Shown here: positions 1-64,000 of the stretch, piece after piece
How the letters are laid out: the number at the start of each line of letters is the position of its first letter
Numbering within the stretch: position 1 is the stretch's first letter
NCBI RefSeq assembly: GCF_003574315.2
Contig: NZ_AP025739.1
Location: forward strand, 6,572,001-6,636,000
Direction: 5' to 3'
DNA length: 64,000 nt
Source: Capsulimonas corticalis
GTDB taxonomy: Bacteria; Armatimonadota; Armatimonadia; Armatimonadales; Capsulimonadaceae
Notes under the pieces: generated by a model
What the model saw: only the letters and a program-made list of their open reading frames with translations
Databases searched by the model: none
Told to the model about the DNA's origin: nothing
Made by a program: the position numbers and the translations under genes

Positions 1-1117
1 GCCTCAGTCGCTCGCCGCGCTCCTCGCGGGCTTCGCGCGGCGGGCCGTTCGTCTGGAGCCGAAATCCGGCGCGGAGGTTACGGACGACCTTGCCCGGATG
101 CACGATCTCGGTATGAACGAACTCTGGCTGAAGATCACTCCTGGTACGGACACCGAGAGCGACGACGATTCGATCCGCCTTCTCCAGCAGACGATCGTCG
201 CGGCGAAGGCGGCGAAAATCGCCGTCTATCCCGATATCTCCTTGTTCGTCTGGCGCAAATACGCCGGCGATGAATTCCTGGATCGAACGGTGACGGACCG
301 CACTCCGATGGACGAAAACCTGCTGTCTCCTCCGCCGCCTCCAAACGTCATCAACCCCGTGTCGCTCGTCGCCCCCAAGGTCGGAGAGCGCCTCTCCGAG
401 CTGATCGGCCGAACGTCGCGCGTGGACGGCGTAGCCGGCATGGTTTGGGACAATATGACGCCGCGCGGCTACGAACAGCGCGCGCAATTCGATTCCGATT
501 GGGGAACTGGCGCCCCGCTGGGATATTCGGTCCCTGCCCGTCTCGCGTTTCTGCGCAAAACACACGCCGACCCGATCGACACGCATAACAACTCGTTTAC
601 CGCCACACGCGCCCACGTCGCCGTTCCCGGCTTCGACGACGACCAGAGCTACGAGCAGCGATTGTACGAGGATTGGCGAAAATTTCGGATCTCCCTCGGC
701 CAGATGGCCGTCCACTCGCTCACCAGCGCGCTGCCCGACGCATTCCTCTCCGGGCCAAACCGCCTCCCGCTGCTGGCGCTTCCCGCGAACAATCCGATGG
801 AGGATCTCTACGGATCGTGGGACGATTTCGCGAAGCCGTCTCCCGCCCTCGAATTGGTCCCCTGGATCGGGCCTGACGGAAAGCCCATCCCCGGAACGGA
901 ACGCGGACACCTGCGCTCCTCCCTTGTCTATCGGACGGTGTACGTCACCGCATGGCCCGGCGCGTCATCCAGTCAGATCGCCGCTCGGGTGATCGAAACG
1001 CTTGAGACCGACGCCCGAAACGGCGAAAAAAACATCGTGATCGACAGCATCGCCGATCCCCATTCGCTGGAAACCCTGTCCGACGCCGTATCAGCATCCG
1101 CCGGCGACCATCCGTAG
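1..1117 (+). CDS. Secreted TIM-barrel-like paralogue (copy 1, 5' truncated by window)
   Basis: C-terminal part of a large protein whose start lies before the window; the frame is open from base 2 and runs without a stop to TAG at 1115-1117. The visible 371 residues align along their whole length with the C-terminal thirds of the next three genes: GMNELWLKITPGT, AGMVWDNMTPRGYE, LGYSVPARLAFLRKTHADPID and YGSWDDFAKPSPALE all recur there. This C-terminal region resembles the glycosyl-hydrolase-like family 10 (GHL10) TIM barrels, with an early 'G-x-NELWL' strand and an 'AKIAVYPDISLFVW' strand, but I cannot assign catalytic residues. It ends 10 bases before the next paralogue, so the set probably forms one transcription unit. 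The first visible ATG (98) is internal and not a real start. Confidence 0.85.
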   Translation, partial: PQSLAALLAGFARRAVRLEPKSGAEVTDDLARMHDLGMNELWLKITPGTDTESDDDSIRLLQQTIVAAKAAKIAVYPDISLFVWRKYAGDEFLDRTVTDRTPMDENLLSPPPPPNVINPVSLVAPKVGERLSELIGRTSRVDGVAGMVWDNMTPRGYEQRAQFDSDWGTGAPLGYSVPARLAFLRKTHADPIDTHNNSFTATRAHVAVPGFDDDQSYEQRLYEDWRKFRISLGQMAVHSLTSALPDAFLSGPNRLPLLALPANNPMEDLYGSWDDFAKPSPALELVPWIGPDGKPIPGTERGHLRSSLVYRTVYVTAWPGASSSQIAARVIETLETDARNGEKNIVIDSIADPHSLETLSDAVSASAGDHP

Positions 1118-1127
1118 GACCAACACC

Positions 1128-3761
1128 ATGTATCACCGCCTATTCGCCATCGCGATCTTCGCCAGCCTCAGCCTCGCCGCGCACGCCGACGACGCCAAGC
1201 CGAAACTGCCCACGCTTGCCCAGGCGCTCGCGCAGGCGGCGGCTCCAAAGTCGGAATTGTATCTTTCCGTGGACGCCGATCAGGTTATGCTGCCTAAGGA
1301 CGCGCCGCCTCCCGCTCCCGGCGATACCGTGGCGCAGATCGCGACGGAGTATGGCCGTCTGGTGAGCGGATTTGGCGACGTGTCTGTGGTTGCGCCCCAC
1401 ACGATCACCGTCGTCAACGTCCCCCCAGATACTCCTAATCCCTATGACGGCATGGATCCGAAACAGCTTCTCAAACTGCTGACGGCCGGGTTTAAGGCGG
1501 GCCAATGGAAGGCGTTCCTGAGTGAAAACGGCATTGGATACGCGGATCTGCTCACCGACGATCAGCGGTCCCTGTTCGAGGCGCTCTTTCCCGGCGGCGT
1601 TCTGAAAGCGCGGCGCCCTGCGGATGATACGAGTAAGGAAGTGTCGGGAGACGATCTGCGGCTGGCGCATCTGCGCCTCGCCTACGTCGGCTCCATGGCG
1701 CTCGCCGTTACGGGAAAGCCCAACGAGCATGTCTTCACCGGCGCGAACGCCCCGCACCTTGGGCCGGCGACATACGAGATGGAAAATTCGCAAGCCTACA
1801 ACGCCGATCATGAGTACGGCGCCGATGTCCGCACGATCCGCGCGAACGAGCTGAAGCCCAGCGATCTGGACAACGATGACGGCGCCTGGCGCGTCGATGT
1901 CCCCATGGCGGGAGTAAAAACGGTGGATGACCTCATTCGGGTGATCGCCGCCGCCACCCAGCGCGAGGTCTACGCCGATCCCCGGTACGCCGCAAAGCCC
2001 GTCACGCTGCTCGGCGCGGACCGGCCCGCGCGGGCGCTCGATCTACTGAAGGCGCTCGCGCTCTGTGTCGGCGGAACGTATCGGCGGGTCGGTCCCGCGC
2101 TCGTACTGACCGATGATCGGATGGGACTGGCGGTCAAGCATAAGCTCTGGCTGGAGTTCGAGGACAAGGCGCTCGCCGCCGCGCCGCGCGGATCGACGGG
2201 CGAGCCGCCCAAGCCGTCGGACGAGTTGAAGTACACGGCGCTGGATATCCCCTTTACGGGCGACGATGTTCCCGCGACAAAAAAACAGATGGCCGATTAC
2301 TGGAGCGCCTGGCGAAAGAATCCGCAGCCCTGGCAAAACGGGCGGATGGATCTGACGCTGCCGTATAACGAGCTCAGTCCCGCGCAGCAGCGCGCCGCGC
2401 GCGAGATCAAAGCCCTGAACGACAAATGGGGCGACAAAACGACGCTGGACGCGGATATTCTGGTGCAGACCGCCGCCGAAGTGGAGATTGTCGTTCCGGC
2501 GCTCGACGCCCCCGTGATTATCCCCGGGAGCTACGATCGCCTGCTGCCGGATCCACCGCTCAGCGACAAAGAAAAGACGGCGGCGGCGCAGCGTGAGGAA
2601 GCCGGAGCCCCGCAGATCCGTATCGAGCAAGCCCAGACTCCGCAATCACTCAAGCCCATGCTCGCCGCCTTCACGCGCCGGGCCGCGCGTCTGGAGCCGA
2701 AGTCCTCCGAGGATCTGACATCGCGGATCGCCCAGATGCGGGCGCTCGGCGTAAATGAGCTCTGGCTGAAGATCACGCCGGAGGAGTCCGACAAGAACGA
2801 CGACGCGGCGATCGCCCTGCTCCGCCAGGCGGCGGACGAAGGCAAGGCGGCGCATATCGCCGTCTACCCGACGTTCTCCATCTTCGCCTGGCGGCCGCCG
2901 GTCGCGCCGGCGCGGATCGACCTCACGCTGATGGGAGAACCTGCGCCCGATCAAGACGCCGCCGCTCCAAGTCATAACCTGGACGCCGTCTCCCCGTTCG
3001 ATCCCGCCGCCGGGCGCCGCCTGATCTCACTGATCGGGAAAGCAGCGAGCGTGCCGGGAATCGCGGGCATGGTGTGGGACAACATGGTCCCTGCGGGCTA
3101 CGAACGACTCGGGGAACACGAGAGTATGATGATGGGCGACAATCCCCTGGGCTACTCCGTCGACGGCCGGCTCGCCTATCTGCGCAAGGCCCACGCCGAC
3201 CCCGTGGACGCCAACGACAACTACTACGCCCACACGCGCGCCAACGTGACGGTCCCCGGATTCGATGAGCAAATCCTGGACAGCAAACTGCTTCTCGGAT
3301 GGGGCAAACTCCGAATGGGCGTTCGGGATGATCTGCTCCGCTGGCTCACCACCGCCCTGCCCGCCACATTCGCCCCAGGCCCCAGCCAGCTTCCTCTGAT
3401 CGTCCCGCCCGCAAATAACGCGCAGGCTGGAATTTACGGGTCCTGGGACGATTTCGCCCGACCATCGCCCGCCGTCGAGTATATCTTCCCAAAAGACGCG
3501 CAGGGCAAAGAGATCGAAGGATCGTCAGGAACCGAGCGCATGGCGTCCACACTCGCGTACCGCCGCCTCATCATCTTTCCGCGTCAGGCCGCGCCGGCGG
3601 CGGAGAACGCCGTGCGAATCGCCCGCGATCTCCAGGCGATCGCGAAGACCGAAGAGAAAAACATCGTTCTCGACGGCGTGTCGGACGAAACCGTCCTCGA
3701 CACGCTGACGCGCGCAGAAGCGTCGGTCAAGAGCGACTCGGACGTCAAGGCGGCTCCCTGA
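1128..3761 (+). CDS. Secreted STN-like + TIM-barrel-like paralogue (copy 2)
   Basis: 877 residues. A cleavable signal peptide (about 1-21, ending AAHA|DD) predicts export. The mature N-terminus carries the family tag TLAQALAQAA, then a region of unknown fold (about 30-190). Around residues 255-330 a segment reading 'TVDDLIRVIAAATQREVYAD...LALCVGGTYRRVGPALVLTD' resembles the small STN/secretin-type beta-alpha-beta module (inference). From about 505 to the end comes the GHL10-like TIM-barrel region shared with copy 1 (GVNELWLKI, AHIAVYPTFSIFAW, GMVWDNMVPAGYE). The ATG at 1128 follows an AGGACC ribosome-binding site and directly gives the signal peptide. It starts 10 bases after copy 1. Function and substrate are unknown; a carbohydrate-related role is only a guess from the barrel resemblance. 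Confidence 0.88.
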   Translation: MYHRLFAIAIFASLSLAAHADDAKPKLPTLAQALAQAAAPKSELYLSVDADQVMLPKDAPPPAPGDTVAQIATEYGRLVSGFGDVSVVAPHTITVVNVPPDTPNPYDGMDPKQLLKLLTAGFKAGQWKAFLSENGIGYADLLTDDQRSLFEALFPGGVLKARRPADDTSKEVSGDDLRLAHLRLAYVGSMALAVTGKPNEHVFTGANAPHLGPATYEMENSQAYNADHEYGADVRTIRANELKPSDLDNDDGAWRVDVPMAGVKTVDDLIRVIAAATQREVYADPRYAAKPVTLLGADRPARALDLLKALALCVGGTYRRVGPALVLTDDRMGLAVKHKLWLEFEDKALAAAPRGSTGEPPKPSDELKYTALDIPFTGDDVPATKKQMADYWSAWRKNPQPWQNGRMDLTLPYNELSPAQQRAAREIKALNDKWGDKTTLDADILVQTAAEVEIVVPALDAPVIIPGSYDRLLPDPPLSDKEKTAAAQREEAGAPQIRIEQAQTPQSLKPMLAAFTRRAARLEPKSSEDLTSRIAQMRALGVNELWLKITPEESDKNDDAAIALLRQAADEGKAAHIAVYPTFSIFAWRPPVAPARIDLTLMGEPAPDQDAAAPSHNLDAVSPFDPAAGRRLISLIGKAASVPGIAGMVWDNMVPAGYERLGEHESMMMGDNPLGYSVDGRLAYLRKAHADPVDANDNYYAHTRANVTVPGFDEQILDSKLLLGWGKLRMGVRDDLLRWLTTALPATFAPGPSQLPLIVPPANNAQAGIYGSWDDFARPSPAVEYIFPKDAQGKEIEGSSGTERMASTLAYRRLIIFPRQAAPAAENAVRIARDLQAIAKTEEKNIVLDGVSDETVLDTLTRAEASVKSDSDVKAAP

Positions 3762-3855
3762 AAACGATCCGAAGGGCTCCGCGAAACCATTTGGCGCGCA
3801 CACCGTTACAGACGGTACCGATCATTGCCGCCGATCATGCCCAGGACAACACACA

Positions 3856-6507
3856 ATGCCAAACCGACCGCGCCCGCACACCTATGCGCTGGCTACTCTG
3901 CTCGCGATCACGCCTTACGCCGCGCACGCGGACAACGCGCCGAAACCCGCCGCGATCACGCTGGCGCAGGCGCTCGCGCAGGCCGCGCCGCCGAGGTCGG
4001 ATGTTTACATTGCAGTGAACGCCGATCATGTGACGCTGCCCAAAGACGCCATTCCGCCGTCTCCGGGCGATACGGCGGCGCAGGCGGCGACGGCGTTTGG
4101 GCGGAAGATCGATGGATTTCGGAATATCGATGCAATCGCGCCGGCGACAATCATGGTCGTCAACATTCCCCCGGACAAGCCCAATATCTATGATGGGATG
4201 ACGCCGGGCCAGATCGTGCGGCTGCTGGCGGCGAGATTCACGAAGGACGAGTGGCGAGACTTTCTGAGCGACAAAGGCGTGGCGTACGCCGACCTTCAAA
4301 GCGAAGAACAGCGCAGCCTTTTCGACGCGTTGTTTCCCGATCACAAGATCAAGGCGCTGCCGGCGGACGCGGCCAGCTTCACCGATCCCACGACCGATCT
4401 CGGCGCGGACCAGGTGCGGCAGGCGCGCCTGCGTCTGGCGTATAAAACGGGCATCGCGCTCTCCACGCCGGGAAATCCGCACGATCAGCTCTTTGCGAAC
4501 GACTACCGGCCTCCGGGCAGTCCTAAAGTGTACTATATGATGAACACGGCGGATCAGAATGTCGACCACGAATACGGCGCGGATATCCGTAATACCATCC
4601 CCAACACACTGAAGCCCAGTGACCTGAACGACGATGATTCGGCGTGGAAGACGGAGATCGAGCTGACGGGGCTGCGCGCCGTGGACGACTGCGCGCGTGC
4701 GATTTCCGATGGAACGGGACGCGAAATCTACGCCGACCCAAGATACGCCAAACTGACGGTGACGATCCTTGGGCCGCGGACGCCCGTCCGCGCTTATGAC
4801 CTGATGCGGGCGCTGGCGCTGTGCCTGGGGGCAAGCTGGCGACAGGTAGGTCCGGCGTTTGTGCTGACGAACGATCGTGTTGGGCTGGGCGTAAAGCATG
4901 CGCTTTGGCGCGAGTTTGAAGAAAAGGCGGCCGCGATGATGCCGTCAGGCCCCTCGTACGAAGCGCTGCCTCAGCCCGAAGGATCGGCGCTGAACAAGAA
5001 AGATATCCCGTTTACCGCCGACGCCGTCCCCTTCTCCCCAAGGCAGTTGGAGCAATACTGGAAAAAGATGGGGGCTCAGAATATGATGACCACATCCGAT
5101 ATGCTTCAGCTTTCCATGCCCTTCTCTGAGCTGGAGCCGGCGCAGCAGGAGGCCGCGCGGCATATTCAGGAGGCCAACACGCGCGACCATCTGAGCTCCA
5201 CGCTGGACGGCGATGTGACGCTCCAGGCGGAGGCCATGGTTCAGGTAGTCGTTCCGGCGCTCGACGGTCCGGTCGTAATCACGCAAAGCGACAGTGGGCT
5301 GCTGCCGAACCCGCCGATGACCGACGAAGATCAAGCGGCCAGCGCCAAGCTCATGGACAGGATCTTCGCGCAGCAAGGCGTTCGTCCAGATACGAAGACC
5401 GATACGGAAGATCCACCGGCGGCCTATGCACGGTTGGTTCGGACCTTCGAACGTCGGGCTGTCTTGCTCGATGCGCATACGCCTGACGAGGTCGACAAAG
5501 AACTGGCGGCGATGGCGTCCCTCGGCCTCAATGAACTATGGCTGCGTGTCTCTCCCACCCCCACGGACAAAGACGAAGACGCGGCGGTCGCGTGGATCCG
5601 GCGCGCGGCCAAAAGCGCGACGGCGGCGCACATCGCATTCTATCCTGCATTTTCGATTTTGGGCTGGGGCGACGGGACCCCAAACACTCTTCTCGACCGC
5701 ACGGTCCTGGGCCGGTCGGCCGCGCAGGTTCGGAAGGATCCGTCTGGCGGAACGCGCGGCATTCGCGATACCGTCACGCCATTCGCTCCGGAAGTCCCCG
5801 AACGTTTGATGGCGCTGATTGGCCGCGTGGGCCGTATTCCTGGGGTTGCGGGCATGGCGTGGAGCGATCTGTCGGCGCACGGTTACGAATCTGAGGCCTT
5901 CTTTCAAGATAATGAGGCCGCGCTGGGGTACGCGCTGGCAGGGCGTCTCGCCTCGCTGCGCACCGTGCATATCGATCCAATGGACCTTTACAGCAAGCAC
6001 TATCAGGGACGCACGAACATCAGCGTACCCGGCTTTGGCGACAGCGACGAGCGCGACGGCGCGCTCTACGACTCCTGGCGCATCCTGCGCGCCGACACCG
6101 GACACGCCTTTCTCCGCGCCATAACCGCAGCCGTTCCCCCGGCGTCCACGCCGGGCGCGCCCCAGATACCGATCGTCCTTTTGCCGCCGGCCGAGGAGCC
6201 GAGCAATCAATACGGCGTATGGGAGGACCTCGCCAAACCGCCGCCGGCGATGCAGTTCGTTCCCTTCATCGGCGACGACGGCAAGCCGACCAGCAGCGGA
6301 ACGGAAAGAATGTCCGGCAGGACCGTTTATTGGACCGTCGGCTTCTTTATTCCCAAAGACGGCGCGGTGTCCGAAGGCGCAAAGAACGCCGTGCGGACCC
6401 TCAAACAGTACGCGCACGACAAAGTTCGCTGTATCGTCTTCGATCAGATTTCACCAGAGGAATTGATGGCGGAAGCGTCGGCGATTACCGCCGACGTCGG
6501 CGACTAA
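3856..6507 (+). CDS. Secreted STN-like + TIM-barrel-like paralogue (copy 3)
   Basis: 883 residues with the same architecture as copy 2: signal peptide to about residue 23 (ends AAHA|DN), TLAQALAQAAPP tag, N-terminal region with VNIPPDKPNIYDGMTPGQ, STN-like segment with 'GREIYADPRYAKLTVTILG', and the C-terminal barrel-like region with LGLNELWLRVSPT, AHIAFYPAFSILGW and VAGMAWSDLSAHGYE. It resembles copy 4 more than copy 2 (both have NIYDGM, 'LKPSDL/LKPGDL', 'MMNTAD/MMNSPS'). The start at 3856 follows CAGGAC at normal spacing. The 94-base gap from copy 2 is the largest within the array and has no strong promoter or terminator that I can see. Specific activity unknown. Confidence 0.88.
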   Translation: MPNRPRPHTYALATLLAITPYAAHADNAPKPAAITLAQALAQAAPPRSDVYIAVNADHVTLPKDAIPPSPGDTAAQAATAFGRKIDGFRNIDAIAPATIMVVNIPPDKPNIYDGMTPGQIVRLLAARFTKDEWRDFLSDKGVAYADLQSEEQRSLFDALFPDHKIKALPADAASFTDPTTDLGADQVRQARLRLAYKTGIALSTPGNPHDQLFANDYRPPGSPKVYYMMNTADQNVDHEYGADIRNTIPNTLKPSDLNDDDSAWKTEIELTGLRAVDDCARAISDGTGREIYADPRYAKLTVTILGPRTPVRAYDLMRALALCLGASWRQVGPAFVLTNDRVGLGVKHALWREFEEKAAAMMPSGPSYEALPQPEGSALNKKDIPFTADAVPFSPRQLEQYWKKMGAQNMMTTSDMLQLSMPFSELEPAQQEAARHIQEANTRDHLSSTLDGDVTLQAEAMVQVVVPALDGPVVITQSDSGLLPNPPMTDEDQAASAKLMDRIFAQQGVRPDTKTDTEDPPAAYARLVRTFERRAVLLDAHTPDEVDKELAAMASLGLNELWLRVSPTPTDKDEDAAVAWIRRAAKSATAAHIAFYPAFSILGWGDGTPNTLLDRTVLGRSAAQVRKDPSGGTRGIRDTVTPFAPEVPERLMALIGRVGRIPGVAGMAWSDLSAHGYESEAFFQDNEAALGYALAGRLASLRTVHIDPMDLYSKHYQGRTNISVPGFGDSDERDGALYDSWRILRADTGHAFLRAITAAVPPASTPGAPQIPIVLLPPAEEPSNQYGVWEDLAKPPPAMQFVPFIGDDGKPTSSGTERMSGRTVYWTVGFFIPKDGAVSEGAKNAVRTLKQYAHDKVRCIVFDQISPEELMAEASAITADVGD

Positions 6508-6525
6508 AAATAACAAAGGACCACC

Positions 6526-9192
6526 ATGCCCATCTCTCGATTCCACGGATATTGCGCGCTCGCAACCACGCTTGCATTCACAGCGCATTCCGCCCGCGCC
6601 GACGACGCCAAGCCAAAGCCCATCACACTCGCGCAAGCGCTCGCGCAGGCCGCGCCGCCGGCGTCCGAACTCTATATCGCCGTGGATCCTGACAGCGTCA
6701 CGCTGCCCAAGGATGCTGAGGCCCCATCTCCCGGCGACACGGCGGCGCAGATTGCGACGGCGTTTGGGAGGCTGGTCAGCGGCTTTGGGAATGTGGACGC
6801 GATTGCGCCGCCGACCATCATGGTGGTGAATGTTCCGCCGGACAAACCGAATATCTACGATGGGATGGCGCCCAAACAGGTCGTCAAGCTGCTGGCGGCC
6901 GGATTCACGAAGGACCAGTGGAAAGAGTTTCTCAGCGATAAGGGCGTCGGCTATGAGGAGATGACGAGCGACAACCAGCGCAGCCTGTTCGAAGCCCTGT
7001 TTCCCGACGGCAAGATGCAGGTGCAGCGCGCTGACGCTGATTGGAGCGCGCCTGCAACCGAGATCGGCGGCGACCAGATGCGGCTCGCGCGCCTGCGCCT
7101 GGCGTACCGCACCAGCCTCGCCCTCTCCGTTCCCGGGCAAAAGGATTCGCATGTTTTCGCCTCCAGCTACGACCCTCCGGACAAGCTCGCCGTTTACTTT
7201 ATGATGAACTCGCCGAGCGACAGCGTGGACCGTGAGTTTGGCGCGAACGTGCGCGAAACTGTCCCGAACACGCTCAAGCCCGGCGACCTCGACAATGGCG
7301 ACGCGGCGTGGAACGTTGCCGTTCGACTGGCGGGCGTCAAAACCGTGGACGATCTGGTTCGCGCAATCGCGGCCGCGACCGGACGCGAGATTTACGCCGA
7401 TCCGCGCTACGCGAAAAAGGCCGTCACGGTTGTCGGCCCCCAAACGCCGGCGCGGGCGTGGGACGTCATGCGCGCCTTGGCGCTCTGTCTTGGGGCGGCC
7501 TGGCGGCAGGTGGGGCCGGCGGCGGTGCTGACAAACGATCGGATCGGCCTGGGCGTCAAGCACGAGCTCTGGCGGCAATTCGAGCAGAAAGCGGCGGCGC
7601 TGATGCCGGGCGGAAACCGCGGCGGCGCCGTGACGCAGCCGGACGGCGCCGCGTTTAGCACGAAAGATATCCCCTTCACCAACGACGCCGTTCCCTTCTC
7701 CCCCAAGCAGCAGGAGGCGTACTGGAAAAAAATCGCCGACGCGGGCGGGATGTCCTTCTCAGGCGGGATGATGCAGCTCACCGCGCCTTTTGCGGAACTG
7801 ACGCCTGAGCAGCAGGACGCGGCGCGCCACATCCAGGCGGATAACGCAAAAAGCCATGTCAGTTCGACGCTGGATGGCGACGTCATGCTTCAGGCGGAGC
7901 CGATGGTGCAGGTCACCGTCCCGGCGCTGGCGTCCCCGGTGCTCGTCTTTCAAAGCTACGAACAGCTCCTGCCCGATCCCGCCCCCCTGACTGAGGCGGC
8001 GCAGGACGCCTCCCAGAAGCGTTTCGAGGCGCAAATGCAGGCGCTGACCGGCCCGCCCGAGCCGAGCACAGCGCCGGCGCCCGCCGCGCTGCTCGCCCAG
8101 ATACGATCGTTCGACCGCCGCGCCGTGCTGGTTGAGCCGCACACGCCCGCCGAGGCCGACACGGCGATCGCCGCCGCCCGAACCCTGGGTCTGAACGAGC
8201 TATGGCTGCGAATCACGCCAGGGCAGACCGACAGCGAGGATGCCGCCTCCCTCAATCTTATCAAGCATGCGGCGAAGGGCGCGGCGGCGGCCCACATCGC
8301 CTTCTATCCCGACATCCGATTGCTCGCCTGGAGCGCCGCGCCCGATGCGCTCGTGGACCGGACTATCCTGGACCGCACGGCTATGCAGGTCAATGAAGCA
8401 GGCCGGGAAGCTCTCGGCCATATGGTCCTGCCGGACGTTCTGAATACGGTCACCCCTTTCGATCCCGAACCGGCGCGGCGTCTGATATCGCTGATCGGCA
8501 AAGCCGCGCGCGTCAAAGGCGTCGCAGGCATGGTCTGGACCGACGTCACCCCGCACGGATACGAAACGGAACCCCGCGACCAGGATGGCGGCGGCTCCGA
8601 CCCACTCGGCTACGCCATCCCAGGCCGCCTCGCCGCGCTGCGCGCGGCGCACGCCGATCCATTGGATCTGCACACCACGCACTACACGGACAAGCGCGCC
8701 AACGTCAGCGTCCCCGGCTTTGGCGACGACCGCGCAGGAGACGGCGCCCTCTACGACGCCTGGCGTCTCCTGCGCACGACAGCCGAGCACGGGTTCCAGG
8801 CGTCCCTAATGACCGCTCTGCCCGCGGCTTACGCCCCTGGCCCGACGCGGCGATTACTGATCAGCACTCCGGAAGGAGAAAATATCTACCAGCAATACGG
8901 CTCCTGGGACGACCTGACAAAGCCGGAGCCCGGAACCGTGTTTGTCCCCGGCGTCACCGCCGACGGCAAGCCGTTTCCGGACGGGAGCGGAACCATGGCG
9001 ATGAAGTCCGCCACGATCTACGACAGCATTTCCCTGTATGTCCCCGAAGGCTCCACGGCCGACAAAGCCATGCGCAGCGCCGCCCGAAACCTCACGCAGC
9101 GCACACAAAACAAATCGCGCAGCATCGTCTTCACCGCGATCTCCGACCCGCAGGATCTCCTGCTGCTGGCGAGCGGAGTGTCGGCGCCGTAA
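6526..9192 (+). CDS. Secreted STN-like + TIM-barrel-like paralogue (copy 4)
   Basis: 888 residues. Signal peptide to about residue 24 (HSARA|DD), then TLAQALAQAAPP, the N-terminal region, the STN-like segment ('GREIYADPRYAKKAVTVVG', then 'ALCLGAAWRQVGPAAVLTND') and the barrel-like C-terminus (GLNELWLRITPGQ, AHIAFYPDIRLLAW, VAGMVWTDVTPHGYE, YGSWDDLTKPEPG). A clear AAAGGACC ribosome-binding site precedes the ATG, 18 bases after copy 3. It is last in the array: a TATC...GATA inverted repeat and a strong new promoter follow within 70 bases. Across the four copies the 'G-NELWL' and 'YG-WDDL/F' segments are best conserved and would be the first places to look for an active site. Function not known. 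Confidence 0.88.
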   Translation: MPISRFHGYCALATTLAFTAHSARADDAKPKPITLAQALAQAAPPASELYIAVDPDSVTLPKDAEAPSPGDTAAQIATAFGRLVSGFGNVDAIAPPTIMVVNVPPDKPNIYDGMAPKQVVKLLAAGFTKDQWKEFLSDKGVGYEEMTSDNQRSLFEALFPDGKMQVQRADADWSAPATEIGGDQMRLARLRLAYRTSLALSVPGQKDSHVFASSYDPPDKLAVYFMMNSPSDSVDREFGANVRETVPNTLKPGDLDNGDAAWNVAVRLAGVKTVDDLVRAIAAATGREIYADPRYAKKAVTVVGPQTPARAWDVMRALALCLGAAWRQVGPAAVLTNDRIGLGVKHELWRQFEQKAAALMPGGNRGGAVTQPDGAAFSTKDIPFTNDAVPFSPKQQEAYWKKIADAGGMSFSGGMMQLTAPFAELTPEQQDAARHIQADNAKSHVSSTLDGDVMLQAEPMVQVTVPALASPVLVFQSYEQLLPDPAPLTEAAQDASQKRFEAQMQALTGPPEPSTAPAPAALLAQIRSFDRRAVLVEPHTPAEADTAIAAARTLGLNELWLRITPGQTDSEDAASLNLIKHAAKGAAAAHIAFYPDIRLLAWSAAPDALVDRTILDRTAMQVNEAGREALGHMVLPDVLNTVTPFDPEPARRLISLIGKAARVKGVAGMVWTDVTPHGYETEPRDQDGGGSDPLGYAIPGRLAALRAAHADPLDLHTTHYTDKRANVSVPGFGDDRAGDGALYDAWRLLRTTAEHGFQASLMTALPAAYAPGPTRRLLISTPEGENIYQQYGSWDDLTKPEPGTVFVPGVTADGKPFPDGSGTMAMKSATIYDSISLYVPEGSTADKAMRSAARNLTQRTQNKSRSIVFTAISDPQDLLLLASGVSAP

Positions 9193-9196
9193 TTAG

Positions 9197-9220
9197 TTTT
9201 ATCAATCCTAATCGATAAAA
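9197..9220. promoter_or_regulatory. Inverted repeat, candidate operator upstream of the GH99-like gene
   Basis: TTTTATC (9197-9203) and GATAAAA (9214-9220) form perfect arms around 10 bases, just upstream of the -35 box at 9227. The core TATCAATCCTAATCGA (9200-9215) matches 13 of 16 positions of TATCAATCGCAATTGA at 28252-28267, inside the GH16 promoter. Similar arms occur at 21383-21405. No T-run follows and the stem is AT-rich, so a repressor or activator site is more likely than a terminator for the upstream array. Confidence 0.45.
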
Positions 9221-9226
9221 TACAAC

Positions 9227-9255
9227 TTGACAGCGTCAAACGGCAGTGTTATACT
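9227..9255 (+). promoter_or_regulatory. Near-consensus sigma-70 promoter for GH99-like gene
   Basis: TTGACA (9227-9232) and TATACT (9250-9255) are separated by exactly 17 bases. Transcription would start near 9262, leaving a leader of roughly 97 bases before the ATG at 9359. The 5' edge of the -35 lies 7 bases from the upstream inverted repeat. Confidence 0.75.
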
Positions 9256-9358
9256 GAGGCGTTACCAAAAGAGGTCCTCTCTCCAAATTGTGACATTCGC
9301 GTTAATTGCGATACAGATCAGAAACACGCAGCATTGACGCTGCAAGGAGAACTCTGTT

Positions 9359-10897
9359 ATGTCCTTACGATTCTCGTCCCTATTCTGGAAAAGCCTGTGC
9401 GTTCCCGCTGTCGCCGCCGCGCTGCTGGCTGGCGGAGGGAAACCGGCGGCGGCCCAGCCTTACGCCACTATCCTGTATGAAACATGGTCCAATCTGATCA
9501 TCGGGTCCAGCGGAACCGTTGGGAACGACGTCGCGGATATGATGACGGAGAACGGTTATACCGGCAGCTATAACTGGTGGGGAAAACCCGACTACGCGGC
9601 GACGCATGGGGACGGGACGATCAAGAATAACTATCTGTACTACTTCAATAACGACGCCAACCAGCCCAACACCGCGCTCATCGACTACCATGCCGATCTG
9701 CTCAGCCGCGCCGGCGTCGATTTTATCACCGTCGACTTCACCAACGGCGCCATCACGGAGATCGTCAAAGGATCGCAGGCGCTGTGCGCGCGCTTCGCGC
9801 AGCGCCGGGCGCAGGGCCTGCCAACGCCGCAAGTCGCCTTCTTCGTCAACACGCCGGCCACGCTGCAAACCGTGCATGACACGTTCTATAACGGGCAGTA
9901 TCCGTCGAGCCTCTTTTTCAACTACCTCGGCAAGCCGCTCGCCATGATCGCCACACCCAACACCGCACTCGGCGCGGGCGATCACAACCAGCCCTACGCG
10001 CCGACCGGCGGGATTTTCGACAGCTTCACCTGCCGCCACTGCTGGGGCTTGGACACCAGCGGCGCATTCTGGCAGTTCAAGGTCAGCGCAAACACGGCGC
10101 CGCCCGCCGCGTACTACAACGGTTCGCCGGAGCAGATGTGCGCCTCCTTCGCATGCCAGTCAAGCTATATGACCACCGACGGAACAAATCCGGATCCCGG
10201 CGCGCACGGCCGCAATAACGGCTCGTACTTCAATATCTACATGACTGCCGCCCAGCAGACGCATCCCGCCTTTACGTTTATCACGGGTTGGAACGAATGG
10301 GCGTCGATCAACTTCAACAACCCGCCCGCCGGCAAGTTCGTAGACGAATGGCGCGAAGGATACAGCAGCGACGCCGAACCGGAAGCCGCCACCGATCCAG
10401 GCTCCCATGGCTACCAGTACTACGACCTGATGGCGATGCAGATCGCGCGTCTCAAGGGGACGTTCCCGGTGCTCGACGGCCACTCCTATCAAATTGTCAA
10501 TCAGAACAGCGGCGAGTGCCTGGATGTCCCCGGCGGTACAAACGTCCACGGAACGCAGCTTCAGCAGTGGCCTCAAAACGGCGCCAGCGCCCAGCGATGG
10601 GTGTTCCACGATCTCGGCACGGGATTCTGGACGATCACCAATATTGGAAACGGGCTGGCGCTCGACGACTACAACTGGAGCACGACGCCCGGCGCGGCGG
10701 TCGACCAGTGGGACCTCAACAGCCTGGCGGTCCAGCAATGGAGCCTGCGCCCGGTCGGGAATGGTTACTGGAAGCTCTTCAACCGCAATAGCGCCATGTG
10801 TTTGAGCATTTCCGGCGCCTCTCTGAACAATGGCGCCCTCGCCACACAATGGACCGATAATGGAACTCCAGACCATAACTGGCAGTTCCAGCCGTAG
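9359..10897 (+). CDS. Secreted GH99/WbsX-like glycosidase with C-terminal ricin-type lectin domain
   Basis: 512 residues. The signal peptide runs to about residue 32 (PAAA|QPY). The N-terminal two thirds resemble the GH99/GH71-like fold used by WbsX-type proteins: an opening 'YATILYETWSNL', 'YNWWGKPDYAATH', a 'VDFITVDFTNG' strand, and near residue 307 FITGWNEWAS, close to the GWNEWAEG signature of those families. Residues about 373-512 form a ricin-B/CBM13-like domain with repeated 'GxCLDV', 'QxW' and 'NxxSxxCLSI' elements, predicted to bind polysaccharide. RBS AAGGAGA (9344-9350) sits 8 bases before the ATG. It stands alone behind its own promoter and before a GC-rich hairpin. An endo-mannosidase or other glycan-cleaving activity is plausible from the family; the exact substrate cannot be read from sequence. 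Confidence 0.8.
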   Translation: MSLRFSSLFWKSLCVPAVAAALLAGGGKPAAAQPYATILYETWSNLIIGSSGTVGNDVADMMTENGYTGSYNWWGKPDYAATHGDGTIKNNYLYYFNNDANQPNTALIDYHADLLSRAGVDFITVDFTNGAITEIVKGSQALCARFAQRRAQGLPTPQVAFFVNTPATLQTVHDTFYNGQYPSSLFFNYLGKPLAMIATPNTALGAGDHNQPYAPTGGIFDSFTCRHCWGLDTSGAFWQFKVSANTAPPAAYYNGSPEQMCASFACQSSYMTTDGTNPDPGAHGRNNGSYFNIYMTAAQQTHPAFTFITGWNEWASINFNNPPAGKFVDEWREGYSSDAEPEAATDPGSHGYQYYDLMAMQIARLKGTFPVLDGHSYQIVNQNSGECLDVPGGTNVHGTQLQQWPQNGASAQRWVFHDLGTGFWTITNIGNGLALDDYNWSTTPGAAVDQWDLNSLAVQQWSLRPVGNGYWKLFNRNSAMCLSISGASLNNGALATQWTDNGTPDHNWQFQP

Positions 10898-10903
10898 ATC
10901 GGA

Positions 10904-10931
10904 GAGGGCCGGGCGCGCTTGTCCGGCCCTC
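10904..10931 (+). terminator. GC-rich hairpin after the GH99-like gene
   Basis: GAGGGCCGG (10904-10912) pairs with CCGGCCCTC (10923-10931) around a 10-base loop, 7 bases after the stop codon. There is no T-run, so it may act with Rho or only protect the 3' end. Confidence 0.55.
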
Positions 10932-10955
10932 CCCAATAATTATCAGAAAACGATA

Positions 10956-10984
10956 ACGACATGGCGTAACTTTTGCAGTATAGT
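10956..10984 (+). promoter_or_regulatory. Candidate promoter for the lipoprotein gene
   Basis: ACGACA (10956-10961) and TATAGT (10979-10984) are 17 bases apart, upstream of the lipoprotein start at 11053. A TTATC-N7-GATAA inverted repeat (10940-10956) overlaps the -35 side and recalls the box at 9197. The -35 match is weak (4 of 6). Confidence 0.4.
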
Positions 10985-11052
10985 GTATTGCCTCCATACG
11001 TAATTTGCTCTGCTGATATGGAGTCTTACCTAACTTCCGGAGCATATACCCC

Positions 11053-12408
11053 ATGTCACCATTCTCGAAAACACCCAGGCAATCAACCATCCTTGGCGCC
11101 GCGCTCGGTGTCGGCGCCCTCATCCTGACCGGCTGCGGCGGAGGAGGCGGCGGCAGCGACAGCGGATCGAATCCGAATGGCCCTACCCCCGCGAAACAGA
11201 TCCAGCAGGGACAATCGGATATCAACTCGATCGTCCGGAATTCGTCCTCGTCCAACACTCAGACGGTTCTTCAGGACGCCGTCACGAATTTTAATCTGGC
11301 CCGCAAGTCTCTTCCAAGCAACAACGACGCGCAGGCGGGATTTGCGATCTCCCAGGCCGCGCTCGCGGCCATTCAGTTCAGCAAAACGCTGGGCGTCACG
11401 AGCTTCGCGCTCAAGGCGAACGCCGCAGGGCCGCAGTCTCGCCTGACTCGAATGGCGCAGGCGTCGAACGCGCTCGCCATTTGGAACTTCCCTGCGTTCC
11501 TGAGCGGATCGGACAAGCTGCCCCTGCCGACAGCGTCGGACTTGATCCCCCATGTCATGGTTCCGCACGACAGTCTCACGCCCGTGCAGATTCAGGCCTC
11601 GCTCGTCTCCCTGGACACCAGTCTCGCCGCCGCCGAATCGGCGCTCAGCGGACCGCTCGCCAATCCGAGCTACGTTTATATCATCGCCGATCCCAGCCAC
11701 ACGGACAGCTCCACCGCCACCGTAAAGGTGGGAAATGCGGAGCTTCGGACTCTGGCGGCGCTGATCGCCGTCCTCCGATCGGTCACCAATGTCACCACCG
11801 CCTATAGCGCCGATGAAGGAACGTTCAACTTCGGGGCCGACGTGCACACGCTGTCGCCATTCACATTGAACTCCACGGTCTCCCCGACCACCTTCCTGCC
11901 GGGCGGAACCTTCGCCAAACTCAACACGGATGGTAAGACACGGATGGCGACCGTCAAAACGGAGCTCCAGGCGACCATCACCGACGCCGTCACGGCGGTG
12001 CAATCCATCAAGACCCGCGACAACACGGGCTACCTGCTGAATCCCGGCACGCTGGTGACGACTCAGCAGCTGACTAACTTCCAGACTCAGGCGCAGAGCT
12101 ACCAGCCATACCTGACCGGCGTGCAATCCGTCACGCTGAACACCACGAATAATGGCGTGATCACCTTAAAGATCAACCTGAACGCATGGTTTACCAACCC
12201 GCCCGCCGACCTGAAAGCGTTCCTCCCGACAATGAAGGTCACGCAATCGAGCGGCGGCAATGCGACGCTGGTCACCACCCCTCTGCCCGACCACACCTTC
12301 GGCGGCCTGCTTCCCGCCGGCGTCCCCAGCAATACGTTCAACGGGACGATCTTCGTGACGCCGGGTGAAACCGCCGACAAGCTCGATGGCGATCTGCTGT
12401 CACTTTAG
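11053..12408 (+). CDS. Lipoprotein of unknown function
   Basis: 451 residues. The N-terminus is a type II signal peptide with lipobox LTGC (cysteine near residue 28), followed by a glycine/serine-rich linker (GGGGGGSDSGSNPNG) and an alanine- and threonine-rich body. Predicted to be lipid-anchored on the periplasmic or outer face of the envelope. I recognise no enzymatic motif. The middle has helical, low-charge stretches ('AQAGFAISQAALAAIQFSKTLG'-like), and the C-terminus reads like a beta-rich domain. The next gene, a probable outer-membrane barrel, lies on the same strand 69 bases downstream, but a stable hairpin separates them, so an operon is uncertain. Start ATG at 11053 chosen because it begins the lipoprotein signal. 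Confidence 0.7.
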   Translation: MSPFSKTPRQSTILGAALGVGALILTGCGGGGGGSDSGSNPNGPTPAKQIQQGQSDINSIVRNSSSSNTQTVLQDAVTNFNLARKSLPSNNDAQAGFAISQAALAAIQFSKTLGVTSFALKANAAGPQSRLTRMAQASNALAIWNFPAFLSGSDKLPLPTASDLIPHVMVPHDSLTPVQIQASLVSLDTSLAAAESALSGPLANPSYVYIIADPSHTDSSTATVKVGNAELRTLAALIAVLRSVTNVTTAYSADEGTFNFGADVHTLSPFTLNSTVSPTTFLPGGTFAKLNTDGKTRMATVKTELQATITDAVTAVQSIKTRDNTGYLLNPGTLVTTQQLTNFQTQAQSYQPYLTGVQSVTLNTTNNGVITLKINLNAWFTNPPADLKAFLPTMKVTQSSGGNATLVTTPLPDHTFGGLLPAGVPSNTFNGTIFVTPGETADKLDGDLLSL

Positions 12409-12415
12409 CGAATGG

Positions 12416-12454
12416 AGGATACCCCCGGTCGCCCGTGAAGGCCGGGGGCATCCT
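12416..12454 (+). terminator. Strong hairpin between lipoprotein and barrel genes
   Basis: AGGAT-a-CCCCCGG (12416-12428) pairs with CCGGGGG-c-ATCCT (12442-12454), leaving a 13-base loop, 7 bases after the lipoprotein stop. Only TT follows the stem. It argues against the GTG at 12435, which lies inside the loop, as start of the next gene. Confidence 0.6.
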
Positions 12455-12476
12455 TGAACCTCACTTCGTATTTCCT

Positions 12477-13865
12477 ATGCGCCACCCAACATATCTTCTC
12501 TCCGCATTTCTCCTCATCCTCTTCGCGGCGCCGTCCCACGCACAGCTCTCTTATCCCGCGCTCGCCCCCACCCCAACTCCGCTGCACGAATCGCCGGCGC
12601 TCGGAGATCTGGTTCTGATCGACGGGCAGGCGCCGGAAGAGATATTTGGCGGGCGCCGGCGCGAAGTGTCGGTAGGGTATGACGATGAGCTGACCGTGCG
12701 GACGGATAAGGCGGGGCGGGGCGTGGTGGACGACTTTCACTCCAATGGACGCTATCTCGCGCTGACCGATCCTATCTCCACACGCTATACGCTCGCGGCG
12801 CGGAGTGAGCGAACGGACATCGTCGCCCTGCTGAACGAGGGACACAGCAGCGATATCCGTTTTGCGGGACGGTCGACGGAGAACGCCTTCGAACTGTCCT
12901 TCGCGGGAAGGCGCGGCGTACACTGGCGTATCGGCGCGCAGGAGGCGCGGCTGGCGGCCGGCGGAGAAAGCGATATCTACCGCAATGTCTTCCACTTTTT
13001 CACCGATACGCCTCCCTATCGGTTTCAGGACACGCAGCGGGCGTACTGGATTGGCGCGGCGGCCGCGCTGCGCCGAGGACTGTGGGCGGAGCTTCGGATC
13101 GAGCAGATGGACCATCCATCGAATATTTCACTGAACGACCGGGTGAATGGGACAAGCCTCACTCTGCCGCTCGGCTACCGATCGCAGCGTTACTCGGGAG
13201 CGATCCGTCTACGGCTGAGCGAGGACTGGGCCGGAGCGGCGTTTGTGGAGCGCTGGACCGGAGCGGGCGACGGCGATGTCCGGCGCGAAGGCAATCGGCG
13301 AATCGGCGGCGCTTCGAACGAAATGTCCGGGGATCAGACAGGCTTGATCTTTTGGAGGCGATTGAGCGGAACGCGACGTCTGGGTCTCAGCTACGGGGAG
13401 TATCACACGATCTGGTCGACGCACGGCGTGGTCCCCAGCGGCGGCGACCTTTCTCTGGGAATCCCGTTCGTCAATGCGGTGCGTTACGACGCACGGACGC
13501 GCGTGCGCGAGCGCGCGGCGGGCGTCGATTGGGATCACGCGATCGGCGCCGCGCATCGCCTCCATCTGGGGTACCGGTGGCTGGAAGCCGCCCCCTATGC
13601 GGAAGCCAACGACAGCGCCTCCTTGCTGATCATCGACCAGAACGGACATACTCAGACAAACACCGCCGCTCTGCACGCCCATGTCGTGCAGGCGGCGTAT
13701 TCGTTCCCCTTCCACGGCTTGATCGGCTCGCTGGGAGCCACGCAGGCGATCCCCATTGCAGACAAGAAGCACGCCGCATCCAGCGCGCCCTCTGGTCCGC
13801 CCGCGCCCAAACGAACCTCCTACGGCGGTTACCGCCTGGACTGCGCCGTCGCCTACCCGTTTTGA
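12477..13865 (+). CDS. Probable outer-membrane beta-barrel protein
   Basis: 462 residues from ATG 12477, which directly opens a signal peptide (RHPTYLLSAFLLILFAAPSHA|Q). The mature part consists of alternating hydrophobic/polar stretches ending in aromatics ('LWAELRIEQMDH', 'AGAAFVERWTGAGDG', 'RLGLSYGEYHTIW', 'HRLHLGYRWLEAAPYAE') and the chain ends in ...DCAVAYPF. Regular amphipathic strands and a C-terminal phenylalanine are hallmarks of outer-membrane barrels recognised by BamA, so I infer outer-membrane location. No plug or TonB box is visible. No Shine-Dalgarno stands out before 12477. It ends 10 bases before the convergent c-di-GMP gene. Porin, transporter or structural barrel cannot be distinguished. 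Confidence 0.6.
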   Translation: MRHPTYLLSAFLLILFAAPSHAQLSYPALAPTPTPLHESPALGDLVLIDGQAPEEIFGGRRREVSVGYDDELTVRTDKAGRGVVDDFHSNGRYLALTDPISTRYTLAARSERTDIVALLNEGHSSDIRFAGRSTENAFELSFAGRRGVHWRIGAQEARLAAGGESDIYRNVFHFFTDTPPYRFQDTQRAYWIGAAAALRRGLWAELRIEQMDHPSNISLNDRVNGTSLTLPLGYRSQRYSGAIRLRLSEDWAGAAFVERWTGAGDGDVRREGNRRIGGASNEMSGDQTGLIFWRRLSGTRRLGLSYGEYHTIWSTHGVVPSGGDLSLGIPFVNAVRYDARTRVRERAAGVDWDHAIGAAHRLHLGYRWLEAAPYAEANDSASLLIIDQNGHTQTNTAALHAHVVQAAYSFPFHGLIGSLGATQAIPIADKKHAASSAPSGPPAPKRTSYGGYRLDCAVAYPF

Positions 13866-13875
13866 AATCGGACTC

Positions 13876-16800
13876 CTACGCGGCGACGCGGACCGCGAGC
13901 GGAAATTTTTCCTCCAATTGCGCGGCGGGAAGCGGCGGCGTGCAAAGATAACCTTGATAGACTTCACATCCCATTTCGCGCAGCATATCGAGCTGGGCTT
14001 CGGTTTCGACGCCTTCCGCCACAACGCTCAGGCCCAGCGCATGCGCCATGGTCAGAGTGGCGCGGACAATGGTTTGGGCGCTCACATCGATGGTCAGGTC
14101 CTGGACAAAGGAGCGGTCGATCTTGAGGGCGTCGAGCGCGAAGCGACGCAGGTAAGCGAGGGAGGAGTAGCCGGTTCCAAAATCGTCGATCGAGAGACTG
14201 ACCCCCAGCCCCTTCAGCGAGAGCAGCGTGCGGTTGGCGAGCTCGGGATCGCTGGCGAGGGTGCTTTCGGTCAGCTCCAGGTCCAGCCAGTCGGCGGGCA
14301 GCCCGGTTTCGGCGAGCGTCTGCGCGACGACGGAGACCAGTTCCGGACGCTCGAACTGCCGCGCCGAAAGGTTGACGCTCATGCGCAGCGCGCGGCCTTC
14401 GGATCGCCACTGGGCGGCCTGGCGGCAGGCTTGACGCAGCACCCACTCGCCGAGCGGGACGATCAGGCCGGTCTCCTCCGCCACCGGGATGAACGCCGCC
14501 GGCGGGATCAGCCCCTTCTCCGGGCTGCGCCAGCGCACCAGGGCCTCGACGCTCGTCATTTCCCCCGTCTCCAGGTCGATCTTCGGCTGGTAATACACCA
14601 GGAACTCTTCCCGGTCCAGCGCCTGCCGGAGCCCGGCTTCCAGCGATAAGCGCTCAAACGCCGCCGCGTGCATCTGGCCGGTGTAAAGCTTGCAGCCGTT
14701 GCGCCCTTCGGCCTTGGCGCGGTACATCGCGACATCCGCGTTGCGCAGCAGCGTGTCGGCGTCCAGCCCATCCTGCGGATAGACGCTGACGCCGACGCTT
14801 CCCGTCACGTGAAATTCTCGCCCGTTCACAAACGCGGCCTCGGCGATCGCCGCCAGCAGGTCCCGCGCCAGAAGCACGGCGTCTTCGACATGCGCCAGCT
14901 CCGGCATAAGGATGGCGAACTCATCGCCGCCCATGCGCGCCAGCATGTCCTTCGGGCGCAAAGTGGCGGTCAGCCGGGTGGAGATCGTCCGCAGCAGCAT
15001 GTCTCCGGCGGCGTGGCCCAGCGTGTCGTTGATGTTCTTGAACCCGTCCAGATCCAAGAAAAGCACGGCGACTTGGTTGCCGGTCTCCTCCGCGATCTTC
15101 AATTGCCGCGTCAGCCGGTCCAGAACGCAGGCGCGGTTGGGCAGGCCCGTCAGCGCATCGTGATACGCTTGGTGCGCCAGCTGCTCCTCAAACTGAAGCC
15201 GCTGCGTGACATCGCGGAAGTTCCAGACCCGTCCGACGATCCGGCCGTCCATGCGGCGCGGCTGCGAATGGCGCTCGAAAACGCGCCCGTTCACGAACTC
15301 GATCAGGTCGCGCGAGGATACTTCGGGATGATTGCTCAGATAGAGAAGGCGCGAGGCGAACCCCTCAGGGTCCTTCACCCGCTGCATGATCCATTCAATC
15401 GCATGCTCGTCCAGATGGGTATGCTGGCGGCACTCTTCGGGCAGCTCCCACAGGTCGGCGAACTTCTCATTATAGGAAACGATGCGTCCGTCCAGGTCCA
15501 CGGACAGCACGCCGTCGTCCATCGATTCCATGGTGGAGGACAGCAGCTCGACGGTGTTCTCGAGCTCCTCACGGACGGCCTTCCCATCCGTGATATCCAT
15601 GCTGACGCCGACCATGCGCGTCAGCCGCCCCTCGGCGTCCATCACCATACGTCCCTTTGACGCAATCCAGAGGTTGCCGCCGTCCGCCTGAGGGATCCGA
15701 TACTCCGCTTTGTAGTCCATGCCGGTCTCGACGGCCTGGGCGACCGCCGCCACAACGGCGTCGCGGTCTTCGGGATGAATCCGGTCCAGGTACTCCGAGT
15801 AGCGGCCTTGAAATGTGTTGGGCAAAAGGCCGTGGATCGCTTCGAAGTTTGACGACCAGTGCGTCTGCTCCGTTTTGCTGTCCCATTCCCACGTCCCCAT
15901 CCGTGCGGCGTCCAGCGCCATATGCAAATGTGTCTGGTTGGATTCCAGTCGATGCTCCGTCTGCCGGCGCTGCGCGACCTCCTGCTCCAGCTCCTGGTTC
16001 ACGGCGGAAATCATACGCGTCCGCTGCGCCACCGCGAAGGTGAGGCCCGCCTGCCGGCCGGCGATCAGCGTGACGATCACGAGGATCAGCGAGTAAATCA
16101 GTGCGCAGAGGGCATGGAATCGCCATACCGAGGCTTGCTCGGCGCGCCGCCAGCCGACCTTCGGGACGGCGGCAAGCTCCCAGTAACCTTCCGGCGTTTT
16201 CACGCGGTAAATGACCGGCTGCATCGCGAAGACGCGCGCGGAGCCGTAAAAGATCTGTCCGTTGCGATCCTTGAGCGAGAGGGACAAGGCTGGCGGACCG
16301 GCGGTCACGCCGGCGTCGGCGAGGAGGTGCGGGACGTCGATGATCATCGCCGCCAGCCCCCAGAACTTTCCGTCCTGGTAGATCGATTGGCGAAACGCGA
16401 TTCCCATGCCGCCCTGGCGAAGCAGGAACGGCTCGCTCATCACGACTCGGTTTGAATGGATGGCGAGGCGGACATCGCGACGGACATAGGAACGGGGATC
16501 GCGCAGTAGATCGTAGTCTGGCGGCATGGGGTTGATGGCGCGCGGAAAAACATAATGGAGACGAGCGGCGGGCGCGATCTCCACGGCGCGAATGCCGCGC
16601 GATCCTTCGTAGAGCCGGCCCGCGACAATGGGAAATTCGCGATCCAGCTCGGGACGGGATGTGGTGACTTGCAGAAATGTCGCCAGCCCTTCGGTCAGCA
16701 CGCGCCGCTGGCCGATCGCGGTCGTCAGCGCGCTTCCATAGGGCGACACCTGAATCTGCGCGTCCGACCTGGCCTGCGACAGCAGACTGCGCTGATACCA

Positions 16801-16908
16801 GCGGTCCGTCGCCATCCAGATCAGCGCGAGAATGAGCGCCGCCCCCAAAACCCAAAGGATAACCTGCCGCGTCCCCGTCTGCTTGAGATGAGTGAGTATA
16901 GAGTGCAT
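13876..16908 (-). CDS. CHASE-PAS-PAS-GGDEF-EAL cyclic-di-GMP turnover protein
   Basis: 1010 residues, inner membrane. TM helix about 18-36, then a periplasmic CHASE-type sensor (about 45-265, with '[23 protein letters not shown]' and '[24 protein letters not shown]'), TM helix about 268-290, a short coiled coil, and two PAS domains (about 320-440 and 445-560; the first with [15 protein letters not shown]). GGDEF lies at about 575-735 with an intact MGGDEF site near residue 658, and EAL at about 750-1000 with VEALVRW near 785 and [13 protein letters not shown]. Both catalytic signatures look complete, so it could make and break c-di-GMP; in such hybrids one domain is often regulatory. The EAL end reads 'YLCTPPLPA' where many have 'YLFSRPLP'. 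It is convergent with the barrel gene and probably monocistronic. Confidence 0.93.
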
Positions 16909-16983
16909 AGTGTCATCACGGAATTCTGACGTAAAGTTCCCAATTTCATTATGGCAATTCGGTTGAATGACGAGAGGGGTCCC

Positions 16984-17038
16984 CTCCCCGTATTTATTCC
17001 ATGTTTCGGGCGCGGCCCACGCGTGGAATTACGGGGAG
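16984..17038 (-). terminator. Long hairpin between the MBL-fold gene and the c-di-GMP gene
   Basis: CTCCCCGTA (16984-16992) pairs with TACGGGGAG (17030-17038), and the inner ATTCCA (16996-17001) with TGGAAT (17024-17029). It lies just past the 3' end of the minus-strand MBL gene and before the start of the next minus-strand gene, so it probably ends the MBL transcript. No T-run seen. Confidence 0.5.
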
Positions 17039-17085
17039 AGAATCTCCGTGATCGCGGTACACAGGAAGGGGCAATGCTTTTGAGG

Positions 17086-17994
17086 TTAGCGCAGTGCGGG
17101 TTTCCAGCGGTAAGCGCCGCCGACTGCCGCGATCCGTCCGACTCCCGGGAACGGAAAGTGCGGCGCGTAGATCAGCGTGTGGCGCGCCGCGAGCCGCTTT
17201 AAGGTGGCCTGGCGCGCGGCTTTCGCCGTCGGCGAGTCCTCATCAAACTCCACGGTCCATTCCGGTTTTTGCAGTGAAATCACGGAGCTATGGGCGGTAT
17301 CGCCGATGTCCAGCAGGCTCGCCCGGCCGGAAACGATCTGGTAAACGACATGTCCCTTCGTATGCCCATATGAGGAAAGCGGCGTAATGCCCGGCAGGAC
17401 CGGCGCGCCCGGCGTGAAGGGAACGACATGGGCGGAAATGACCTTGACGATCGCGGCGGCGTCTTTACGCCCGCGCATCTCCTCCCACTCCCGCGCCGAC
17501 ATCCGCACCGTCGCGCGCGGAAAGGCGTAATTGCCGTTCTTATCCAGCAATCCGCCGGTATGATCTCCATGGGTGTGCGTGATCAGAACATCCGTGACGC
17601 TCTCCGGCGCGATGCCCGCCAGTTTCAGGCTCCCGGCGAGACTGCCATGCCCCTGCGCGCCAATGCCCGTATCCAGCAGGACGACGCCCCGGCCCGATCG
17701 GATGGCGAGCACATTTATGCTCAAAGTGATCTTGCGATCCGGCAGCCCATTGGCCCTCAGCACCTTGCCGACGGCTTCCGGGCCGGCATCGACGCCGAAG
17801 ACTTTGGCGTCGTTCGGCAGCACAAGCTGCGCGTCGTGCAGCGCCGTCAGCCGCAGCTTCCCCAGCGGGAATGTCTGGGCGGCGGGAGCAACGGAATTCG
17901 GCCCAAACTGATCCTTGGCGCCGGCCGCCATGGCCATACTCAAAGTGGTCAGCGATAATGCCGCCATCATCGCGCCCACGGTTCGCGTTCTCAT
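17086..17994 (-). CDS. Secreted metallo-beta-lactamase-fold hydrolase
   Basis: 302 residues. A signal peptide (about 1-26, rich in Ala/Met/Leu) is followed by a metallo-beta-lactamase fold: 'VVLLDTGIGAQGHG', the zinc-binding motif THTHGDHTGG (near residue 137), 'VSAHVVPFTPGAPVLPGITPLSSYGHTKGHVVYQI' with the metal-binding His in GHTKGH, and 'SLLDIGDTAHS' supplying the bridging Asp. This pattern (HxHxDH, later H, D, H) is typical of MBL-fold lactonases and related hydrolases, active in the periplasm here. Substrate unknown; quorum-quenching lactonase, beta-lactamase-like and other esterase roles cannot be separated by eye. It is single and minus-strand, with divergent membrane-protein genes upstream. 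Confidence 0.85.
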   Translation of the reverse strand: MRTRTVGAMMAALSLTTLSMAMAAGAKDQFGPNSVAPAAQTFPLGKLRLTALHDAQLVLPNDAKVFGVDAGPEAVGKVLRANGLPDRKITLSINVLAIRSGRGVVLLDTGIGAQGHGSLAGSLKLAGIAPESVTDVLITHTHGDHTGGLLDKNGNYAFPRATVRMSAREWEEMRGRKDAAAIVKVISAHVVPFTPGAPVLPGITPLSSYGHTKGHVVYQIVSGRASLLDIGDTAHSSVISLQKPEWTVEFDEDSPTAKAARQATLKRLAARHTLIYAPHFPFPGVGRIAAVGGAYRWKPALR

Positions 17995-18259
17995 TGATTG
18001 GACTCCTCGCAGATTGATGCCAGGCGATCACCGGCCATGAAGCCCCAGCGCCCCACGCTCCGAGCCGTCCGATGAGCGCCTGGGCCTGAGTATTCCATAA
18101 AACTCCCGATCTGTGAAGGCGGTGATCTTGGGCGCGGCCTCCCATTCCGTCCGCGCTCGCGAAACCAAGCGGCGGGCTCACCCGTTTTAGAAATGATCGA
18201 TACTTGAGGCAAACCGACGCAGGCGTCATTGGACCAAAGCCCGCAGCGAGGAGGCTGCC

Positions 18260-18961
18260 GTGGAAAAAGCAAGAACAAGCTGGCGCGAATTTTGGCGGGA
18301 AATGAGCGAAGTTCCCCGGTTCAGGGATCGGGCGGCGTATCTACTGATCTGGCTCCTGAACGCCTCGCTCTGGAGCCTCGGCGCGGCCGCCTGGCTATTC
18401 CGCATCGGCGACTCCGCCATCCATGGGCATATCCTCTATTCCGCGCTCTGGCTGCTGGGCGGCTGGATATTCACCTCCGTCTGCATCCCAACACGATGCC
18501 TTATCACGCTCTACACCTGGTCCATCGGTTCCGCATTCATTACCTTCACGCCCTGGGGTCTCAAAATCGCGTTGGCGGAGATCCAAGTCGCCGCCTACGG
18601 TTTAACCGGCATGGTCGTGTGGGCAATCGGGACATGGCTTGCCGAGGCCGTCCTGCATCGAACGCCGTCTCAGACGGACGGCGTCGCGCCGAACGCCGAA
18701 GCGTGGAGCGCCGCCGCGCAGGCAGAATCCAAGCCCAGCATTCTGAGCGTCATTCTCGGCGTATGGATTGGGATGTCGCTCCTGACGGCCGCACTCTGCT
18801 GCGGCGACCTATTCACGATCACCCGCGGAATCGGTTGGCGTGAGATATGGGCGGAAAGGACCGACGGTGTGATCTTCGACAGCGCCGCCGCCACCTTGGC
18901 GCTGGGAAGCGCCGCGTGGGGCCAGTGGCGATTGCGCCGGATGGCGAGGCCAAAACCATGA
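18260..18961 (+). CDS. Multi-pass membrane protein of unknown function
   Basis: 233 residues starting at GTG 18260, preceded by an excellent GAGGAGG (18248-18254). Several hydrophobic helices are visible: 'YLLIWLLNASLWSLGAAAWLF', 'ILYSALWLLGGWIFTSVCI', a short 'TWSIGSAFITFTPWGLKIA', 'YGLTGMVVWAIGTWLAEAVL' and 'ILGVWIGMSLLTAALCCG'. A soluble alanine-rich loop separates the last two. The gene overlaps the next one by an ATGA stop/start, so the two products are likely co-translated and may interact. No family recognised. Confidence 0.65.
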   Translation: MEKARTSWREFWREMSEVPRFRDRAAYLLIWLLNASLWSLGAAAWLFRIGDSAIHGHILYSALWLLGGWIFTSVCIPTRCLITLYTWSIGSAFITFTPWGLKIALAEIQVAAYGLTGMVVWAIGTWLAEAVLHRTPSQTDGVAPNAEAWSAAAQAESKPSILSVILGVWIGMSLLTAALCCGDLFTITRGIGWREIWAERTDGVIFDSAAATLALGSAAWGQWRLRRMARPKP

Positions 18962-19350
18962 AGATCCTCCGTTGTCTCGGACATGCCCTCTTTGAGCCAG
19001 TCATGCTGATGATCTACGCCCTGGCCATGATGGGGATCGTCGGCGGCGTCATCTGGCTCATTTGCCAGGTCGTGATCTACGAATCTCGCGCCCTCAGCTA
19101 CGTGACTGGTTGGAGCGCGGAGAGAATCACCAGCACGCTCATCTTCCTCATTGCAGCGCCGCTCATCGTCATAATGACACGCGCCACGCTGAAACAGGAT
19201 TATGAGGAGAGACGGAAAGCTCTTCCGAGTCAAGTAGACGAGGCAGACAAGCAGAACGAACAAAAACGCAGCTTCTGGAAATGGACCGGCCTCTGGGCGC
19301 TGTCGTTCGTCGTCGCCATCGCGCTGTGTTTACTCCTGCTGGGCAAGTGA
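18958..19350 (+). CDS. Small membrane protein coupled to the preceding gene
   Basis: 130 residues from ATG 18958, which overlaps the upstream TGA (ATGA), a classic translational-coupling arrangement. Three hydrophobic segments are visible: 'LMIYALAMMGIVGGVIWLI', 'ITSTLIFLIAAPLIVIMT' and 'WALSFVVAIALCLLLLGK' at the very C-terminus, with a charged 'KQDYEERRKALPSQVDEADK' loop between the last two. The last residues form the final helix, leaving almost no tail. Function unknown. A reading frame beginning farther upstream at 18847 lies inside the neighbouring gene and lacks a plausible start context. Confidence 0.62.
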   Translation: MKILRCLGHALFEPVMLMIYALAMMGIVGGVIWLICQVVIYESRALSYVTGWSAERITSTLIFLIAAPLIVIMTRATLKQDYEERRKALPSQVDEADKQNEQKRSFWKWTGLWALSFVVAIALCLLLLGK

Positions 19351-19501
19351 CAGCGTTCGCCCTTAGTTTTTTGAGACATTTGAGAGACGATTAATGGCGT
19401 TAACAGCGTAGTAAATCTGTGCTTGCCACGTAAATTAAGCCCATTTTTCGCCACATTGGTACGATCAATCTTATGATATCATCGACAACACTCGCGAGAC
19501 G

Positions 19502-19604
19502 CGCCTCTTGTCTTATGGCTCAATTCGTGCAATAATGTATTCACGTTCGCAGAAATAAGACGCGAACAAGAGGCGGTCGTCCTAAGGGCGAGCCGCTTTT
19601 TTTT
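19502..19604 (+). promoter_or_regulatory. Attenuator-like leader with intrinsic terminator before the nucleotidyltransferase gene
   Basis: A hairpin built from GGCGGTCGTCC (19572-19582) and GGGCGAGCCGC (about 19586-19596) is followed by eight T residues (19597-19604), a textbook rho-independent terminator, but it sits 50 bases before a start codon. Its 5' arm can instead pair upstream: CGCCTCTTGT (19502-19511) is a perfect complement of ACAAGAGGCG (19566-19575). A third hairpin, GTTCGC (19545-19550)/GCGAAC (19562-19567), overlaps the same bases. Mutually exclusive pairings of this kind are what transcription attenuators and riboswitch platforms use. A short stand-alone RNA ending here is the alternative. 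The remainder of 19351-19501 holds no recognisable gene. Confidence 0.5.
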
Positions 19605-19653
19605 GCGTCTGAACTCCACCGCGAATCTGGCGGTGATCCAAAAGGACATCTTA

Positions 19654-20439
19654 ATGTTTCCCCACCATCAATCCACGATCGAGCGTGTCTCCGAGGCGTT
19701 TCAGGCGCAGCCTGGGGTCGAAGCCGTGATTTTGGGCGGTTCGATCGCGCATGGCTTTGCGCGGGAGGATTCGGATGTCGATATTCTAATCGTGGTTTCG
19801 GATGAGGAGCACAGCCGACGCGTGGACGCTGGGGAATTCCACTACTACAGCACGGAGTTTTGCGACTATCCGGAGGGATATGTGGACGGGAAATATCTCA
19901 GCCCGTCGTTTCTGGATCAAGTGGAGCAAATCGGCAGCGAGCCGGCGCGTTACGCGTTTGCGGATGCGCGGGTGCTATTCAGCGACTTTGATGGGCTTTC
20001 GGAGCAAGTGCGGCGGATCGCGCGTTACCCTGGGGAGGAGAAAACCGACCGGATTTGCCGGTTCCACGCGCAGCTCGCGGGATGGCGCTGGTATGCGGGT
20101 GAGGCGGAAAAACGCGGCAATCAATATCTGATGGCGACAGCGACGGCGAAGATGCTGCTGTTCGGCGGACGCATGATCCTGGCGCACAACGAAACGCTCT
20201 ACCCATTCCACAAATGGTTCTTTCGGGTATTGGAACGCGTTCCCCAGAAGCCCGACGGCTTGATGGACGCCATGCGGGCCTTAAGCGCCCACGCCACCCT
20301 GGAGAACGCGATCCTATTCCACGATCTTGTGCTTCAATACCGCGAATGGGAAAATGACGGAACGCCCTGGCCCAATCGCTTCATCGCGGACAGCGAGCTC
20401 ACCTGGCTGCGCCGCGCCGCCGCGATCGAGGAGATTTGA
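19654..20439 (+). CDS. Pol-beta-superfamily nucleotidyltransferase-domain protein
   Basis: 261 residues from ATG 19654, preceded by AAAAGGA at 8-9 bases. The N-terminus contains VILGGSIAHGFAREDSDVDI, the GS-x-A-x-G...D-x-D signature of the nucleotidyltransferase superfamily (metal-binding Asp pair in DVD). The C-terminal half is helical ('AQLAGWRWYAGEAEKRGNQYLMATATAKMLLFGGRMIL'), as in kanamycin nucleotidyltransferase-type and DUF4037-like proteins, where it forms the substrate-binding bundle. It could modify a small molecule such as an aminoglycoside, or another substrate. The attenuator-like leader immediately upstream suggests condition-dependent expression. A possible TTG start at 19603 overlaps the T-run of the terminator and is rejected. 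Confidence 0.75.
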   Translation: MFPHHQSTIERVSEAFQAQPGVEAVILGGSIAHGFAREDSDVDILIVVSDEEHSRRVDAGEFHYYSTEFCDYPEGYVDGKYLSPSFLDQVEQIGSEPARYAFADARVLFSDFDGLSEQVRRIARYPGEEKTDRICRFHAQLAGWRWYAGEAEKRGNQYLMATATAKMLLFGGRMILAHNETLYPFHKWFFRVLERVPQKPDGLMDAMRALSAHATLENAILFHDLVLQYREWENDGTPWPNRFIADSELTWLRRAAAIEEI

Positions 20440-20472
20440 GCGACCACAAAATTCCAATCCACATGACTTTCC

Positions 20473-20495
20473 GGCCAGGGGCATTGCCCCTGGCC
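20473..20495. terminator. Bidirectional hairpin between convergent genes
   Basis: GGCCAGGGGC (20473-20482) and GCCCCTGGCC (20486-20495) form a perfect 10-bp stem with a 3-base loop between the 3' ends of the nucleotidyltransferase (+) and pseudopilin (-) genes. It can fold in either transcript. Confidence 0.65.
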
Positions 20496-20515
20496 ATAGG
20501 TCTGACTTGCGAATC

Positions 20516-21319
20516 TTAGTTCGGCCACATCCATGCCTGGACGGTGTTCTGGCCCGACGGCTGCCATCCAAACGGAACAAAGCGGGAAGCAACCTTCGTT
20601 CCGATCAGATATTTGGCGTGCCCATCGGCCATCAGCCAGTTGGAGCCGTCCGTATGGCGCGGCCCAGGAACTTCGGTGTCTCCGTTGAGGCTTATCAGAG
20701 AAGTCGCGGCATGGGTCCGGTCCGCCAGCCGGCCGGTGTTGTAACGAACGATGTCCGACTTGCCCCAGTTTCCGGAATAGGATCCGGGGCCGCCATCGGC
20801 CCAAGTCAGGTTGTCCGAAAAGTCCATCGGAGAATGATGGGGCGAGCCGGTTTCCATGACATCGGTGACATTGACGGCCATGCCCTGAATTTCCGTCAGC
20901 AGTGTGGTGCTCGCCGGAGCGGTCCATTGCGCCACGGAATGATCCGCCGTAATCACGTTCAGAGCAAATGAGATCGGATAGAGCGTCACGCCGCCCACGA
21001 CTTGCTGCGACGTCGGATCGTCGGGACAGTGATACACGCCGGCGCTCTTCACATACGGATAGATGGCTCCAGCCCAGCCGCTGCCGAGGGAAAGATCGTA
21101 AGCTACGCCGCACGGGAAGGTTTCGTCATAGTCCTGATTGTATTGCAGCAGGCCCAGGCCAAGCTGCTTTTCATTGGACAGACAGGAGATCTGTCGCGCC
21201 TTCTCACGCGCCTTCGCGAAAACCGGGAAGAGGATCGCCGCAAGAATCGCAATGATTGCAATCACGACGAGCAGCTCGATCAGCGTAAACCCTTTGAGCG
21301 ATCGATGGAAATGTTTCAT
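20516..21319 (-). CDS. DUF1559-type prepilin-like protein (pseudopilin)
   Basis: 267 residues from ATG 21319, chosen because AAAGGA lies 7 bases upstream (the ATG at 21337 would put this site inside the gene). A short basic leader ends in [10 protein letters not shown], the prepilin peptidase cleavage and methylation motif, followed by a hydrophobic helix and the [16 protein letters not shown] signature. The body ends with '[19 protein letters not shown]', the H-x-G-G/S-x-N-x-L-F/M-x-DGH element of the DUF1559 family. Exported and processed like type II secretion/type IV pilin minor subunits. It stands alone, with no secretion machinery nearby, behind its own strong promoter. Two further members occur at 37908 and 47805. 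Confidence 0.88.
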
Positions 21320-21381
21320 TCTTGTATCCTTTGACATTCATTTCTCAAGCAGAACTGGGGATCTTCCCATACAGTAATAGG

Positions 21382-21406
21382 TTTTATCGATTGTGTATTG
21401 ATAAAT
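21382..21406. promoter_or_regulatory. Inverted repeat in the pseudopilin leader
   Basis: TTTATC (21383-21388) and GATAAA (21400-21405) flank 11 bases just downstream of the minus-strand -10 box. Read on the minus strand it is TTTATCAAT-N4-AATCGATAAAA, nearly the same as the box at 9197-9220 (TTTATCAAT-N3-AATCGATAAAA). It is placed where a repressor would block transcription. Confidence 0.42.
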
Positions 21407-21415
21407 ACTTTACCC

Positions 21416-21444
21416 ATTATAATTCAACTCACACGGATCGTCAA
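21416..21444 (-). promoter_or_regulatory. Near-consensus promoter for the pseudopilin gene
   Basis: On the minus strand TTGACG (21444-21439) and TATAAT (21421-21416) are separated by 17 bases. The predicted leader is about 90 bases and contains the inverted repeat at 21383-21405. Confidence 0.7.
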
Positions 21445-21637
21445 GATATTTTTATTTGCATTAGGAAAATTGATAAATCGACTCCCAATTCGTCACTCCG
21501 CGCAGTAAAGATCCGGTTGGAGATGCTGGCGCGGCGCGGCCAGATGGGCGTCGCGAATGGAATCCGGCGAAAGCGAATTTGTTTGCCCGCCGTGCGGTAA
21601 ACTGACTGGGGGCGGACGCTCCAGGAGAATTGAACCC

Positions 21638-21943
21638 ATGCCCGTCGATATTTCGCTGCACACACAGGACCACGGCCGTCTGGACACCGTTGTCTACCCA
21701 CGCGAGGCGACGCGCGATCTCATCCCATACGGCGACGACGCCTACCCATTGCTGTCGGCAATGGATCCGGGTGACTACACTTTTTTCGCGCAGGCGCAAA
21801 TGCCCGAATTCCTCGCGGAGTGGCGGCGGCTTCTCAGCGCCGCGGAAACGCCCGACGACAAGGAATTCCTGACACGCGTAGAGAAGCTTGCCGAACGCTG
21901 CGCCGCCGAGCCCGGCTGCTATTTGAAGTTCGATGGGGATTAA
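21638..21943 (+). CDS. Small acidic hypothetical protein
   Basis: 101 residues from ATG 21638, preceded by CAGGAGA at 7 bases. It has no signal peptide or membrane helix; the sequence is acidic, with 'GDDAYPLLSAMDPGDYTFFAQAQMPEFLAEWRRLL', 'TPDDKEFLTRVEKLAERC' and two cysteines near the end. Probably cytosolic. It is followed 41 bases later by the ankyrin-repeat gene on the same strand and may be co-transcribed with it. I recognise no family. A longer frame from 21557 exists but starts without a ribosome-binding site. Confidence 0.6.
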   Translation: MPVDISLHTQDHGRLDTVVYPREATRDLIPYGDDAYPLLSAMDPGDYTFFAQAQMPEFLAEWRRLLSAAETPDDKEFLTRVEKLAERCAAEPGCYLKFDGD

Positions 21944-21984
21944 GACGCGGACTTCTGCGGCGTCTATAAAGTGAGGCGAAATCC

Positions 21985-23901
21985 ATGGCGACGGCGTCGA
22001 TCTCCTGGCGTGAAATTCCTCTCAAGGCCGCGAAGAGCGGCGACTATTCCGAGCTTGCCGATCTTCTGGCGCGCGGCGCGGATCCTAATGAGACGGACGG
22101 CGGCGGATACGTTCCACTGGCGCACGCCGCCTCGTGGGGACGACTGGAGATGGCGCAAATGCTGCTGGCGGCGGGCGCGGACGTCCGCGCCGAGTCGGAC
22201 AACACCGCCGCTCCCCTCTACTACTCCCGAAACGCCGCCGTGTCCGAATTGCTGCTGGATTTGGGCGCGGAGGTGGATGCCATCACGCGCAAAGTCAACG
22301 GGTTCAATGTGGGAAGGACCGCGCTGATGCGCGCGGCGGCCGCAAACGATCTCGAAGTCATGCGCCTGTTGCTGAGCCGTCAGGCCAATCCCAACTTGCG
22401 AGATGAAGCCAGTCGCACGGCCTTGCAAATTGCCGCCGCGCGCGGCCATCAAGAGATTGTCGAGGCGCTTCTGGCGTCGGGAGCCACTGTCGGTCTCACC
22501 GAAGCGGCGCTGCTCAACGATGAGGATACGCTCAATACGTTGATGGATCGAGAAGGCGACCCCAAAAGCGCCGCGATGACGCAGGCGTTTTTGGCGGCGG
22601 TCGAGTCAAGCTCCCCGCAAACTCTCGCCTGCATCTTGAAACGGGATATTGATCTCGATGCGCCCACACGCCGATGTTCGGAGACGGCGCTCATCCTCGC
22701 CGTCCGCAAAGAGCGCGTGGAGATCGTGTCGATGTTGCTTGCGCACGGCGCCGTTGTGGACGCCGCAGACAGCCTCGGCGAAACGGCGCTGCATTTCGCC
22801 TTGTCGCCCAGAAATACGCGTGGCCTGGAGTTGGCCGCGCTTTTGCTGGACGCCGGCGCAGACGTCAACCGTCAATCTCATCGTCCGGCCGCCATACTGC
22901 GCAAGCTAAATGCGCCTGACGGAGCCCCCTACCCCGGAACTACGCCCCTGATGCAGGCGGCGGCGACTGGCAACGCCGCCATCACACGCCTGCTCCTGCG
23001 CCACCATGCCAATCCAAACCTTCGTGACCACCATCAACGCACCGCGCTGCAAATCGCGGCGGGACACGGTCGTCAGGAAGTCGTCGCTCTCCTCATTGCA
23101 GCAGGAGCGTCCGTGGGGCTGGTTGAGGCGGCGCGCCTGAACGACGAGGCGCAATTGCAGAAATGGATCGCCCAAGAAACAGATCCGCAAAGCGCCGAAA
23201 TGGCGCAAGCATTCTGGTATGCCGCCGGATCCAGCAGCGTTTCCACCATCGCCTTGATGCTGGAGCGCGGCGTCCCCGTGGACTCGCGCTACGCAAAAGG
23301 AATGACACCGCTAATGCGCGCGGCGGGTCAGGGACGCGACGACATCTGTCGTCTCCTGCTGGCCCATGGCGCGGACGTCAACGCCGTGGACAGCATCGGC
23401 GCGACGGCGCTTCACGCAAGCCATAAACATTCCGCCTGCATGCGCCTGCTTCTCGAAGCCGGAGCCGACATCCAGCGAATCCAAGGCGCCGGACCTTCGC
23501 TGCTGGGCATTAGCGCTCGGCATGGAACGGCTGAGTGTGTGAGCCTATTGATCGAAGCCGGTGTGAGCGTTAACAGACGCAGCCAGGCCGAGTGGTCACC
23601 GCTCATGCGCGCCGCAACGTTCGGCAAAACCGACATCGTTCGCCTGCTCATCGACGCCGGCGCCGATCTGGAGGGCGTCAGCGAAATCGACGAAGAAGGC
23701 TACGGAGGCTGGACAGCCCTGCAAATTGCCATTACAAAATCCCACGCCAATGTCGTCCAAGTCCTGCTGGACGCGGGAGCAAACATTCACAACCAGGGCC
23801 AACGATCGGAAACTCCCCTGACAAACGCCCGCCGACACGCCGCCGCCAGCGGCGACACAAGAATTGTCGATATGCTGGTCAGCGCGAGCGCGGACAAATA
23901 A
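21985..23901 (+). CDS. Ankyrin-repeat protein with internal duplication
   Basis: 638 residues made almost entirely of ankyrin repeats, about 33 residues each with the G-x-TPL/TAL-x-x-AA...LL-x-x-GA-x-x-x consensus (for example 'TPLMRAAGQGRDDICRLLLA', 'TALQIAITKSHANVVQVLLD'). No signal peptide, so probably cytosolic and acting through protein-protein contacts. Two blocks of about 208 residues resemble each other: one begins TALMRAAAANDLEVMRLLLS near residue 112, the other TPLMQAAATGNAAITRLLLR near 320. Each contains 'NPNLRD...TALQIAA', then a non-canonical linker ('LTEAALLNDEDTLNTLMDRE' against 'LVEAARLNDEAQLQKWIAQE'). An ancestral tandem duplication within the gene is likely. Partner unknown; the small protein at 21638 is one candidate. 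Confidence 0.88.
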   Translation: MATASISWREIPLKAAKSGDYSELADLLARGADPNETDGGGYVPLAHAASWGRLEMAQMLLAAGADVRAESDNTAAPLYYSRNAAVSELLLDLGAEVDAITRKVNGFNVGRTALMRAAAANDLEVMRLLLSRQANPNLRDEASRTALQIAAARGHQEIVEALLASGATVGLTEAALLNDEDTLNTLMDREGDPKSAAMTQAFLAAVESSSPQTLACILKRDIDLDAPTRRCSETALILAVRKERVEIVSMLLAHGAVVDAADSLGETALHFALSPRNTRGLELAALLLDAGADVNRQSHRPAAILRKLNAPDGAPYPGTTPLMQAAATGNAAITRLLLRHHANPNLRDHHQRTALQIAAGHGRQEVVALLIAAGASVGLVEAARLNDEAQLQKWIAQETDPQSAEMAQAFWYAAGSSSVSTIALMLERGVPVDSRYAKGMTPLMRAAGQGRDDICRLLLAHGADVNAVDSIGATALHASHKHSACMRLLLEAGADIQRIQGAGPSLLGISARHGTAECVSLLIEAGVSVNRRSQAEWSPLMRAATFGKTDIVRLLIDAGADLEGVSEIDEEGYGGWTALQIAITKSHANVVQVLLDAGANIHNQGQRSETPLTNARRHAAASGDTRIVDMLVSASADK

Positions 23902-23947
23902 AATCGGCGCTATACCTGTGACTGGTTGCCGCCAAGGAATCAAGACA

Positions 23948-24418
23948 ATGAATTTACCAGTATGGATGAATGTCGGCGCATCTGTCCGTAAAGGGATAAG
24001 GACCATGTGGGATGCGGAAGGTGATTATAAACCGCCGCGCAATCGGATTCGCCAATGGCTGCTTAGCTTTGTGGGCATCGGCCTGACGCAGCTAGGCTTT
24101 GCCTATGTATTCAGCCAATTGACCGACCGGCCGATGAAGATGCTCCATGTGCTGTCTGTGGAGGAAATGATATTCATCTTTGCCTGGGTTTACACCTATC
24201 GGCCAAAGACTCGATGGGTATTCGCGGGCGCACTGTTCGTGGCGAATACTCTTAGCGTTTTCATCGAAATCATAGCGCCCATCCCATCTCACCCAACTTC
24301 GTCGATCATGGCTTTCCTGAGATGGGAAGCGAGCGTCGTCGTTCCGCTGATGTTCGCCGCCGGCGCCGCGCTCTTATGGGAGCGCCGGCTGTCACTTGAT
24401 AGGACGTTGCTCACCTAG
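23948..24418 (+). CDS. Small integral membrane protein
   Basis: 156 residues from ATG 23948 (AAGGA 9 bases upstream). After a cytosolic N-terminus with basic residues there are about four hydrophobic helices: 'WLLSFVGIGLTQLGFAYVFS', 'VLSVEEMIFIFAWVYTY', 'WVFAGALFVANTLSVFIEII' and 'ASVVVPLMFAAGAALLW'. No known domain recognised. It is on the same strand as the ankyrin gene 46 bases upstream and is followed immediately by AGGAGG, the apparent ribosome-binding site of the next gene. Frames starting at 23864 overlap the ankyrin gene and look artefactual. Confidence 0.6.
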   Translation: MNLPVWMNVGASVRKGIRTMWDAEGDYKPPRNRIRQWLLSFVGIGLTQLGFAYVFSQLTDRPMKMLHVLSVEEMIFIFAWVYTYRPKTRWVFAGALFVANTLSVFIEIIAPIPSHPTSSIMAFLRWEASVVVPLMFAAGAALLWERRLSLDRTLLT

Positions 24419-24433
24419 GAGGCTTACCCGAAA

Positions 24434-24826
24434 ATCTCGACTGATCGCGTAGCGGCGCTGCTGCTCCTCACCTCTGTCGTCCTGCCGTCGCTCGTTTGCG
24501 CAAAGTCGCTGAAGACGCCGATCAGGCTGCGCTTTTCGAATATCCAGCCTGGGCAGGCTTTGACCGGCGCATCGCCAGTCATCGCCCGGAATTTGGGATC
24601 CGCCACTAACTTCGTCTGCCTTGCCATTGACGGGAAAACCATTGCCTACCAAAATGCCGACGAGGCGTCGGAGAGCCAGGTTTTTGAGTGGTGGATTCCC
24701 ACGGCGGGTTTCTCAAATGGCCGGCATGTGCTTACAGTTCAGCAGGGCAAATACGTATATGACACTTGCGTCGTGGTATTTCGAAACACGACAAAGGTAA
24801 GCGCCAGCGCACACCACCCCCATTAA
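24434..24826 (+). CDS. Small secreted protein lacking a canonical start codon
   Basis: About 130 residues if translation begins at the ATC codon 24434. The frame is open from 24419, just after a TAG at 24416. It encodes a convincing signal peptide (STDRVAALLLLTSVVLPSLVCA|KS) and then a compact beta-rich domain ('IRLRFSNIQPGQALTGASPVI', 'FVCLAIDGKTIAYQN', 'GFSNGRHVLTVQQGKYVYDT'), similar in feel to bacterial Ig-like/CBM-like folds. There is an AGGAGG at 24417-24422 but no ATG, GTG or TTG before the signal peptide: ATC 24434 is 11 bases after it and CTG 24458 is later. Either a rare start codon is used, the start was mutated, or there is a sequencing error. The first ATG-type start, at 24560, would delete the signal peptide. 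Confidence 0.45.
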   Translation: MSTDRVAALLLLTSVVLPSLVCAKSLKTPIRLRFSNIQPGQALTGASPVIARNLGSATNFVCLAIDGKTIAYQNADEASESQVFEWWIPTAGFSNGRHVLTVQQGKYVYDTCVVVFRNTTKVSASAHHPH

Positions 24827-24880
24827 TCTTTGCGCTGTGCGCTCGTTGCAGGGCGCGGGAATACGACGGTCATATTCCCA

Positions 24881-26671
24881 TCAGGAGTGGACGTAGTACA
24901 CGACCTTGCTCTTCTTGATCAGGGCGATCATGGCGTCGGGGATCAGGGTCTGCGCCTGCTGTTCCTGGTAGACGCGCAAGGCGTCGGCGTAGGCGGCGTC
25001 TTCGGATTTGGGGTGGTCGGCGCTGGTGCTGACGGACTGTACGAGGCAGTAGCCGATTACGGTTTTGATTGGCTCGGAGGTGGTCATCCCTTTCGTGAGC
25101 GCGAGGCCGGTGTTGAGAATGCCGGTGTCCATGTCGTGCATCGCGGGATAAAGAACGCCGATGTCGCCACCGTCGGTCTTAGGGTCCAGTTCGGAGTACT
25201 GCGCGGCGAGAATGGCGAATTCTTTCCCGGACTTGAGCTGAGTCTGGATGGTCTGGATGAGGCGGAGCGCTTCGTCGTCGCTGCGCAGGGCGGCGCCGGG
25301 CGTGATGGGCGAGCCGGCCTGCAGGAATTTGACCAGGATCGCGCGGCAGTGCGCCATAGGCGCGGGCTTCACTCGATCGACGGTCAGGCGGGTACGCTCC
25401 ATTTCCTGCTGGAAGCTGTCACGCAGATCGTCCAACGTCATGTGACGGACGGTTAAGCCTTCGTCCAAAGTGTGCGGAGCGATGAGAAGGCGCAGTTTGT
25501 CGATGCGCTGGTCGATTTCGCTCGATGTCACCATGATATTGCGGCGCTTGCACTCCCGGTCCACGATGTCGTTCTGGACGAGGATATCGACGACGCGCGG
25601 ACCGTTGTCGGCGAGGCACTTGGCGGCGACATCCTTCATGGGAATGACATGGCCGTCCACGGTCGCGGCCGCTTCTGGCAGCGGCTTGCCGGCAGGTGGC
25701 GCGCAGTCGGCGTCGGAGGCGAAGGCGACGCGCGATTTGGCGATCAAATCGACGACGAACTTAGGACTGATGAACTGGGCCTGCTCGTCCACATAACGGT
25801 CCTGTGCGGCTTTGTAAAGCGGGGCCTCGTCCGCGCCATGCGCGTCGCCGGCGCTGATATTCTGAACCAGCCAGTAACCCTCTCGAAACCGAACCGGCTT
25901 GGATGTCTCCCCCTTGGCGAGGGCCAGCGCGGCCTCCACGGCGATGGGGTCGCTGTCGCGCGCGCCGGCGTAGACCACGCCCAGATCCCCTCCCCGGCTT
26001 TTGGAGGCGTCGTCCGAATACTTGGCCGCAAGGTCGGCGAAGCTTGCTCCCTTTGTGAACTGGTCCTGCAAGCCGTGAATCAGCGCGAGCGCGTCGGTCT
26101 CCCGGCGCGACGTTCCAACGACCGGCGCGGGGATATCGCTCGGCGCGAACTTGACCAGGATCGCGCGGCATCGGGTCATCTTCGTGGCGGGAATTTGATC
26201 GGCGACCAGACGCGTGCGCTCGATCTTGTGTTTGTGCGCGAGACGCACCTCCGCCATGCTCGAATGGTGCTCGGCGATCACATCCTCCAGGGCCTGGGGC
26301 GCGACGGCCTTGCGCATGGCGTCGATCTTCGCGTCGATCTCAGCTTCGGAAACGACAATACCGCGCCGCCCGCATTCGCGGTCCACCACATAATCCTGCA
26401 CCATCTGATCGATGATCGGCGCGCGGTACTTACGCAGGCAGATCGCCATCACATCGCGCGTCATGATTCGGCGGCCGTCAACTTCCGCCGCGACTCCCGC
26501 CGGCCCCGGAGCCACGGAGTATACGCCGCCGGCGTCGGTGGCGAACACGCCGGCCGCCGCGCCATGCGACGGCGGCGCGTCCGCGCCGCGCGCGATGTGC
26601 GGGGAAGTGAAGGCCGCGCACGCGACGGCGGCCAGTGTGGAAAGAATTACGGATGATCGTTTCACGAACAA
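24881..26671 (-). CDS. Periplasmic foldase with two parvulin (PpiC/SurA-like) modules
   Basis: 596 residues. A signal peptide (about 1-29) is followed by two homologous halves. Each half has a helical SurA_N-like part ('RRIMTRDVMAICLRKYRAPIIDQMVQDYVVDREC' against 'HVIPMKDVAAKCLADNGPRVVDILVQNDIVDREC') and a parvulin-like part ('RCRAILVKF...FADLAAKYSDDASKSRGGDLGVVY' near 167-240 and 'HCRAILVKF...FAILAAQYSELDPKTDGGDIGVLY' near 435-510). The A-x-x-YS...GGD-x-G pattern is the peptidyl-prolyl isomerase signature. Unlike SurA, where a single N-terminal chaperone domain precedes two parvulin domains, the whole chaperone-plus-isomerase unit seems duplicated. Conserved cysteines ('DRECxRR', 'RCRAI/HCRAI') in both halves hint at disulfides. 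Role: folding of exported proteins, fitting the many secreted enzymes around it. Confidence 0.82.
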   Translation of the reverse strand: MFVKRSSVILSTLAAVACAAFTSPHIARGADAPPSHGAAAGVFATDAGGVYSVAPGPAGVAAEVDGRRIMTRDVMAICLRKYRAPIIDQMVQDYVVDRECGRRGIVVSEAEIDAKIDAMRKAVAPQALEDVIAEHHSSMAEVRLAHKHKIERTRLVADQIPATKMTRCRAILVKFAPSDIPAPVVGTSRRETDALALIHGLQDQFTKGASFADLAAKYSDDASKSRGGDLGVVYAGARDSDPIAVEAALALAKGETSKPVRFREGYWLVQNISAGDAHGADEAPLYKAAQDRYVDEQAQFISPKFVVDLIAKSRVAFASDADCAPPAGKPLPEAAATVDGHVIPMKDVAAKCLADNGPRVVDILVQNDIVDRECKRRNIMVTSSEIDQRIDKLRLLIAPHTLDEGLTVRHMTLDDLRDSFQQEMERTRLTVDRVKPAPMAHCRAILVKFLQAGSPITPGAALRSDDEALRLIQTIQTQLKSGKEFAILAAQYSELDPKTDGGDIGVLYPAMHDMDTGILNTGLALTKGMTTSEPIKTVIGYCLVQSVSTSADHPKSEDAAYADALRVYQEQQAQTLIPDAMIALIKKSKVVYYVHS

Positions 26672-26736
26672 AACTTACCTCTTGCGTTCGCCATACAAAT
26701 GGCGCTGCCTGGGATGGAGAACGAAAATAAAGGGGG

Positions 26737-26770
26737 ATTGCGGCCAGCGGCGCAAACCGCCGGCCGCAAT
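26737..26770 (-). terminator. Rho-independent terminator of the GH16 gene
   Basis: ATTGCGGCC (26737-26745) pairs with GGCCGCAAT (26762-26770), with inner GCGG/CCGC pairs. On the minus strand the stem is followed by CCCCCTTTATTTT, a T-rich tail. It begins 16 bases beyond the GH16 stop codon. Confidence 0.75.
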
Positions 26771-26785
26771 TCCGAGTGATCTATT

Positions 26786-28114
26786 CTACCGACGAATGAG
26801 GTCGTACGTCTGCTGGCAGCCGCCGCCGCCCCAGCTCCACAGAAGGATGCGGGCGTTGTTGGCGCCGGAGCAGCCCTGGCCGTCCAGAACGTCATGCGAG
26901 CCGTCGCTCTTCGCGCCGGCGGTGGAGATCACGAAACGGCCGCCGCTGGTCTGCGAGATCTGCCACTGCTGGCAGGGACCGCCGTTCCAGTCCCATAGCT
27001 CAACCATCGTGCCGTCGTTCGGGCTGCAGTTCGTGCAGTCCAGGGAGCGGCCGACGCTGCCGTCGGGATTGATTGTCCGGATGGAATAGTACCCATTGTT
27101 CAGGTTAGTGATCTGCCACTTTTGATTGTTCGTGCCTGCGTACGGCCACAACTGGATCGCGGTTCCATTCGTGTTTCCGGCGCCATAGCAATCCAGTGCG
27201 TTGCCGGTGGTGGAGGCGGAGATTTCGTAAACGCCGTTCTGAACGATCGGCGCGCCCGATTCGTACTGGCGTACATAGTCGACATCGAAGTAGCCCGTGC
27301 CAGCCGTGGAGCCGTCGGTGCCGCCGGGCCAGTTGCCGCCGACCGCAAGGTTCAGCAGCATGTACATCGTCTGGCCGTTGAACTCCCACGTGCCGCCGCC
27401 GCCCTGCGAGAAGGTTCCGGTCTGGTTTCCATCGACATAGAAGGTGCAGTAACCGGGCTGCCAGTTGACGCCGTAGTTGTGATAGGTTGTCGTGGAGCTA
27501 TTCGGAGAGGTGACCAGAGTCGGGTCCCATCCGGGCATATGCAGGCTCTGGTGGTTCTCCCACTGCCCGTTGATCTCTTCCGCCACATCGATCTCGCCGC
27601 AGGTGGGCCAGCCGACCGAGCCGATATTGTTGCCGAGGAACCAGAAGGCCGGCCAGTAACCCTTGCCCGCGTTTGGGAACTTACATCGGGTTTCAAAGTA
27701 ACCGTAAGGACCGAACGATACTTTGCCGGCGGTCTTAATTCGCGCTGAGTACCACACTCCGCCGGAGTTGGTCGCTTTGAACTGCATGGCCGAGTTGTCT
27801 GTGCCAGTGCCGTCGGAGATCTCATGCGCGTTGTCCGCGTTGCTCGTGTAGGTCTCCAGCTCGTTGTTGCCCCAGCCGCCGCCGCCGGTGTCATAGTTCC
27901 AGTAGACGCCGGCCGGAGTGGCGGCGTTTCGAGCATCCGAAAACTCATCGGCCCACACGACGCCCATGCCGCCGGGCGCCTGGGCGCGCGCGGTTTGGCT
28001 GACGCCGCACATCAGCAGCGCGGAAGCCGCCAGGGCCGTCGCCGCGGCGGCGCGGCGCGCGAGGATTCGCGCAGAGGTTGACTTGCGACGCTTGCTATCT
28101 AATTGAGTGTGCAT
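26786..28114 (-). CDS. Secreted GH16 beta-glucanase with ricin-type carbohydrate-binding domain
   Basis: 442 residues from ATG 28114, chosen because AAGGAGA precedes it at 10 bases (an upstream ATG at 28180 adds 22 residues without a ribosome-binding site). The N-terminal export signal is long and basic (KRRKSTSARILARRAAAATALAA...ARA|Q). The GH16 domain (about 50-295) shows 'WGNNELETYT', 'YGYFETRCKFP', 'GYWPAFWFLG', and GEIDVAEE near residue 170, matching the E-x-D-x-x-E catalytic motif (nucleophile and acid/base glutamates). Residues about 305-442 form a ricin-B/CBM13-like lectin domain. Members of this subfamily cut beta-1,3- or beta-1,3-1,4-glucans, so fungal or plant glucan is the likely substrate. 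Single gene with its own near-perfect promoter and terminator. Confidence 0.92.
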   Translation of the reverse strand: MHTQLDSKRRKSTSARILARRAAAATALAASALLMCGVSQTARAQAPGGMGVVWADEFSDARNAATPAGVYWNYDTGGGGWGNNELETYTSNADNAHEISDGTGTDNSAMQFKATNSGGVWYSARIKTAGKVSFGPYGYFETRCKFPNAGKGYWPAFWFLGNNIGSVGWPTCGEIDVAEEINGQWENHQSLHMPGWDPTLVTSPNSSTTTYHNYGVNWQPGYCTFYVDGNQTGTFSQGGGGTWEFNGQTMYMLLNLAVGGNWPGGTDGSTAGTGYFDVDYVRQYESGAPIVQNGVYEISASTTGNALDCYGAGNTNGTAIQLWPYAGTNNQKWQITNLNNGYYSIRTINPDGSVGRSLDCTNCSPNDGTMVELWDWNGGPCQQWQISQTSGGRFVISTAGAKSDGSHDVLDGQGCSGANNARILLWSWGGGGCQQTYDLIRR

Positions 28115-28247
28115 ATCCTGTCGATCTCCTTGTTGTCTCTTCCACGAGAACACGTGAGGCGAACGCCATCTAAACAGCAATAGTTACAAATAGAACTTAA
28201 TTCTGTTTTGCATGGCCCGGCGGTCACGTTTGGCTCAAACCGTCCCC

Positions 28248-28276
28248 ATTATATCAATCGCAATTGAGTCTGTCAA
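28248..28276 (-). promoter_or_regulatory. Consensus promoter with embedded palindrome for the GH16 gene
   Basis: On the minus strand TTGACA (28276-28271), 17 bases, TATAAT (28253-28248): a perfect match to the sigma-70 consensus. The spacer contains TCAATTGCGATTGA (28267-28254), a near-palindrome. Its plus-strand reading TATCAATCGCAATTGA resembles the box at 9200-9215. A regulator bound here would occlude RNA polymerase directly. The leader is about 127 bases. The rest of 28277-28484 is AT-rich with nothing recognisable. Confidence 0.8.
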
Positions 28277-28484
28277 GAACAATTTTCACTTTGATCCCGT
28301 TTGGTACTTGTTGATTGCGCATACCTATGCTAAATGCTAATTCATAGTTATTGACATTTTAACGGCAAACTTAGTCCCTTTAAATATTGCGTTCGGTAAA
28401 ACTGCTCCGCGCATCAATGTACAATCCTAAAATTCTTGAACGCGCGAATTCTCAGAAATTGCACGGATCTGGTACCGATATCAC

Positions 28485-28517
28485 AACGGCTCCGGCGAAA
28501 GAATCGCCGGAGCCGTT
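28485..28517 (-). terminator. Perfect 14-bp hairpin after the GH-A glycosidase gene
   Basis: AACGGCTCCGGCGA (28485-28498) is the exact complement of TCGCCGGAGCCGTT (28504-28517), with a 5-base loop, 21 bases beyond the minus-strand stop codon. There is no clear T-run, but the stem is very stable. Confidence 0.65.
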
Positions 28518-28538
28518 CACCTGCCTCGGAGACACCGC

Positions 28539-31202
28539 TCACTCTCCGATCTCATACCATAACGTTTGATACTGTGGCCCCGCCGTGAATGTTAACTCGC
28601 CCTTTTTGTAAGTCGCCGGGACGGGCGCCGCGCGCTTGCCGGTTCCATCCAGCGCCCAGACCCGGCGCGCGGAGGCGATCTTGATCGTGACGGTCGCGGG
28701 AATGCCTTCGGCGATGGTCGGACCGTGGCCCCACTGGTTGCCGACGCTAGTGCGGTCGGCGCTCCAAACCATATCCTGGTTCTCGACTTTGCCGGCGAGT
28801 GTCAGCAGCATTCGGCGAGATTGCAGGATCGGCTTGCCATCCATCGCCGCGAGAACGCCGGACGCGAAGTTATTTCCAAACGAGGGACAGACTAGGGTCA
28901 GCGTTCCAAAGCCAACGCTGCGATGCCCCACGTAGCCGGCGAACGCCTGGATCTGAGGACTTTGAGCCGTGTAGACCGCCGACTGCGGTGATTCGGAATG
29001 GTTCGAAGAATAGAGCGAAACCGTGGAGCGGCGCGCGCCCTTAGAGATCGGATCCGCCTTCCCAGCCTGGCGGGAAGGATCGACCGAAGGCTGGGGGGAC
29101 GTAGAACGCGGCGCCTGAATGGATATGCGTTTTTGGAAAAGATTCGGCTTGCCCTGGGAATCGCGCCAGACCTGATCGATACTGGCTTCGTGGGCGTATT
29201 TCGCGCGGATCGGAAGCACGGACGCCGCCGTGGCCGACGCAAAGGCGCCGCCTCGGAAGATCATGGCGGCGGCGGGGAGAAAGGCGGCCTTGGCGGGATC
29301 GCTCCCAATTCCGAAGAAGCTGTTGATCTTGTCGTTCTGAACGCCTTCGCCATAGTCGCCGTAGTCGAAGAGATAGATCATATCCCAGTCTTGAAAGGCC
29401 GCAAAGGTGGCGAGTTCGGGCATCATCTCCGCACGGTAGTCACTGGGCGCGGGATGATTGTATTCGGAGATGGAGTACGGCTTCCCGGCGACGCGATACT
29501 CCGCGAGGTTCCGCAGCGTACCGCCTCCTCCGCCGGCGAGGTCCGCGACCATCGGGGTATTTCCGATATTCCAATCAACCGAGTCCCAGGGCTTGTGCGG
29601 AAAGCTCGGATGCTGCCAGTAGGCATGGTTGTCCGCGAAATCCATCTTCGCCTCGCGGCCCACGCTCGTCACCCCGCCCCACCCCATTTGCGAACAGATA
29701 ATATTCGCCTTCACCTTCAGGTCATTCTTGAGGAACGCGCGCATCTCGTTCGCATAAGCGCTCTCGGTATCGGCGAGGAACGCGACCCAATCGTCATGCT
29801 GCGCTTTGAAGGAAGAAAGGGGAATCGGAATGCTTTTTGCGGCCAGCGACTCGCCGGCATGCAAACCGGATCCGTCCGCGCCGGCGTGGATCTTAAGCCC
29901 TTCGATCCAGACAACCCCGGTCTGCCCGCCCAATGTAAAGGCGACGCGAACATGATTGGGAACCGCGTCATGGACCGTGAAGACATACTGGTAGTCCTTC
30001 CAGTCCGGCGTGAGCGCCGCATTCGCCGACAGGCCGACATTGCGCCAATCAGCCTGATCGAGCGATGTCGCCACCGGCATCACGCGGGCCGTATCGGCTT
30101 TGGCCCGAAAACTCACCGTATAGGTATCGCCATCGCGCAGATTGAGTCCGGTGACATGCGCCTGGACATGCCAGTCAACGCCATCCACCGCCTTGACCTC
30201 CGCGCGCAAATACGGCGCGAACTGCGGAAGCTGACCGTGGATCATCGGGATCGTCGGTGTAAACTCAGCCTGAGACGTCCCCTGCGCTTCGCTGGACCAG
30301 GTGGAGTTGAGCGTCAGCAGCTCCGGCCCGGCGGCCGTCACGCCCGCCAGCCACGCCGCGCTTAGCTGGGCGTCCGTCCCATACTTCTTCAGCAGCCATG
30401 CGTTCCAGAACTCCGCCAGCTCACCTCGGAACGGCTCGGGCAGCGTGTCCAAATCCCCGCCGAGCGTCGCCCACGGATCGCCGACCAGCGAGTTCTCATT
30501 GTTAATCTCGACCACGGCCACCGCCGGATCTTGATTGTACGCGAGCTTGGTATAGGGGTTCACATGCGTAAGCAGATCGCGCGCGTACTCTTTCTGGCGC
30601 GCGATCATGGTCCGATCAAACTCGTCCACGCGCTTGTCAAAACCGAACGGGATCTGCGCGACACTCGCCGGAAACCCATCCGCCTCCGAGAACTGGCGGC
30701 TGACGTGCAGATTGATATTCACATACACGCCATTCTTCTTGAACTGCGCGATCAGATAGTCCAATCGGTCCAATTGCGCCGCACTGATATGCCGCCGATC
30801 TTTGTACCCGTAATCCCAAATGCTCGCCTGCTGTCCCCAATCGCTGTTGTCCATATGATGCAGCCGGACCAGATTGATCCCCAGCTTCGCGATGCGCTTG
30901 GCCACTTTCACGGCGTCCTCATGCGACGGAAACGCACTCTTCGCCACAAAGTTCGTCGCCAAAAACCGCACCCGCCGCCCCGTCTTCGCCTCCACGAAAT
31001 GCCCATCCCGCGCCACAATATTCCCATGAGACCCCGCCGGCCCATCGTTCAAAAACGAAACATCCGTGATGACGCCGTGCGAGGAGTCATCCCAGGGAAT
31101 CACAAATGGAAACATCGGCGCAGGATCAGCGGCGTGGGCGGGTGTAGCGGCAACGAGGATGGACAAAGCCGTGAGACTGAGAAGAGCAGCGGGGAATTTC
31201 AT
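28539..31202 (-). CDS. Secreted clan GH-A (GH5-like) glycosidase with inserted carbohydrate-binding domain
   Basis: 887 residues from ATG 31202 (GGAG about 8 bases upstream; it begins the signal peptide KFPAALLSLTALSILVAATPAHA). A TIM-barrel glycosidase is indicated by 'FLATNFVAKSAFPSHEDAVKVAKRIAKLGINLVRLHHMD', the likely acid/base in VVEINNENS (near residue 230) and the likely nucleophile in YSISEYNHP (near 577). Between these, at about 345-450, lies a segment resembling CBM4/9 ('DGDTYTVSFRAKADTARVMPV', 'WKDYQYVFTVHD', 'GVVWIEGLKIHAG'), so a binding domain appears to sit inside the catalytic barrel. A beta-rich C-terminal part follows (about 690-887). Substrate probably a beta-linked polysaccharide. 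It faces the NLR gene only 40 bases upstream on the same strand but has no evident link to it. Confidence 0.82.
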   Translation of the reverse strand: MKFPAALLSLTALSILVAATPAHAADPAPMFPFVIPWDDSSHGVITDVSFLNDGPAGSHGNIVARDGHFVEAKTGRRVRFLATNFVAKSAFPSHEDAVKVAKRIAKLGINLVRLHHMDNSDWGQQASIWDYGYKDRRHISAAQLDRLDYLIAQFKKNGVYVNINLHVSRQFSEADGFPASVAQIPFGFDKRVDEFDRTMIARQKEYARDLLTHVNPYTKLAYNQDPAVAVVEINNENSLVGDPWATLGGDLDTLPEPFRGELAEFWNAWLLKKYGTDAQLSAAWLAGVTAAGPELLTLNSTWSSEAQGTSQAEFTPTIPMIHGQLPQFAPYLRAEVKAVDGVDWHVQAHVTGLNLRDGDTYTVSFRAKADTARVMPVATSLDQADWRNVGLSANAALTPDWKDYQYVFTVHDAVPNHVRVAFTLGGQTGVVWIEGLKIHAGADGSGLHAGESLAAKSIPIPLSSFKAQHDDWVAFLADTESAYANEMRAFLKNDLKVKANIICSQMGWGGVTSVGREAKMDFADNHAYWQHPSFPHKPWDSVDWNIGNTPMVADLAGGGGGTLRNLAEYRVAGKPYSISEYNHPAPSDYRAEMMPELATFAAFQDWDMIYLFDYGDYGEGVQNDKINSFFGIGSDPAKAAFLPAAAMIFRGGAFASATAASVLPIRAKYAHEASIDQVWRDSQGKPNLFQKRISIQAPRSTSPQPSVDPSRQAGKADPISKGARRSTVSLYSSNHSESPQSAVYTAQSPQIQAFAGYVGHRSVGFGTLTLVCPSFGNNFASGVLAAMDGKPILQSRRMLLTLAGKVENQDMVWSADRTSVGNQWGHGPTIAEGIPATVTIKIASARRVWALDGTGKRAAPVPATYKKGELTFTAGPQYQTLWYEIGE

Positions 31203-31242
31203 AAAAAGCTCCAGAGGAATTGCGAATAGCTCCACGAATAAA

Positions 31243-33573
31243 TTACATCTGCCTTATTTGCCGAAAACGTTGATAATTTGTGTTTGTATCCATTGTGATT
31301 GGATGCTTCGCGCCCAGAGTCTTCTCATAAATACTAAGACCGTGAATATAGTGCTGGTTCGCATCTTCATATCGGCCCTGACCCTCGTATATATTTGCAA
31401 GGGTAATAAGACTACTAGCGATGTCAGGATGGTCGTTAGCAAAAACACGTCTTCTAATCAAAAGCCCTTGTTCACAAAGTAGTTCTGCATCTTCATAACG
31501 CGCCTGATAGTAATAGAGCACAGACAGACAGTTTGCGCTATTAGCAGTTTCAGGGTGATTAATACCGATTCTTTCTTTTCGAATATTAAAAGCCTTCAGA
31601 TACATTACTTCGGCTTTACTATAATCTCCTTGACTAAAGTATACAGTTGCTAAAGTATTGACACTGTGAGCGATTTCTGGATAATTCAGCTCTATACTTT
31701 TTTCTTGAATAGACAAGGCTTCTAAAGCCATCATTTCGGCTTCAATATATTTATGTAATTTGATATACGAGAACGCCAAATTCGTCATGCATGTGGCAAT
31801 TTTTGAAATGTTACGTAGTGGCTGTTGCTTGTAAACATCCAATGCTTGCAAATAAAGAGGTTCAGCTCTTTCATACTTACCCTGCTTAGCAAACAATCCA
31901 CCCAAATTATTCATAGCAATCGCGACACTTGGGTTATTGCGCCAATATATTTTTTTATAAATACATAGAACTTCCTCATAAAGTGGTTCGGCTTTCTCGT
32001 AAAACCCTTCATCCTCGTAAAAAGCTGCTAGATTATTAACACTTGCAGCTACACCGAATTGATCAACATATTTACTATTCTTGTAAATATTAATAGCACA
32101 TAAATAAAGTTGCTCCACAATGGAATATTTAGCACGATCATGGAGATAATAAGCAGTGGAGTTTAGAAACTGCGCTGCTGATAAAAAAGAAAACTGATAT
32201 ATGAGTATATGATCAGAGCATATTATAGCATGAGGTAATAATCTTTCGCATATTCCCCATACCGAATAATCAGGTTTTGGGAAAGCAGCAGCTACAGCAA
32301 GTACAGATTTCTTAGCATATATACACCTCGTTTGTTCATCCATGCCATGCTGAATGACAGCTTGAACCAAACGATGAACATCGTAGGTACGCTCCTTCGT
32401 ATCGCGCTGAATCAGAGAGTAGCGCGCAAGGTGATCGAGCAACTCATCCATTAGCAGTGGATCTTCGTCATAATCCGTGAGCGCCGCTTCTACTGCTTGT
32501 CCTATTTCCGACGCTCCGAGCAGCACGAGTTCTTCTGGAATGCCATTGGGATTAAAAAAAGCGCTGACGCGGAGCAGTTCCGTCGCCGCTTCAGATTCTT
32601 GCTCAACAGCCTCGAAATTGAGAGACCATGTGGTGGCGACTGTCTTCTCGTAGGCTCCCGTTTCTGCTTTCGTATCTTGAAACAGCCGTATTCGGCGTTT
32701 GCGATAGCTTGCGAGATATGATTGGAAGGTGGATTGCTTTTCACAGAGATAGGCACCCGCCTGTTCCAGCGCCAGCGGCAGACAGCCCATCTCTTGGGCA
32801 AGTTCTAATGCCGCCTTCTGTTCCGCTTCATCTGCATCTAATCGGTCGGTCCTCTGGAGCAGAAATGCTACTGCTTCTTTCTCACTAAGCACCAATAAAA
32901 TCGTGGGATGGGGCAGGTTGATTGTGCCGAAGTGACGAGCGCGTGATGTGAGCAACAGGTGCCCCGCCAGATGCAGGGGCAGATACGCCGCCAATAAATC
33001 GGGGGTGTCGGCATTGTCGAGGATGAGCAGGTAGTCTGGCTTTTCGGTGAGCCAGCGTTTGACAGCTTCACGGACATGGCTAATCTCTTCGGCGTCTTTC
33101 TCAGGCAAATCAAGAAGAACGGCGATCCCACGGAAGGAAGAATTGAGAGCGGTTTCGGTATCAGCCTGCGCCCAGAGGATGGCGTGATACTGCTCTCGAT
33201 GTCGGTAGGCGTATTCGATTGCGGTTTGAGTTTTACCGACGCCGCCGAGCCCCGAAATGGCCTGGTTCTTCGCGACGTACGCCTGGGTTAGGGCTACTTT
33301 CTGCGTTGAAGCGAGAGTCCTTTCAAGGTTCGCGAGAATCTCCTCACGCCCCGTGAAGAACGGATTGGGAGGATATGGGACGTTCCATAGACGCCCGGGT
33401 TCCGAGAGGGCGGGAGAGGCAAGACGCGCGATCAAGGGCGCAAGGTCAACGCCAGCGGCTTGGGCTTGATTCAGATTGAGCGTGAAGTAGTTATTCTGTG
33501 TATTGCCGGTTCCACTTTGAATACCTTGGCCGCCGGAAATATGCGTAGGACCGTAATCGGGAGAATCGCTCAT
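31243..33573 (-). CDS. NLR-like NB-ARC/TPR protein with N-terminal RHIM-like amyloid motif
   Basis: 776 residues from ATG 33573 (AAAGG upstream). The N-terminus carries ISGGQGIQSGTGNTQNNYF (residues 12-30), a RHIM/PP-like amyloid motif of the BASS type. A NB-ARC STAND ATPase follows: P-loop GLGGVGKTQTA near 108, Walker B 'YLLILDNAD' near 180, 'HLLLTSRARHF' (sensor 1), 'LAQEMGCLPLALEQAGAYL' (GxP motif) and a winged-helix part with 'YDVHRLVQAVIQHGM'. Residues about 500-770 contain six or seven kinesin-light-chain-type TPRs of about 42 residues ('NNLAAFYEDEGFYEKAEPLYEE', 'NNLGGLFAKQGKYERAEPLY'). In such proteins the TPRs sense a ligand, NB-ARC oligomerises and the amyloid motif templates a partner effector. 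The TPR half is strikingly AT-rich (near 37% GC in sampled lines) beside the NB-ARC half. The cognate effector is probably the next gene upstream (33605-34006). Confidence 0.85.
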   Translation of the reverse strand: MSDSPDYGPTHISGGQGIQSGTGNTQNNYFTLNLNQAQAAGVDLAPLIARLASPALSEPGRLWNVPYPPNPFFTGREEILANLERTLASTQKVALTQAYVAKNQAISGLGGVGKTQTAIEYAYRHREQYHAILWAQADTETALNSSFRGIAVLLDLPEKDAEEISHVREAVKRWLTEKPDYLLILDNADTPDLLAAYLPLHLAGHLLLTSRARHFGTINLPHPTILLVLSEKEAVAFLLQRTDRLDADEAEQKAALELAQEMGCLPLALEQAGAYLCEKQSTFQSYLASYRKRRIRLFQDTKAETGAYEKTVATTWSLNFEAVEQESEAATELLRVSAFFNPNGIPEELVLLGASEIGQAVEAALTDYDEDPLLMDELLDHLARYSLIQRDTKERTYDVHRLVQAVIQHGMDEQTRCIYAKKSVLAVAAAFPKPDYSVWGICERLLPHAIICSDHILIYQFSFLSAAQFLNSTAYYLHDRAKYSIVEQLYLCAINIYKNSKYVDQFGVAASVNNLAAFYEDEGFYEKAEPLYEEVLCIYKKIYWRNNPSVAIAMNNLGGLFAKQGKYERAEPLYLQALDVYKQQPLRNISKIATCMTNLAFSYIKLHKYIEAEMMALEALSIQEKSIELNYPEIAHSVNTLATVYFSQGDYSKAEVMYLKAFNIRKERIGINHPETANSANCLSVLYYYQARYEDAELLCEQGLLIRRRVFANDHPDIASSLITLANIYEGQGRYEDANQHYIHGLSIYEKTLGAKHPITMDTNTNYQRFRQIRQM

Positions 33574-33604
33574 CGGGTAGATGCCTTTACCGCTCTCATT
33601 AGCT

Positions 33605-34006
33605 CTACGATTGAGAAGTTGGTGAAGCTCCGAAGGTGTTCGTCTGCGTATTGCCGTCGCCCACTTGATTACCTTGCCCGCCGGAGATGGCAACGTTGTA
33701 TTTGCCTTGCGCCGTGCCGGAGGGATCGGCGGCCGCGAGTAGCGCCTTGGCTTGCTTCAGAACTTCTTCGTTCTTATCTAGACCTGCTTGTAGAATAGCA
33801 TCCTTCAGGATTGCCTCATAAGCTTGGGGTTTCTTTTCGTGATGCTTCAGCGCGCTTTCCGCCTCTTCGTCGCCGGCGAAATGCTTGTGCAGGAGTTCTT
33901 TGAGGCTGGCGTAGGCGTTTTTTGCCGCCTCGCTGAGCGCTCCTTTCGCAAGCTCGGGGCCAGCGAACGCAAGAGCTGTGACAATGAGCGTACCTGGGTC
34001 CATCAT
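33605..34006 (-). CDS. Bell-like effector with C-terminal RHIM-like amyloid motif
   Basis: 133 residues from ATG 34006 (AAAGGA about 10 bases upstream; 34003 is also an ATG). The N-terminal ~100 residues open with MDPGTLIVTALAFAG and continue 'SEAAKNAYASLKELLHKHFAG', 'ALKHHEKKPQAYEAILKDAILQAG', an all-helical pattern I recognise as the Bell-type domain found with bacterial amyloid signalling motifs and compared to fungal HeLo/MLKL-like killers. The C-terminus has ISGGQGNQVGDGNTQTNTF, 14 of 19 residues identical to the NLR's N-terminal motif, including the Q-V-G RHIM-like core. It lies 31 bases upstream of the NLR gene on the same strand, hence one operon. Predicted role: cell-death or membrane-attacking effector triggered when the NLR seeds amyloid. 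The domain name rests on pattern recognition, not a search. Confidence 0.75.
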   Translation of the reverse strand: MMDPGTLIVTALAFAGPELAKGALSEAAKNAYASLKELLHKHFAGDEEAESALKHHEKKPQAYEAILKDAILQAGLDKNEEVLKQAKALLAAADPSGTAQGKYNVAISGGQGNQVGDGNTQTNTFGASPTSQS

Positions 34007-34199
34007 TAGAGAATATTCCTTTCGCAATTTTTATCTCTAGTTCCTTGGACGCCAAAGATTTTCCTTCATATCCATCTGATGATGCGTCATGAAAATACAC
34101 GGAAACCCGAAACGTTTCTCCCAGCCATCTCTCGAAGCCAATAGCGCTCCCCAGTATCTCAAGTAATAATTTTGAATGGGCGGCGCTTCGGAGGCATCC

Positions 34200-37100
34200 A
34201 TGACAGAACATTCGATTTATGGGGCGGCGGCAATCTTCGCATTCGCTATTCCTCTAACGCCGGCCGGCGCACAAGCGCCAAGGCCGACGCGGTTGGTCCA
34301 TGGTGTTGCGACGACGGCGGATGGGAAGCCGCTGGCGCGGGCGACGCTGTGCCTGCCTAATCGGGATGGAATGATGGATCTGAGCGCGGATTCGACGGTC
34401 GTCACCGACGATCAAGGGCGGTTTACCTGGAACGCTCCGGAGTCGAGCTATCTTTTCGCGCGAACGGGCGCCGCCGGGCCGGAATGCGAGGCCATTCCCG
34501 ACGATATGGGATCCTGGCGCACCGCTCCCGCCATCGCGCCGCAGCATGACGCCGCGAACGCCATGCGTGAGATTCTGGAGCACGACGCCCAATCCTGTGT
34601 GACGAAGTGGACGGCGGAGGGTGGTGCGGCGTCCTTCTCGGTCGTCGCGCCGGAGATGGGAACCGTGACGCTGCGGCTGCGCGGCCCCAATGGCAAGGCG
34701 CTGGCGAACCATGCCGTGGAGGTGGCGGCGGCGAACCAGTGGTTTGGGTACTCCGGCGTGCTCGTGCATTATGGCGTGACTGACAACGACGGCCGCCTGC
34801 GGATGCGTCGATATGCGGGACTGACCTATTTGCAGATCGTAGCGCCCGGCGCGGGATTTGGCTCGACGGGATATTTCAACACGGTCGCGAACAACGAGAC
34901 GACGCTGGAAACGCCGCCGCTCGCGCGACTCGCCAGCATTTCCGGCGTCGTCGATCCCGCGCTCAGAACTCCGGGAGCCTTCATTACTATCGCCGCGTTC
35001 GGCTTCGGAGGATCCACCTGGTATCACCCGAAAGCCGCCATCGACGCGCAGGGACGGTTTACGCTAACGGATCTGCTGGCCGGCGACAACTTCCAGCTAT
35101 CACTCGCCGACGCCAGTCCCAGCAACTCCATCAGCGTGAATTTGAAGCCCGGCGAGGAAGTCACGGAGTTCAAAATCCAGGCGCCGACGCATTATACAAG
35201 TTATACAGAGCCGCCCCCGACCAAAGCCAGCACGCCAGCGACGCCATCCGTCAGAGGACATGTGCGCGACACCGCCGGCCATCCCGCCGCCGGTGTTGAT
35301 GTCTATGCGCTTTGCACCTATTACGGCTTTCATGGCGCAATTCAGCAGACTCGAACCGCAAAGACCGACGCCGAGGGCGCATACCTCATCACCGATCTTC
35401 CCAATGACGCCAACGGAATTAGCGTCGTGCTGTTCGCCGCGCAAAGCGGCCATCCCCTCGCCTTCGCACGCGCCGAATCCGATACGAATATGGCGGCGAC
35501 CGGCGTCCCCCCCAGCAAGTTCCATGGGGACCTGATCGTGCCGGACGGAAAGTCGGGTCTGATTGTACGCGTCCTGCAACAGGGGAAACCATTGCCAGGC
35601 GCCCAGGTCAGCCTCGCTCCGCACTGGAGCCCGGGTTCGGACGGCTTTGTGCCCGGTCGTGGATTTGGCGGCGGCGATTCGACGACGCTGAACGCGCTCT
35701 TGCAGCCGGCGGCAGCAACAAACGCTGATGGCGAGGCGACCTTTGAGCATCTCACGCCCGGCCTGTGGAATATAGGAGCGTCCTTCGGCAGCGCCCAGGC
35801 GACGAATGGAGCCACGCCCACCCTTGTGACCGGCTCGGAATCCGGCGCCGCCGTCGGGAGCGACGAAATGCATCGTTTTACGCTAAACGTCCACGCGCGA
35901 CCGGACGCGCCGTTAATTCGTATTCTAGATGCAAGCGGCCAGCCCCTCGCGCGCACAACGATGTCGGTGCTCTCCGGTCCAGTCAATGACGGGCTCAATT
36001 GGTTTTCCAGCATCAACCCCGAGCCGAATGGCGACATAAAGCTCATGACGAACGATTCCGGTCTGTGGCGCATCTCCCCGCGCTACCGAGACATCGAAGC
36101 CGATGGCGTTTCCTTGTCTGTCGAACCGATCTACGCCGGAGACGGTTACCTCGCTATCTCGCCCGCAATCTCCGCCCACTCGGTCACATTCCGGACGGCG
36201 GCGCGCGTGGGGGGACGCCTGCGCATTCGCTCGCTCGATGCACAGGGCAAACCCTCGCCGGGCGCCGTCGTTTTGAAGAGCCTCTCCCAGGGCGGCGCCT
36301 TCTTCGCCTCCATCGACGACAGCGGCGAAACCGTATTCTCCGGTCTACCCTCCGGTCAATACAGCGTTCAGCTCAGTTGGGGTCGTCCCCAGGACGCGCC
36401 AAAATTCGGGCAAGAAACCGATCCTTTTCCCCAGGACGCCGCGCTCACGGACGTCCAGATCTTTTCACCGCACACCGTAACAATCGCCTCGGGAGAAGAA
36501 ACACAGGAAACATTCCAGGCCGTGCGCCAGGGTTATATCCGGGGCAAAATCACCGGAGCGGACGATCCAAAAAACTACTGGGTGTCCGCACATAACCTCT
36601 ACTATTCGCCCGAGCTTGTGAAGTATGATCGCACAACCGGCGAATTTCTCGCGGGACCGTTTCCGGCCGGCAAGACAACACTGCGCGTACAGCGACAAAC
36701 GCGGGATTCCATGACAAATCCCGCCACAGGAGGCGACTGGCCGATCGATGTCACGCCGGGCAAAGTGGTTCACGCAACACTCACCCCCGCGCCGCCAACC
36801 AATCAGCCTGCCCCCAAAGCGGAGCCTCAATACGATCCCTCGTTCCATCTCTCCGATTCGATCTTTCTCGCAGACGGCGTCACACCGGCATGGGGCGCTC
36901 AGGTCGCCATATTTGTCCCCGGCTCCAATCCTCCTATATACCACGCGCAAGTCGACGCCGAAGGAAAGCTGGTCAGACGCTCCGATCTGTACTACACCCC
37001 TCTACCTCCCAAAGAGATGTCCGGAAGCCCCACGGAGCCGGTCATCATCACATGGCTTCCGGGAACCAGCGGCGCGACAATCACCCCATTCACTCCTGGC

Positions 37101-37694
37101 GAAAACAAGCGCCTCACGCTGCGCGCCCCCATTGCCGTCCACGGCCGCGTCACAGTCGGCGGCCAGTCCGTGGACGCCCTGCCCTCCGCGTTCCGAGTTT
37201 TGGCCGTCGCCCAAGGGCGCGGCCAATTGAATTCTCTCATGAGCTTCGACATCACCACTCAGGCGGACGGCTCATTTGACCTGAAAGGCCTCACTCCCGG
37301 AACGTACATCATCCAGGCCGCCCGCGACAACATCTGGCTCTCGGAAACACAAACCCTAACAGTTGGAGACACTCCCCTTTCCGACCTTGTCTTCAATATC
37401 GCTCCTCCCGGCGCCCCAGCAATCCTCCACGTAACCGACAAGCATGGCAAACCGCTCGCCGGCAAGTCCATTCACGTCGCCCGCCCCGCAGGACCACTCA
37501 CGGACCTCCTCTGGCCGAATGCATTTCCCGTCGATTCCGCCGGCGACGTACGTCTGGAAGGTTTGGAAGCCGGCCCGCACCAGATCGGCTTGCCAGACGC
37601 AAAGCCCAACACCCCTCTCAGCAAGGCGTTTACTGTGCCGGCCTACGCCGACGGCGGCAAGGCGTATGAGGCGAGCGTAGAGGTTCCGGGGTGA
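34200..37694 (+). CDS. Giant secreted protein of repeated CnaB/carboxypeptidase-regulatory-like domains
   Basis: 1164 residues from ATG 34200, with GGAGG 5 bases upstream and a signal peptide directly following (TEHSIYGAAAIFAFAIPLTPAGA). The body is a string of beta-sandwich modules with the recurring 'G-x-V-x-D-x-xG-x-P-x-x-G-x-x-V...T-D-x-x-G-x-F/Y-x-x-x-x-L-x-P-G' pattern: 'VHGVATTADGKPLARATLCL', 'VRGHVRDTAGHPAAGVDVYAL', 'AKTDAEGAYLITDLP', 'QADGSFDLKGLTPGTYIIQA', 'LHVTDKHGKPLAGKSIHVA'. These are carboxypeptidase-regulatory-like/CnaB folds, usually structural or adhesive. No catalytic domain, sortase motif or transmembrane anchor seen. Probably released or loosely surface-bound. It is divergent from the amyloid-signalling pair, with 193 bases between starts. 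Confidence 0.75.
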   Translation: MTEHSIYGAAAIFAFAIPLTPAGAQAPRPTRLVHGVATTADGKPLARATLCLPNRDGMMDLSADSTVVTDDQGRFTWNAPESSYLFARTGAAGPECEAIPDDMGSWRTAPAIAPQHDAANAMREILEHDAQSCVTKWTAEGGAASFSVVAPEMGTVTLRLRGPNGKALANHAVEVAAANQWFGYSGVLVHYGVTDNDGRLRMRRYAGLTYLQIVAPGAGFGSTGYFNTVANNETTLETPPLARLASISGVVDPALRTPGAFITIAAFGFGGSTWYHPKAAIDAQGRFTLTDLLAGDNFQLSLADASPSNSISVNLKPGEEVTEFKIQAPTHYTSYTEPPPTKASTPATPSVRGHVRDTAGHPAAGVDVYALCTYYGFHGAIQQTRTAKTDAEGAYLITDLPNDANGISVVLFAAQSGHPLAFARAESDTNMAATGVPPSKFHGDLIVPDGKSGLIVRVLQQGKPLPGAQVSLAPHWSPGSDGFVPGRGFGGGDSTTLNALLQPAAATNADGEATFEHLTPGLWNIGASFGSAQATNGATPTLVTGSESGAAVGSDEMHRFTLNVHARPDAPLIRILDASGQPLARTTMSVLSGPVNDGLNWFSSINPEPNGDIKLMTNDSGLWRISPRYRDIEADGVSLSVEPIYAGDGYLAISPAISAHSVTFRTAARVGGRLRIRSLDAQGKPSPGAVVLKSLSQGGAFFASIDDSGETVFSGLPSGQYSVQLSWGRPQDAPKFGQETDPFPQDAALTDVQIFSPHTVTIASGEETQETFQAVRQGYIRGKITGADDPKNYWVSAHNLYYSPELVKYDRTTGEFLAGPFPAGKTTLRVQRQTRDSMTNPATGGDWPIDVTPGKVVHATLTPAPPTNQPAPKAEPQYDPSFHLSDSIFLADGVTPAWGAQVAIFVPGSNPPIYHAQVDAEGKLVRRSDLYYTPLPPKEMSGSPTEPVIITWLPGTSGATITPFTPGENKRLTLRAPIAVHGRVTVGGQSVDALPSAFRVLAVAQGRGQLNSLMSFDITTQADGSFDLKGLTPGTYIIQAARDNIWLSETQTLTVGDTPLSDLVFNIAPPGAPAILHVTDKHGKPLAGKSIHVARPAGPLTDLLWPNAFPVDSAGDVRLEGLEAGPHQIGLPDAKPNTPLSKAFTVPAYADGGKAYEASVEVPG

Positions 37695-37739
37695 CCTATC
37701 CAAAAGAACGCAATGTCCCTCACACTATGAAAATAGCCG

Positions 37740-37768
37740 TTGACAACGCTTAGTCGCCCGGGTATACT
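37740..37768 (+). promoter_or_regulatory. Near-consensus promoter for the second pseudopilin operon
   Basis: TTGACA (37740-37745), 17 bases, TATACT (37763-37768). The leader to the GTG start at 37908 is about 130 bases and AT-rich in its first half. Confidence 0.72.
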
Positions 37769-37907
37769 CCGTGAACATCAATATTGACAGTAACATTATT
37801 GCAAAACAAGCTTGAACCGACTAGTCAACTAGAGGTGAGTGCAGACGGCCGCGCGGCATGCTTTGAGGGCATGGTTTCGCGAGCCGCTCATCCCTAGGAG
37901 ACCTGCC

Positions 37908-38735
37908 GTGAAAAACCGCCGTTCGTTTGGCTTTACTTTAATTGAACTGCTCGTCGTGATCGCAATCATCGCGATTCTCGCCGCGATCTTGTTCCCCGTC
38001 TTCGCCCAGGCCCGTGAAAAGGCTCGGCAAATCACCTGCGTATCCAACCAGAAGCAGATCGGCATCGCCATTCTGCAATATACCCAGGACTACGAAGAGA
38101 CCCTGCCCCCGTCGAACTACAACGATCCGTTACAGCCGGCAAGCCCCTCGACATGGATGTTCATTATTGACGCATACGTCAAGGCGGGTTATCCACACGC
38201 AGCCGCAGCGACCGGGAGCAGTGTCGCTAGTGTGTTTACCTGCCCCGACTATGCGGCGACCGCAGTGGCGGCGAATGCGACCCCGGCGCATAGCTACGCC
38301 GCGAACGCCAATATCATGCCGGCGTGGATCACCGGCACCGGCCAGACCGCAGCCACCAATCCGCCGCTGACCCTCGCGACGCTGCGAGCTCCCGCTCAAG
38401 TGGTCCTTATTGGCGAAGCCGCGGGCGGCTCACGGATTTTCACCTATGGCGACGATGTGAATACGTCTTCGGTCATTCCTGGCCAGACCGCCGCTGTTTT
38501 CGGTTCTACGCAAGCGATCTACTTGCGTGCTCGCCTTCGACACTCTGGCGGCTCCAATTATCTCTTCGGCGACGGCCACGTGAAGTGGTTCCACGGTCCT
38601 GGCGCAAGCTTTACGCCGACGGGTTCGACCTGGTACCCCGTCGTACCGGTGACCGCGACATCAAACATTGTGTGGAAGCAGTCGTCTTATCCCAACGCAG
38701 GAGGATGGTTCATTGAAGACCCCACACAAGGCTAA
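37908..38735 (+). CDS. DUF1559-type prepilin-like protein (pseudopilin)
   Basis: 275 residues starting at GTG 37908, seven bases after TAGGAG; this gives the usual short basic leader KNRRSFG before the FTLIELLVV cleavage motif, whereas the ATG at 37839 would add 23 residues unlike any prepilin leader. It carries [16 protein letters not shown] and the C-terminal '[19 protein letters not shown]' element of DUF1559 proteins. Its stop codon lies 20 bases past the start of the following LolA-thioredoxin gene, whose ribosome-binding site is inside this gene, so the two are co-transcribed and probably translationally coupled. Exported, membrane-anchored pilin-like protein of unknown structure. Confidence 0.88.
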
Positions 38736-39933
38736 TTTGATCGCGATCGCTTTGACCGCCGGCGCCCTATGGACGCCGGCCAAAGCTCAAACGATTTCCG
38801 CGGACGATCTGGTCCGCCAATCGGCCGCCGCGCTGGAATCGGCCTCGTCGCTAAAGGTGGATTTCGAGGAGATCGACTCCTATCCCGAGCGATTCAAGGA
38901 CCTTGCCCAGCGCGGAACGGCGACGCTCGCGAAACCCGGCCAGCTGCGCATCGACATCCACCGCTACCGGCGCGTGAGCGCTTCCGAGCCGTGGGCGGCG
39001 TCCGGAAATGACACCGCCGCCGTTTCGGACGGCAAAACTTACTGGTACGTCTTCCTGCACCCAAACAGCACGCAGACGCACAATGAGCCAGCGGGGCCGA
39101 CCGCCTTCCGTGCGGCGCTCAAACAGCTGCCCGCTCTGTCTGGATTCTTTGCAACCGACAAGGACGCCGCCACGCTGCCGGGCCAATCCGGTCCCGTGAC
39201 GGCCGCCGCTGATGAGACATGGGAAGGCGCGACATACCACGTCGTCCAATACGACGTCAAATCCGACGGCGCTCCCACCACCGCCCGCGCCTACCTCGGA
39301 GGGGATTCCCTCGTGCATCGCCTGGTGTTCAGCGCCACAACGCCCAAGGGAACCGTGACGAAAGAGTGGAGCCTGCGCAACATCCAGTTGAACGCGCCAG
39401 CTCCGGCGGCGACTTTCGCCTATACGCCGCCCGCCGACGCCACTGCGCTGGACAGCTCGGCGCGCGGCGCGCTGCTCGCCGCAGGAACGCCCGCTCCGGA
39501 CTTCACGATTCACGATACGCACGGTAATCCCGTAAAGCTCTCAGACTTCAAGGGCAAAACCGTCGTTCTGGAGTTCTGGGCGACCTGGTGCTGGCCCTGC
39601 AACCAGTCGCTGCCCCGCGCCGAGGCGATCTCGCTCGCCAACCGCGACAAAAACACCGTGACGCTCGCCGTCGCGATTTGGGACAGCCAGAAGGGCTTCG
39701 ACGCCTGGATCAAGAAGCACAGCTACCCGGATATCCAGTTCGCCGTCGATCCTCGGCCCCAGGGGCAGGAGATCGCGTCATCGCTCTATCATGTCTCCGC
39801 GACGCCGACCACTTACGTGATCGACCCGGCGGGGAATGTCGTCAAGGCCGTCCCCGGCTTTAGCGGCAAGACCGATGAACTGGAGGCCGCCATCGCGGCG
39901 GCGCAAGCGCCGAAAACGGCGAACGCTCGGTAG
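38713..39933 (+). CDS. Exported LolA-like + TlpA/thioredoxin-like fusion
   Basis: 406 residues starting at TTG 38713: AGGAGG (38699-38704) is exactly 8 bases upstream and the codon opens a signal peptide ([25 protein letters not shown]). Residues about 28-245 resemble LolA-like/DUF2092 lipoprotein-carrier folds ('[22 protein letters not shown]', '[20 protein letters not shown]', '[13 protein letters not shown]'). Residues about 260-395 form a TlpA/AhpC-type redoxin with WCWPC (near 292), a CxxC disulfide active site, '[32 protein letters not shown]' and the cis-proline in [10 protein letters not shown] periplasmic thiol reductant joined to a lipid-binding fold suggests redox control or delivery of an envelope cofactor, but this is inference. 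It overlaps the pseudopilin gene by 23 bases. Confidence 0.82.
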
Positions 39934-40010
39934 CGCGGCACGCGCGTCAAAATCGGAACTCACGAAATATGGGTAATACTCCCACACCACTGCGAGGCAG
40001 GAGACAGAGT

Positions 40011-41102
40011 ATGACCACACGACGTGATTTTCTCAGAACGGGCGCGGCGTTCGCCGCCGGAGCGGCGGCGATTTCCATCGCCGGGAGCGCCGAAGCGAAG
40101 GGAGCGGATCAACGCGATCCTCGGATCGATGTCGCCCCCGAAGCGGGACGCGAGCTCGGCCCGACGCCTCAAACGACCTTCAAGGGAGACATGCCTTACC
40201 GAAAGCTGGGAAGCACCGGTGAGGAGGTCTCCCTGATCGGTCTGGGAGGATTCCATATCGGCTCGCCGGACAGCGACGCCGATGGGATCAAGCTGATCCA
40301 CACCGCGCTCGATAAGGGCGTCAACTTTTTAGATAACTGCTGGGACTACCATAACGGCGGCAGCGAAACGCGCATGGGCAAGGCGCTCGCCGAAGGCGGG
40401 TATCGCGACAAAGCGTTTCTTATGACCAAGATCGACGGGCGCACCAGCGCGTCCGCCGCCAGCCAGATCGACGAATCGCTGAAGCGCCTGCAAACGGATC
40501 GAATCGATCTGCTGCAGTTTCACGAGATCCTCCGCATGGAGGATCCGGATCGCATCTTCGCGAAGGGCGGCGCGCTGGAGGCCGTCTTGACGGCCAAGGC
40601 GGCGGGAAAAGTGCGCCATATCGGATTCACCGGACATAAAGACCCACTGGTGCATCGCCGGATGCTGGAAGTGGCCGACAGCCACGGCTTCCACTTCGAC
40701 ACGGTCCAGATGCCGGTCAACGTTATGGACGCGCATTTCCGAAGCTTCACCCATCAAGTGATCCCCATCGCCAACCAAAAAGAGATCGCCGTGATCGCCA
40801 TGAAGACATTCGGCGACCACTTTATTCTCGACCGTGTCCTCGCCGACAAGCTCGCCGCGCCGATTGAAATGCTCCATTACTCCATGACGCTCCCAGTCGC
40901 CGTCGTGGTCACCGGCGTCGAACGAATGGAGATTTTGGACCAGGCTCTGGAAGCGGCGCGCACCTTCAAACCACTCACCAAGACTCAAGTCGCCTCTCTT
41001 CTGGATCGCACGAAAATAGCGGCCGCCGACGGCTCCACGGAGCTTTTCAAGATCTCGACTCGGTTCGACGGCACTGCCCACAATCCCGATTGGCTGGGAT
41101 AA
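40011..41102 (+). CDS. Tat-exported aldo/keto reductase
   Basis: 363 residues from ATG 40011, 7 bases after AGGAG. The N-terminus TTRRDFLRTGAAFAAGAAAI is a twin-arginine signal (TRRDFLR), so the protein is exported folded, presumably with NADP bound. The body is an aldo/keto reductase: 'PYRKLGSTGEEVSLIGLGGFHIG', 'GVNFLDNCWDYHNGGSETRMGKAL' (catalytic Asp and Tyr), 'FLMTKIDGR' (catalytic Lys), 'RIDLLQFHEI' (His). The C-terminal barrel has 'HIGFTGHKDP'. Tat-exported AKRs are frequent in Planctomycetes and Armatimonadota, where their substrate is unknown; a sugar or cofactor role is only a guess. It lies 77 bases downstream of the redoxin gene, same strand. Confidence 0.88.
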   Translation: MTTRRDFLRTGAAFAAGAAAISIAGSAEAKGADQRDPRIDVAPEAGRELGPTPQTTFKGDMPYRKLGSTGEEVSLIGLGGFHIGSPDSDADGIKLIHTALDKGVNFLDNCWDYHNGGSETRMGKALAEGGYRDKAFLMTKIDGRTSASAASQIDESLKRLQTDRIDLLQFHEILRMEDPDRIFAKGGALEAVLTAKAAGKVRHIGFTGHKDPLVHRRMLEVADSHGFHFDTVQMPVNVMDAHFRSFTHQVIPIANQKEIAVIAMKTFGDHFILDRVLADKLAAPIEMLHYSMTLPVAVVVTGVERMEILDQALEAARTFKPLTKTQVASLLDRTKIAAADGSTELFKISTRFDGTAHNPDWLG

Positions 41103-41233
41103 TAAGTCTGGCCGCCGCGTTCTTGGGCGCGGCGGCGCCAAAGCAGAGCTCTTCCTCTCCAGAGGAGCGCATAATCCACCGATATAATATCAAGGCGCCT
41201 GCCAAAGGACGCTGGGATTATGAGAGCAACAAC

Positions 41234-42352
41234 GTGGTAAAACATCCCGCTCAATCAGGGGCAATCCAACACCAAGCGCTGACCGAACACAATCAATCGC
41301 TCAGCGAGCAGAATCAAGAGCTGGCTCGCAAGCTAATGGAAGCGCAAGCCGACCTGCTGATGCTCACGCGCAGCGCCTGGTGGCTGGTCTGGAGCGCCGA
41401 TGTGTCGGAATACACCCCGGGACACGCCGGAATCTGGGACTTCCGTCCGGACTATGCCGAGAGCGCGCTCACCTGGCTCAATATCGGCGAAGGCGATGCG
41501 AACGACTTCGGCTCCGCGATCACACGCGCGCGCCTTCCCGAAGACAACGAGCTGTGCGACGCCAATTGCCACCGAGCGCTCTACGGTGGCCTTCCGGGTT
41601 ACTCACAGGAATTTCGCGTGCGTCTGAAAACCGGCGAGATCCGCTGGATTTCGGAGACGGTGAATATTCAGCATCTGTCCCCCACCAACTGGCGGCTCAC
41701 TGGAATTGGGATCGATATCACCGAGAACAAACGCAACCAGGAGGAGCTCGAAGAGATCCGCCGGGAGATCATGCTTCAGAACGCCGAATTGCAGGACATT
41801 CAGGCGGAGCTGGAGGCGCAAAACGATGAGCTGGCGCGCGCCAACACGCGCCTGGAAAACCTGGCGACAACTGACGGCCTCACCGGACTCAAAAATCATC
41901 GCGCCTTTCAGGAAGCGCTGGAGCACGAATGGCGGGGGGCGCAGCGCCACGGCGCACCCCTCTCGCTGGTCTTCCTCGACATCGATTGCTTCAAACAGTA
42001 CAACGACACCTACGGCCATCCCGCCGGCGACGAAGTCCTTAAGCAGGTCGGCGCGCTGCTGCAAGCCGGCGCGCGCGACATCGACTGCGTGGCTCGTTAT
42101 GGCGGCGAAGAGTTCGTGGTGGTCGCGCCCCAGACCGACGAAGACGGAGCCATCGCCCTGGCCGAACGCTTCCGCCAGCGCATCGCCAGCGCGGCATTCC
42201 CTCACCGAGACGTCACCGCAAGCTTCGGCGTCGCCACTCTGCGCGCCCCGATCGGCGACATCAAAACCCTCATCCAGCGAGCGGACAGCGCCCTCTACAC
42301 CGCCAAAGCCCAAGGCCGAAACGCCGTCGTCTTCGCCGGCGGAACCAAGTAG
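41234..42352 (+). CDS. PAS-GGDEF diguanylate cyclase
   Basis: About 372 residues if started at GTG 41234 (GAGAG seven bases upstream). The frame is also open back to a TTG at 41090 overlapping the previous stop, and an ATG lies at 41336, so the start is uncertain. A short coiled coil ('HNQSLSEQNQELARKLMEAQADLLML') leads to a PAS domain ('AGIWDFRPDYAESALTWLNIGEGD', 'GYSQEFRVRLKTGEIRWISETV', 'RLTGIGIDITENKR'), a second coiled coil and a GGDEF domain with an intact GGEEF site ('ARYGGEEFVVVAPQTDEDG') and 'DGLTGLKNHRAFQEAL'. I see no RxxD inhibitory site immediately before GGEEF. Cytosolic: no membrane helix. Predicted to make c-di-GMP in response to a ligand at the PAS domain. An intrinsic-terminator-like hairpin follows at 42501. 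Confidence 0.88.
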   Translation: MVKHPAQSGAIQHQALTEHNQSLSEQNQELARKLMEAQADLLMLTRSAWWLVWSADVSEYTPGHAGIWDFRPDYAESALTWLNIGEGDANDFGSAITRARLPEDNELCDANCHRALYGGLPGYSQEFRVRLKTGEIRWISETVNIQHLSPTNWRLTGIGIDITENKRNQEELEEIRREIMLQNAELQDIQAELEAQNDELARANTRLENLATTDGLTGLKNHRAFQEALEHEWRGAQRHGAPLSLVFLDIDCFKQYNDTYGHPAGDEVLKQVGALLQAGARDIDCVARYGGEEFVVVAPQTDEDGAIALAERFRQRIASAAFPHRDVTASFGVATLRAPIGDIKTLIQRADSALYTAKAQGRNAVVFAGGTK

Positions 42353-42500
42353 CCCCCCTCCGGCTACGCGCCTGTCCCCTCCGCGCCGCCGCTCTCCACC
42401 TCCATCACCGGCGTCCGCTTTACCCTCGCGTCTTTCTTCCGCTGATAAAGGACCATTCCGATCGCTGGAAATACGCTGTATGGACAGTGTATCAGGCAAT

Positions 42501-42529
42501 ATTCCAGACACCGTCTGGAATTTCTCTTT
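42501..42529 (+). terminator. Terminator-like hairpin after the diguanylate cyclase gene
   Basis: ATTCCAGAC (42501-42509) pairs perfectly with GTCTGGAAT (42513-42521) around ACC, followed by TTCTCTTTT. Its palindromic form could also be an operator, but the T-rich tail favours termination. Confidence 0.55.
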
Positions 42530-42824
42530 TGCGGCGTTATGATCGCTGACATCGAAGCTCAGGCTGGGCGGATTGCCGCTGCTTTGTCTCGTTGCGCCGC
42601 TGTCCTGAGGCGATTCGGTTTGGCTTTGGGATTCCCAAAGCATAGTTTGGCGCGCGGAACGATTTTGCTTGAAAATCCCCAACGCTGTGGTAACGCGCGG
42701 AGTCGATAATAGAGGCAACCCTTCGCGGACTGGGAAGAACGCGCTGGGGTTGCCGGCTGCGGCGCTCGCCGCTGAGACAATGTCCGCAAAGGCGGAGACT
42801 TCACACGTTAAAGGAAAACATCAC
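42530..42824. other. Intergenic stretch before the alpha/beta hydrolase
   Basis: Nearly 300 bases (plus 42353-42500 on the other side of the hairpin) without a convincing gene. I see no strong promoter or RNA structure. The frame of the next gene is open back to 42669, but without prepilin, signal or domain content. Confidence 0.4.
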
Positions 42825-43649
42825 ATGGGCAGCTACATCACGACGAAGGACGGAACGCAGATCTATTATAAGGATTGGGGTTCGGGAACGCCGGTTGTCT
42901 TCTCGCACGGCTGGCCGCTGAATGCGGACGCCTGGGACGCCCAGATGCTGTTTCTGGGCCAGCATGGATACCGCGTGATCGCTCACGACCGGCGCGGGCA
43001 TGGCCGCTCGACGCAGACGTGGGACGGTAACGAGATGGATACCTACGCCGACGACCTCGCGGAGCTGTTTAACACGCTGGATCTGAAGGGCGCCGTGCTG
43101 ATCGGCCACTCCACCGGCGGCGGCGAAGTCGCCCGCTATATCGGCCGTCACGGAACTTCGCGCCTCTCCAAAGCCGTCCTCATCGGCGCGGTGGCGCCGA
43201 TCATGGTGAAAAGCGACGACAACCCCGGCGGAACGCCGATCGACGCTTTTGATGGAATCCGGGCTGCGGTCACCGCCGATCGCTCCCAGTTTTACAAAGA
43301 TCTCAGCATTCCCTTTTATGGATATAATCGGCCCGGAGCGAAGGTATCGGAAGGCGTCCGCGAGGCCTTCTGGCTCCAGGGCATGATGGGCGGAATGAAG
43401 CCCGAGTTCGACTGCATCAAGGCGTTCTCGGAGACGAACTTCACGGAAGACCTCAAGAAGATCGATATCCCGACCCTGGTTCTGCACGGCGCCGACGACC
43501 AGATCGTCCCGTACGCCGACGCCGGCGCGCTCACCGCGAAGATCGTCAAGGACGCGACCTTGAAACTTTACGAAGGCTCCTCGCACGGCTTATGCACTGT
43601 CGAAGCGGACCGCGTCAACGCCGAGCTCCTCGCCTTCATCCAGGGCTAA
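42825..43649 (+). CDS. Alpha/beta hydrolase, non-haem chloroperoxidase-like
   Basis: 274 residues from ATG 42825 (AAAGGA nine bases upstream), the position where the family's typical '[20 protein letters not shown]' opening begins. The catalytic triad is visible: nucleophile elbow [14 protein letters not shown] (Ser near residue 97), Asp in [10 protein letters not shown] (near 223) and His in [10 protein letters not shown] (near 253). The oxyanion-side [10 protein letters not shown] and HDRRGHGRS are also typical of cofactor-free haloperoxidases/perhydrolases and related esterases. Cytosolic; no signal peptide. In vivo it most likely acts as an esterase. Single gene, followed by a perfect hairpin shared with the convergent stress-protein gene. 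Confidence 0.9.
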
Positions 43650-43664
43650 TCGCCAAACGAAGCA

Positions 43665-43693
43665 GCGGACGCTTTGAGAGTCAAAGCGTCCGC
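43665..43693. terminator. Bidirectional terminator hairpin
   Basis: GCGGACGCTTTGA (43665-43677) and TCAAAGCGTCCGC (43681-43693) form a perfect 13-bp stem with a GAG loop between the convergent hydrolase (+) and KGG-protein (-) genes. No long T-run. Confidence 0.7.
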
Positions 43694-43740
43694 CATGCTG
43701 CGCCGTTATTCAAATTGTTCTCGTTTCGCGTCGGTCGTCT

Positions 43741-44019
43741 TTAAGAATTCTGCTGGTTCTGAGAGTCGGTATCCTGATTCTGATTGCCGGACGCCCCGCT
43801 GTTACTCCCCGCCCCCGGATTAGTGTCGGAGATTCCGCCCTGATTCTGCTGGCCCGCGCGCCGGGTCTCGCCGCCTTTGCGTCCCAAATTCTGCGTGTCG
43901 TCGGATGTGAGGTCGTTCGCATCGCCGCTGTTCTGCGCCGTGCGGCCGCTCGTGTTCGCGGTTCCCGTCTGCTGCTCGTCGTCCGATGTCCCAAAACCGC
44001 GATTTGCGTTGTCTGCCAT
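43741..44019 (-). CDS. Small hydrophilic KGG-type stress protein
   Basis: 92 residues from ATG 44019, preceded by AAAGGA at normal spacing. Very hydrophilic and disordered-looking, rich in Gln, Asn, Gly, Ser and Asp, with no hydrophobic segment. It contains LGRKGGETRRAG, the 'KGG' element of GsiB/general-stress-type proteins, but only one copy. Such proteins accumulate during desiccation, salt or stationary stress and may protect other macromolecules; that role is inferred. Composition (Gln/Asn-rich tail 'QNQDTDSQNQQNS') is unusual for this window. Convergent with the hydrolase gene. Confidence 0.6.
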   Translation of the reverse strand: MADNANRGFGTSDDEQQTGTANTSGRTAQNSGDANDLTSDDTQNLGRKGGETRRAGQQNQGGISDTNPGAGSNSGASGNQNQDTDSQNQQNS

Positions 44020-44150
44020 AGTGATGTCCTTTCGTCGCTGAAAATGACTGGCGTGGAAGACGGCTGCCCGTCCACACATGAGTATTACCAAGTTAAAAAT
44101 GTATCAAACGAGACAAGCGTTAGTTAGATAAAATTCGATTTCACGTTTTT

Positions 44151-44180
44151 TTGTGCGCGGATTCTCAGGTGTGATATACT
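44151..44180 (+). promoter_or_regulatory. Extended -10 promoter for the YcxB-like gene
   Basis: TATACT (44175-44180) is preceded by TGA (44172-44174), giving the extended -10 form TGnTATACT. The -35 candidate TTGTGC (44151-44156) is weak. Transcription would begin about 30 bases before the ATG at 44218. Confidence 0.5.
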
Positions 44181-44217
44181 AAACTTTAGCCAGCATCGCC
44201 TGAGAATAGGATCCTCC

Positions 44218-44775
44218 ATGGAGCAATCGTATCAACTGGATCAGAAGGACTACCTTCAGTTCAACCATTTCATCATCACCAGTGATCGCCGGTTCCTGGC
44301 GCAGCGGATCCTGAGGGTTCTCCTCTTTCCCCTCGTGATTGCCTTCGAGCTCTATCAATACGGCGTTCCCATGCCGCTCTATCTGGCCCTTGTCGCGGCC
44401 GGTCTGGCGGCATGGCTGGTCCTCATGCAGATAGGCATACGCCGGGCGGTTATCGCCGCCGTCAAAGTGCGGGTGGGATCCATCGGCCTCTTCACGACGT
44501 CCATCGACACTGCCGGCATCCATGTGGAAGGTCCGGTGACGGACACGCGCGTCCGCTGGTCAAAGATCATTTCGATCACGGAAAGTCCGCAGCATCTGCT
44601 ATTTCTGCTGGGACCGGCGTTTGGGTTCATGATCCCCAAAGCGTCGTTTCGCGATCCCGAACACGCGCGCCAATTTCTGGAGACCGCCAGAGCCTATCAA
44701 GCGGGAACACTGCCCCTCGACGCTCCCGTTTCGACAAGCGGCGCGTGGCCGCCGCCGCCGCAGCGGCTGAGATGA
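44218..44775 (+). CDS. YcxB-like membrane protein
   Basis: 185 residues from ATG 44218. An N-terminal soluble segment (EQSYQLDQKDYLQFNHFIIT) is followed by two membrane helices ('ILRVLLFPLVIAFELYQYG', 'PLYLALVAAGLAAWLVLMQIG') and a cytosolic beta-rich C-terminal domain with 'GLFTTSIDTAGIHVEGPVTDTRVRWSKIISITESPQHLLFLLGPAFGFMIPKASFRD', the layout and wording of the YcxB-like family. Function of that family is unknown. A collapsed relative lies at 47501-47764, on the other side of the metzincin gene. Its 3' end has a proline-rich tail (WPPPPQRLR). Confidence 0.75.
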   Translation: MEQSYQLDQKDYLQFNHFIITSDRRFLAQRILRVLLFPLVIAFELYQYGVPMPLYLALVAAGLAAWLVLMQIGIRRAVIAAVKVRVGSIGLFTTSIDTAGIHVEGPVTDTRVRWSKIISITESPQHLLFLLGPAFGFMIPKASFRDPEHARQFLETARAYQAGTLPLDAPVSTSGAWPPPPQRLR

Positions 44776-44936
44776 AGAAAACTATCCGAGGTAAGTATTC
44801 GCAATTTTCATGGAACTTATTTCTATGTTCTGTCGCCAAACTCGTGGATATCGGTTTCCATGCTCTCCCGCATTTCCACAGTCCGACGCGCTTGGCGCGC
44901 CGGCAATTCTACTTTACTACCATCTACGGAGAGTTT

Positions 44937-47435
44937 ATGAACAGCAGTCGACCGCGAACCCTCTGGCGGGGCATCGCCGCCGCCGTCTCCCTCGCCGCGC
45001 TTTGCGCGCCGGGCGTACACGCCGATTCGGGGGTTCCGCCGGGGACGCCGCCGGATATCGCCGCGATTATGCGTAAGGTCCAGCGCGGCGGCCAGCCGAC
45101 GGGAGCGGATATCGCCAAGCTTCAAGCCTGGTCCCAGAAGCTGATCGAGAACGTGAACGGGCCGGTCAAAAACGGATCGCAGTTCCGGCCGTCCACACGC
45201 ACGACGCCTGGCAGTCAGGCGGCCGCGAAGGCGGGCGAGCAGGAAGGAATCCCCTGCACGGTCCGCGTCAGCGTCAATTACAGCGGGCGTGGCCATGACA
45301 GCAGCGAGGACTTTCAGGCGACGTATACCGCCAGGGCGATGCTGTATCCGCGATTAAACGGGACGGGCGATTACTGGGCGACAATGATGAACCCGGACGC
45401 TCAGGTCTCGTCGTTTCGGTTTGAGCCGCTTGCGGCCGACAGCGGCGCGGCCATCGCCAGAGCCGGCGGCGGTTCCTACCACAAGCATACGACCGGGGTT
45501 CATGGAAGTTACTCGGAGTCGACGGGAACTTATACGCAAGCGGCCTTCAGCATGCAGCTGGTGACTACGGGCAAGGGCGATCGGCTCTACCCGTCGGGCG
45601 GGGTTGGCGGCGCGGGCGTGGGAACCACGACCATGCATGACCGGCAAAGTACCAATACCGTCAAAGACAGCGGCGTCGGCACTTCGCTTTCCCTCCCGTT
45701 TGTTTCGGAGAACGCCAAGCTTGGTCCCGGGACATCCACTCCCATGCCGATGATGACGTTGTCTTATCAGGCGCTCGTCGCCGCCATCCGATCCGGCGGG
45801 ACAGCCACGGTCACGGGCAGCGAGGGGTTCTCAAACTTCTCACTCGGCGGCTTGAATTACGGCGGCCAAAGCTCGATCTCCATCACGCTGCGTCCCAAAC
45901 CTATGGAGATCCTGATCGAACCCGTCAACAAACGGCTTTACGAAGCCTGGGAGCCGCTGCCGGACACCGACGACGCCCACGCATCGGCGCTGAACACCGA
46001 CGCTCCGACGACGGATTTCTTCCCTTCCCCTGCGCCGCTGGCGTTCCATGTGGTGATGCATGACGACTCCAAGGCGCCCGTCGCCCCCAGCGCCAACGGC
46101 CTGACGCGCCCCAACACGCAGATCGGCGGCTTGATCGACATTTACCTGCACGAGGTCAGCGAGCAGCTGGGCATCTGCATGAACTATCCGACAGACGCGA
46201 GAACCAAAAAGGGATTATTCTTCCCACACACGCAGCCGGCGGGGATCACGTGGGTCGACGAACAGCATGTCAAAACGACCAGCGCCACCGCGCTCGATGC
46301 GACCGTGAACGTCTGCGCCCGCGACACGGGCGCCTATGGCAAGATCGACGCCAAATGCGAGCTGCTGGGCCTGGATTCTAAAAGCGTGCGAAACACGGAT
46401 ACGTATCTGGCGATCCCGCTGGACGACGACAATAATAATATCGCCGACCAGTACGAAAAGGACAATGGGATCTACGATCGAAGACTGGCCGCGAATTGGG
46501 ACGAGGAGGACAAGCCCGCGAACTGGCGGTCCAACGGCGACGGCCTCACGCTCTATGAGGAGTATCGCGGCTTTTTGATCGACGATCCCAATCATAAGGA
46601 AGTTTTCCAACGTCTGGATCAGAAGAAGCGCAAGCTGTTCGTCTATCTGAACGGACCGGACCACGATATCTATCGGCAGGGCGCCGAACTGTTCAAAAAC
46701 GCCTCCGGCCTGGATGTCTATTATCTGCACGATCCCAAGCGCATGAAGCCGATGGCGCAGGCGATGCATCCGCGCTGGATGAACTTCAACAAAACGCCCT
46801 ACAGCGATTACGATCAGGCCGCCGTGTGGATCGACGATTACGACGACAATAAAACGGCGTATACGAAGCCGATGCCGGGTATCGACGAAGTCGCGCCGCA
46901 GTGCCCCGTAACGACCGACGCCATCAATATCTCACGTCCGAAGAACACGGAGGAAGTTTTCAACTGGACGGGGAGGTTTCCGCCCCGACAGCCCGCAAAC
47001 GCCCCGACGCCACGCATCAAAGCGGCGTGTATCGCGATGGGGATCGACTTCGCCTCCATCGGGGACACAATCACGGCGCGTAACCCGGAGCTGGTCAACC
47101 AGCTGATGGTCTTTAGCGTCGCGCATGAACTGGGACACGCCACCGGCGCCCGCCATCACGCTGTCGACTCCTATGTCCTGTTCCTCAATTCACACCCAAA
47201 CACGGGACCGAAGGGGGATCCGACGCCCGCCGAGGCCGCAGCGGCGGAAACCGAAATGGCGGAATGTTACTCCAGCGGCGACCATAACTGCCTGATGCGC
47301 TACTGGAACTACGACAACGACCTGTCGGAGCTGGTCTCGTTCTACGCCGGCCGATGGCATTTGACTACCGCCTCCACGGGCAACCCGTGGACGTTCTGCC
47401 CGGACGACTTGATGTACATGCACCTCAAGAAGTAA
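44937..47435 (+). CDS. Secreted metzincin-type zinc metalloprotease
   Basis: 832 residues from ATG 44937 (GGAGAG upstream), which begins the signal peptide (NSSRPRTLWRGIAAAVSLAALCAPGVHA); the open frame continues upstream to 44412 only by chance. Near residue 731 lies HELGHATGARHH, an exact HExxHxxGxxH metzincin motif (three zinc His, catalytic Glu). Just before it are 'NQLMVFSVAHELGH' and, further upstream, calcium-type acidic stretches ('DDDNNNIADQYEKDNG', 'NGDGLTLYEEYRGF') like thrombospondin-3/EF-hand loops. About 600 residues between signal and protease have no domain I recognise. A Met-turn candidate is 'NCLMRYWNYDN' about 50 residues after the motif. Predicted extracellular protease; substrate unknown. 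Confidence 0.8.
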   Translation: MNSSRPRTLWRGIAAAVSLAALCAPGVHADSGVPPGTPPDIAAIMRKVQRGGQPTGADIAKLQAWSQKLIENVNGPVKNGSQFRPSTRTTPGSQAAAKAGEQEGIPCTVRVSVNYSGRGHDSSEDFQATYTARAMLYPRLNGTGDYWATMMNPDAQVSSFRFEPLAADSGAAIARAGGGSYHKHTTGVHGSYSESTGTYTQAAFSMQLVTTGKGDRLYPSGGVGGAGVGTTTMHDRQSTNTVKDSGVGTSLSLPFVSENAKLGPGTSTPMPMMTLSYQALVAAIRSGGTATVTGSEGFSNFSLGGLNYGGQSSISITLRPKPMEILIEPVNKRLYEAWEPLPDTDDAHASALNTDAPTTDFFPSPAPLAFHVVMHDDSKAPVAPSANGLTRPNTQIGGLIDIYLHEVSEQLGICMNYPTDARTKKGLFFPHTQPAGITWVDEQHVKTTSATALDATVNVCARDTGAYGKIDAKCELLGLDSKSVRNTDTYLAIPLDDDNNNIADQYEKDNGIYDRRLAANWDEEDKPANWRSNGDGLTLYEEYRGFLIDDPNHKEVFQRLDQKKRKLFVYLNGPDHDIYRQGAELFKNASGLDVYYLHDPKRMKPMAQAMHPRWMNFNKTPYSDYDQAAVWIDDYDDNKTAYTKPMPGIDEVAPQCPVTTDAINISRPKNTEEVFNWTGRFPPRQPANAPTPRIKAACIAMGIDFASIGDTITARNPELVNQLMVFSVAHELGHATGARHHAVDSYVLFLNSHPNTGPKGDPTPAEAAAAETEMAECYSSGDHNCLMRYWNYDNDLSELVSFYAGRWHLTTASTGNPWTFCPDDLMYMHLKK

Positions 47436-47500
47436 GGCGACACGCCGCGAGCAGCGTTATTTGATTGAAGGAATAACACGCCCCACGCCAAACTTAAGGC

Positions 47501-47764
47501 ATGGAACAGATCGACACCCTGGAACTGAAGGATTACCTTCAGTTCCAGGCTTTTTTAGTCAAGCGGACGCCTCAGCCGTTTCGCGAGAAGCAGTATTTTA
47601 GCGAAACCACACAAAGCGAAGACCATCTCATCTTCCTGCGGCCACCGCTCGGATATCTGATCCTCCCTATCCGCGCCTTCCCCGACGCCGAATCGGACGG
47701 GATAGGCAAACAGAACTCGCCAAAGCAAAACAGCATCCACAACACGAGGTTTCCCGTAAAGTGA
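47501..47764 (+). pseudogene. Collapsed YcxB-like gene with internal deletion
   Basis: 87 codons from ATG 47501. The first 17 residues (EQIDTLELKDYLQFQAF) match the start of the YcxB-like protein at 44218, and 'EDHLIFLRPPLGYLILPIRAFPDAE' matches its C-terminal domain ('SPQHLLFLLGPAFGFMIPKASFRDPE'). The two membrane helices and about 90 residues between are gone, and the end is unrelated. The nucleotides around AAGGA(T/C)TACCTTCAGTTC are almost identical in both genes. The frame is intact, so a short peptide could still be made, but the membrane-anchored fold cannot form. Confidence 0.65.
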
Positions 47765-47804
47765 ATGCTGTTTGAATGTGTGTGCAATCGACGAAAATTC
47801 CGAC

Positions 47805-48590
47805 CTATTTGAATGCGGCGCTCAGCAGTCCCAGCGCGTGTGTCGCGCCGGCGGAGTAGCCGTCGCAGTTGAATTCATCGCTGCTGGCAACGCCGGACGG
47901 GCAGGTTGAGTCGTTGGGCGTGTCGCCAAATTTCCCCCACATGCTTGGCTGGCCGTTTGCGCCGGCGGTGTTCTCCGGGCGCACGTTCTTCACGTGACTG
48001 TCACAGAACAAAACGTTCATCGTGCCGGTATGCCCCGCAAATCCCTGCTGCTGAAATTGATTGCCGTTCCAATCGTCCCACGCCAAATTGGTTTCATTGA
48101 AACCCGCGTATTGATTTGCTTCAGTCACCATCAGCTTGGCGGATGGCTCCTGAAGCCAGGCAATCGTATGAGGCGCCCCAAATCGGCCATCGAAGAGTTG
48201 GTAGGGAGTCGAATAGGACGCCGGCATCTGCGGCAGATCCGCGGGAATCTGCCCGGTATTGCCATAACCAATCGCCTTTTGGTTGATGGAATTGCTTGGA
48301 CACGCAAACACGGCGACGCTTTTGGTATATGGATACAGGCCGTAGAACATATTGACCTGATGCCCTTCGATCATGGTCGTTCCTCCAAACGGAAAGGTCT
48401 CGTCGTTATCCTGAACGTACTGCGTCATCGCCAGGCCGATCTGCTTCAAGTTGCTGGCGCAGGACGTCTGCCGCGCTTTCTCGCGCGCCTTGGCGAAAAC
48501 AGGGAAGAGAATTGCGGCAAGAATCGCAATTATCGCAATGACTACGAGTAATTCAATCAGTGTAAATCCCTGGCTGCGGGTGCTTGTCAT
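47805..48590 (-). CDS. DUF1559-type prepilin-like protein (pseudopilin)
   Basis: 261 residues from ATG 48590, seven bases after GAGGA. Short leader TSTRSQG, then FTLIELLVV, a hydrophobic helix and [16 protein letters not shown]. The internal part has '[25 protein letters not shown]' and '[18 protein letters not shown]', the DUF1559 substrate-like loop with a CDSH variant where the other two copies have DGH. Third pseudopilin of the window and, like the others, away from any secretion apparatus. A plausible minus-strand promoter lies 80-110 bases upstream. Confidence 0.87.
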
Positions 48591-48670
48591 GGTGCGTTCC
48601 TCAGATCTCTTGTGAATGGAGTATAAGTGATGTTTCCGAAAAGCGAGCAAGTTCTCTCTTGACGCTCCTC

Positions 48671-48700
48671 AGTATATCATTGTCTCCAATCGCCATACAA
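48671..48700 (-). promoter_or_regulatory. Candidate promoter for the third pseudopilin
   Basis: On the minus strand TTGTAT (48700-48695), 18 bases, TATACT (48676-48671). The -35 is a 4-of-6 match and the leader would be about 75 bases. Confidence 0.45.
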
Positions 48701-48783
48701 GTATGAATCTGATGGAATGGTTGATGGATCCTTCCGCTCAGCAAGCAGGCGGCGCTTTGGAACAGAAGGATCCACGACTCCTC

Positions 48784-51700
48784 TCACGCAGGACGCACGG
48801 CGTAAGTTCCGCCCTTCGCCGCCGTGAAGATGATTACATCTCCATCCTGGGAAGACGCAACGGGCCTGCCGTGCTCCGTGACCGAGAGAGGCGCCGCGCT
48901 GCGGATACGCAATGCGCCGGCGTGCTGGCTTCGAATAGTCGCCGATGCGAGCTTGCCATTGTTCCAAGACAGATCGATTTCGGCGCCGGGGCGGGCGCGC
49001 AGGCCGTGGATGCGGCCGGTGGGCCAGGCGCTGGGAAGCGCGGGCAGCAGGTGGATCTCCTGAGAATGGCTTTGCAGGAGCATCTCGCAAATGCCGGAGA
49101 CAGCGCCAAAGTTGCCGTCGATCTGGAACGGCGGATGCAGGTCGAAGAGATTGGGCGCGGTGCGCTGCGGCGTCAGCAGCATGGCGAGAAGCTTGTGCGC
49201 GTGGTCGCCGTCTTCCAGGCGCGCCCAGAGGTTGATCTTCCAGCCCATGCTCCAGCCGGTGGCGTCGTCCCCGCGGATCTCCAGCGACTTGCTCGCCGCC
49301 GCGAAGAGTTCGGGCGTTCCCCGGCGCGTGATCTGATGGCTCGGAAACAGGCCGTACAAGTGCGAGACGTGACGGTTATGCATGTCCGGCGATTCCATAT
49401 CCCAATCGTCGAGCCATTCGCGCAGCTGCCCGGCCTTGCCGACCCGGTCCGGCGCGAGCCGCGCCCGCGTCGCCTTGACGCGGGCGGCGAAATCGGCGTC
49501 CTCCCCAAACAGCTCGGCGGCGGCGACGCAGGCGTCGAACAGGTCGCGCAGCAATTGATTGTCCATCGTCGGCCCGGCGCAGATGTAGCCCCCGGCGTGC
49601 GGGATCTCCGGCGAGACCGATGGGTTGGTGACCAGATATTGCTGGACAGGGTGCTCCACAAGCGTGTCCAAGAAGAACTCGGCGGCGCCCTTCATGATCG
49701 GGTAATGGCGCCGCAGCGCGGCCTCATCGCCCGTAAACTCATAGTGATCCCAGAAGCTCTTACAGAGCCACATGCCGCCGCTGGGCCACATCCCCGAATA
49801 GACTTGATCCACGGGCGCCGTCCCGCGCCAGGCGTCGGTGTTATGATGCGTCACCCACCCATTGGCGTTGTACTGTGTCTTCGCCGTGTGGCGCCCCGTC
49901 ACGGAGATTTCGCCGATCATATCGAACAACGGCTCGTAACATTCGATCAAGTTCGCGGGCGCGGCGGGCCAGTAGTTCATCTCCGTATTGATATTGATGG
50001 TGTACTTGGAATCCCACGGCGGATTCATCTCATGGTTCCAGAGTCCTTGCAGCGTTGCGGGCTGATTGCCGGGGCGCGAGCAAGAGATCAAAAGATATCG
50101 CCCGAATTGGAAGTGCAGCGCCGTAAGGCTGGGGTCCTGACCGTTCTGAAAAGCAACCACACGCTCGTCGGTCGGCAGCTTCGCGGCGGGCGATGTCCCC
50201 AGATCGATCTCGACACGCCGGAACATCCTCTGATAATCGTCGACATGCGCCGAACGGATCCGTTCGTACGGCTTTTTCGCGGCGGCGTCCAGATACCCCA
50301 GCGCCAGCGCGGCGGCGTCGCCGCTCACGTCCTGATAGTTCTTATAGCTGGTCGCGATGGAGATCAGCAGCGTCACGGCATTCGCACCTTCGACCGTCAG
50401 CGTTCCCGCCTCAGAATGCACGCGCCCGCCTTCGGCCAGAACGCGGGCAAGCGCCTGGAACTTCACCGCGCCGGCGACGCCGCCGTGATCGCCGCTCGTT
50501 CCGTCGATCGCAATGGTGTGGGCGTCGGGACTGGAGCTTGTCGTCTTTTGCGGGCTGTCGAAGGCGACGCTGAAGCCGATCTTGCCGGGCTTGCTGGCCG
50601 TCAGACGCATAACGATCACATTGTCGGGCGCGCTGGCGAACGCCTCGCGCTGGTATTGGACGCCGCCAGCGCGATACTGAACATGCGTCCGCGCCGAACT
50701 CACATCCAGATCGCGGCGATACTCCGAAGCATTTTCTTGATCGGCGAAGGTCAGCTTGAGATTGCCGACGGTCTGATACGGCATTTGGCCGGCGGGCTTG
50801 CCCATGAACTTCGCATTGACCAGCTCTTCGGCCTCATGGAACTTGTCCTCAAAGACCAACTGCCGTATCTGCGGCAACGCGGCGAGCCCCTCGGGATTAT
50901 CGTAATTGTGCGGCCCTCCGCCCCAGAGCGTTCCCTCGTTCAGCTGGAGCGTCTCCGTCCCCACTCCCCCGAAGACCATCGCGGCGATGCGCCCGTTGCC
51001 GATCGGCAGAGCTTCCAGCCATTCGCGGGCGGGCTTGCGATACCACAGCGCCAGCGCGTTCTCCGGTCCGGCGACGGCGCCCACGACATCGGGCGTCCAA
51101 TTCGTGTTCATCAATATCAATGCTCCATGGATCGGGGCGATCGTCTTCCCCGGATTAGCCGGAAACGTCCACTCGCCGACAGCTCCTGTCAGACGCGTGT
51201 TTGGGTTTGCAAAGCGCTGGGCGATTTCCTCCGAAGTCAGCGCGCGCGAGTACACGGCGGCGCGCAGAATTCGGCCGTGAAACAGATTCGCGCCATCGGG
51301 ATCGGCGCCGATTGTCAGCGGCGTCCGGGGAGTGGTCATGGCTGGAAAGTCGCCATCCATGACGGCGGCGACCTGCTGGCCGTCGAGATAAAGCGCGAAC
51401 ATCTTGCCCGACGCACTGTAAACGCCCGCGACATGCGTCCATCGGTCGGCGGCGAGCCTGGCGTCAAACGAACAGCTCCCCTTCCTCGTGATCATGCGCA
51501 GGGAATTGCCGGGATATGTATCGAGCGTAAATCCCTCCGACGTCCCGGCGATCAGCTTATCCAGAATCCGGCCGCCCCCCTGCTCCATCGGCGCGGCCTT
51601 CACCCACGTCTCCAGCGTCACGGCGTCCGTCAGATCCAGCGCCGGATCTAACTTACTGCGCACCAAGGGCTGCTGCGGCCCGAGCGGCATGCCCTCATCG

Positions 51701-51810
51701 GCCGCCGCGCCGCCGGCCGGCGGGTCCCCATGGGCTTGCCAGGGCTGGAGAAGAAGCGGACCGGCGATGGCCGCGCCAAGACCGGCTTTGAGAAAATCGC
51801 GTCGCTGCAT
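48784..51810 (-). CDS. Tat-exported GH95 alpha-L-fucosidase with N-terminal LamG domain
   Basis: 1008 residues from ATG 51810 (AAAGG upstream). The leader QRRDFLKAGLGAAIAGPLLL is a twin-arginine signal. Residues about 50-205 form a LamG/concanavalin-like module ('AVTLETWVKAAPMEQGGGRILDK', 'TGSVRCSFDARLAADRWTHVAGVYS'-type pattern, 'GRILRAAVYSRALTSEEIAQRF'). From about 240 the GH95 domain begins: 'ALWYRKPAREWLEALPIGNGRIAAMVFGG', 'LQLNEGTLWGGGPHNYDNPE', 'LKLTF', later 'EMNYWPAAPANL', 'WRGTAPVDQVYSGMWPSGGMWL', 'HRHVSHLYGLFPSHQI' and 'QIDGNFGAVSGICEMLLQS'. GH95 enzymes remove alpha-1,2-fucose (some alpha-galactose) by inversion, so fucosylated plant glycans are likely substrates. It lies upstream of and in line with the pseudopilin gene but is separated by 193 bases. 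Confidence 0.92.
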   Translation of the reverse strand: MQRRDFLKAGLGAAIAGPLLLQPWQAHGDPPAGGAAADEGMPLGPQQPLVRSKLDPALDLTDAVTLETWVKAAPMEQGGGRILDKLIAGTSEGFTLDTYPGNSLRMITRKGSCSFDARLAADRWTHVAGVYSASGKMFALYLDGQQVAAVMDGDFPAMTTPRTPLTIGADPDGANLFHGRILRAAVYSRALTSEEIAQRFANPNTRLTGAVGEWTFPANPGKTIAPIHGALILMNTNWTPDVVGAVAGPENALALWYRKPAREWLEALPIGNGRIAAMVFGGVGTETLQLNEGTLWGGGPHNYDNPEGLAALPQIRQLVFEDKFHEAEELVNAKFMGKPAGQMPYQTVGNLKLTFADQENASEYRRDLDVSSARTHVQYRAGGVQYQREAFASAPDNVIVMRLTASKPGKIGFSVAFDSPQKTTSSSPDAHTIAIDGTSGDHGGVAGAVKFQALARVLAEGGRVHSEAGTLTVEGANAVTLLISIATSYKNYQDVSGDAAALALGYLDAAAKKPYERIRSAHVDDYQRMFRRVEIDLGTSPAAKLPTDERVVAFQNGQDPSLTALHFQFGRYLLISCSRPGNQPATLQGLWNHEMNPPWDSKYTININTEMNYWPAAPANLIECYEPLFDMIGEISVTGRHTAKTQYNANGWVTHHNTDAWRGTAPVDQVYSGMWPSGGMWLCKSFWDHYEFTGDEAALRRHYPIMKGAAEFFLDTLVEHPVQQYLVTNPSVSPEIPHAGGYICAGPTMDNQLLRDLFDACVAAAELFGEDADFAARVKATRARLAPDRVGKAGQLREWLDDWDMESPDMHNRHVSHLYGLFPSHQITRRGTPELFAAASKSLEIRGDDATGWSMGWKINLWARLEDGDHAHKLLAMLLTPQRTAPNLFDLHPPFQIDGNFGAVSGICEMLLQSHSQEIHLLPALPSAWPTGRIHGLRARPGAEIDLSWNNGKLASATIRSQHAGALRIRSAAPLSVTEHGRPVASSQDGDVIIFTAAKGGTYAVRPA

Positions 51811-51844
51811 GGAAAAAATACACCTTTTGCTTAATATGGTTCTA

Positions 51845-52047
51845 CCACCCCACGCTTCGCGCAGCCCTTGCAAACCCACCCCCGGCCTTTGGCCGACCCC
51901 TCCCGCCGACGGGAAGGGTTTGTAGGATTGCCTCTAACGGAAGGCGCCTGCGATAACACGCTCTGAAATAACCCTTCCCGTCGGCGGGAGGGGTCGGCCG
52001 AAGGCCGGGGGTGGGTTTGCAAGGACCGCACGAAGCGCCGGGGTGGG
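51845..52047. repeat. Large inverted repeat (two ~75-bp arms, 49-bp loop)
   Basis: The inner 55 bases 51866-51920 are the reverse complement of 51970-52024 with one mismatch; weaker complementarity extends outward (CCACCCC...CTTCG.GC) to about 51845 and 52047. Arms are C-rich on one side, G-rich on the other, with CCCCGGCC, GGCCGACCCC and CCCGCCGACGGG blocks. The loop contains the stop codon of the TIGR03790 gene. There is no transposase. It resembles non-autonomous MITE/REP-like intergenic repeats. As RNA it would form an extremely stable hairpin between the TIGR03790 and GH95 genes. Confidence 0.85.
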
Positions 52048-53625
52048 TTTGAACGCAAACCACTCCAAATTGAACAAATTCCCATCGCCGCCCACATAAA
52101 CCAGACACAGCGTATGCGCGCCCTTCACATGCTCGGTCAGTTCGCACGTTTGGGTCGTCCACGCCTGCCAGTTCCCGGTCGGCGGCGCAGGGCATGTTCC
52201 GATGAGTTTGCCGGTGGGGGTGTCCAGGCGCAATTCGATTTTGCCGCCCGAGCCCGCGCTCGCGACGCGGGCTTTGAACTGCGTCATGCCGGTGAAGTTG
52301 ACGCCTCGGTACACCGTGTAATCTCCATTGGAGATCGAGCCGATGTCCTGACCGCTTTCGCTGCAATTCTCTGTCTTGAGGCCGCCGTGGGAATCGGTAA
52401 ATTCCGACGCCTGGGTTGGAATGACGAGCTTTTGGCCGATGTAGGGAGCGCACAGCGGATCGCCGACGCAGACGCCTTCCCAGCCGATGTACTTTGTCCC
52501 CGAGTAAAAGCTCTCGGCCATCGTATACCCGGAGAGGTAATGGCTCAGGTCGAGCGTGGGAGACGAGGTGCCGTCGAGGATTGGTTCGCCGACATATCCT
52601 TGGCAGCAGGTCACGCCGTGCGCGATGAGGTCGGCGATCAGCGACTGACCGCCCGTGGTCGGCAGGAACGTTCGGCCACCGGTGGAGACTGCGGTGTCGG
52701 CCATGGAGCCTGGCAGGAATCGCAGGGACTGGTACGCCTGCGGATCGTAGTGGCTGTCATTGCTCCCATAGGAGAAGTAGCCGAGCAGGTCGGTTTTGTC
52801 GCCGACAAACTTCTGCGTCATCTCCGTGGTGTGAGGAATGCCGGTCGCCTCCAGAATATCGTTCATCCGAAGCATGTCGCCGAACCAATCGCCCCATGGC
52901 TCCTCGGTGGTGACATTCGTGCTGGGGACGACCAGCGGAAACTTTGTCTTATCGCCCAGGCCAAAATCCGGTTCGATATCGAACAGAATATCGCCTTGGA
53001 TATGTGTGCGCTCCGCCGTCAGGGCTTGGTCGACCAGGCCCATGGCGTCCGCCTGCGTGTAACCGTCCAGGCGCGTCACGAGATACCCGCCGAATTTCGC
53101 ATGAGTGAAGGGCTCGGACGCATGATAGTAGTGGTTCACCCACCCTGTCCCCACGGTTCCCGACCCTACCAGACTGGCCTTCACCGCATTGGGAAGCGTG
53201 GGATAATCGATGGCCGCCAGGTAACTGTCCAGCGACGGCATCTGCGGCCCCTGCCCGCCTTCCCGCTCGCCGGTCCCCGCGTCCCGAATCCGGATCGGAA
53301 CGCCCTTCGTCAGCACGATAAAATTGATATTCTTATGTTGCGCCAGATAGGCGCTCACGGGAGCGGCGATCTTCGCCGTGTAATCGTCGATCGAAATCGT
53401 CTCATCGTCGGTCTTCAGCGCGGAGTCCGCGCAGTGGATCGTGACAACATTGGTAATATGACGCTTCGCCTCATAGTCCTTTGCTACCGTCGTGGAGATC
53501 GGGCTATCGGCGTTATAGACGAGCAGCACTTCGCTCGATTTTCTTTGCGCGTAGGCCGCGCCGGATATGGCGATTGAGGCGAGAACAAACAGTGAAAAAA
53601 CGCGAACGGAGGACGTCATGAGCAT
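51934..53625 (-). CDS. Secreted TIGR03790-family protein with carbohydrate-binding-like domain
   Basis: 563 residues from ATG 53625 (AAAGG seven bases upstream; ATG 53619 is also possible). Signal peptide to about 26 (AAYA|QR). Residues about 30-400 follow the TIGR03790 pattern: 'SSEVLLVYNADSPISTTVAKDYEAKRHI', 'INFIVLTKGVPIRIRD', 'TRLDGYTQADAMGLVDQAL', 'GDILFDIEPD' and a 'GITCCQGYVGEP'-type segment; that family is exported and of unknown function. Residues about 405-525 look like a CBM6-type beta-sandwich ('DYTVYRGVNFTGMTQFKARVASAG', 'GKIELRLDTPTGKLIGTC'). The last ~35 residues (PALRAVLANPPPAFGRPLPP...) are encoded by the inverted repeat, so the original C-terminus was probably near 'LEWFAFKP'. 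It precedes GH95 on the same strand. Confidence 0.78.
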   Translation of the reverse strand: MLMTSSVRVFSLFVLASIAISGAAYAQRKSSEVLLVYNADSPISTTVAKDYEAKRHITNVVTIHCADSALKTDDETISIDDYTAKIAAPVSAYLAQHKNINFIVLTKGVPIRIRDAGTGEREGGQGPQMPSLDSYLAAIDYPTLPNAVKASLVGSGTVGTGWVNHYYHASEPFTHAKFGGYLVTRLDGYTQADAMGLVDQALTAERTHIQGDILFDIEPDFGLGDKTKFPLVVPSTNVTTEEPWGDWFGDMLRMNDILEATGIPHTTEMTQKFVGDKTDLLGYFSYGSNDSHYDPQAYQSLRFLPGSMADTAVSTGGRTFLPTTGGQSLIADLIAHGVTCCQGYVGEPILDGTSSPTLDLSHYLSGYTMAESFYSGTKYIGWEGVCVGDPLCAPYIGQKLVIPTQASEFTDSHGGLKTENCSESGQDIGSISNGDYTVYRGVNFTGMTQFKARVASAGSGGKIELRLDTPTGKLIGTCPAPPTGNWQAWTTQTCELTEHVKGAHTLCLVYVGGDGNLFNLEWFAFKPTPALRAVLANPPPAFGRPLPPTGRVISERVIAGAFR

Positions 53626-53654
53626 GGATCGGCCTTTCGATTACAGGGCGCAAA

Positions 53655-53680
53655 CTCTGTTTACCCTATGGTTTACAGAG
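53655..53680. promoter_or_regulatory. Imperfect palindrome upstream of the TIGR03790 gene
   Basis: CTCTGTTTACC (53655-53665) and GGTTTACAGAG (53670-53680) form a dyad with two internal mismatches, 30 bases upstream of the minus-strand start codon. It is a candidate operator; no clear -10/-35 pair is visible nearby. Confidence 0.35.
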
Positions 53681-53752
53681 ATTACGCCCCGCAGAGCCGA
53701 TTTCCTCCTTGATTCTCTTCCGTCTGGATTTTCGGGGCAACTTCAAGAACCG

Positions 53753-55948
53753 TTACGGGGTAAAGCCCACGTTGCCGGATCCGCTGGTCGTGAAGTTGGC
53801 GGAGGATGCGTTTTTGGTGTACGCCGGCTGCCCGGCGTTCAGGCCCTGAACGATGTCGTCGATGAACGCAGCATTGCCGTGCGCCGACGAGTCGATGACA
53901 ATGCCCGCCAGGCCCGGCGAAGCAATATTATTGTAGTAAATCCCCATATTGGTGCCGGAGAAGATGTCCATGCCGTCGAACATCGAGCCCTGGATCGTGT
54001 TGCCGCAGACCGTCACGTTGTTGACCGAAGTCGTCGTGCCGGTGACGCCGACGCCCATTCCGGGGTACTTGTTGCCATAGCCGAAGCTCCCGCCGCGCAG
54101 GACCGTGTTGCCTTCGATATATCCGGTGAGGAGCGAGCCTGCGGAGCCGTTGCCCGTGAATACTCCGATGCTGATCCCGTACTCCTTCACAGAATCCATG
54201 CACAGGTTGTTCGCCACGAAATCATTGGTCCCGCCATAGATTCCGATGTTGTTCGCCCACCAGGGAGCGACCACCGTGTTGTTCAGGACCGTGATATTAG
54301 TCATCTGCTGCGACGTCGAGTCGTCGTTGATCGCGATGCCGTCATCCCCCGTGCCGCGCACAAAATTGTTCTGCGCCGTCAGGTTGTTGCCGACATTGTT
54401 GGTGTTGCCGTTGTTCAGGTTGATCCCGTCCGCCCAGGTGCTGTCGACACGGCAGTTCTGCACGACGCCGTTCGTCCCGTCCGCCCAAACCCCTGCGCCT
54501 TCGTGCTGGATCCAGAGACTATCGATCAACCAGTTGCTGCCCTTGATATTGATCGCGCCGCCATTGCCGTCGCCCGCGCCGGGCGACAAAGCGACTCCGT
54601 CGATCGCGAAGTTCTTGAGCGTGCAGGAGTACGGTGAAAATACGTTGTTCGTTGAGCTTGCCGGTAGCGGCGGGTTGTAGTAGATGGTGCTGTACCACAT
54701 GCCGGCGCCCTGGATCGTAATCCCATTCGCGCTGAGCCCAGACGTCGTGTTGAGGTAGTAAGTCCCCTGCGGAATCCAAACGCTCTTGCCCTGGGATTGC
54801 GCGTCGTTGATACAGTTCTGGATCGCAGCCGTGCTATCCGAGCCGCTGTTGTTCGCCACCGCGCCATAAGTCGCAATGCTCAGCGAATTCGCCGGCTGAG
54901 TCAGCGCGGCCGGTGGAGCTTCCAGATCGACCACATCGATGTTGTAGTAGGACGCCGAGTTCGCCGAATCTTTCTCCAGTCGGATCGTGCTTCCGGCCGC
55001 GACCCCCGCGCCGGTGATGAACGCATGCGTCTCGTCCCAGAAGATATGTGGATTCCCAGCCGACGGTGATTGGTTGAAGCCGTCGTAGTTCGCGTCCGTC
55101 TCGTAAACCCAGGTCTGCTTGGAGTTGACGTTGATCGCCTGCCGGAACGTTCCGTTCACATAAAGATCGAGTGTGGACGTAACGCCGCCGCCGCCCGACG
55201 AATCTGGAATGGAATAACGAACATTGATCGCATTGATACTATGCCCGGTATTGTTGGTCCACTGCACGTACTGCCCGGTTGCCGCCAGATGCGTGTAGGC
55301 GTGTCCCGAGGCTTCCAACTGCGGACTGGAGAACTTGGTTGTCGGCGGCGCGGTCAGCGAGACCGTCGTGGCTCCGCCGCCCAGCGTCCCGCTCTCTCCT
55401 TCATACGAAACAAACGGCGTCGCCGCGCCGATTTGTACCGGAGTAATGAGCCATTGCTGGTTCGTGTTGGACAGATTGGCGTCCCACTGCCACACGACCG
55501 TCCCATTGGATGTCGATCCCGTATTGTCGAGAGCCTTGCCGCTGGATGCGCAGACCAGCTGATAGTAGCCGCCTCCCGCGCTGTTGATCGTCCACGCCTG
55601 ATTGCTGTTGGTCGTGCTGGACGTATACTGCTTCACAGGGTCGCCATTGGTCGTCGAGCCGCCGTTGTCGAGCGCCATTCCGCTCGTCGCCGAAATTAAC
55701 TGCCACTTCCCGCCGGATAGGCTGATAAATCGCCACTGCTGATTCGAATTGCCCGGCACATTGGTCCATTGCCCCATGTTCGAGCTCAGCGAGGACGAGC
55801 CTCCGTTGTCCAGATATTCGCCGCCCGTCTTGCACTGAAGACGATACAAAGCCCCGGAGCTAAACTGCGCCCGCGCCGGCGTCGCCCAAAACGCCGTGGC
55901 CACGGCGAGCGCGCCGGCGCTCACCAAGATTGCGATAGTAGTCTTCAA
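53753..55948 (-). CDS. Secreted ricin-CBM-beta-helix enzyme, GH87-like (alpha-1,3-glucanase/mycodextranase type)
   Basis: 731 residues from ATG 55948; signal peptide to about 27 (PARA|QF). Residues about 28-168 are a ricin-B-like lectin domain with three NQQW-type repeats. Residues about 175-345 are a CBM35/CBM6-like sandwich ('YEGESGTLGGGATTV', 'ATGQYVQWTNNTGHSINAINVRYSIPD'). From about 350 a right-handed parallel beta-helix begins ('ATYGAVANNSGSDSTAAIQNCIND', 'VWIPQGTYYLN', 'TIQGAGMWYSTIYY'). It includes 'WADGINLNNG', 'VRGTGDDGIAIND' and 'ANNIGIYGGTND', which match my memory of GH87 enzymes and carry candidate catalytic aspartates. GH87 enzymes hydrolyse alpha-1,3-glucan of fungal walls. 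Own consensus promoter at 56128-56156. Pectate-lyase or GH28 assignment is the alternative. Confidence 0.75.
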   Translation of the reverse strand: MKTTIAILVSAGALAVATAFWATPARAQFSSGALYRLQCKTGGEYLDNGGSSSLSSNMGQWTNVPGNSNQQWRFISLSGGKWQLISATSGMALDNGGSTTNGDPVKQYTSSTTNSNQAWTINSAGGGYYQLVCASSGKALDNTGSTSNGTVVWQWDANLSNTNQQWLITPVQIGAATPFVSYEGESGTLGGGATTVSLTAPPTTKFSSPQLEASGHAYTHLAATGQYVQWTNNTGHSINAINVRYSIPDSSGGGGVTSTLDLYVNGTFRQAINVNSKQTWVYETDANYDGFNQSPSAGNPHIFWDETHAFITGAGVAAGSTIRLEKDSANSASYYNIDVVDLEAPPAALTQPANSLSIATYGAVANNSGSDSTAAIQNCINDAQSQGKSVWIPQGTYYLNTTSGLSANGITIQGAGMWYSTIYYNPPLPASSTNNVFSPYSCTLKNFAIDGVALSPGAGDGNGGAINIKGSNWLIDSLWIQHEGAGVWADGTNGVVQNCRVDSTWADGINLNNGNTNNVGNNLTAQNNFVRGTGDDGIAINDDSTSQQMTNITVLNNTVVAPWWANNIGIYGGTNDFVANNLCMDSVKEYGISIGVFTGNGSAGSLLTGYIEGNTVLRGGSFGYGNKYPGMGVGVTGTTTSVNNVTVCGNTIQGSMFDGMDIFSGTNMGIYYNNIASPGLAGIVIDSSAHGNAAFIDDIVQGLNAGQPAYTKNASSANFTTSGSGNVGFTP

Positions 55949-56127
55949 AACAACACTCCTCCATCGGATAATTCGAACCCGGCCTCACGATCATCGCCTG
56001 CCCAAACGCTTGCATTCCACTGAATTGCAATAATATCAACAAAACACATCTCAAGAATCCGCCTGAACTCCGCCGAAAGAGATATAATACTCATCGGACA
56101 ACAACGACAACCTTCCGGGACACGCCC

Positions 56128-56156
56128 ATTATACCCTAGTGTTTTTATCGTGTCAA
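56128..56156 (-). promoter_or_regulatory. Perfect consensus promoter for the GH87-like gene
   Basis: On the minus strand TTGACA (56156-56151), 17 bases, TATAAT (56133-56128). The leader to the ATG at 55948 would be about 173 bases, long enough for post-transcriptional control, and contains no obvious gene. Confidence 0.75.
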
Positions 56157-56176
56157 GAAATAATATTGGACTCTCC

Positions 56177-56461
56177 ATGACCACCATCACGCTGGACCTG
56201 ACCACAGCCGAACTGGCGCTGCTCCATCGCCGCGCCGACGCCGACGGCGTCACCATCATCGCGGTTTTGCACACCCTCATCGCCCAGCTCGCACCGCAAG
56301 CGCCGGCGGAGCCGCCGCGCGATTTCGGCGCCGCCCTCAGCGCCCTGCGCGGCGAACCCATGAGCGACGATCCCGAGGAGATCGCCGAACGCGAGCGGGA
56401 AAACACGGAGATGCAAAACAACATCGCGCGCTGGCGCGCGGAGCAGGACTTAGAAAAGTGA
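56177..56461 (+). CDS. Small antitoxin-sized hypothetical protein
   Basis: 94 residues from ATG 56177; no strong ribosome-binding site. The first third reads TTITLDLTTAELALLHRRAD followed by a helix (GVTIIAVLHTLIAQLAP), reminiscent of a ribbon-helix-helix strand-helix-helix N-terminus. The rest is acidic and helical ('SDDPEEIAERERENTEMQNNIARWRAEQDLE'). That layout (DNA-binding N-terminus, extended acidic tail) is common in type II antitoxins, but no toxin gene is adjacent: the next gene is a convergent ATPase and the divergent neighbour is the GH87-like enzyme. Treat function as unknown. Confidence 0.5.
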   Translation: MTTITLDLTTAELALLHRRADADGVTIIAVLHTLIAQLAPQAPAEPPRDFGAALSALRGEPMSDDPEEIAERERENTEMQNNIARWRAEQDLEK

Positions 56462-56476
56462 GAAGTCAATCGAAAG

Positions 56477-58975
56477 CTATTTTGTTACCTTGCCTCGATG
56501 ATAAACCACTTGCCGTGCATTCGCCGATGCAACAAAATGCGCTATATTACGCGGTGAGACTTCCACACCGTTAGGTATCTGTTTGCAGCCTATGAATTCG
56601 ATTGCGTTTTCGGGTTTAATATTGTTGATGTAATAATTTGAAATTTTTACATTCTGAAACGTGCTGCTTTTGAAATGAATGGGACGCATGCCATCAATCA
56701 CCACATTCCGCAATTGCGCGTTTGAAAAATCAATTCGTACCGAATTCGCCTTCGTATACTCGTTGAGTGGATTTTTCAAATCGAAACTCGGCCTTTCTGC
56801 TACAGGGCGTATGAGTTGGATATTCTCAAAGGGACCAACATATGTATAAACATAACTATCGGATGAATCCGGAGGGGTGCTAAATTCACAGTCAATTAAT
56901 TTTGAATTACGCCAGTCCTTCATTCCAGAAAGTGAATCTCGGTAAAAAGAACAACGAATAAACGTTGTGTGATCTATGTAACAGCTATTTTCCCAAGAAA
57001 AGGCATCCATTAGTCTCCCAAACGCAAACCTAGGACTTCTGAGTTTACGTGGATAATTCCTCAAATCGATATCCACAACTTTCATATCCGAAAGATCCAC
57101 TGCCCTAATATATCGGGCATTAATGCACCATTGAGTACAGTTGGTCTTGAATAAATCCCAATCAGACACCTGACGCATATCGCTAAACGCGGTGTTTTCG
57201 TTGCTGGCGTAATAATATCGGTTCTGCTCAAAATTACCGAACATCCACATCAATAATGCAATCACTCCGCCGATTAATAACAATGCCGCATATATCCATG
57301 TAAAGGAGATCAATCCCGCTGAGAAGTAATGCGGGATAGCGAGCGTAACTAGGCGCATACGTTTTCTGCGGTCAACAGACAAACGTGAAAGTCGGAATCT
57401 AAACTTTCCCATACTGTAATTCAGACGCGCCGCTAAGAAAATACCGCTTAGAGCCGATGTACAGAGAATTACGATTGCTGCTGCGAGCATAACGAGCGTG
57501 TAGAGGTAGATTAAACATGGACTGATAGCAAAAGTACGAAAAAGTAGAAACATGGCGATCAGCCACACACCAGAGAGCAGTGGAAGGTTCGTAAATTTGA
57601 GAACGAGAAAGTCGGAATCCACTGCGGTAGGATCAATTCCTGCATTTTCCGCATATCGTATCTGCCGAACAGACCATCGCTTCACTCGCGCGGAAATAAG
57701 CGGCTCATATGATCCCTTAAATAGCTTCATAACGACAAGATTAAGTTTGCGGACGAAAAGACTGTCTGGCAATAAATCTGAAATTAACGTATGCTGTCCA
57801 AATGTTTGAAAAATTTGATCGTGATAAGGTACATAACATAGGATCGAGCCATTGATCGTCTTGGAGATAGTCTGTTCATACATTGCCGCAAGATGGGGAA
57901 TCTTCTGATTGGAACGGACACGGTTTATGATAAGATGAATAATAGGTTGGAATTTGGACTCCGCCAGGGCGGATTTCAGGTGGTCGAGGAGGGTCAGCGT
58001 GCCAGAGAACGTAACTATATCAGGTTCATTGACCAGAATCGTCTGGTCGGCAAGAGCTGCACTCGCCGTCGTAAGACGGTCGATGCCACAAAAGCAATCG
58101 AGGATCACGCAATCAAAGCGATGGCGACTGACTAATATTCGAATTTGTTCGCGTAGTAGAAAGATTAAATGTTCTACGGTAATGGACGGATCTAGTGTAG
58201 GATGTTCCTGAGGACGTGCAGAAGGTATGAAATAGTATTGATCCTTCACCATGATAAGATCTTTCAATGGAACAGCTTCGAGACTTGCTCCACCCAGCAG
58301 ATGCGCAGTTGTCAGATATGTTCGCCCTGGCCTAACGCAAGACGAAAAAAGTCCTGTTGCACCTCGGTTACTAAAGTCCAAGTCAATGACGAGAACACGT
58401 GCATTAGCCTTGCAAATCACATTGGCGATGTTAGTCGATATTGTGGTCTTCCCGCATCCTCCTTTTCCACTTGTCACCGCGATTACAGGGACGTTAATCG
58501 GGGATACTTCACTGATGTGTGGCATGCCAGGCAACCATTGAATCGGCACCTTTTTAAGGAACTCCTCACTGTGCCTTGTGGAATTGAGCTTTTCCTCCCC
58601 CGTTGCCTTTCGGTTCCAATAATATGCAATTGCGATAAATAGGGCGATGAACAAACCCAGACTATCTACTGCAAAAACACTGAATTTCAGGATCTCGATA
58701 CTGCCTGTGACACTGGTATGTGAGAGACTAAAGCAGCAGAGAACGAACGTCAGGACAATCATTGTCAGGCAAATGAAATAGAATTGCTTCAGAGGAGTTT
58801 GTTCCGCCAACCATTGACTGAGACCACGAAGGGAGCTCAATCCCGTGACAGCAGCCTCCATAATATCACGTAGGGATTGAGGCTTTGTTGATTCGCTTGC
58901 CGTAGGTTCAGCCTTAGTTTGTAGATCTGATGGATTAGATAAAGTTGGATCATTTTGTTCATGTTTGATAGGCAT
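56477..58975 (-). CDS. Membrane-anchored MinD/ParA-like ATPase with pentapeptide-like C-terminal domain
   Basis: 832 residues from ATG 58975, behind a fine GAGGAGA. After a polar 50-residue tail, two helices ('FYFICLTMIVLTFVLCCFSL', 'FAVDSLGLFIALFIAIAYYW') lead to a MinD/ParA-type ATPase (about 155-420). It has the deviant Walker A GKGGCGKTT near 169, 'RVLVIDLDFSNRGATGLF' (Walker A' side), 'FDCVILDCFCGID' (Walker B region) and 'LIINRVRSNQ' (nucleotide specificity). Around 465-580 come about four more helices. The C-terminal 220 residues hold irregular A(D/N)LxN-like repeats ('IDFSNAQLRNVVIDGMRPIHFKSSTFQNVKISNY'), as in pentapeptide-repeat sheets. Composition is about 45% GC, well below most neighbours, suggesting transfer. 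I know no named family with this layout. An anchored spatial-positioning or capsule-export-type switch is speculation. Confidence 0.72.
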   Translation of the reverse strand: MPIKHEQNDPTLSNPSDLQTKAEPTASESTKPQSLRDIMEAAVTGLSSLRGLSQWLAEQTPLKQFYFICLTMIVLTFVLCCFSLSHTSVTGSIEILKFSVFAVDSLGLFIALFIAIAYYWNRKATGEEKLNSTRHSEEFLKKVPIQWLPGMPHISEVSPINVPVIAVTSGKGGCGKTTISTNIANVICKANARVLVIDLDFSNRGATGLFSSCVRPGRTYLTTAHLLGGASLEAVPLKDLIMVKDQYYFIPSARPQEHPTLDPSITVEHLIFLLREQIRILVSRHRFDCVILDCFCGIDRLTTASAALADQTILVNEPDIVTFSGTLTLLDHLKSALAESKFQPIIHLIINRVRSNQKIPHLAAMYEQTISKTINGSILCYVPYHDQIFQTFGQHTLISDLLPDSLFVRKLNLVVMKLFKGSYEPLISARVKRWSVRQIRYAENAGIDPTAVDSDFLVLKFTNLPLLSGVWLIAMFLLFRTFAISPCLIYLYTLVMLAAAIVILCTSALSGIFLAARLNYSMGKFRFRLSRLSVDRRKRMRLVTLAIPHYFSAGLISFTWIYAALLLIGGVIALLMWMFGNFEQNRYYYASNENTAFSDMRQVSDWDLFKTNCTQWCINARYIRAVDLSDMKVVDIDLRNYPRKLRSPRFAFGRLMDAFSWENSCYIDHTTFIRCSFYRDSLSGMKDWRNSKLIDCEFSTPPDSSDSYVYTYVGPFENIQLIRPVAERPSFDLKNPLNEYTKANSVRIDFSNAQLRNVVIDGMRPIHFKSSTFQNVKISNYYINNIKPENAIEFIGCKQIPNGVEVSPRNIAHFVASANARQVVYHRGKVTK

Positions 58976-59423
58976 AAAACTCTCCTCACGATATCATATT
59001 GGATTGTAATTGCTAAACGCCCAGAAATAGTTTTATTAGGTCAGGCGCTTTGTTAGTCGTGTGAACAATTCGTTCGACCTCCACTATCGTCAGAAATTAG
59101 AAACAGCTAATGATAATATCGATGTATCGGTCATTTGTAATCAATATGATTGATTGCTTTTTGATTAAATATTAAGCAGGCTTAAAAACAGAGATTGAGT
59201 AATTAATATCAATAACAACATTAACTATCGAATAATATTAAATAAAACTTGAATTTAAGTTAGTAAGGGTTTATACTTAATGTCCTTAGATATAGTTACG
59301 CTTGATAGGACATTATACTACCATTAGTCGTTGATAGTATAATATTTCGGAGATTTCACTAAACCAAATCTTGATTATTTCCAAAATGTATAACACGGCG
59401 CCGATGATTTCCCGTCCCGAGAG
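58976..59423. other. AT-rich intergenic region
   Basis: About 450 bases of clearly AT-rich DNA with no open frame of note. It contains an ATTATACT/AGTATAAT dyad (59312-59319 and 59336-59343) and several TTAATAT/AATATTA runs. It lies between the low-GC ATPase gene and a return to GC-rich coding sequence. No tRNA, attachment-site repeat or mobile-element end was recognised. Confidence 0.6.
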
Positions 59424-59462
59424 TTGTCCTTATTATTGAACGCACATCGCGTGAAAGGACAA
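59424..59462 (+). promoter_or_regulatory. Possible Shine-Dalgarno-sequestering hairpin before the SDR gene
   Basis: TTGTCCTT (59424-59431) is the exact complement of AAGGACAA (59455-59462). The second arm contains the AAAGGA ribosome-binding site of the SDR gene (ATG 59471). Folding would hide the site; a 23-base loop makes the hairpin modestly stable. Confidence 0.35.
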
Positions 59463-59470
59463 TTTTCCAA

Positions 59471-60214
59471 ATGCAGCTTGAGAACAAGAATGTGGTCGTC
59501 ATCGGCGGGAGCCGGGGACTGGGACGAGTGATCGCGCAGACGGCGCAGCAGGAAGGCGCTCGGGTTTTGGTGGTGGCGCGGGGCGAGGATTCGCTGGCGG
59601 AGGTTGAGCGCGATTTGCCGGGGGTTCAGACCCTGACGGCGGATGCGACGCGGGAGGAGACGCCAGGGAAGGTCTTCCGGGCGCTTCGGCCGGATGTGCT
59701 GGTGGTGTGCGGCGGGGCGATGCCTCCGTTGTCGCCGATCCACGAGCAGACGTGGGAGGAGTTCTCACGGAACTGGGATTCCGACGTGCGGTCGTCGTTT
59801 CTCTTCTGCCAGGCCGCGCTGAAGCTGCCGCTCGCGCCGGGCGCGGTGATCATCCTGATCTCCAGCGGCGCGGCGGTGGCGGGATCAGCGATCTCCGGAG
59901 GATACGCGGGATCGAAGCGCACGCAGATGTTTATGGCGGATTACTGCCAGAGCGAATCCGAACGCGCCGATCTGGGTCTGCGATTTGTGGCGATCGCGCC
60001 GGGGCGCATTATGGCTGAGACGGAGTTGGGCAAGGCGGCGATTGCGGGGTATGCGGCGCGCCTGGGGATCTCGGAGGCGGATTTCATTCAAAGCATGGGA
60101 TTCCCGCCGACACTGCAGCAGGTCGCGGACGCGTTGGTCGAGGCCGCGACGACGCCTGGAGCCAAGTCGGGGAATGTCTTCCTCGTTTCTGGGAAGGGAG
60201 TGGAGCCGTTTTGA
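59471..60214 (+). CDS. SDR-family NAD(P)-dependent oxidoreductase
   Basis: 247 residues. Rossmann-fold short-chain dehydrogenase: cofactor loop VVVIGGSRGLGRVIAQ at the N-terminus (G-x-x-x-G-x-G), 'LTADAT' acidic strand end, 'VLVVCGGAMPP' in place of the usual NNAG, catalytic Ser in 'VIILISSGAAV' and the Y-x-x-x-K pair in GYAGSKRTQMF, and 'APGRIMAETE' after it. Cytosolic. The TGA stop overlaps the TTG of the sigma-factor gene, so the two are translationally linked. Oxidoreductases encoded beside SnoaL-tailed ECF sigma factors are a known pairing, so this enzyme may be the sigma factor's target or signal source. Substrate unknown. Confidence 0.9.
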   Translation: MQLENKNVVVIGGSRGLGRVIAQTAQQEGARVLVVARGEDSLAEVERDLPGVQTLTADATREETPGKVFRALRPDVLVVCGGAMPPLSPIHEQTWEEFSRNWDSDVRSSFLFCQAALKLPLAPGAVIILISSGAAVAGSAISGGYAGSKRTQMFMADYCQSESERADLGLRFVAIAPGRIMAETELGKAAIAGYAARLGISEADFIQSMGFPPTLQQVADALVEAATTPGAKSGNVFLVSGKGVEPF

Positions 60215-61239
60215 ACGCTATGACCGATCGGGACGCGTTTCAGGAGATGGCGGAACGGTATCGCGGCGCCCTGCATCTGCATTGCTACCGGATGCTGGGA
60301 TCGCTCCACGACGCCGAGGACTGCGTGCAGGAAACCTACGTGCGCGCCTGGTCGGCATTCGGCAGTTACGCGGGGATGGGGTCTCCGCGTAACTGGCTCT
60401 ACAAGATCGCGACGAATACATGCCTCAACGCCCTGGCCCGCCGCGACCGTTCGCGGCGGGTCCTGCCCGAAGCGATTGGGCCGGCGTCGCGCGGGCTTCC
60501 CGAGGGGGAGCCGTCGGGCGAGATTCCCTGGCTGGAGCCATATCCCGATCTCTTATTGGCCCGCGTTCCAGACACGGCGCCGGGACCTCACGCGCGCTAT
60601 GAGATGCGCGAGGCGGTGGAGTTCGCATTTGTCGCCGCCATCCAGTACCTTCCCGCGCGCCAGCGCGCCGCCCTGCTGCTCTGTGATGTCCTGGGCTGGT
60701 CGGCGGCGGAGACGGCGGCGCTGCTCGAAGGATCCGTGGCCTCGGTCAACAGCGCCTTGCAGCGCGCCCGCGCGACGCTCGCCAAAGCTATGCCGGGCGC
60801 TCGCCCCGTGGCGCCAGACAGCACGCAAAGCCGATTGCTCGATCGTTATATGCAGGCGTGGGAGAGCAAGGATGTCGCGGGTTTCGCCGCTCTGCTCAAA
60901 GAAAACGCCGTCCTGAGCATGCCGCCGTGGATCCAGTGGTATGTCGGACGCAACGCCATTCGTGAATTCTTTGACTGGGCCTGGAATTCCGAGAATTACG
61001 GAGGTTTCCAACTGACTCCGACTTCGGCGAACGCGAGCCCTGCGTTCGCTCTGTACAGCCGTACTTATGAAGAGAACGCGCCATGGCGTTCGCACTCCAT
61101 TCAGATGCTGACTCTGGAGGATGACGCCATCGCCAAAATCATCCTATTCGTCAAGCCGCTCGGGCCCACGCTCTTTCCCGCGTTCGGCCTGCGCGATCAC
61201 GCGCCATTTGCCAGCGAGGAACGAGAGCGGGTATCATAA
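60211..61239 (+). CDS. ECF sigma-70 factor with SnoaL/NTF2-like C-terminal domain (SigX5/TIGR02960-like)
   Basis: 342 residues from TTG 60211, which overlaps the SDR stop (TTGA); ATG 60220 is an alternative start. Region sigma2 is clear ('ERYRGALHLHCYRMLGSLHDAEDCVQETYVRAW', 'GSPRNWLYKIATNTCLNAL'), as is sigma4 ('AIQYLPARQRAALLLCDVLGWSAAETAALLEGSVASVNSALQRARATL'). From about residue 210 to 335 a SnoaL/NTF2-like domain follows ('LLDRYMQAWESKDVAGFAALLKENAVLSMPPWIQWYVGRNAIREFF'). In such factors the C-terminal domain replaces a separate anti-sigma factor and may bind a small molecule. No anti-sigma gene is adjacent. The coupled SDR gene is the best regulatory partner. Confidence 0.9.
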   Translation: MNAMTDRDAFQEMAERYRGALHLHCYRMLGSLHDAEDCVQETYVRAWSAFGSYAGMGSPRNWLYKIATNTCLNALARRDRSRRVLPEAIGPASRGLPEGEPSGEIPWLEPYPDLLLARVPDTAPGPHARYEMREAVEFAFVAAIQYLPARQRAALLLCDVLGWSAAETAALLEGSVASVNSALQRARATLAKAMPGARPVAPDSTQSRLLDRYMQAWESKDVAGFAALLKENAVLSMPPWIQWYVGRNAIREFFDWAWNSENYGGFQLTPTSANASPAFALYSRTYEENAPWRSHSIQMLTLEDDAIAKIILFVKPLGPTLFPAFGLRDHAPFASEERERVS

Positions 61240-61246
61240 TTTCACC

Positions 61247-62245
61247 ATGCCACTCCTCGAAGTCACCAATCTCACCAAGCATTACCCACTCACTCGCCAG
61301 ACCGGGCCGTTCACGCATGTGATCGATCAGGTGCGCGCCGTGGACGGGGTCGATCTGACCCTGAACCCGGCGGAGACGCTTGGATTGGTCGGGGAATCGG
61401 GGTGCGGGAAGTCGACGCTGGGCCGGTGCATTCTGCGCCTGATCGAGCCGACAGGCGGAACCGTGGTCTTCTCGGGTGAGGACGTGCTGCGCTGGCCCCG
61501 CGAAACTCTGCGGCGCAATCGGACGCAGATGCAGATCGTATTTCAGGATCCGTTCGCGTCGCTGGATCCACGGCAGAACGTCGGCGCAATCCTCGCCGAG
61601 CCGCTGCTGGCGCATAATATCGTCCCAAAATCCGAAGTCAAAGCGGAAGTGTCCCGGCTGCTGGGGCTGGTCGGACTGCCGGCCGAATCGGTGTCTCGTT
61701 ATCCCCATGAGTTCAGCGGCGGCCAGAGGCAGCGCATCGGCATCGCGCGCGCGCTCGCGCTGCGCCCGAAGCTGATCGTCGCCGACGAGCCGGTTTCAGC
61801 GCTCGACGTCTCGATCCGCGCGCAAATTTTAGATCTCTTTCAGAAAGTCCAGCGCGAAATGGGCGTCGCGCTGATCTTCATCGCGCACGACCTGGGCGCG
61901 GTGCGCCAGGTGAGCGACCGCGTCGCTGTCATGTACCTGGGCAAAATCGTGGAGATCGCCGAAGCGAACGCGCTCTACGATAATCCCCGCCACCCCTACA
62001 CCCGCGCCCTGCTCGCCGCGATCCCCAGCATCGACGGCGTCAAGGCCAATACCCCCAAAGTCGAAGGCGACGTCCCCTCACCCATCGACCTCCCGTCCGG
62101 CTGCCGCTTCCGCACCCGCTGCCCGTTCGCCGAAGCGATCTGCGCCGAACAAGAGCCCCCGCTCGCGGCGTTCGACGGCGGGGAGGCAGGCCACGCGTCC
62201 GCCTGTCACTTCGCGGCGACGCTGCCGGTGCTGGAAGTAGCGTAG
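61247..62245 (+). CDS. Peptide-type ABC transporter ATP-binding protein (OppF/DppF-like)
   Basis: 332 residues from ATG 61247, eight bases after the sigma-factor stop; no strong ribosome-binding site. Walker A GESGCGKSTLGR near 48, Q-loop 'MQIVFQDPFASLDPRQ', signature FSGGQRQRIGIARALALRPK near 155, Walker B LIVADEPVSALDVS, H-loop 'LIFIAHDLGAVRQVSDRVAVMYLGKIVE'. The end holds the oligopeptide-transporter tail ('PHPYTRALLAAIPSI'-like, 'GCRFRTRCPFAEAICAEQEPPL' with four cysteines including GCxFxxRCPFA, typical of OppD/OppF/DppF). No permease or binding-protein gene is present in the window, so it must work with partners elsewhere. Placement after the sigma factor may be chance or co-regulation. 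Confidence 0.9.
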   Translation: MPLLEVTNLTKHYPLTRQTGPFTHVIDQVRAVDGVDLTLNPAETLGLVGESGCGKSTLGRCILRLIEPTGGTVVFSGEDVLRWPRETLRRNRTQMQIVFQDPFASLDPRQNVGAILAEPLLAHNIVPKSEVKAEVSRLLGLVGLPAESVSRYPHEFSGGQRQRIGIARALALRPKLIVADEPVSALDVSIRAQILDLFQKVQREMGVALIFIAHDLGAVRQVSDRVAVMYLGKIVEIAEANALYDNPRHPYTRALLAAIPSIDGVKANTPKVEGDVPSPIDLPSGCRFRTRCPFAEAICAEQEPPLAAFDGGEAGHASACHFAATLPVLEVA

Positions 62246-62255
62246 GAATCGCCCC

Positions 62256-64000
62256 TCACTTCGTTATCGAAGGCGGCGCTTCCCCGGATCCTGCTCCCCA
62301 CAACTTATTCGGCTCCGGTCCCATTTTCAGCGACAGCGTTCCGCCCCGCGCGATCTCTTCGTGTGTGACCCACGCGCGGGTCAGGGGCTTGCCGTTCAGC
62401 GTGGCCGACTGCACGTAGATATTCGCGGCGGAAGTATTGGGGGCGCTGATCGTAAAGCTCTTGCCTTTGGCGTACTTCGGATCCAGGCGCAGCGTGACTT
62501 TTGGGAAGATAGGGCTGCCGAGGATATAGACGCCGCTGGCGGGGCTGACCGGATAGAGGCCGGCGGAGGCGAGGACGTACCAGGCGGACATCTGGCCGAC
62601 ATCGTCGTTGCCGTCCAGACCGCCGGGGCCGGTCTTGTAGCCGTTGTCGCAGATGAAACGGGACCATTTTTGCGTCAGCCACGGCGCGCCGGCGTAGGTG
62701 AACATAAAGGCGCATTGATGGACCGGCTCATTGGAGTGATTGTAGAAGTTGTTCCAGCGCATGATCTGATCGGGCGGAGTGTGCACGAAGAAATCATTGA
62801 GACGGGCGACGAACTTGTCGCGGCCGCCGACAAGGCCGATCAGGCCGGCGATGTCTTGCGGGACAAACCACCCCTGCTGGGTCGGGATGCTTTCGACGCA
62901 TCCCGCGTCCGCCGCCATCCAGCCGCCGTCGGGATTACGCCCCCGGAACCAGTGATCGCCGCTGTTGAAGAGATTCCGATAGTTCTGTGCGGTTTTGAGA
63001 AGTTGCGCGGCGGCGTCCGTCTTCCCAAGCGCCGTCGCGAAACGGGCGAGGGCGTAATCCGAGTAGGAATTTTCCAATGTCTCGGATAGAGAGGACCCGT
63101 CGGCGCAGTAGCCGAGCTTGGTCCAGTGGTCGAAGTCGTTGCGGTTCGATTTGTCCGCCGGTCCCAGCCCGACGCCGCGCGCCATGGCGTACGCTTTTTG
63201 GGCGTCGTATCCGCGAATTCCCTTGAGATACGCCTCGCAGATCACGTTGAGGCCGGGATCGCCCACCATCGTTCCCGCGTCGGTCCCCATCAGCTCCCAG
63301 CGCGCCAATCCGCGCGCGCCGCCAAGCTCAGTGATCTGGATCAGGGAATTGACTTCATCGTTGATCAGCGACGGGTTCACAATCGTTTGCAAAGGGAAAT
63401 CGGCCCGGAATACGTCCCAGCCGCTGAAGATGCTGCGATAGACAAAGCCCTTCGCCTTGTGCTCCTGATGGTCGGCGCCGATATAGGAACCGTCCACGTC
63501 CGAAACACTGCGCGGATCGAGCATCGTATGATACAGCGCCGTGTTAAAGATTCGGCGCTGGGTGGGCGCGCCGCCTTCGGCGCCGGCGCGGCTGAGAGCC
63601 GCAGCCCAGAGGCTGCGGGCCTGATCGCGCACGGCGTCGAAGCTCCAGCCGGGGATATCATGGGCAAGGTTGGCGCGCGCGCCGTCGATGCTCACGAATG
63701 AGATTCCCGATTTCACCGTCACCTGCTCGCCGGCCTTGGTTGGGAATTCGACAAAGAAGCCCGTATGGGACCCGGAGCGCTGCTTGAGCGCGCGAGAGAT
63801 ATCGCCGCCGTCCCATGTCCCGAAGGCTTTGATGGGTTTGGCGAACTGCATGGAGAAGTACACCGTGTAGGTGGGACCGGGGCCGCAGCCCCAACCGCCC
63901 CCGCTAGGATCGCAGCGCATCCAGCCCTCCACCGTATGATCGTCCGTCTGGCGCGCCCATTGCGCCGACGAATGCGAATCGCTGCTCGCGCCGATGCGGC
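62256..64000 (-). CDS. GH92 alpha-mannosidase (5' end beyond window)
   Basis: 581 residues visible, with the frame open through base 64000, so the N-terminus is missing; the GTG at 63932 is internal. GH92 features in order: 'YTVYFSMQFAKPIKAFGTWDGG' (end of the N-terminal beta-sandwich), 'RIFNTALYHTMLDPRSVSDVDGSYIG', 'YRSIFSGWDVFRADFPLQTIVNP', 'GYCADGSSLSETLENSYSDYALA', 'GNDDVGQMSAWYVLASAGLYPVSPASGVYILGSPIF' and a C-terminal sheet. These are calcium-dependent inverting exo-alpha-mannosidases acting mostly on alpha-1,2-mannan and N-glycans. Its 3' end lies 10 bases from the convergent ABC gene without a recognisable hairpin. Probably secreted, as are most relatives. Confidence 0.9.
   Translation of the reverse strand, partial: RIGASSDSHSSAQWARQTDDHTVEGWMRCDPSGGGWGCGPGPTYTVYFSMQFAKPIKAFGTWDGGDISRALKQRSGSHTGFFVEFPTKAGEQVTVKSGISFVSIDGARANLAHDIPGWSFDAVRDQARSLWAAALSRAGAEGGAPTQRRIFNTALYHTMLDPRSVSDVDGSYIGADHQEHKAKGFVYRSIFSGWDVFRADFPLQTIVNPSLINDEVNSLIQITELGGARGLARWELMGTDAGTMVGDPGLNVICEAYLKGIRGYDAQKAYAMARGVGLGPADKSNRNDFDHWTKLGYCADGSSLSETLENSYSDYALARFATALGKTDAAAQLLKTAQNYRNLFNSGDHWFRGRNPDGGWMAADAGCVESIPTQQGWFVPQDIAGLIGLVGGRDKFVARLNDFFVHTPPDQIMRWNNFYNHSNEPVHQCAFMFTYAGAPWLTQKWSRFICDNGYKTGPGGLDGNDDVGQMSAWYVLASAGLYPVSPASGVYILGSPIFPKVTLRLDPKYAKGKSFTISAPNTSAANIYVQSATLNGKPLTRAWVTHEEIARGGTLSLKMGPEPNKLWGAGSGEAPPSITK

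Follow-up and report, generated by a model that had tools for sequence, protein, structure and literature searches.

The two adjacent genes described here probably constitute an amyloid-signalling NLR cassette of two genes that belongs to the Bell/BASS kind and has one copy of a BASS3 (RHIM-like) motif in each protein. Both are encoded on the minus strand of the window, i.e. the whole stretch of 64,000 nucleotides that was analysed, with the small gene first and the NLR gene after it. The features are:

33605 to 34006, minus strand: coding sequence of the small effector-like protein, 132 residues from the ATG at 34003 or 133 residues from the ATG at 34006 (start ATGATGGAC), ending at 33605
33719 to 34003, minus strand: N-terminal helical (Bell-like) domain, approximately residues 1-95, common to 17 other loci (alignment; single-sequence AlphaFold2)
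33632 to 33688, minus strand: C-terminal BASS3-type motif ISGGQGNQVGDGNTQTNTF, residues 106-124 of the small protein (alignment, BASS3 profile)
33574 to 33604, minus strand: spacer of 31 bases between the two coding sequences (ORF coordinates)
31243 to 33573, minus strand: coding sequence of the NB-ARC/TPR protein of NLR type, 776 residues (ORF, Pfam and NCBIfam profiles)
33484 to 33540, minus strand: N-terminal BASS3-type motif ISGGQGIQSGTGNTQNNYF, residues 12-30 of the NLR (alignment, BASS3 profile)
32329 to 33354, minus strand: STAND/NB-ARC core with DUF7779, residues 74-415, with the P-loop at 108 and an MHD-like motif at 398 (Pfam, motif reading)
31294 to 32049, minus strand: TPR array of six 42-residue units, residues 509-760 (Pfam, motif reading)
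31243 to 32382, minus strand: AT-rich half of the NLR after codon 397 (third-position GC 0.30, against 0.57 before it)

The ORF coordinates agree with the preliminary description, which had reported two neighbouring minus-strand genes separated by 31 bases, and both reading frames are intact. The assignment of the large protein as NB-ARC/TPR was likewise confirmed by Pfam scores above cut-off (NB-ARC 33.0 bits, cut-off 23.5; TPR_10 178 bits; TPR_12 141 bits), together with DUF7779. Its motifs GLGGVGKT (P-loop, residue 108), YLLILDNAD (181) and DVHRL (398) are intact, the last two being what we take to be the Walker B-like and the MHD-like motif, respectively. With NB-ARC over the cut-off, a P-loop and C-terminal repeats, the protein belongs to the NB-ARC STAND NTPases with repeats. 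The TPR units are 39-56% identical in DNA and thus show no sign of near-identical repeats. The pair is flanked by genes for a cellulase-like glycosidase and a CarboxypepD_reg protein, neither of which is a defence gene.

A motif of 19 residues common to the C-terminus of the small protein and the N-terminus of the NLR, with 14 of 19 residues identical, had been noticed before and proved robust: the local alignment score of 68 between the small protein and the NLR motif was reached by none of 20,000 shuffles in which the first 60 residues of the NLR were randomised (best score 55). At the DNA level the two copies agree in 43 of 57 nucleotides, and four of the 14 identical residues are encoded by different synonymous codons. 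A degenerate DNA pattern for G-x-Q-x-G-x-x-N-x-Q-x-N has two matches in the 7.65 Mb genome, both at this pair. Among the other 290 genomes of the phylum, seven contain one match each; a reversed control pattern gave six matches over all 291 genomes, so that these seven look like chance, and the two of them that were inspected (L043, L044) harbour no such gene pair.

The class of the motif was assessed with a BASS3 profile made from seven 21-residue stretches, namely the BASS3 peptide of Frankia and both sides of three other loci (L028, L029 and L030), with the window excluded. On this profile the two copies of the window score 43.6 and 35.6, the best other ORF among the 339 of the window scores 8.0, and none of seven effectors with other motifs exceeds -0.3. 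Neither score was reached by any of 50,000 shuffles of the respective copy. The reference stretches score 53-64 against their own profile, which makes the copies of the window outliers on the low side. The core tetrads are NQVG in the effector and IQSG in the NLR, each of which we take to deviate from the RHIM consensus tetrad. Position 1 of the tetrad is V, M, L or A in all seven BASS3 reference stretches compared with N in the effector of the window, and position 3 is V or F in all seven compared with S in its NLR. The claim of a BASS-type motif can be narrowed to BASS3 by resemblance to the published Frankia peptide and to three other loci. The profile check against RHIM was negative, since Pfam RHIM (PF12721) matches neither protein of the window at E up to 1; the proposed Bell/BASS-type pair stands as an effector and an NLR with matched BASS3-type motifs, and not by a RHIM match. 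Among the relatives, the effector of L029 exceeds the Pfam RHIM cut-off (24.2 bits versus 20). A slightly stricter pattern was applied to the 396 genomes of the phylum of G291, which is the genome of a locus titled Actinomycetes and belongs to a phylum other than that of the window. It was found at five places in two genomes, versus three reversed-control matches, and all five places fall in such a small gene or its neighbour. The Frankia BASS3 peptide, taken from Table 2 of PMC8086366, gave infrared spectra of the aggregate type according to the accessible part of that paper, and in the sections of PMC9815663 on Streptomyces atratus BASS3 the exchanges Q113P and Q120P abolish foci. The glutamines Q113 and Q120 of the window's effector and Q19 and Q26 of its NLR have the same spacing as those in S. 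atratus, a comparison made by spacing rather than by alignment with the S. atratus protein.

It is unlikely that the motif is instead a soluble homotypic docking element of the EAD10 type, by which the small protein would be recruited to the NLR with no amyloid step. Pfam EAD10 (PF19954) does match residues 72-120 of the small protein (E 4.6e-4, 20.6 bits), and effector-associated domains (EADs; Kaur et al. 2020) are also short shared elements in adjacent genes; as far as PMC7159879 was accessible, they are described as duplicated between adjacent genes and as linking effectors to STAND cores, EAD10 being predicted as alpha+beta. However, the score does not reach the curated cut-off (24.1 bits), and the protein of the window is the only one among 18 relatives to show a match at E up to 0.1, for which reason we rejected the EAD10 identity. 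Moreover, the part common to both proteins comprises only 19 residues, is rich in Gly, Asn and Gln, is modelled as disordered in the small protein, and resembles the peptide shown to aggregate in the accessible part of PMC8086366.

Relatives of the small protein were collected by tblastn and profile searches; most lie on plasmids of cyanobacteria, actinobacteria and rhizobia, others in a small number of genomes. Three queries gave 6, 8 and 9 overlapping plasmid records; relatives were present in 5 of the 396 genomes of the phylum of G291 and, at E 0.001, in 4 of the 291 genomes of the window's phylum, two of these four being weak. Only L031 (genome G002) is a further good relative within the phylum of the window. 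The alignment comprised 18 non-redundant loci, the window and 17 relatives. Arthrobacter J3.40 (the same as J3.53), L023 and L032 (E approximately 8e-4, too weak) and plasmids H36 and H37 (apparent copies of the Tolypothrix match) were left out of the counts. The phage records searched with the small protein gave no match, none of 66 pattern matches in viral contigs was confirmed, and a plasmid search with the L028 effector as query yielded no further relative. L003, the sole genome-contig match, was rejected: it is a 451-residue ORF rich in Gly, Asn, Asp and Ser that we take to resemble the motif stretch only, and its genome yielded no relative in a profile search.

For all 18 loci, the C-terminal 50 residues of the small protein were compared with the stop-to-stop frames of its own flanks and of those of the other loci (360 bases downstream and, on the other strand, 560 bases upstream). 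The own-flank scores sum to 941, a value reached by none of 100,000 permutations. When the C-terminus was shuffled 2,000 times per locus, a matched flank was found at 13 of the 18 loci, with at most 17 of 2,000 shuffles reaching the score (window, L006, L007, L008, L009, L010, L025, L027, L029, L030, L033, L034 and L035). The weakest are L007 (17 of 2,000) and L034 (7 of 2,000), and at L008 and L035 the matching stretch precedes the annotated start of the NLR. The test failed at L026, L028, L031, L036 and L037. For L028 the reason is distance: its NLR does carry the motif (score 45), only further away, and pattern matches are present in both L028 genes. The other four show no matched motif in the flank frames tested. 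A STAND-type neighbour, recognised through Pfam or through a P-loop identified visually, is present at 10 of the 13 matched loci, and the matched neighbour is a short protein at the remaining three (L010, L030, L033). Pfam assigns NACHT, nSTAND1, NB-ARC or AAA_16 to the neighbours of L006, L007, L009, L027, L034 and L031, and nSTAND1 to those of L028 and L029; at 1e-6 it finds only TPRs in the neighbour of L008 and nothing in those of L025 and L035, all three of which contain a P-loop by eye. In line with the expectation that homologues of the two genes are neighbours, relatives of the small protein adjoin STAND genes with matched motifs of their own. The motif class varies between loci though the effector domain is the same, and this combination of one domain with many, mostly neighbour-matched motif classes speaks for the motif as the wire from sensor to effector. 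Among the BASS3 loci (window, L028, L029, L030) the scores single out the own partner only for the window (68 versus at most 59); for L029 and L030, BASS3 partners from other loci give higher scores than their own. Together with the motif match and the BASS3 profile, the neighbour-matched loci make the Bell/BASS reading well supported with respect to architecture and homology.

The single-sequence AlphaFold2 model of the small protein shows a helical bundle for the domain (mean pLDDT 82.5) and low confidence for the motif region. With single-sequence models of the domain, Foldseek gave no match at E 0.001 and VIA-align Z values did not exceed 3.0; among solved structures, the best profile match was a designed binder (E 0.022). 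These results bear on a further reading, which we consider improbable, though somewhat less so than docking: signalling through the motif would take place, and the output would be something other than membrane killing (a scaffold, an inhibitor or a regulator) or the role something other than defence. It is consistent with the lack of HeLo or MLKL among the fold matches listed, which, for single-sequence models, is no evidence against HeLo. Helix 1 is moderately hydrophobic as well, its best 19-residue mean being 1.29 where the usual threshold for membrane segments is about 1.6, the flanking genes are not defence genes, and PADLOC matched no named system. PADLOC gave nothing for the small protein, and its matches for the NLR were limited to a generic model of TPRs (E 3e-8) and Csx21 (E 0.051). 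On the other hand, a TIR domain, a known effector class, occurs in relatives of the NLR body, and Bell is treated as a membrane-targeting death domain, as a hypothesis, in the accessible part of PMC7889193. According to the same part, BELL and HeLo have no detectable sequence homology; contrary to this, they are called homologues in the part of PMC9815663 available.

For the preferred Bell/BASS reading we propose the following working, by analogy with related families. The TPR half would sense a trigger, probably from phage, and the NB-ARC core, with its motifs intact, may then exchange nucleotide and oligomerise, as would be expected from the STAND family. The N-terminal motifs clustered in this way could form a cross-beta seed, and on this template the motif at the C-terminus of the small protein would adopt the same fold; the two motifs match, and the chemistry of this step is predicted. 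The helical domain thereby clustered might attack the membrane, as in the analogy with HeLo/MLKL, so that the cell would be killed or arrested. Amyloid formation, killing and phage defence by this pair are thus presumed functions.

Bell/BASS3 NLR pairs were described by Dyrka et al. (2020, J Mol Biol 432:6005; via the accessible parts of PMC7889193, PMC8086366 and PMC9815663). Motif-matched pairs of this kind are hence already known (PMC7889193, PMC9815663, as far as accessible), and that the pair of the window is a further example, of the BASS3 type, is well supported. It shares with the described Bell/BASS3 pairs the small helical protein with a C-terminal motif and a helical N-terminal domain, the neighbouring NLR that starts with the same motif, and the BASS3-type sequence. 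It differs in its less hydrophobic core tetrads and, if its host belongs to Armatimonadota, in a host phylum outside those named in the accessible parts of these papers (Actinomycetes, Cyanobacteria, Archaea). In the latter case the known host range would be widened. No paper on such a pair in Armatimonadota was among the literature matches listed, which came from queries largely not specific to the phylum and mostly from outside subscription journals. The mammalian RHIM and the fungal PP motif with HeLo/HELLP are similar in the G-x-Q-x-G...N-x-Q core and in having a receptor-side and an effector-side copy; they differ in that the window has no Pfam RHIM match and no detected HeLo homology. 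Since the pair is complete and is the sole such motif couple of a single-contig genome, the specificity of seeding should be easily testable.

The body of the NLR scores above the NCBIfam cut-off for FxSxx_TPR (NF040586; 367.7 bits versus 300), and its NB-ARC and TPR parts resemble FxsT, the TPR protein of the FxSxx-COOH system. Unlike FxsT, its N-terminus is the motif. The FxSxx-COOH system itself was rejected, as the best match to the radical-SAM protein FxsB in the same genome reaches 28.2 bits at a cut-off of 370, and we therefore read the FxSxx_TPR match as a family of NLR bodies and not as the peptide system. In a relative of the NLR encoded on a Prosthecochloris plasmid, a fused TIR domain takes the place of the motif. 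In the top-ranked plasmid relative, from Acaryochloris (39.6%), a small protein again lies upstream, and its end VRGDKNIVIGQSSGGSF resembles by eye the start of its NLR VIGDKNLAIGVAESGST. In relatives, the place of the motif thus holds an effector or another shared motif.

The composition of the NLR gene breaks at codon 397 (LR 58, reached by none of 300 shuffles), next to the MHD-like motif at residue 398. Third-position GC is 0.70-0.81 in 19 of the 25 longest ORFs listed. The same break test applied to five other genes was strong for 44412-47435 (LR 48) and gave no strong break in the other four (LR 5-11); since one of five breaks as well, the data are only suggestive of a sensor half that was swapped in. 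In G021, a genome of the same genus that is 69% complete, an orthologue of the flanking glycosidase (72%) is preceded just upstream by a 398-codon NLR piece that is 38% identical to residues 229-583. This piece has stops before it, lacks the P-loop part and has a third-position GC of 0.61; its contig ends 232 bases beyond it. The two flanks of the pair lie on different contigs of G021, with the NLR remnant beside one of them, and searches of this 69% complete genome gave no small-protein relative. Judging from the remnant at the corresponding place, NLRs seem to have occupied the site before the pair acquired the form it has now.

The same remnant, together with a core pattern that is not above chance in other genomes of the phylum, would fit a decaying or silent locus whose motif match is mere ancestry by duplication. 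We regard this as very improbable, because both genes have intact frames in which the P-loop and the Walker B-like and MHD-like motifs of the NLR are conserved, and the motif copies differ at 14 of 57 bases and yet keep 14 of 19 residues, four of them via synonymous codons.

On the side of the functional cassette, a more speculative extension, itself rather unlikely, would be that the pair is an obligately heterotypic BASS3 amyloid whose sensor half was exchanged as a module at the MHD-like motif, at a site where related species keep or lose NLRs. In such a heterotypic amyloid, each copy would have lost one hydrophobic residue of the core tetrad, at complementary positions (NQVG in the effector, IQSG in the sensor). 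If true, each motif would polymerise poorly by itself and well as a mixed fibril, a guard against spontaneous death; the complementary deviations provide a testable prediction of how such systems may avoid self-firing. One other protein of the genome contains this NB-ARC region (36% identity); where the NLR of the pair has its motif, this protein has an N-terminal stretch whose match to PNP_UDP_1 stays below threshold (E 0.0024, 17.8 bits, cut-off 25.1).

In two of the loci with relatives of the small Bell-like effector, the match to the C-terminal motif of that locus's own small protein is encoded in frame upstream of the annotated start of the neighbouring NLR gene, namely at 4918-5051 in L008 (Arthrobacter plasmid) and at 4894-5031 in L035 (Rhizobium plasmid), and therefore both NLR starts were probably annotated too late. 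At a third such locus, L030, the Bell-like gene adjoins a gene (5164-5811) for a 215-residue protein, which opens with a BASS3-type motif (KGAQVGDGNVQHNTY) and has a hydrophobic stretch; this protein is not an NLR. Three further relatives (L026, L036 and L037), two from Rhodococcus and Gordonia plasmids and one from a genome in the phylum of G291, whose locus is titled Actinomycetes, have a longer, different C-terminus in common. Comparison with their own flanks revealed no matched flank.

The NLR of the window contains an AT-rich stretch (31243-32382, beyond codon 397), which adjoins the MHD-like motif. It is possible that the sensor half of this protein was exchanged. In the same-genus genome, an NLR piece of 398 codons without the P-loop part was detected (L070, G021:C483, 4444-5637, minus strand). 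Since the orthologue of the window glycosidase gene (28539-31235) lies immediately downstream, this piece occupies the place corresponding to the window NLR.

The NB-ARC region of the window NLR is found in one other protein of the genome, a 1078-residue protein with TPRs (L077, 2716-5952; G000:C1 773215-776451). Its N-terminal part gives a weak PNP_UDP_1 match at the position of the window NLR motif.

NLRs resembling FxsT, the TPR protein of the FxSxx-COOH system (NF040586), also occur at two other loci. In Acaryochloris (L052, 1781-2203 and 2267-5641), the NLR is paired with a small protein that matches no Pfam family, and the two have, as judged by eye, a different motif in common, about V-x-GDKN-x-x-IG. 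On a Streptomyces plasmid (L055, 1860-2324 and 2384-5125), a protein with N-terminal hydrophobic stretches precedes the NLR, and both carry GG[DHN]...TGD-type stretches which are alike by eye.

Elsewhere in the window, one gene (56477-58975, minus strand) is AT-rich (GC 0.44 vs 60% for the window); its 832-residue product contains an ATPase domain of the ParA/MinD type as well as hydrophobic stretches. In a 1007-residue ORF (44412-47435, plus strand), for which no Pfam match was obtained at 1e-4, the composition changes strongly at codon 151.

Follow-up and report, generated by a model that had tools for sequence, protein, structure and literature searches.

ATPases of the MinD/ParA type are usually soluble proteins, and their contact with the membrane is made via short amphipathic helices. 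BY-kinases are not known to carry the KGG signature lysine. As outlined in one published account (PMC5035731), BY-kinases such as Wzc, CapA/CapB and TkmA/PtkA comprise a MinD-like enzyme and an activator with two transmembrane helices (2TM), which are fused or split depending on the lineage. MinD/ParA-like domains have additionally been described as effector domains of NTP-dependent conflict systems, where they are predicted to be inactive (Kaur et al. 2020, PMC7159879). Here, we describe an intact MinD/ParA-fold ATPase situated between membrane helices, encoded by Capsulimonas corticalis within a 64,000-nucleotide stretch of its chromosome, the whole of which is referred to as the window.

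The gene is an 832-codon open reading frame with an ATG start, lying exactly where the original prediction had placed it. It was found to be a single-copy gene in the single-contig 7.65-Mb genome, in which the one other match was a 39-residue similarity confined to the P-loop. Pfam searches with the 832-residue protein retrieved a MinD/ParA-type ATPase only (AAA_31, 1.4e-15; CbiA, 3.9e-14), and the AF2 model of the full-length chain, with a mean pLDDT of 62, was mostly between 72 and 94 per 10-residue block in this domain and poor in the tail. When the model was searched with Foldseek, the first five hits were all FleN, FlhG or MinD structures (E 1.5e-12 to 1e-11, TMt 0.70-0.80), led by FleN at E 1.5e-12 and TMt 0.80; the best hits were 5j1j (FleN), 4rz3 (FlhG) and 4v02 (MinD). 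The expectation of a MinD/ParA-like ATPase was thus borne out by both Pfam and the modelled fold. In keeping with the SIMIBI class, to which MinD, FlhG (FleN) and ParA belong, the protein shares their fold, a deviant Walker A motif (KGGxGK[ST], here GKGGCGKTT) with its signature lysine, D200 and the Walker B D293. Sequence alignments demonstrated that the Walker A motif, D198, D200 and D293 are intact in the window ATPase and invariant among its relatives.

Membrane helices were called with a hydrophobicity scan and a Hessa-type insertion-energy scan, both of which agreed on five (Table 1). The two predicted N-terminal helices were clear, whilst only three C-terminal helices were identified in place of the anticipated four or so, the same number being present in all three long homologues described below. 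The loop between TM4 and TM5 carries ten basic residues and a single acidic one, so that under the positive-inside rule this loop, and likewise the ATPase, is predicted to be cytosolic; with an odd number of helices following a cytosolic ATPase, the tail would lie outside. An ATPase domain positioned outside the cytosol, which would have spoken against the original prediction, is not what the charges indicate.

Table 1. Coordinates of the ATPase gene, its parts and the inserted segment in the window, and of the separate 2TM genes at three homologous loci.
Feature	Position	Strand	Basis or remark
Whole gene, 832 aa: 2 TM, MinD/ParA ATPase, 3 TM, tail	56477..58975	-	ORF, Pfam, TM analysis, AF2 model
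TM1, residues 65-84	58724..58783	-	Hessa-type scan; apparent insertion energy -3.2
TM2, residues 102-120	58616..58672	-	Hessa-type scan; TM1 and TM2 correspond to a stand-alone 2TM gene of the homologues
MinD/ParA-type ATPase domain, residues about 160-425	57701..58498	-	Pfam, AF2 pLDDT, Foldseek
Deviant Walker A GKGGCGKTT, residues 170-178, signature lysine K171	58442..58468	-	Alignments
TM3, residues 466-484	57524..57580	-	Hessa-type scan; found in 3/3 long homologues
TM4, residues 487-509	57449..57517	-	Hessa-type scan
TM4-TM5 loop, residues 512-550: 10 K/R, 1 D/E	57326..57442	-	Hydrophobicity/charge scan
TM5, residues 561-579	57239..57295	-	Hessa-type scan; single hydrophobic span in all homologues
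Tail, residues 590-832	56480..57208	-	Predicted outside; weakly pentapeptide-like; no W-rich C-terminal region, unlike the homologues
Inserted segment: gene and AT-rich upstream region	about 56450..59395	.	Absent from same-genus genome
2TM gene, L102	8970-9362	-	3 bp upstream of ATPase gene
2TM gene, L103	9623-10087		Overlaps ATPase gene start at 10074
2TM gene, L106	7696-8637		Overlaps ATPase gene start at 8634

Homologues were sought with a DNA pattern tuned on the window protein (KGGxGK[ST], followed at a fixed distance by D-x-D-x-x-x-R-G), which matched at 15 places in genome contigs, two of them in true relatives, namely the Deltaproteobacteria MAG SZUA-265 (L090) and the Zixibacteria MAG bin72 (L091). 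Whole-genome searches returned an E value of 2.7e-109 over residues 39-723 for the Zixibacteria genome and of 2.2e-75 for SZUA-265, and searching the phylum of the latter added one further genome (G565) at 8.9e-45. Three homologues with the same order of parts were therefore found, all in other phyla: one in the Zixibacteria MAG and two in genomes of a single deltaproteobacterial phylum, with identities over the alignment of 38, 31 and 20%. The family is thus represented by four full-length members, of which the Zixibacteria gene is masked over 100 bases close to its 3' end.

Members are rare, with a frequency of 1/291 genomes in the window's own phylum, where no relative with the same layout was found, and of 1/132 and 2/379 in the other two phylum searches; sampling further around G293, G565 and G291 yielded no additional members. 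Single-protein scans of viral contigs and genome contigs returned nothing, tblastn against plasmids and phages matched the ATPase region only, and a general Walker A scan of viral contigs retrieved only ordinary ParA/MinD proteins. None of these scans turned up a phage, plasmid or viral relative sharing the layout, nor was a description of the 2TM-ATPase-3TM arrangement encountered in the open-licence literature searched.

The main gene of each of the three long homologues begins shortly upstream of the ATPase, and a separate gene that precedes or overlaps it encodes the N-terminal helix pair. Once this gene is counted, every homologue has five transmembrane helices, and the window protein is the fused form of the 2TM module and the ATPase. 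The 2TM modules of the relatives have a similarity of only 9-15% to that of the window protein, hence their equivalence rests on layout and position. More distant ATPases from a Chloroflexi genome (L088) and a Neomarinimicrobiota genome (L092) also have an overlapping 2TM gene, and at another Chloroflexi locus (L104) a 2TM segment ends a large surface protein that precedes an ATPase relative. At this locus (positions 2943-10649, in a MAG), the surface protein comprises 2230 residues with many STATVGDALGLGLPRT-like repeats, and the ATPase relative, a soluble protein, follows about 25 nt after it. The 2TM gene of L106 opens with a TIR/SEFIR domain (TIR_2, 5.7e-16; SEFIR, 1.1e-12), which is absent from the window protein and present in this one of the four members only. 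No ATG, GTG or TTG precedes the domain, and the TIR-2TM gene probably starts at a CTG codon.

The phylogeny of 35 ATPase domains was inferred by maximum likelihood. The four long proteins formed one clade (support 99/95), which was joined by three Chloroflexi ATPases (99/98), one of these sister proteins having the same overlapping 2TM gene, and then by L092 and a T6SS-linked ATPase, L089 (99/93). At L089 (positions 1907-4583), the gene for this MinD-like protein of the sister group lies directly after a fused TssB/TssC sheath gene in the type VI secretion cluster of a Desulfobacteraceae MAG. The four-member clade and its sister ATPases were separate from the MinD, FlhG-like and ParA-like proteins. 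Unlike these, the window family has integral helices flanking the ATPase on both sides, and the window protein scored 61.8 bits against the MinD equivalog model TIGR01968, for which the cut-off is 212.9.

The family also resembles known conflict proteins, both those of Kaur et al. (PMC7159879) and the KGGVGR ATPases, in that a MinD/ParA-like domain is found within modular proteins and, in one relative, a TIR domain is present. However, K171, K176 and the Asp residues are intact in the window protein, unlike in the predicted-inactive domains of PMC7159879, and its motif is KGGCGKT, where the KGGVGR ATPases have GR in place of GK; against the model of the latter (NF047398) it scored 39.9 bits, with a cut-off of 90. 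The PADLOC model PDC-M28B weakly matched the P-loop region (35 bits, confined to 51 residues) and was rejected as a family label, as it matches all 14 of 14 control genomes and the proteins at L005-L006 are of the KGGVGR type. The one at L006 (positions 1456-3261), which comes from a genome within the same order, is a KGGVGR-motif ATPase fused to TPR-like repeats and lies directly downstream of a 283-aa gene.

The tail of the window protein had been described as a pentapeptide-like sheet. Its match to Pentapeptide_4 was 15.2 bits (E 0.023), below the cut-off of 38, and a period of five residues was not significant (p 0.51). The tail of L106, on the other hand, has a strong period of five (p 0.001) and canonical pentapeptide repeats at this position (PF00805, 2.5e-48), although hhalign did not join the two tails (probability 0.4%). 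The pentapeptide character is thus supported by position in one homologue and not by the window sequence. Over 78 residues, the early part of the tail does resemble the Zixibacteria homologue, at E 1e-6 in a two-sequence comparison, and an AF2 model of the tail alone was unusable (mean pLDDT 36.6). A W-rich C-terminal region present in all three long homologues is absent from the window copy.

The gene was found to be AT-rich (GC 0.438) beside an AT-rich upstream gap (495 nt, 32.7% GC), as had been noted originally, and its GC3 of 0.432 contrasts with 0.75-0.80 in neighbouring genes. In a genome of the same genus, the flanking genes occur in order on one contig at 73-84% identity, with matches to window positions 51985-55960, 56114-56447, 59401-61109 and 61239-62013. 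There, the small gene on one side and the SDR-side match on the other are about 45 nt apart, the ATPase gene and the AT-rich region being missing, which delimits a clean insertion of 2.95 kb with breakpoints near 56450 and 59395. No target duplication, terminal inverted repeats or tRNA were found at the insertion. Given the composition of the gene and its absence across the phylum, insertion in this lineage is much likelier than loss from the other genome. The joined flanks and foreign codon composition uphold the suggestion that the gene had been acquired, and support a recent, lineage-specific insertion by lateral transfer. The small gene (56150-56461, +, 103 aa) is kept in the same-genus genome, its last codons having been altered by the insertion at about 56450, and a protein with a ricin-lectin domain and an alpha-1,3-glucanase-type beta-helix (53753-55948, -) adjoins the insertion site.

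Elsewhere in the window, an 816-aa NB-ARC and TPR (STAND-type) protein is encoded at 31243-33693 (-). The GC content of its gene falls from 0.53-0.55 in the first 1200 bases to 0.33-0.44 in the remainder, such that the TPR half looks foreign or recombined. Just upstream (33605-34027, -) lies a gene for a 140-aa protein with a weak match to the effector-associated domain EAD10 (20.4 vs 24.1 bits), in which the stretch SGGQGNQVGDGNTQTN resembles SGGQGIQSGTGNTQNN of the STAND protein.

The split 2TM gene, the single TIR fusion and the rarity of relatives point to the window protein probably being an envelope-sensing switch and not a cell-division protein. We tentatively favour a laterally acquired, membrane-integral ATPase switch with an exchangeable output, most likely in envelope-facing sensing of conflict or stress, over the other readings considered. 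The ATPase is tied to the membrane by the 2TM module and the three further helices, and ATP binding may drive a sandwich dimerisation of the ParA/MinD type. Through the helices, such dimerisation could be coupled to both the outer tail and the 2TM module, and an envelope event would then control the nucleotide state and vice versa. If the 2TM module bears a TIR/SEFIR domain, the TIR domains would be brought together on dimerisation, and a suicide or signalling effector would thereby be activated; lacking such a domain, the window copy would instead target the membrane itself or a partner that is not linked to it. This function is inferred from a single TIR linkage. The conflict reading draws on that fusion in one of four members, the sporadic distribution and lateral transfer; against it, the remaining members have no TIR domain and the TIR-2TM gene has no ATG, GTG or TTG start before the domain. 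The idea of a conflict protein, raised at the outset, is accordingly backed by one TIR/SEFIR-2TM homologue and not by linkage, as no linked effector or defence gene was found at the window locus.

Two other explanations appear unlikely, to an equal degree. In the first, the ATPase would be a spatial organiser or polar anchor that positions cargo or a secretion or surface complex at the membrane, its helices replacing an amphipathic anchor, by analogy to FlhG/FleN, MinD or the ParA-like protein of a T6SS cluster. The nearest solved folds (FleN/FlhG and MinD) and the locations of related ATPases directly downstream of the sheath gene (L089) and after the 2230-aa surface protein (L104) are consistent with this role; however, a protein with five integral helices would not readily oscillate or form DNA-based gradients, no cargo gene occurs in the inserted segment, and the distribution is sporadic. 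The gene may otherwise be a decaying passenger, acquired, cut at its 3' end during insertion and no longer functional. With about 27 nt separating the stop codon from the breakpoint, the W-rich region seen in the three homologues may have been lost on insertion, yet 832 codons remain open, with catalytic motifs, helices and invariant residues intact.

Regulation of exopolysaccharide or capsule of the BY-kinase type is improbable. The organisation does resemble that of BY-kinases, whose MinD-fold P-loop enzyme is either fused to its 2TM activator or encoded by a gene of its own (PMC5035731), and it was this analogy of layout that survived from the suggestion of a capsule-type regulator. Nonetheless, the window protein is not a BY-kinase: it scored 31.2 bits against TIGR01007 (cut-off 108.05), possesses the KGG signature lysine, extra helices (TM3-5) and an outer tail, and its TM1-TM2 loop of about 17 residues (from 84 to 102) is not a large outer loop and leaves no room for a Wzz domain, no Wzz match being present in Pfam. 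Neither was a Tyr-rich tail seen, nor a polysaccharide gene in the inserted segment. Least probable is an error of frame or assembly behind the N-terminal fusion, with two genes in reality, as the three long homologues all have: the genome is a single contig, the frame is uninterrupted by stops, and translation from a start codon downstream of TM2 would in any case still give an operon.

Returning to the ATPase switch, a bolder version, which we consider rather unlikely though somewhat less so than the organiser and the passenger, is that these proteins form an undescribed family of transmembrane immune or stress receptors, in which a solenoid-like outer sensor acts through the membrane on a MinD/ParA-type ATPase, and interchangeable effectors such as TIR are delivered by a detachable 2TM adaptor. 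The occurrence of fused and split forms makes the partner of the ATPase obvious, and an integral-membrane clade with a coupled 2TM adaptor, once bearing a TIR domain, would add transmembrane signalling, and possibly immunity, to the MinD/ParA fold.
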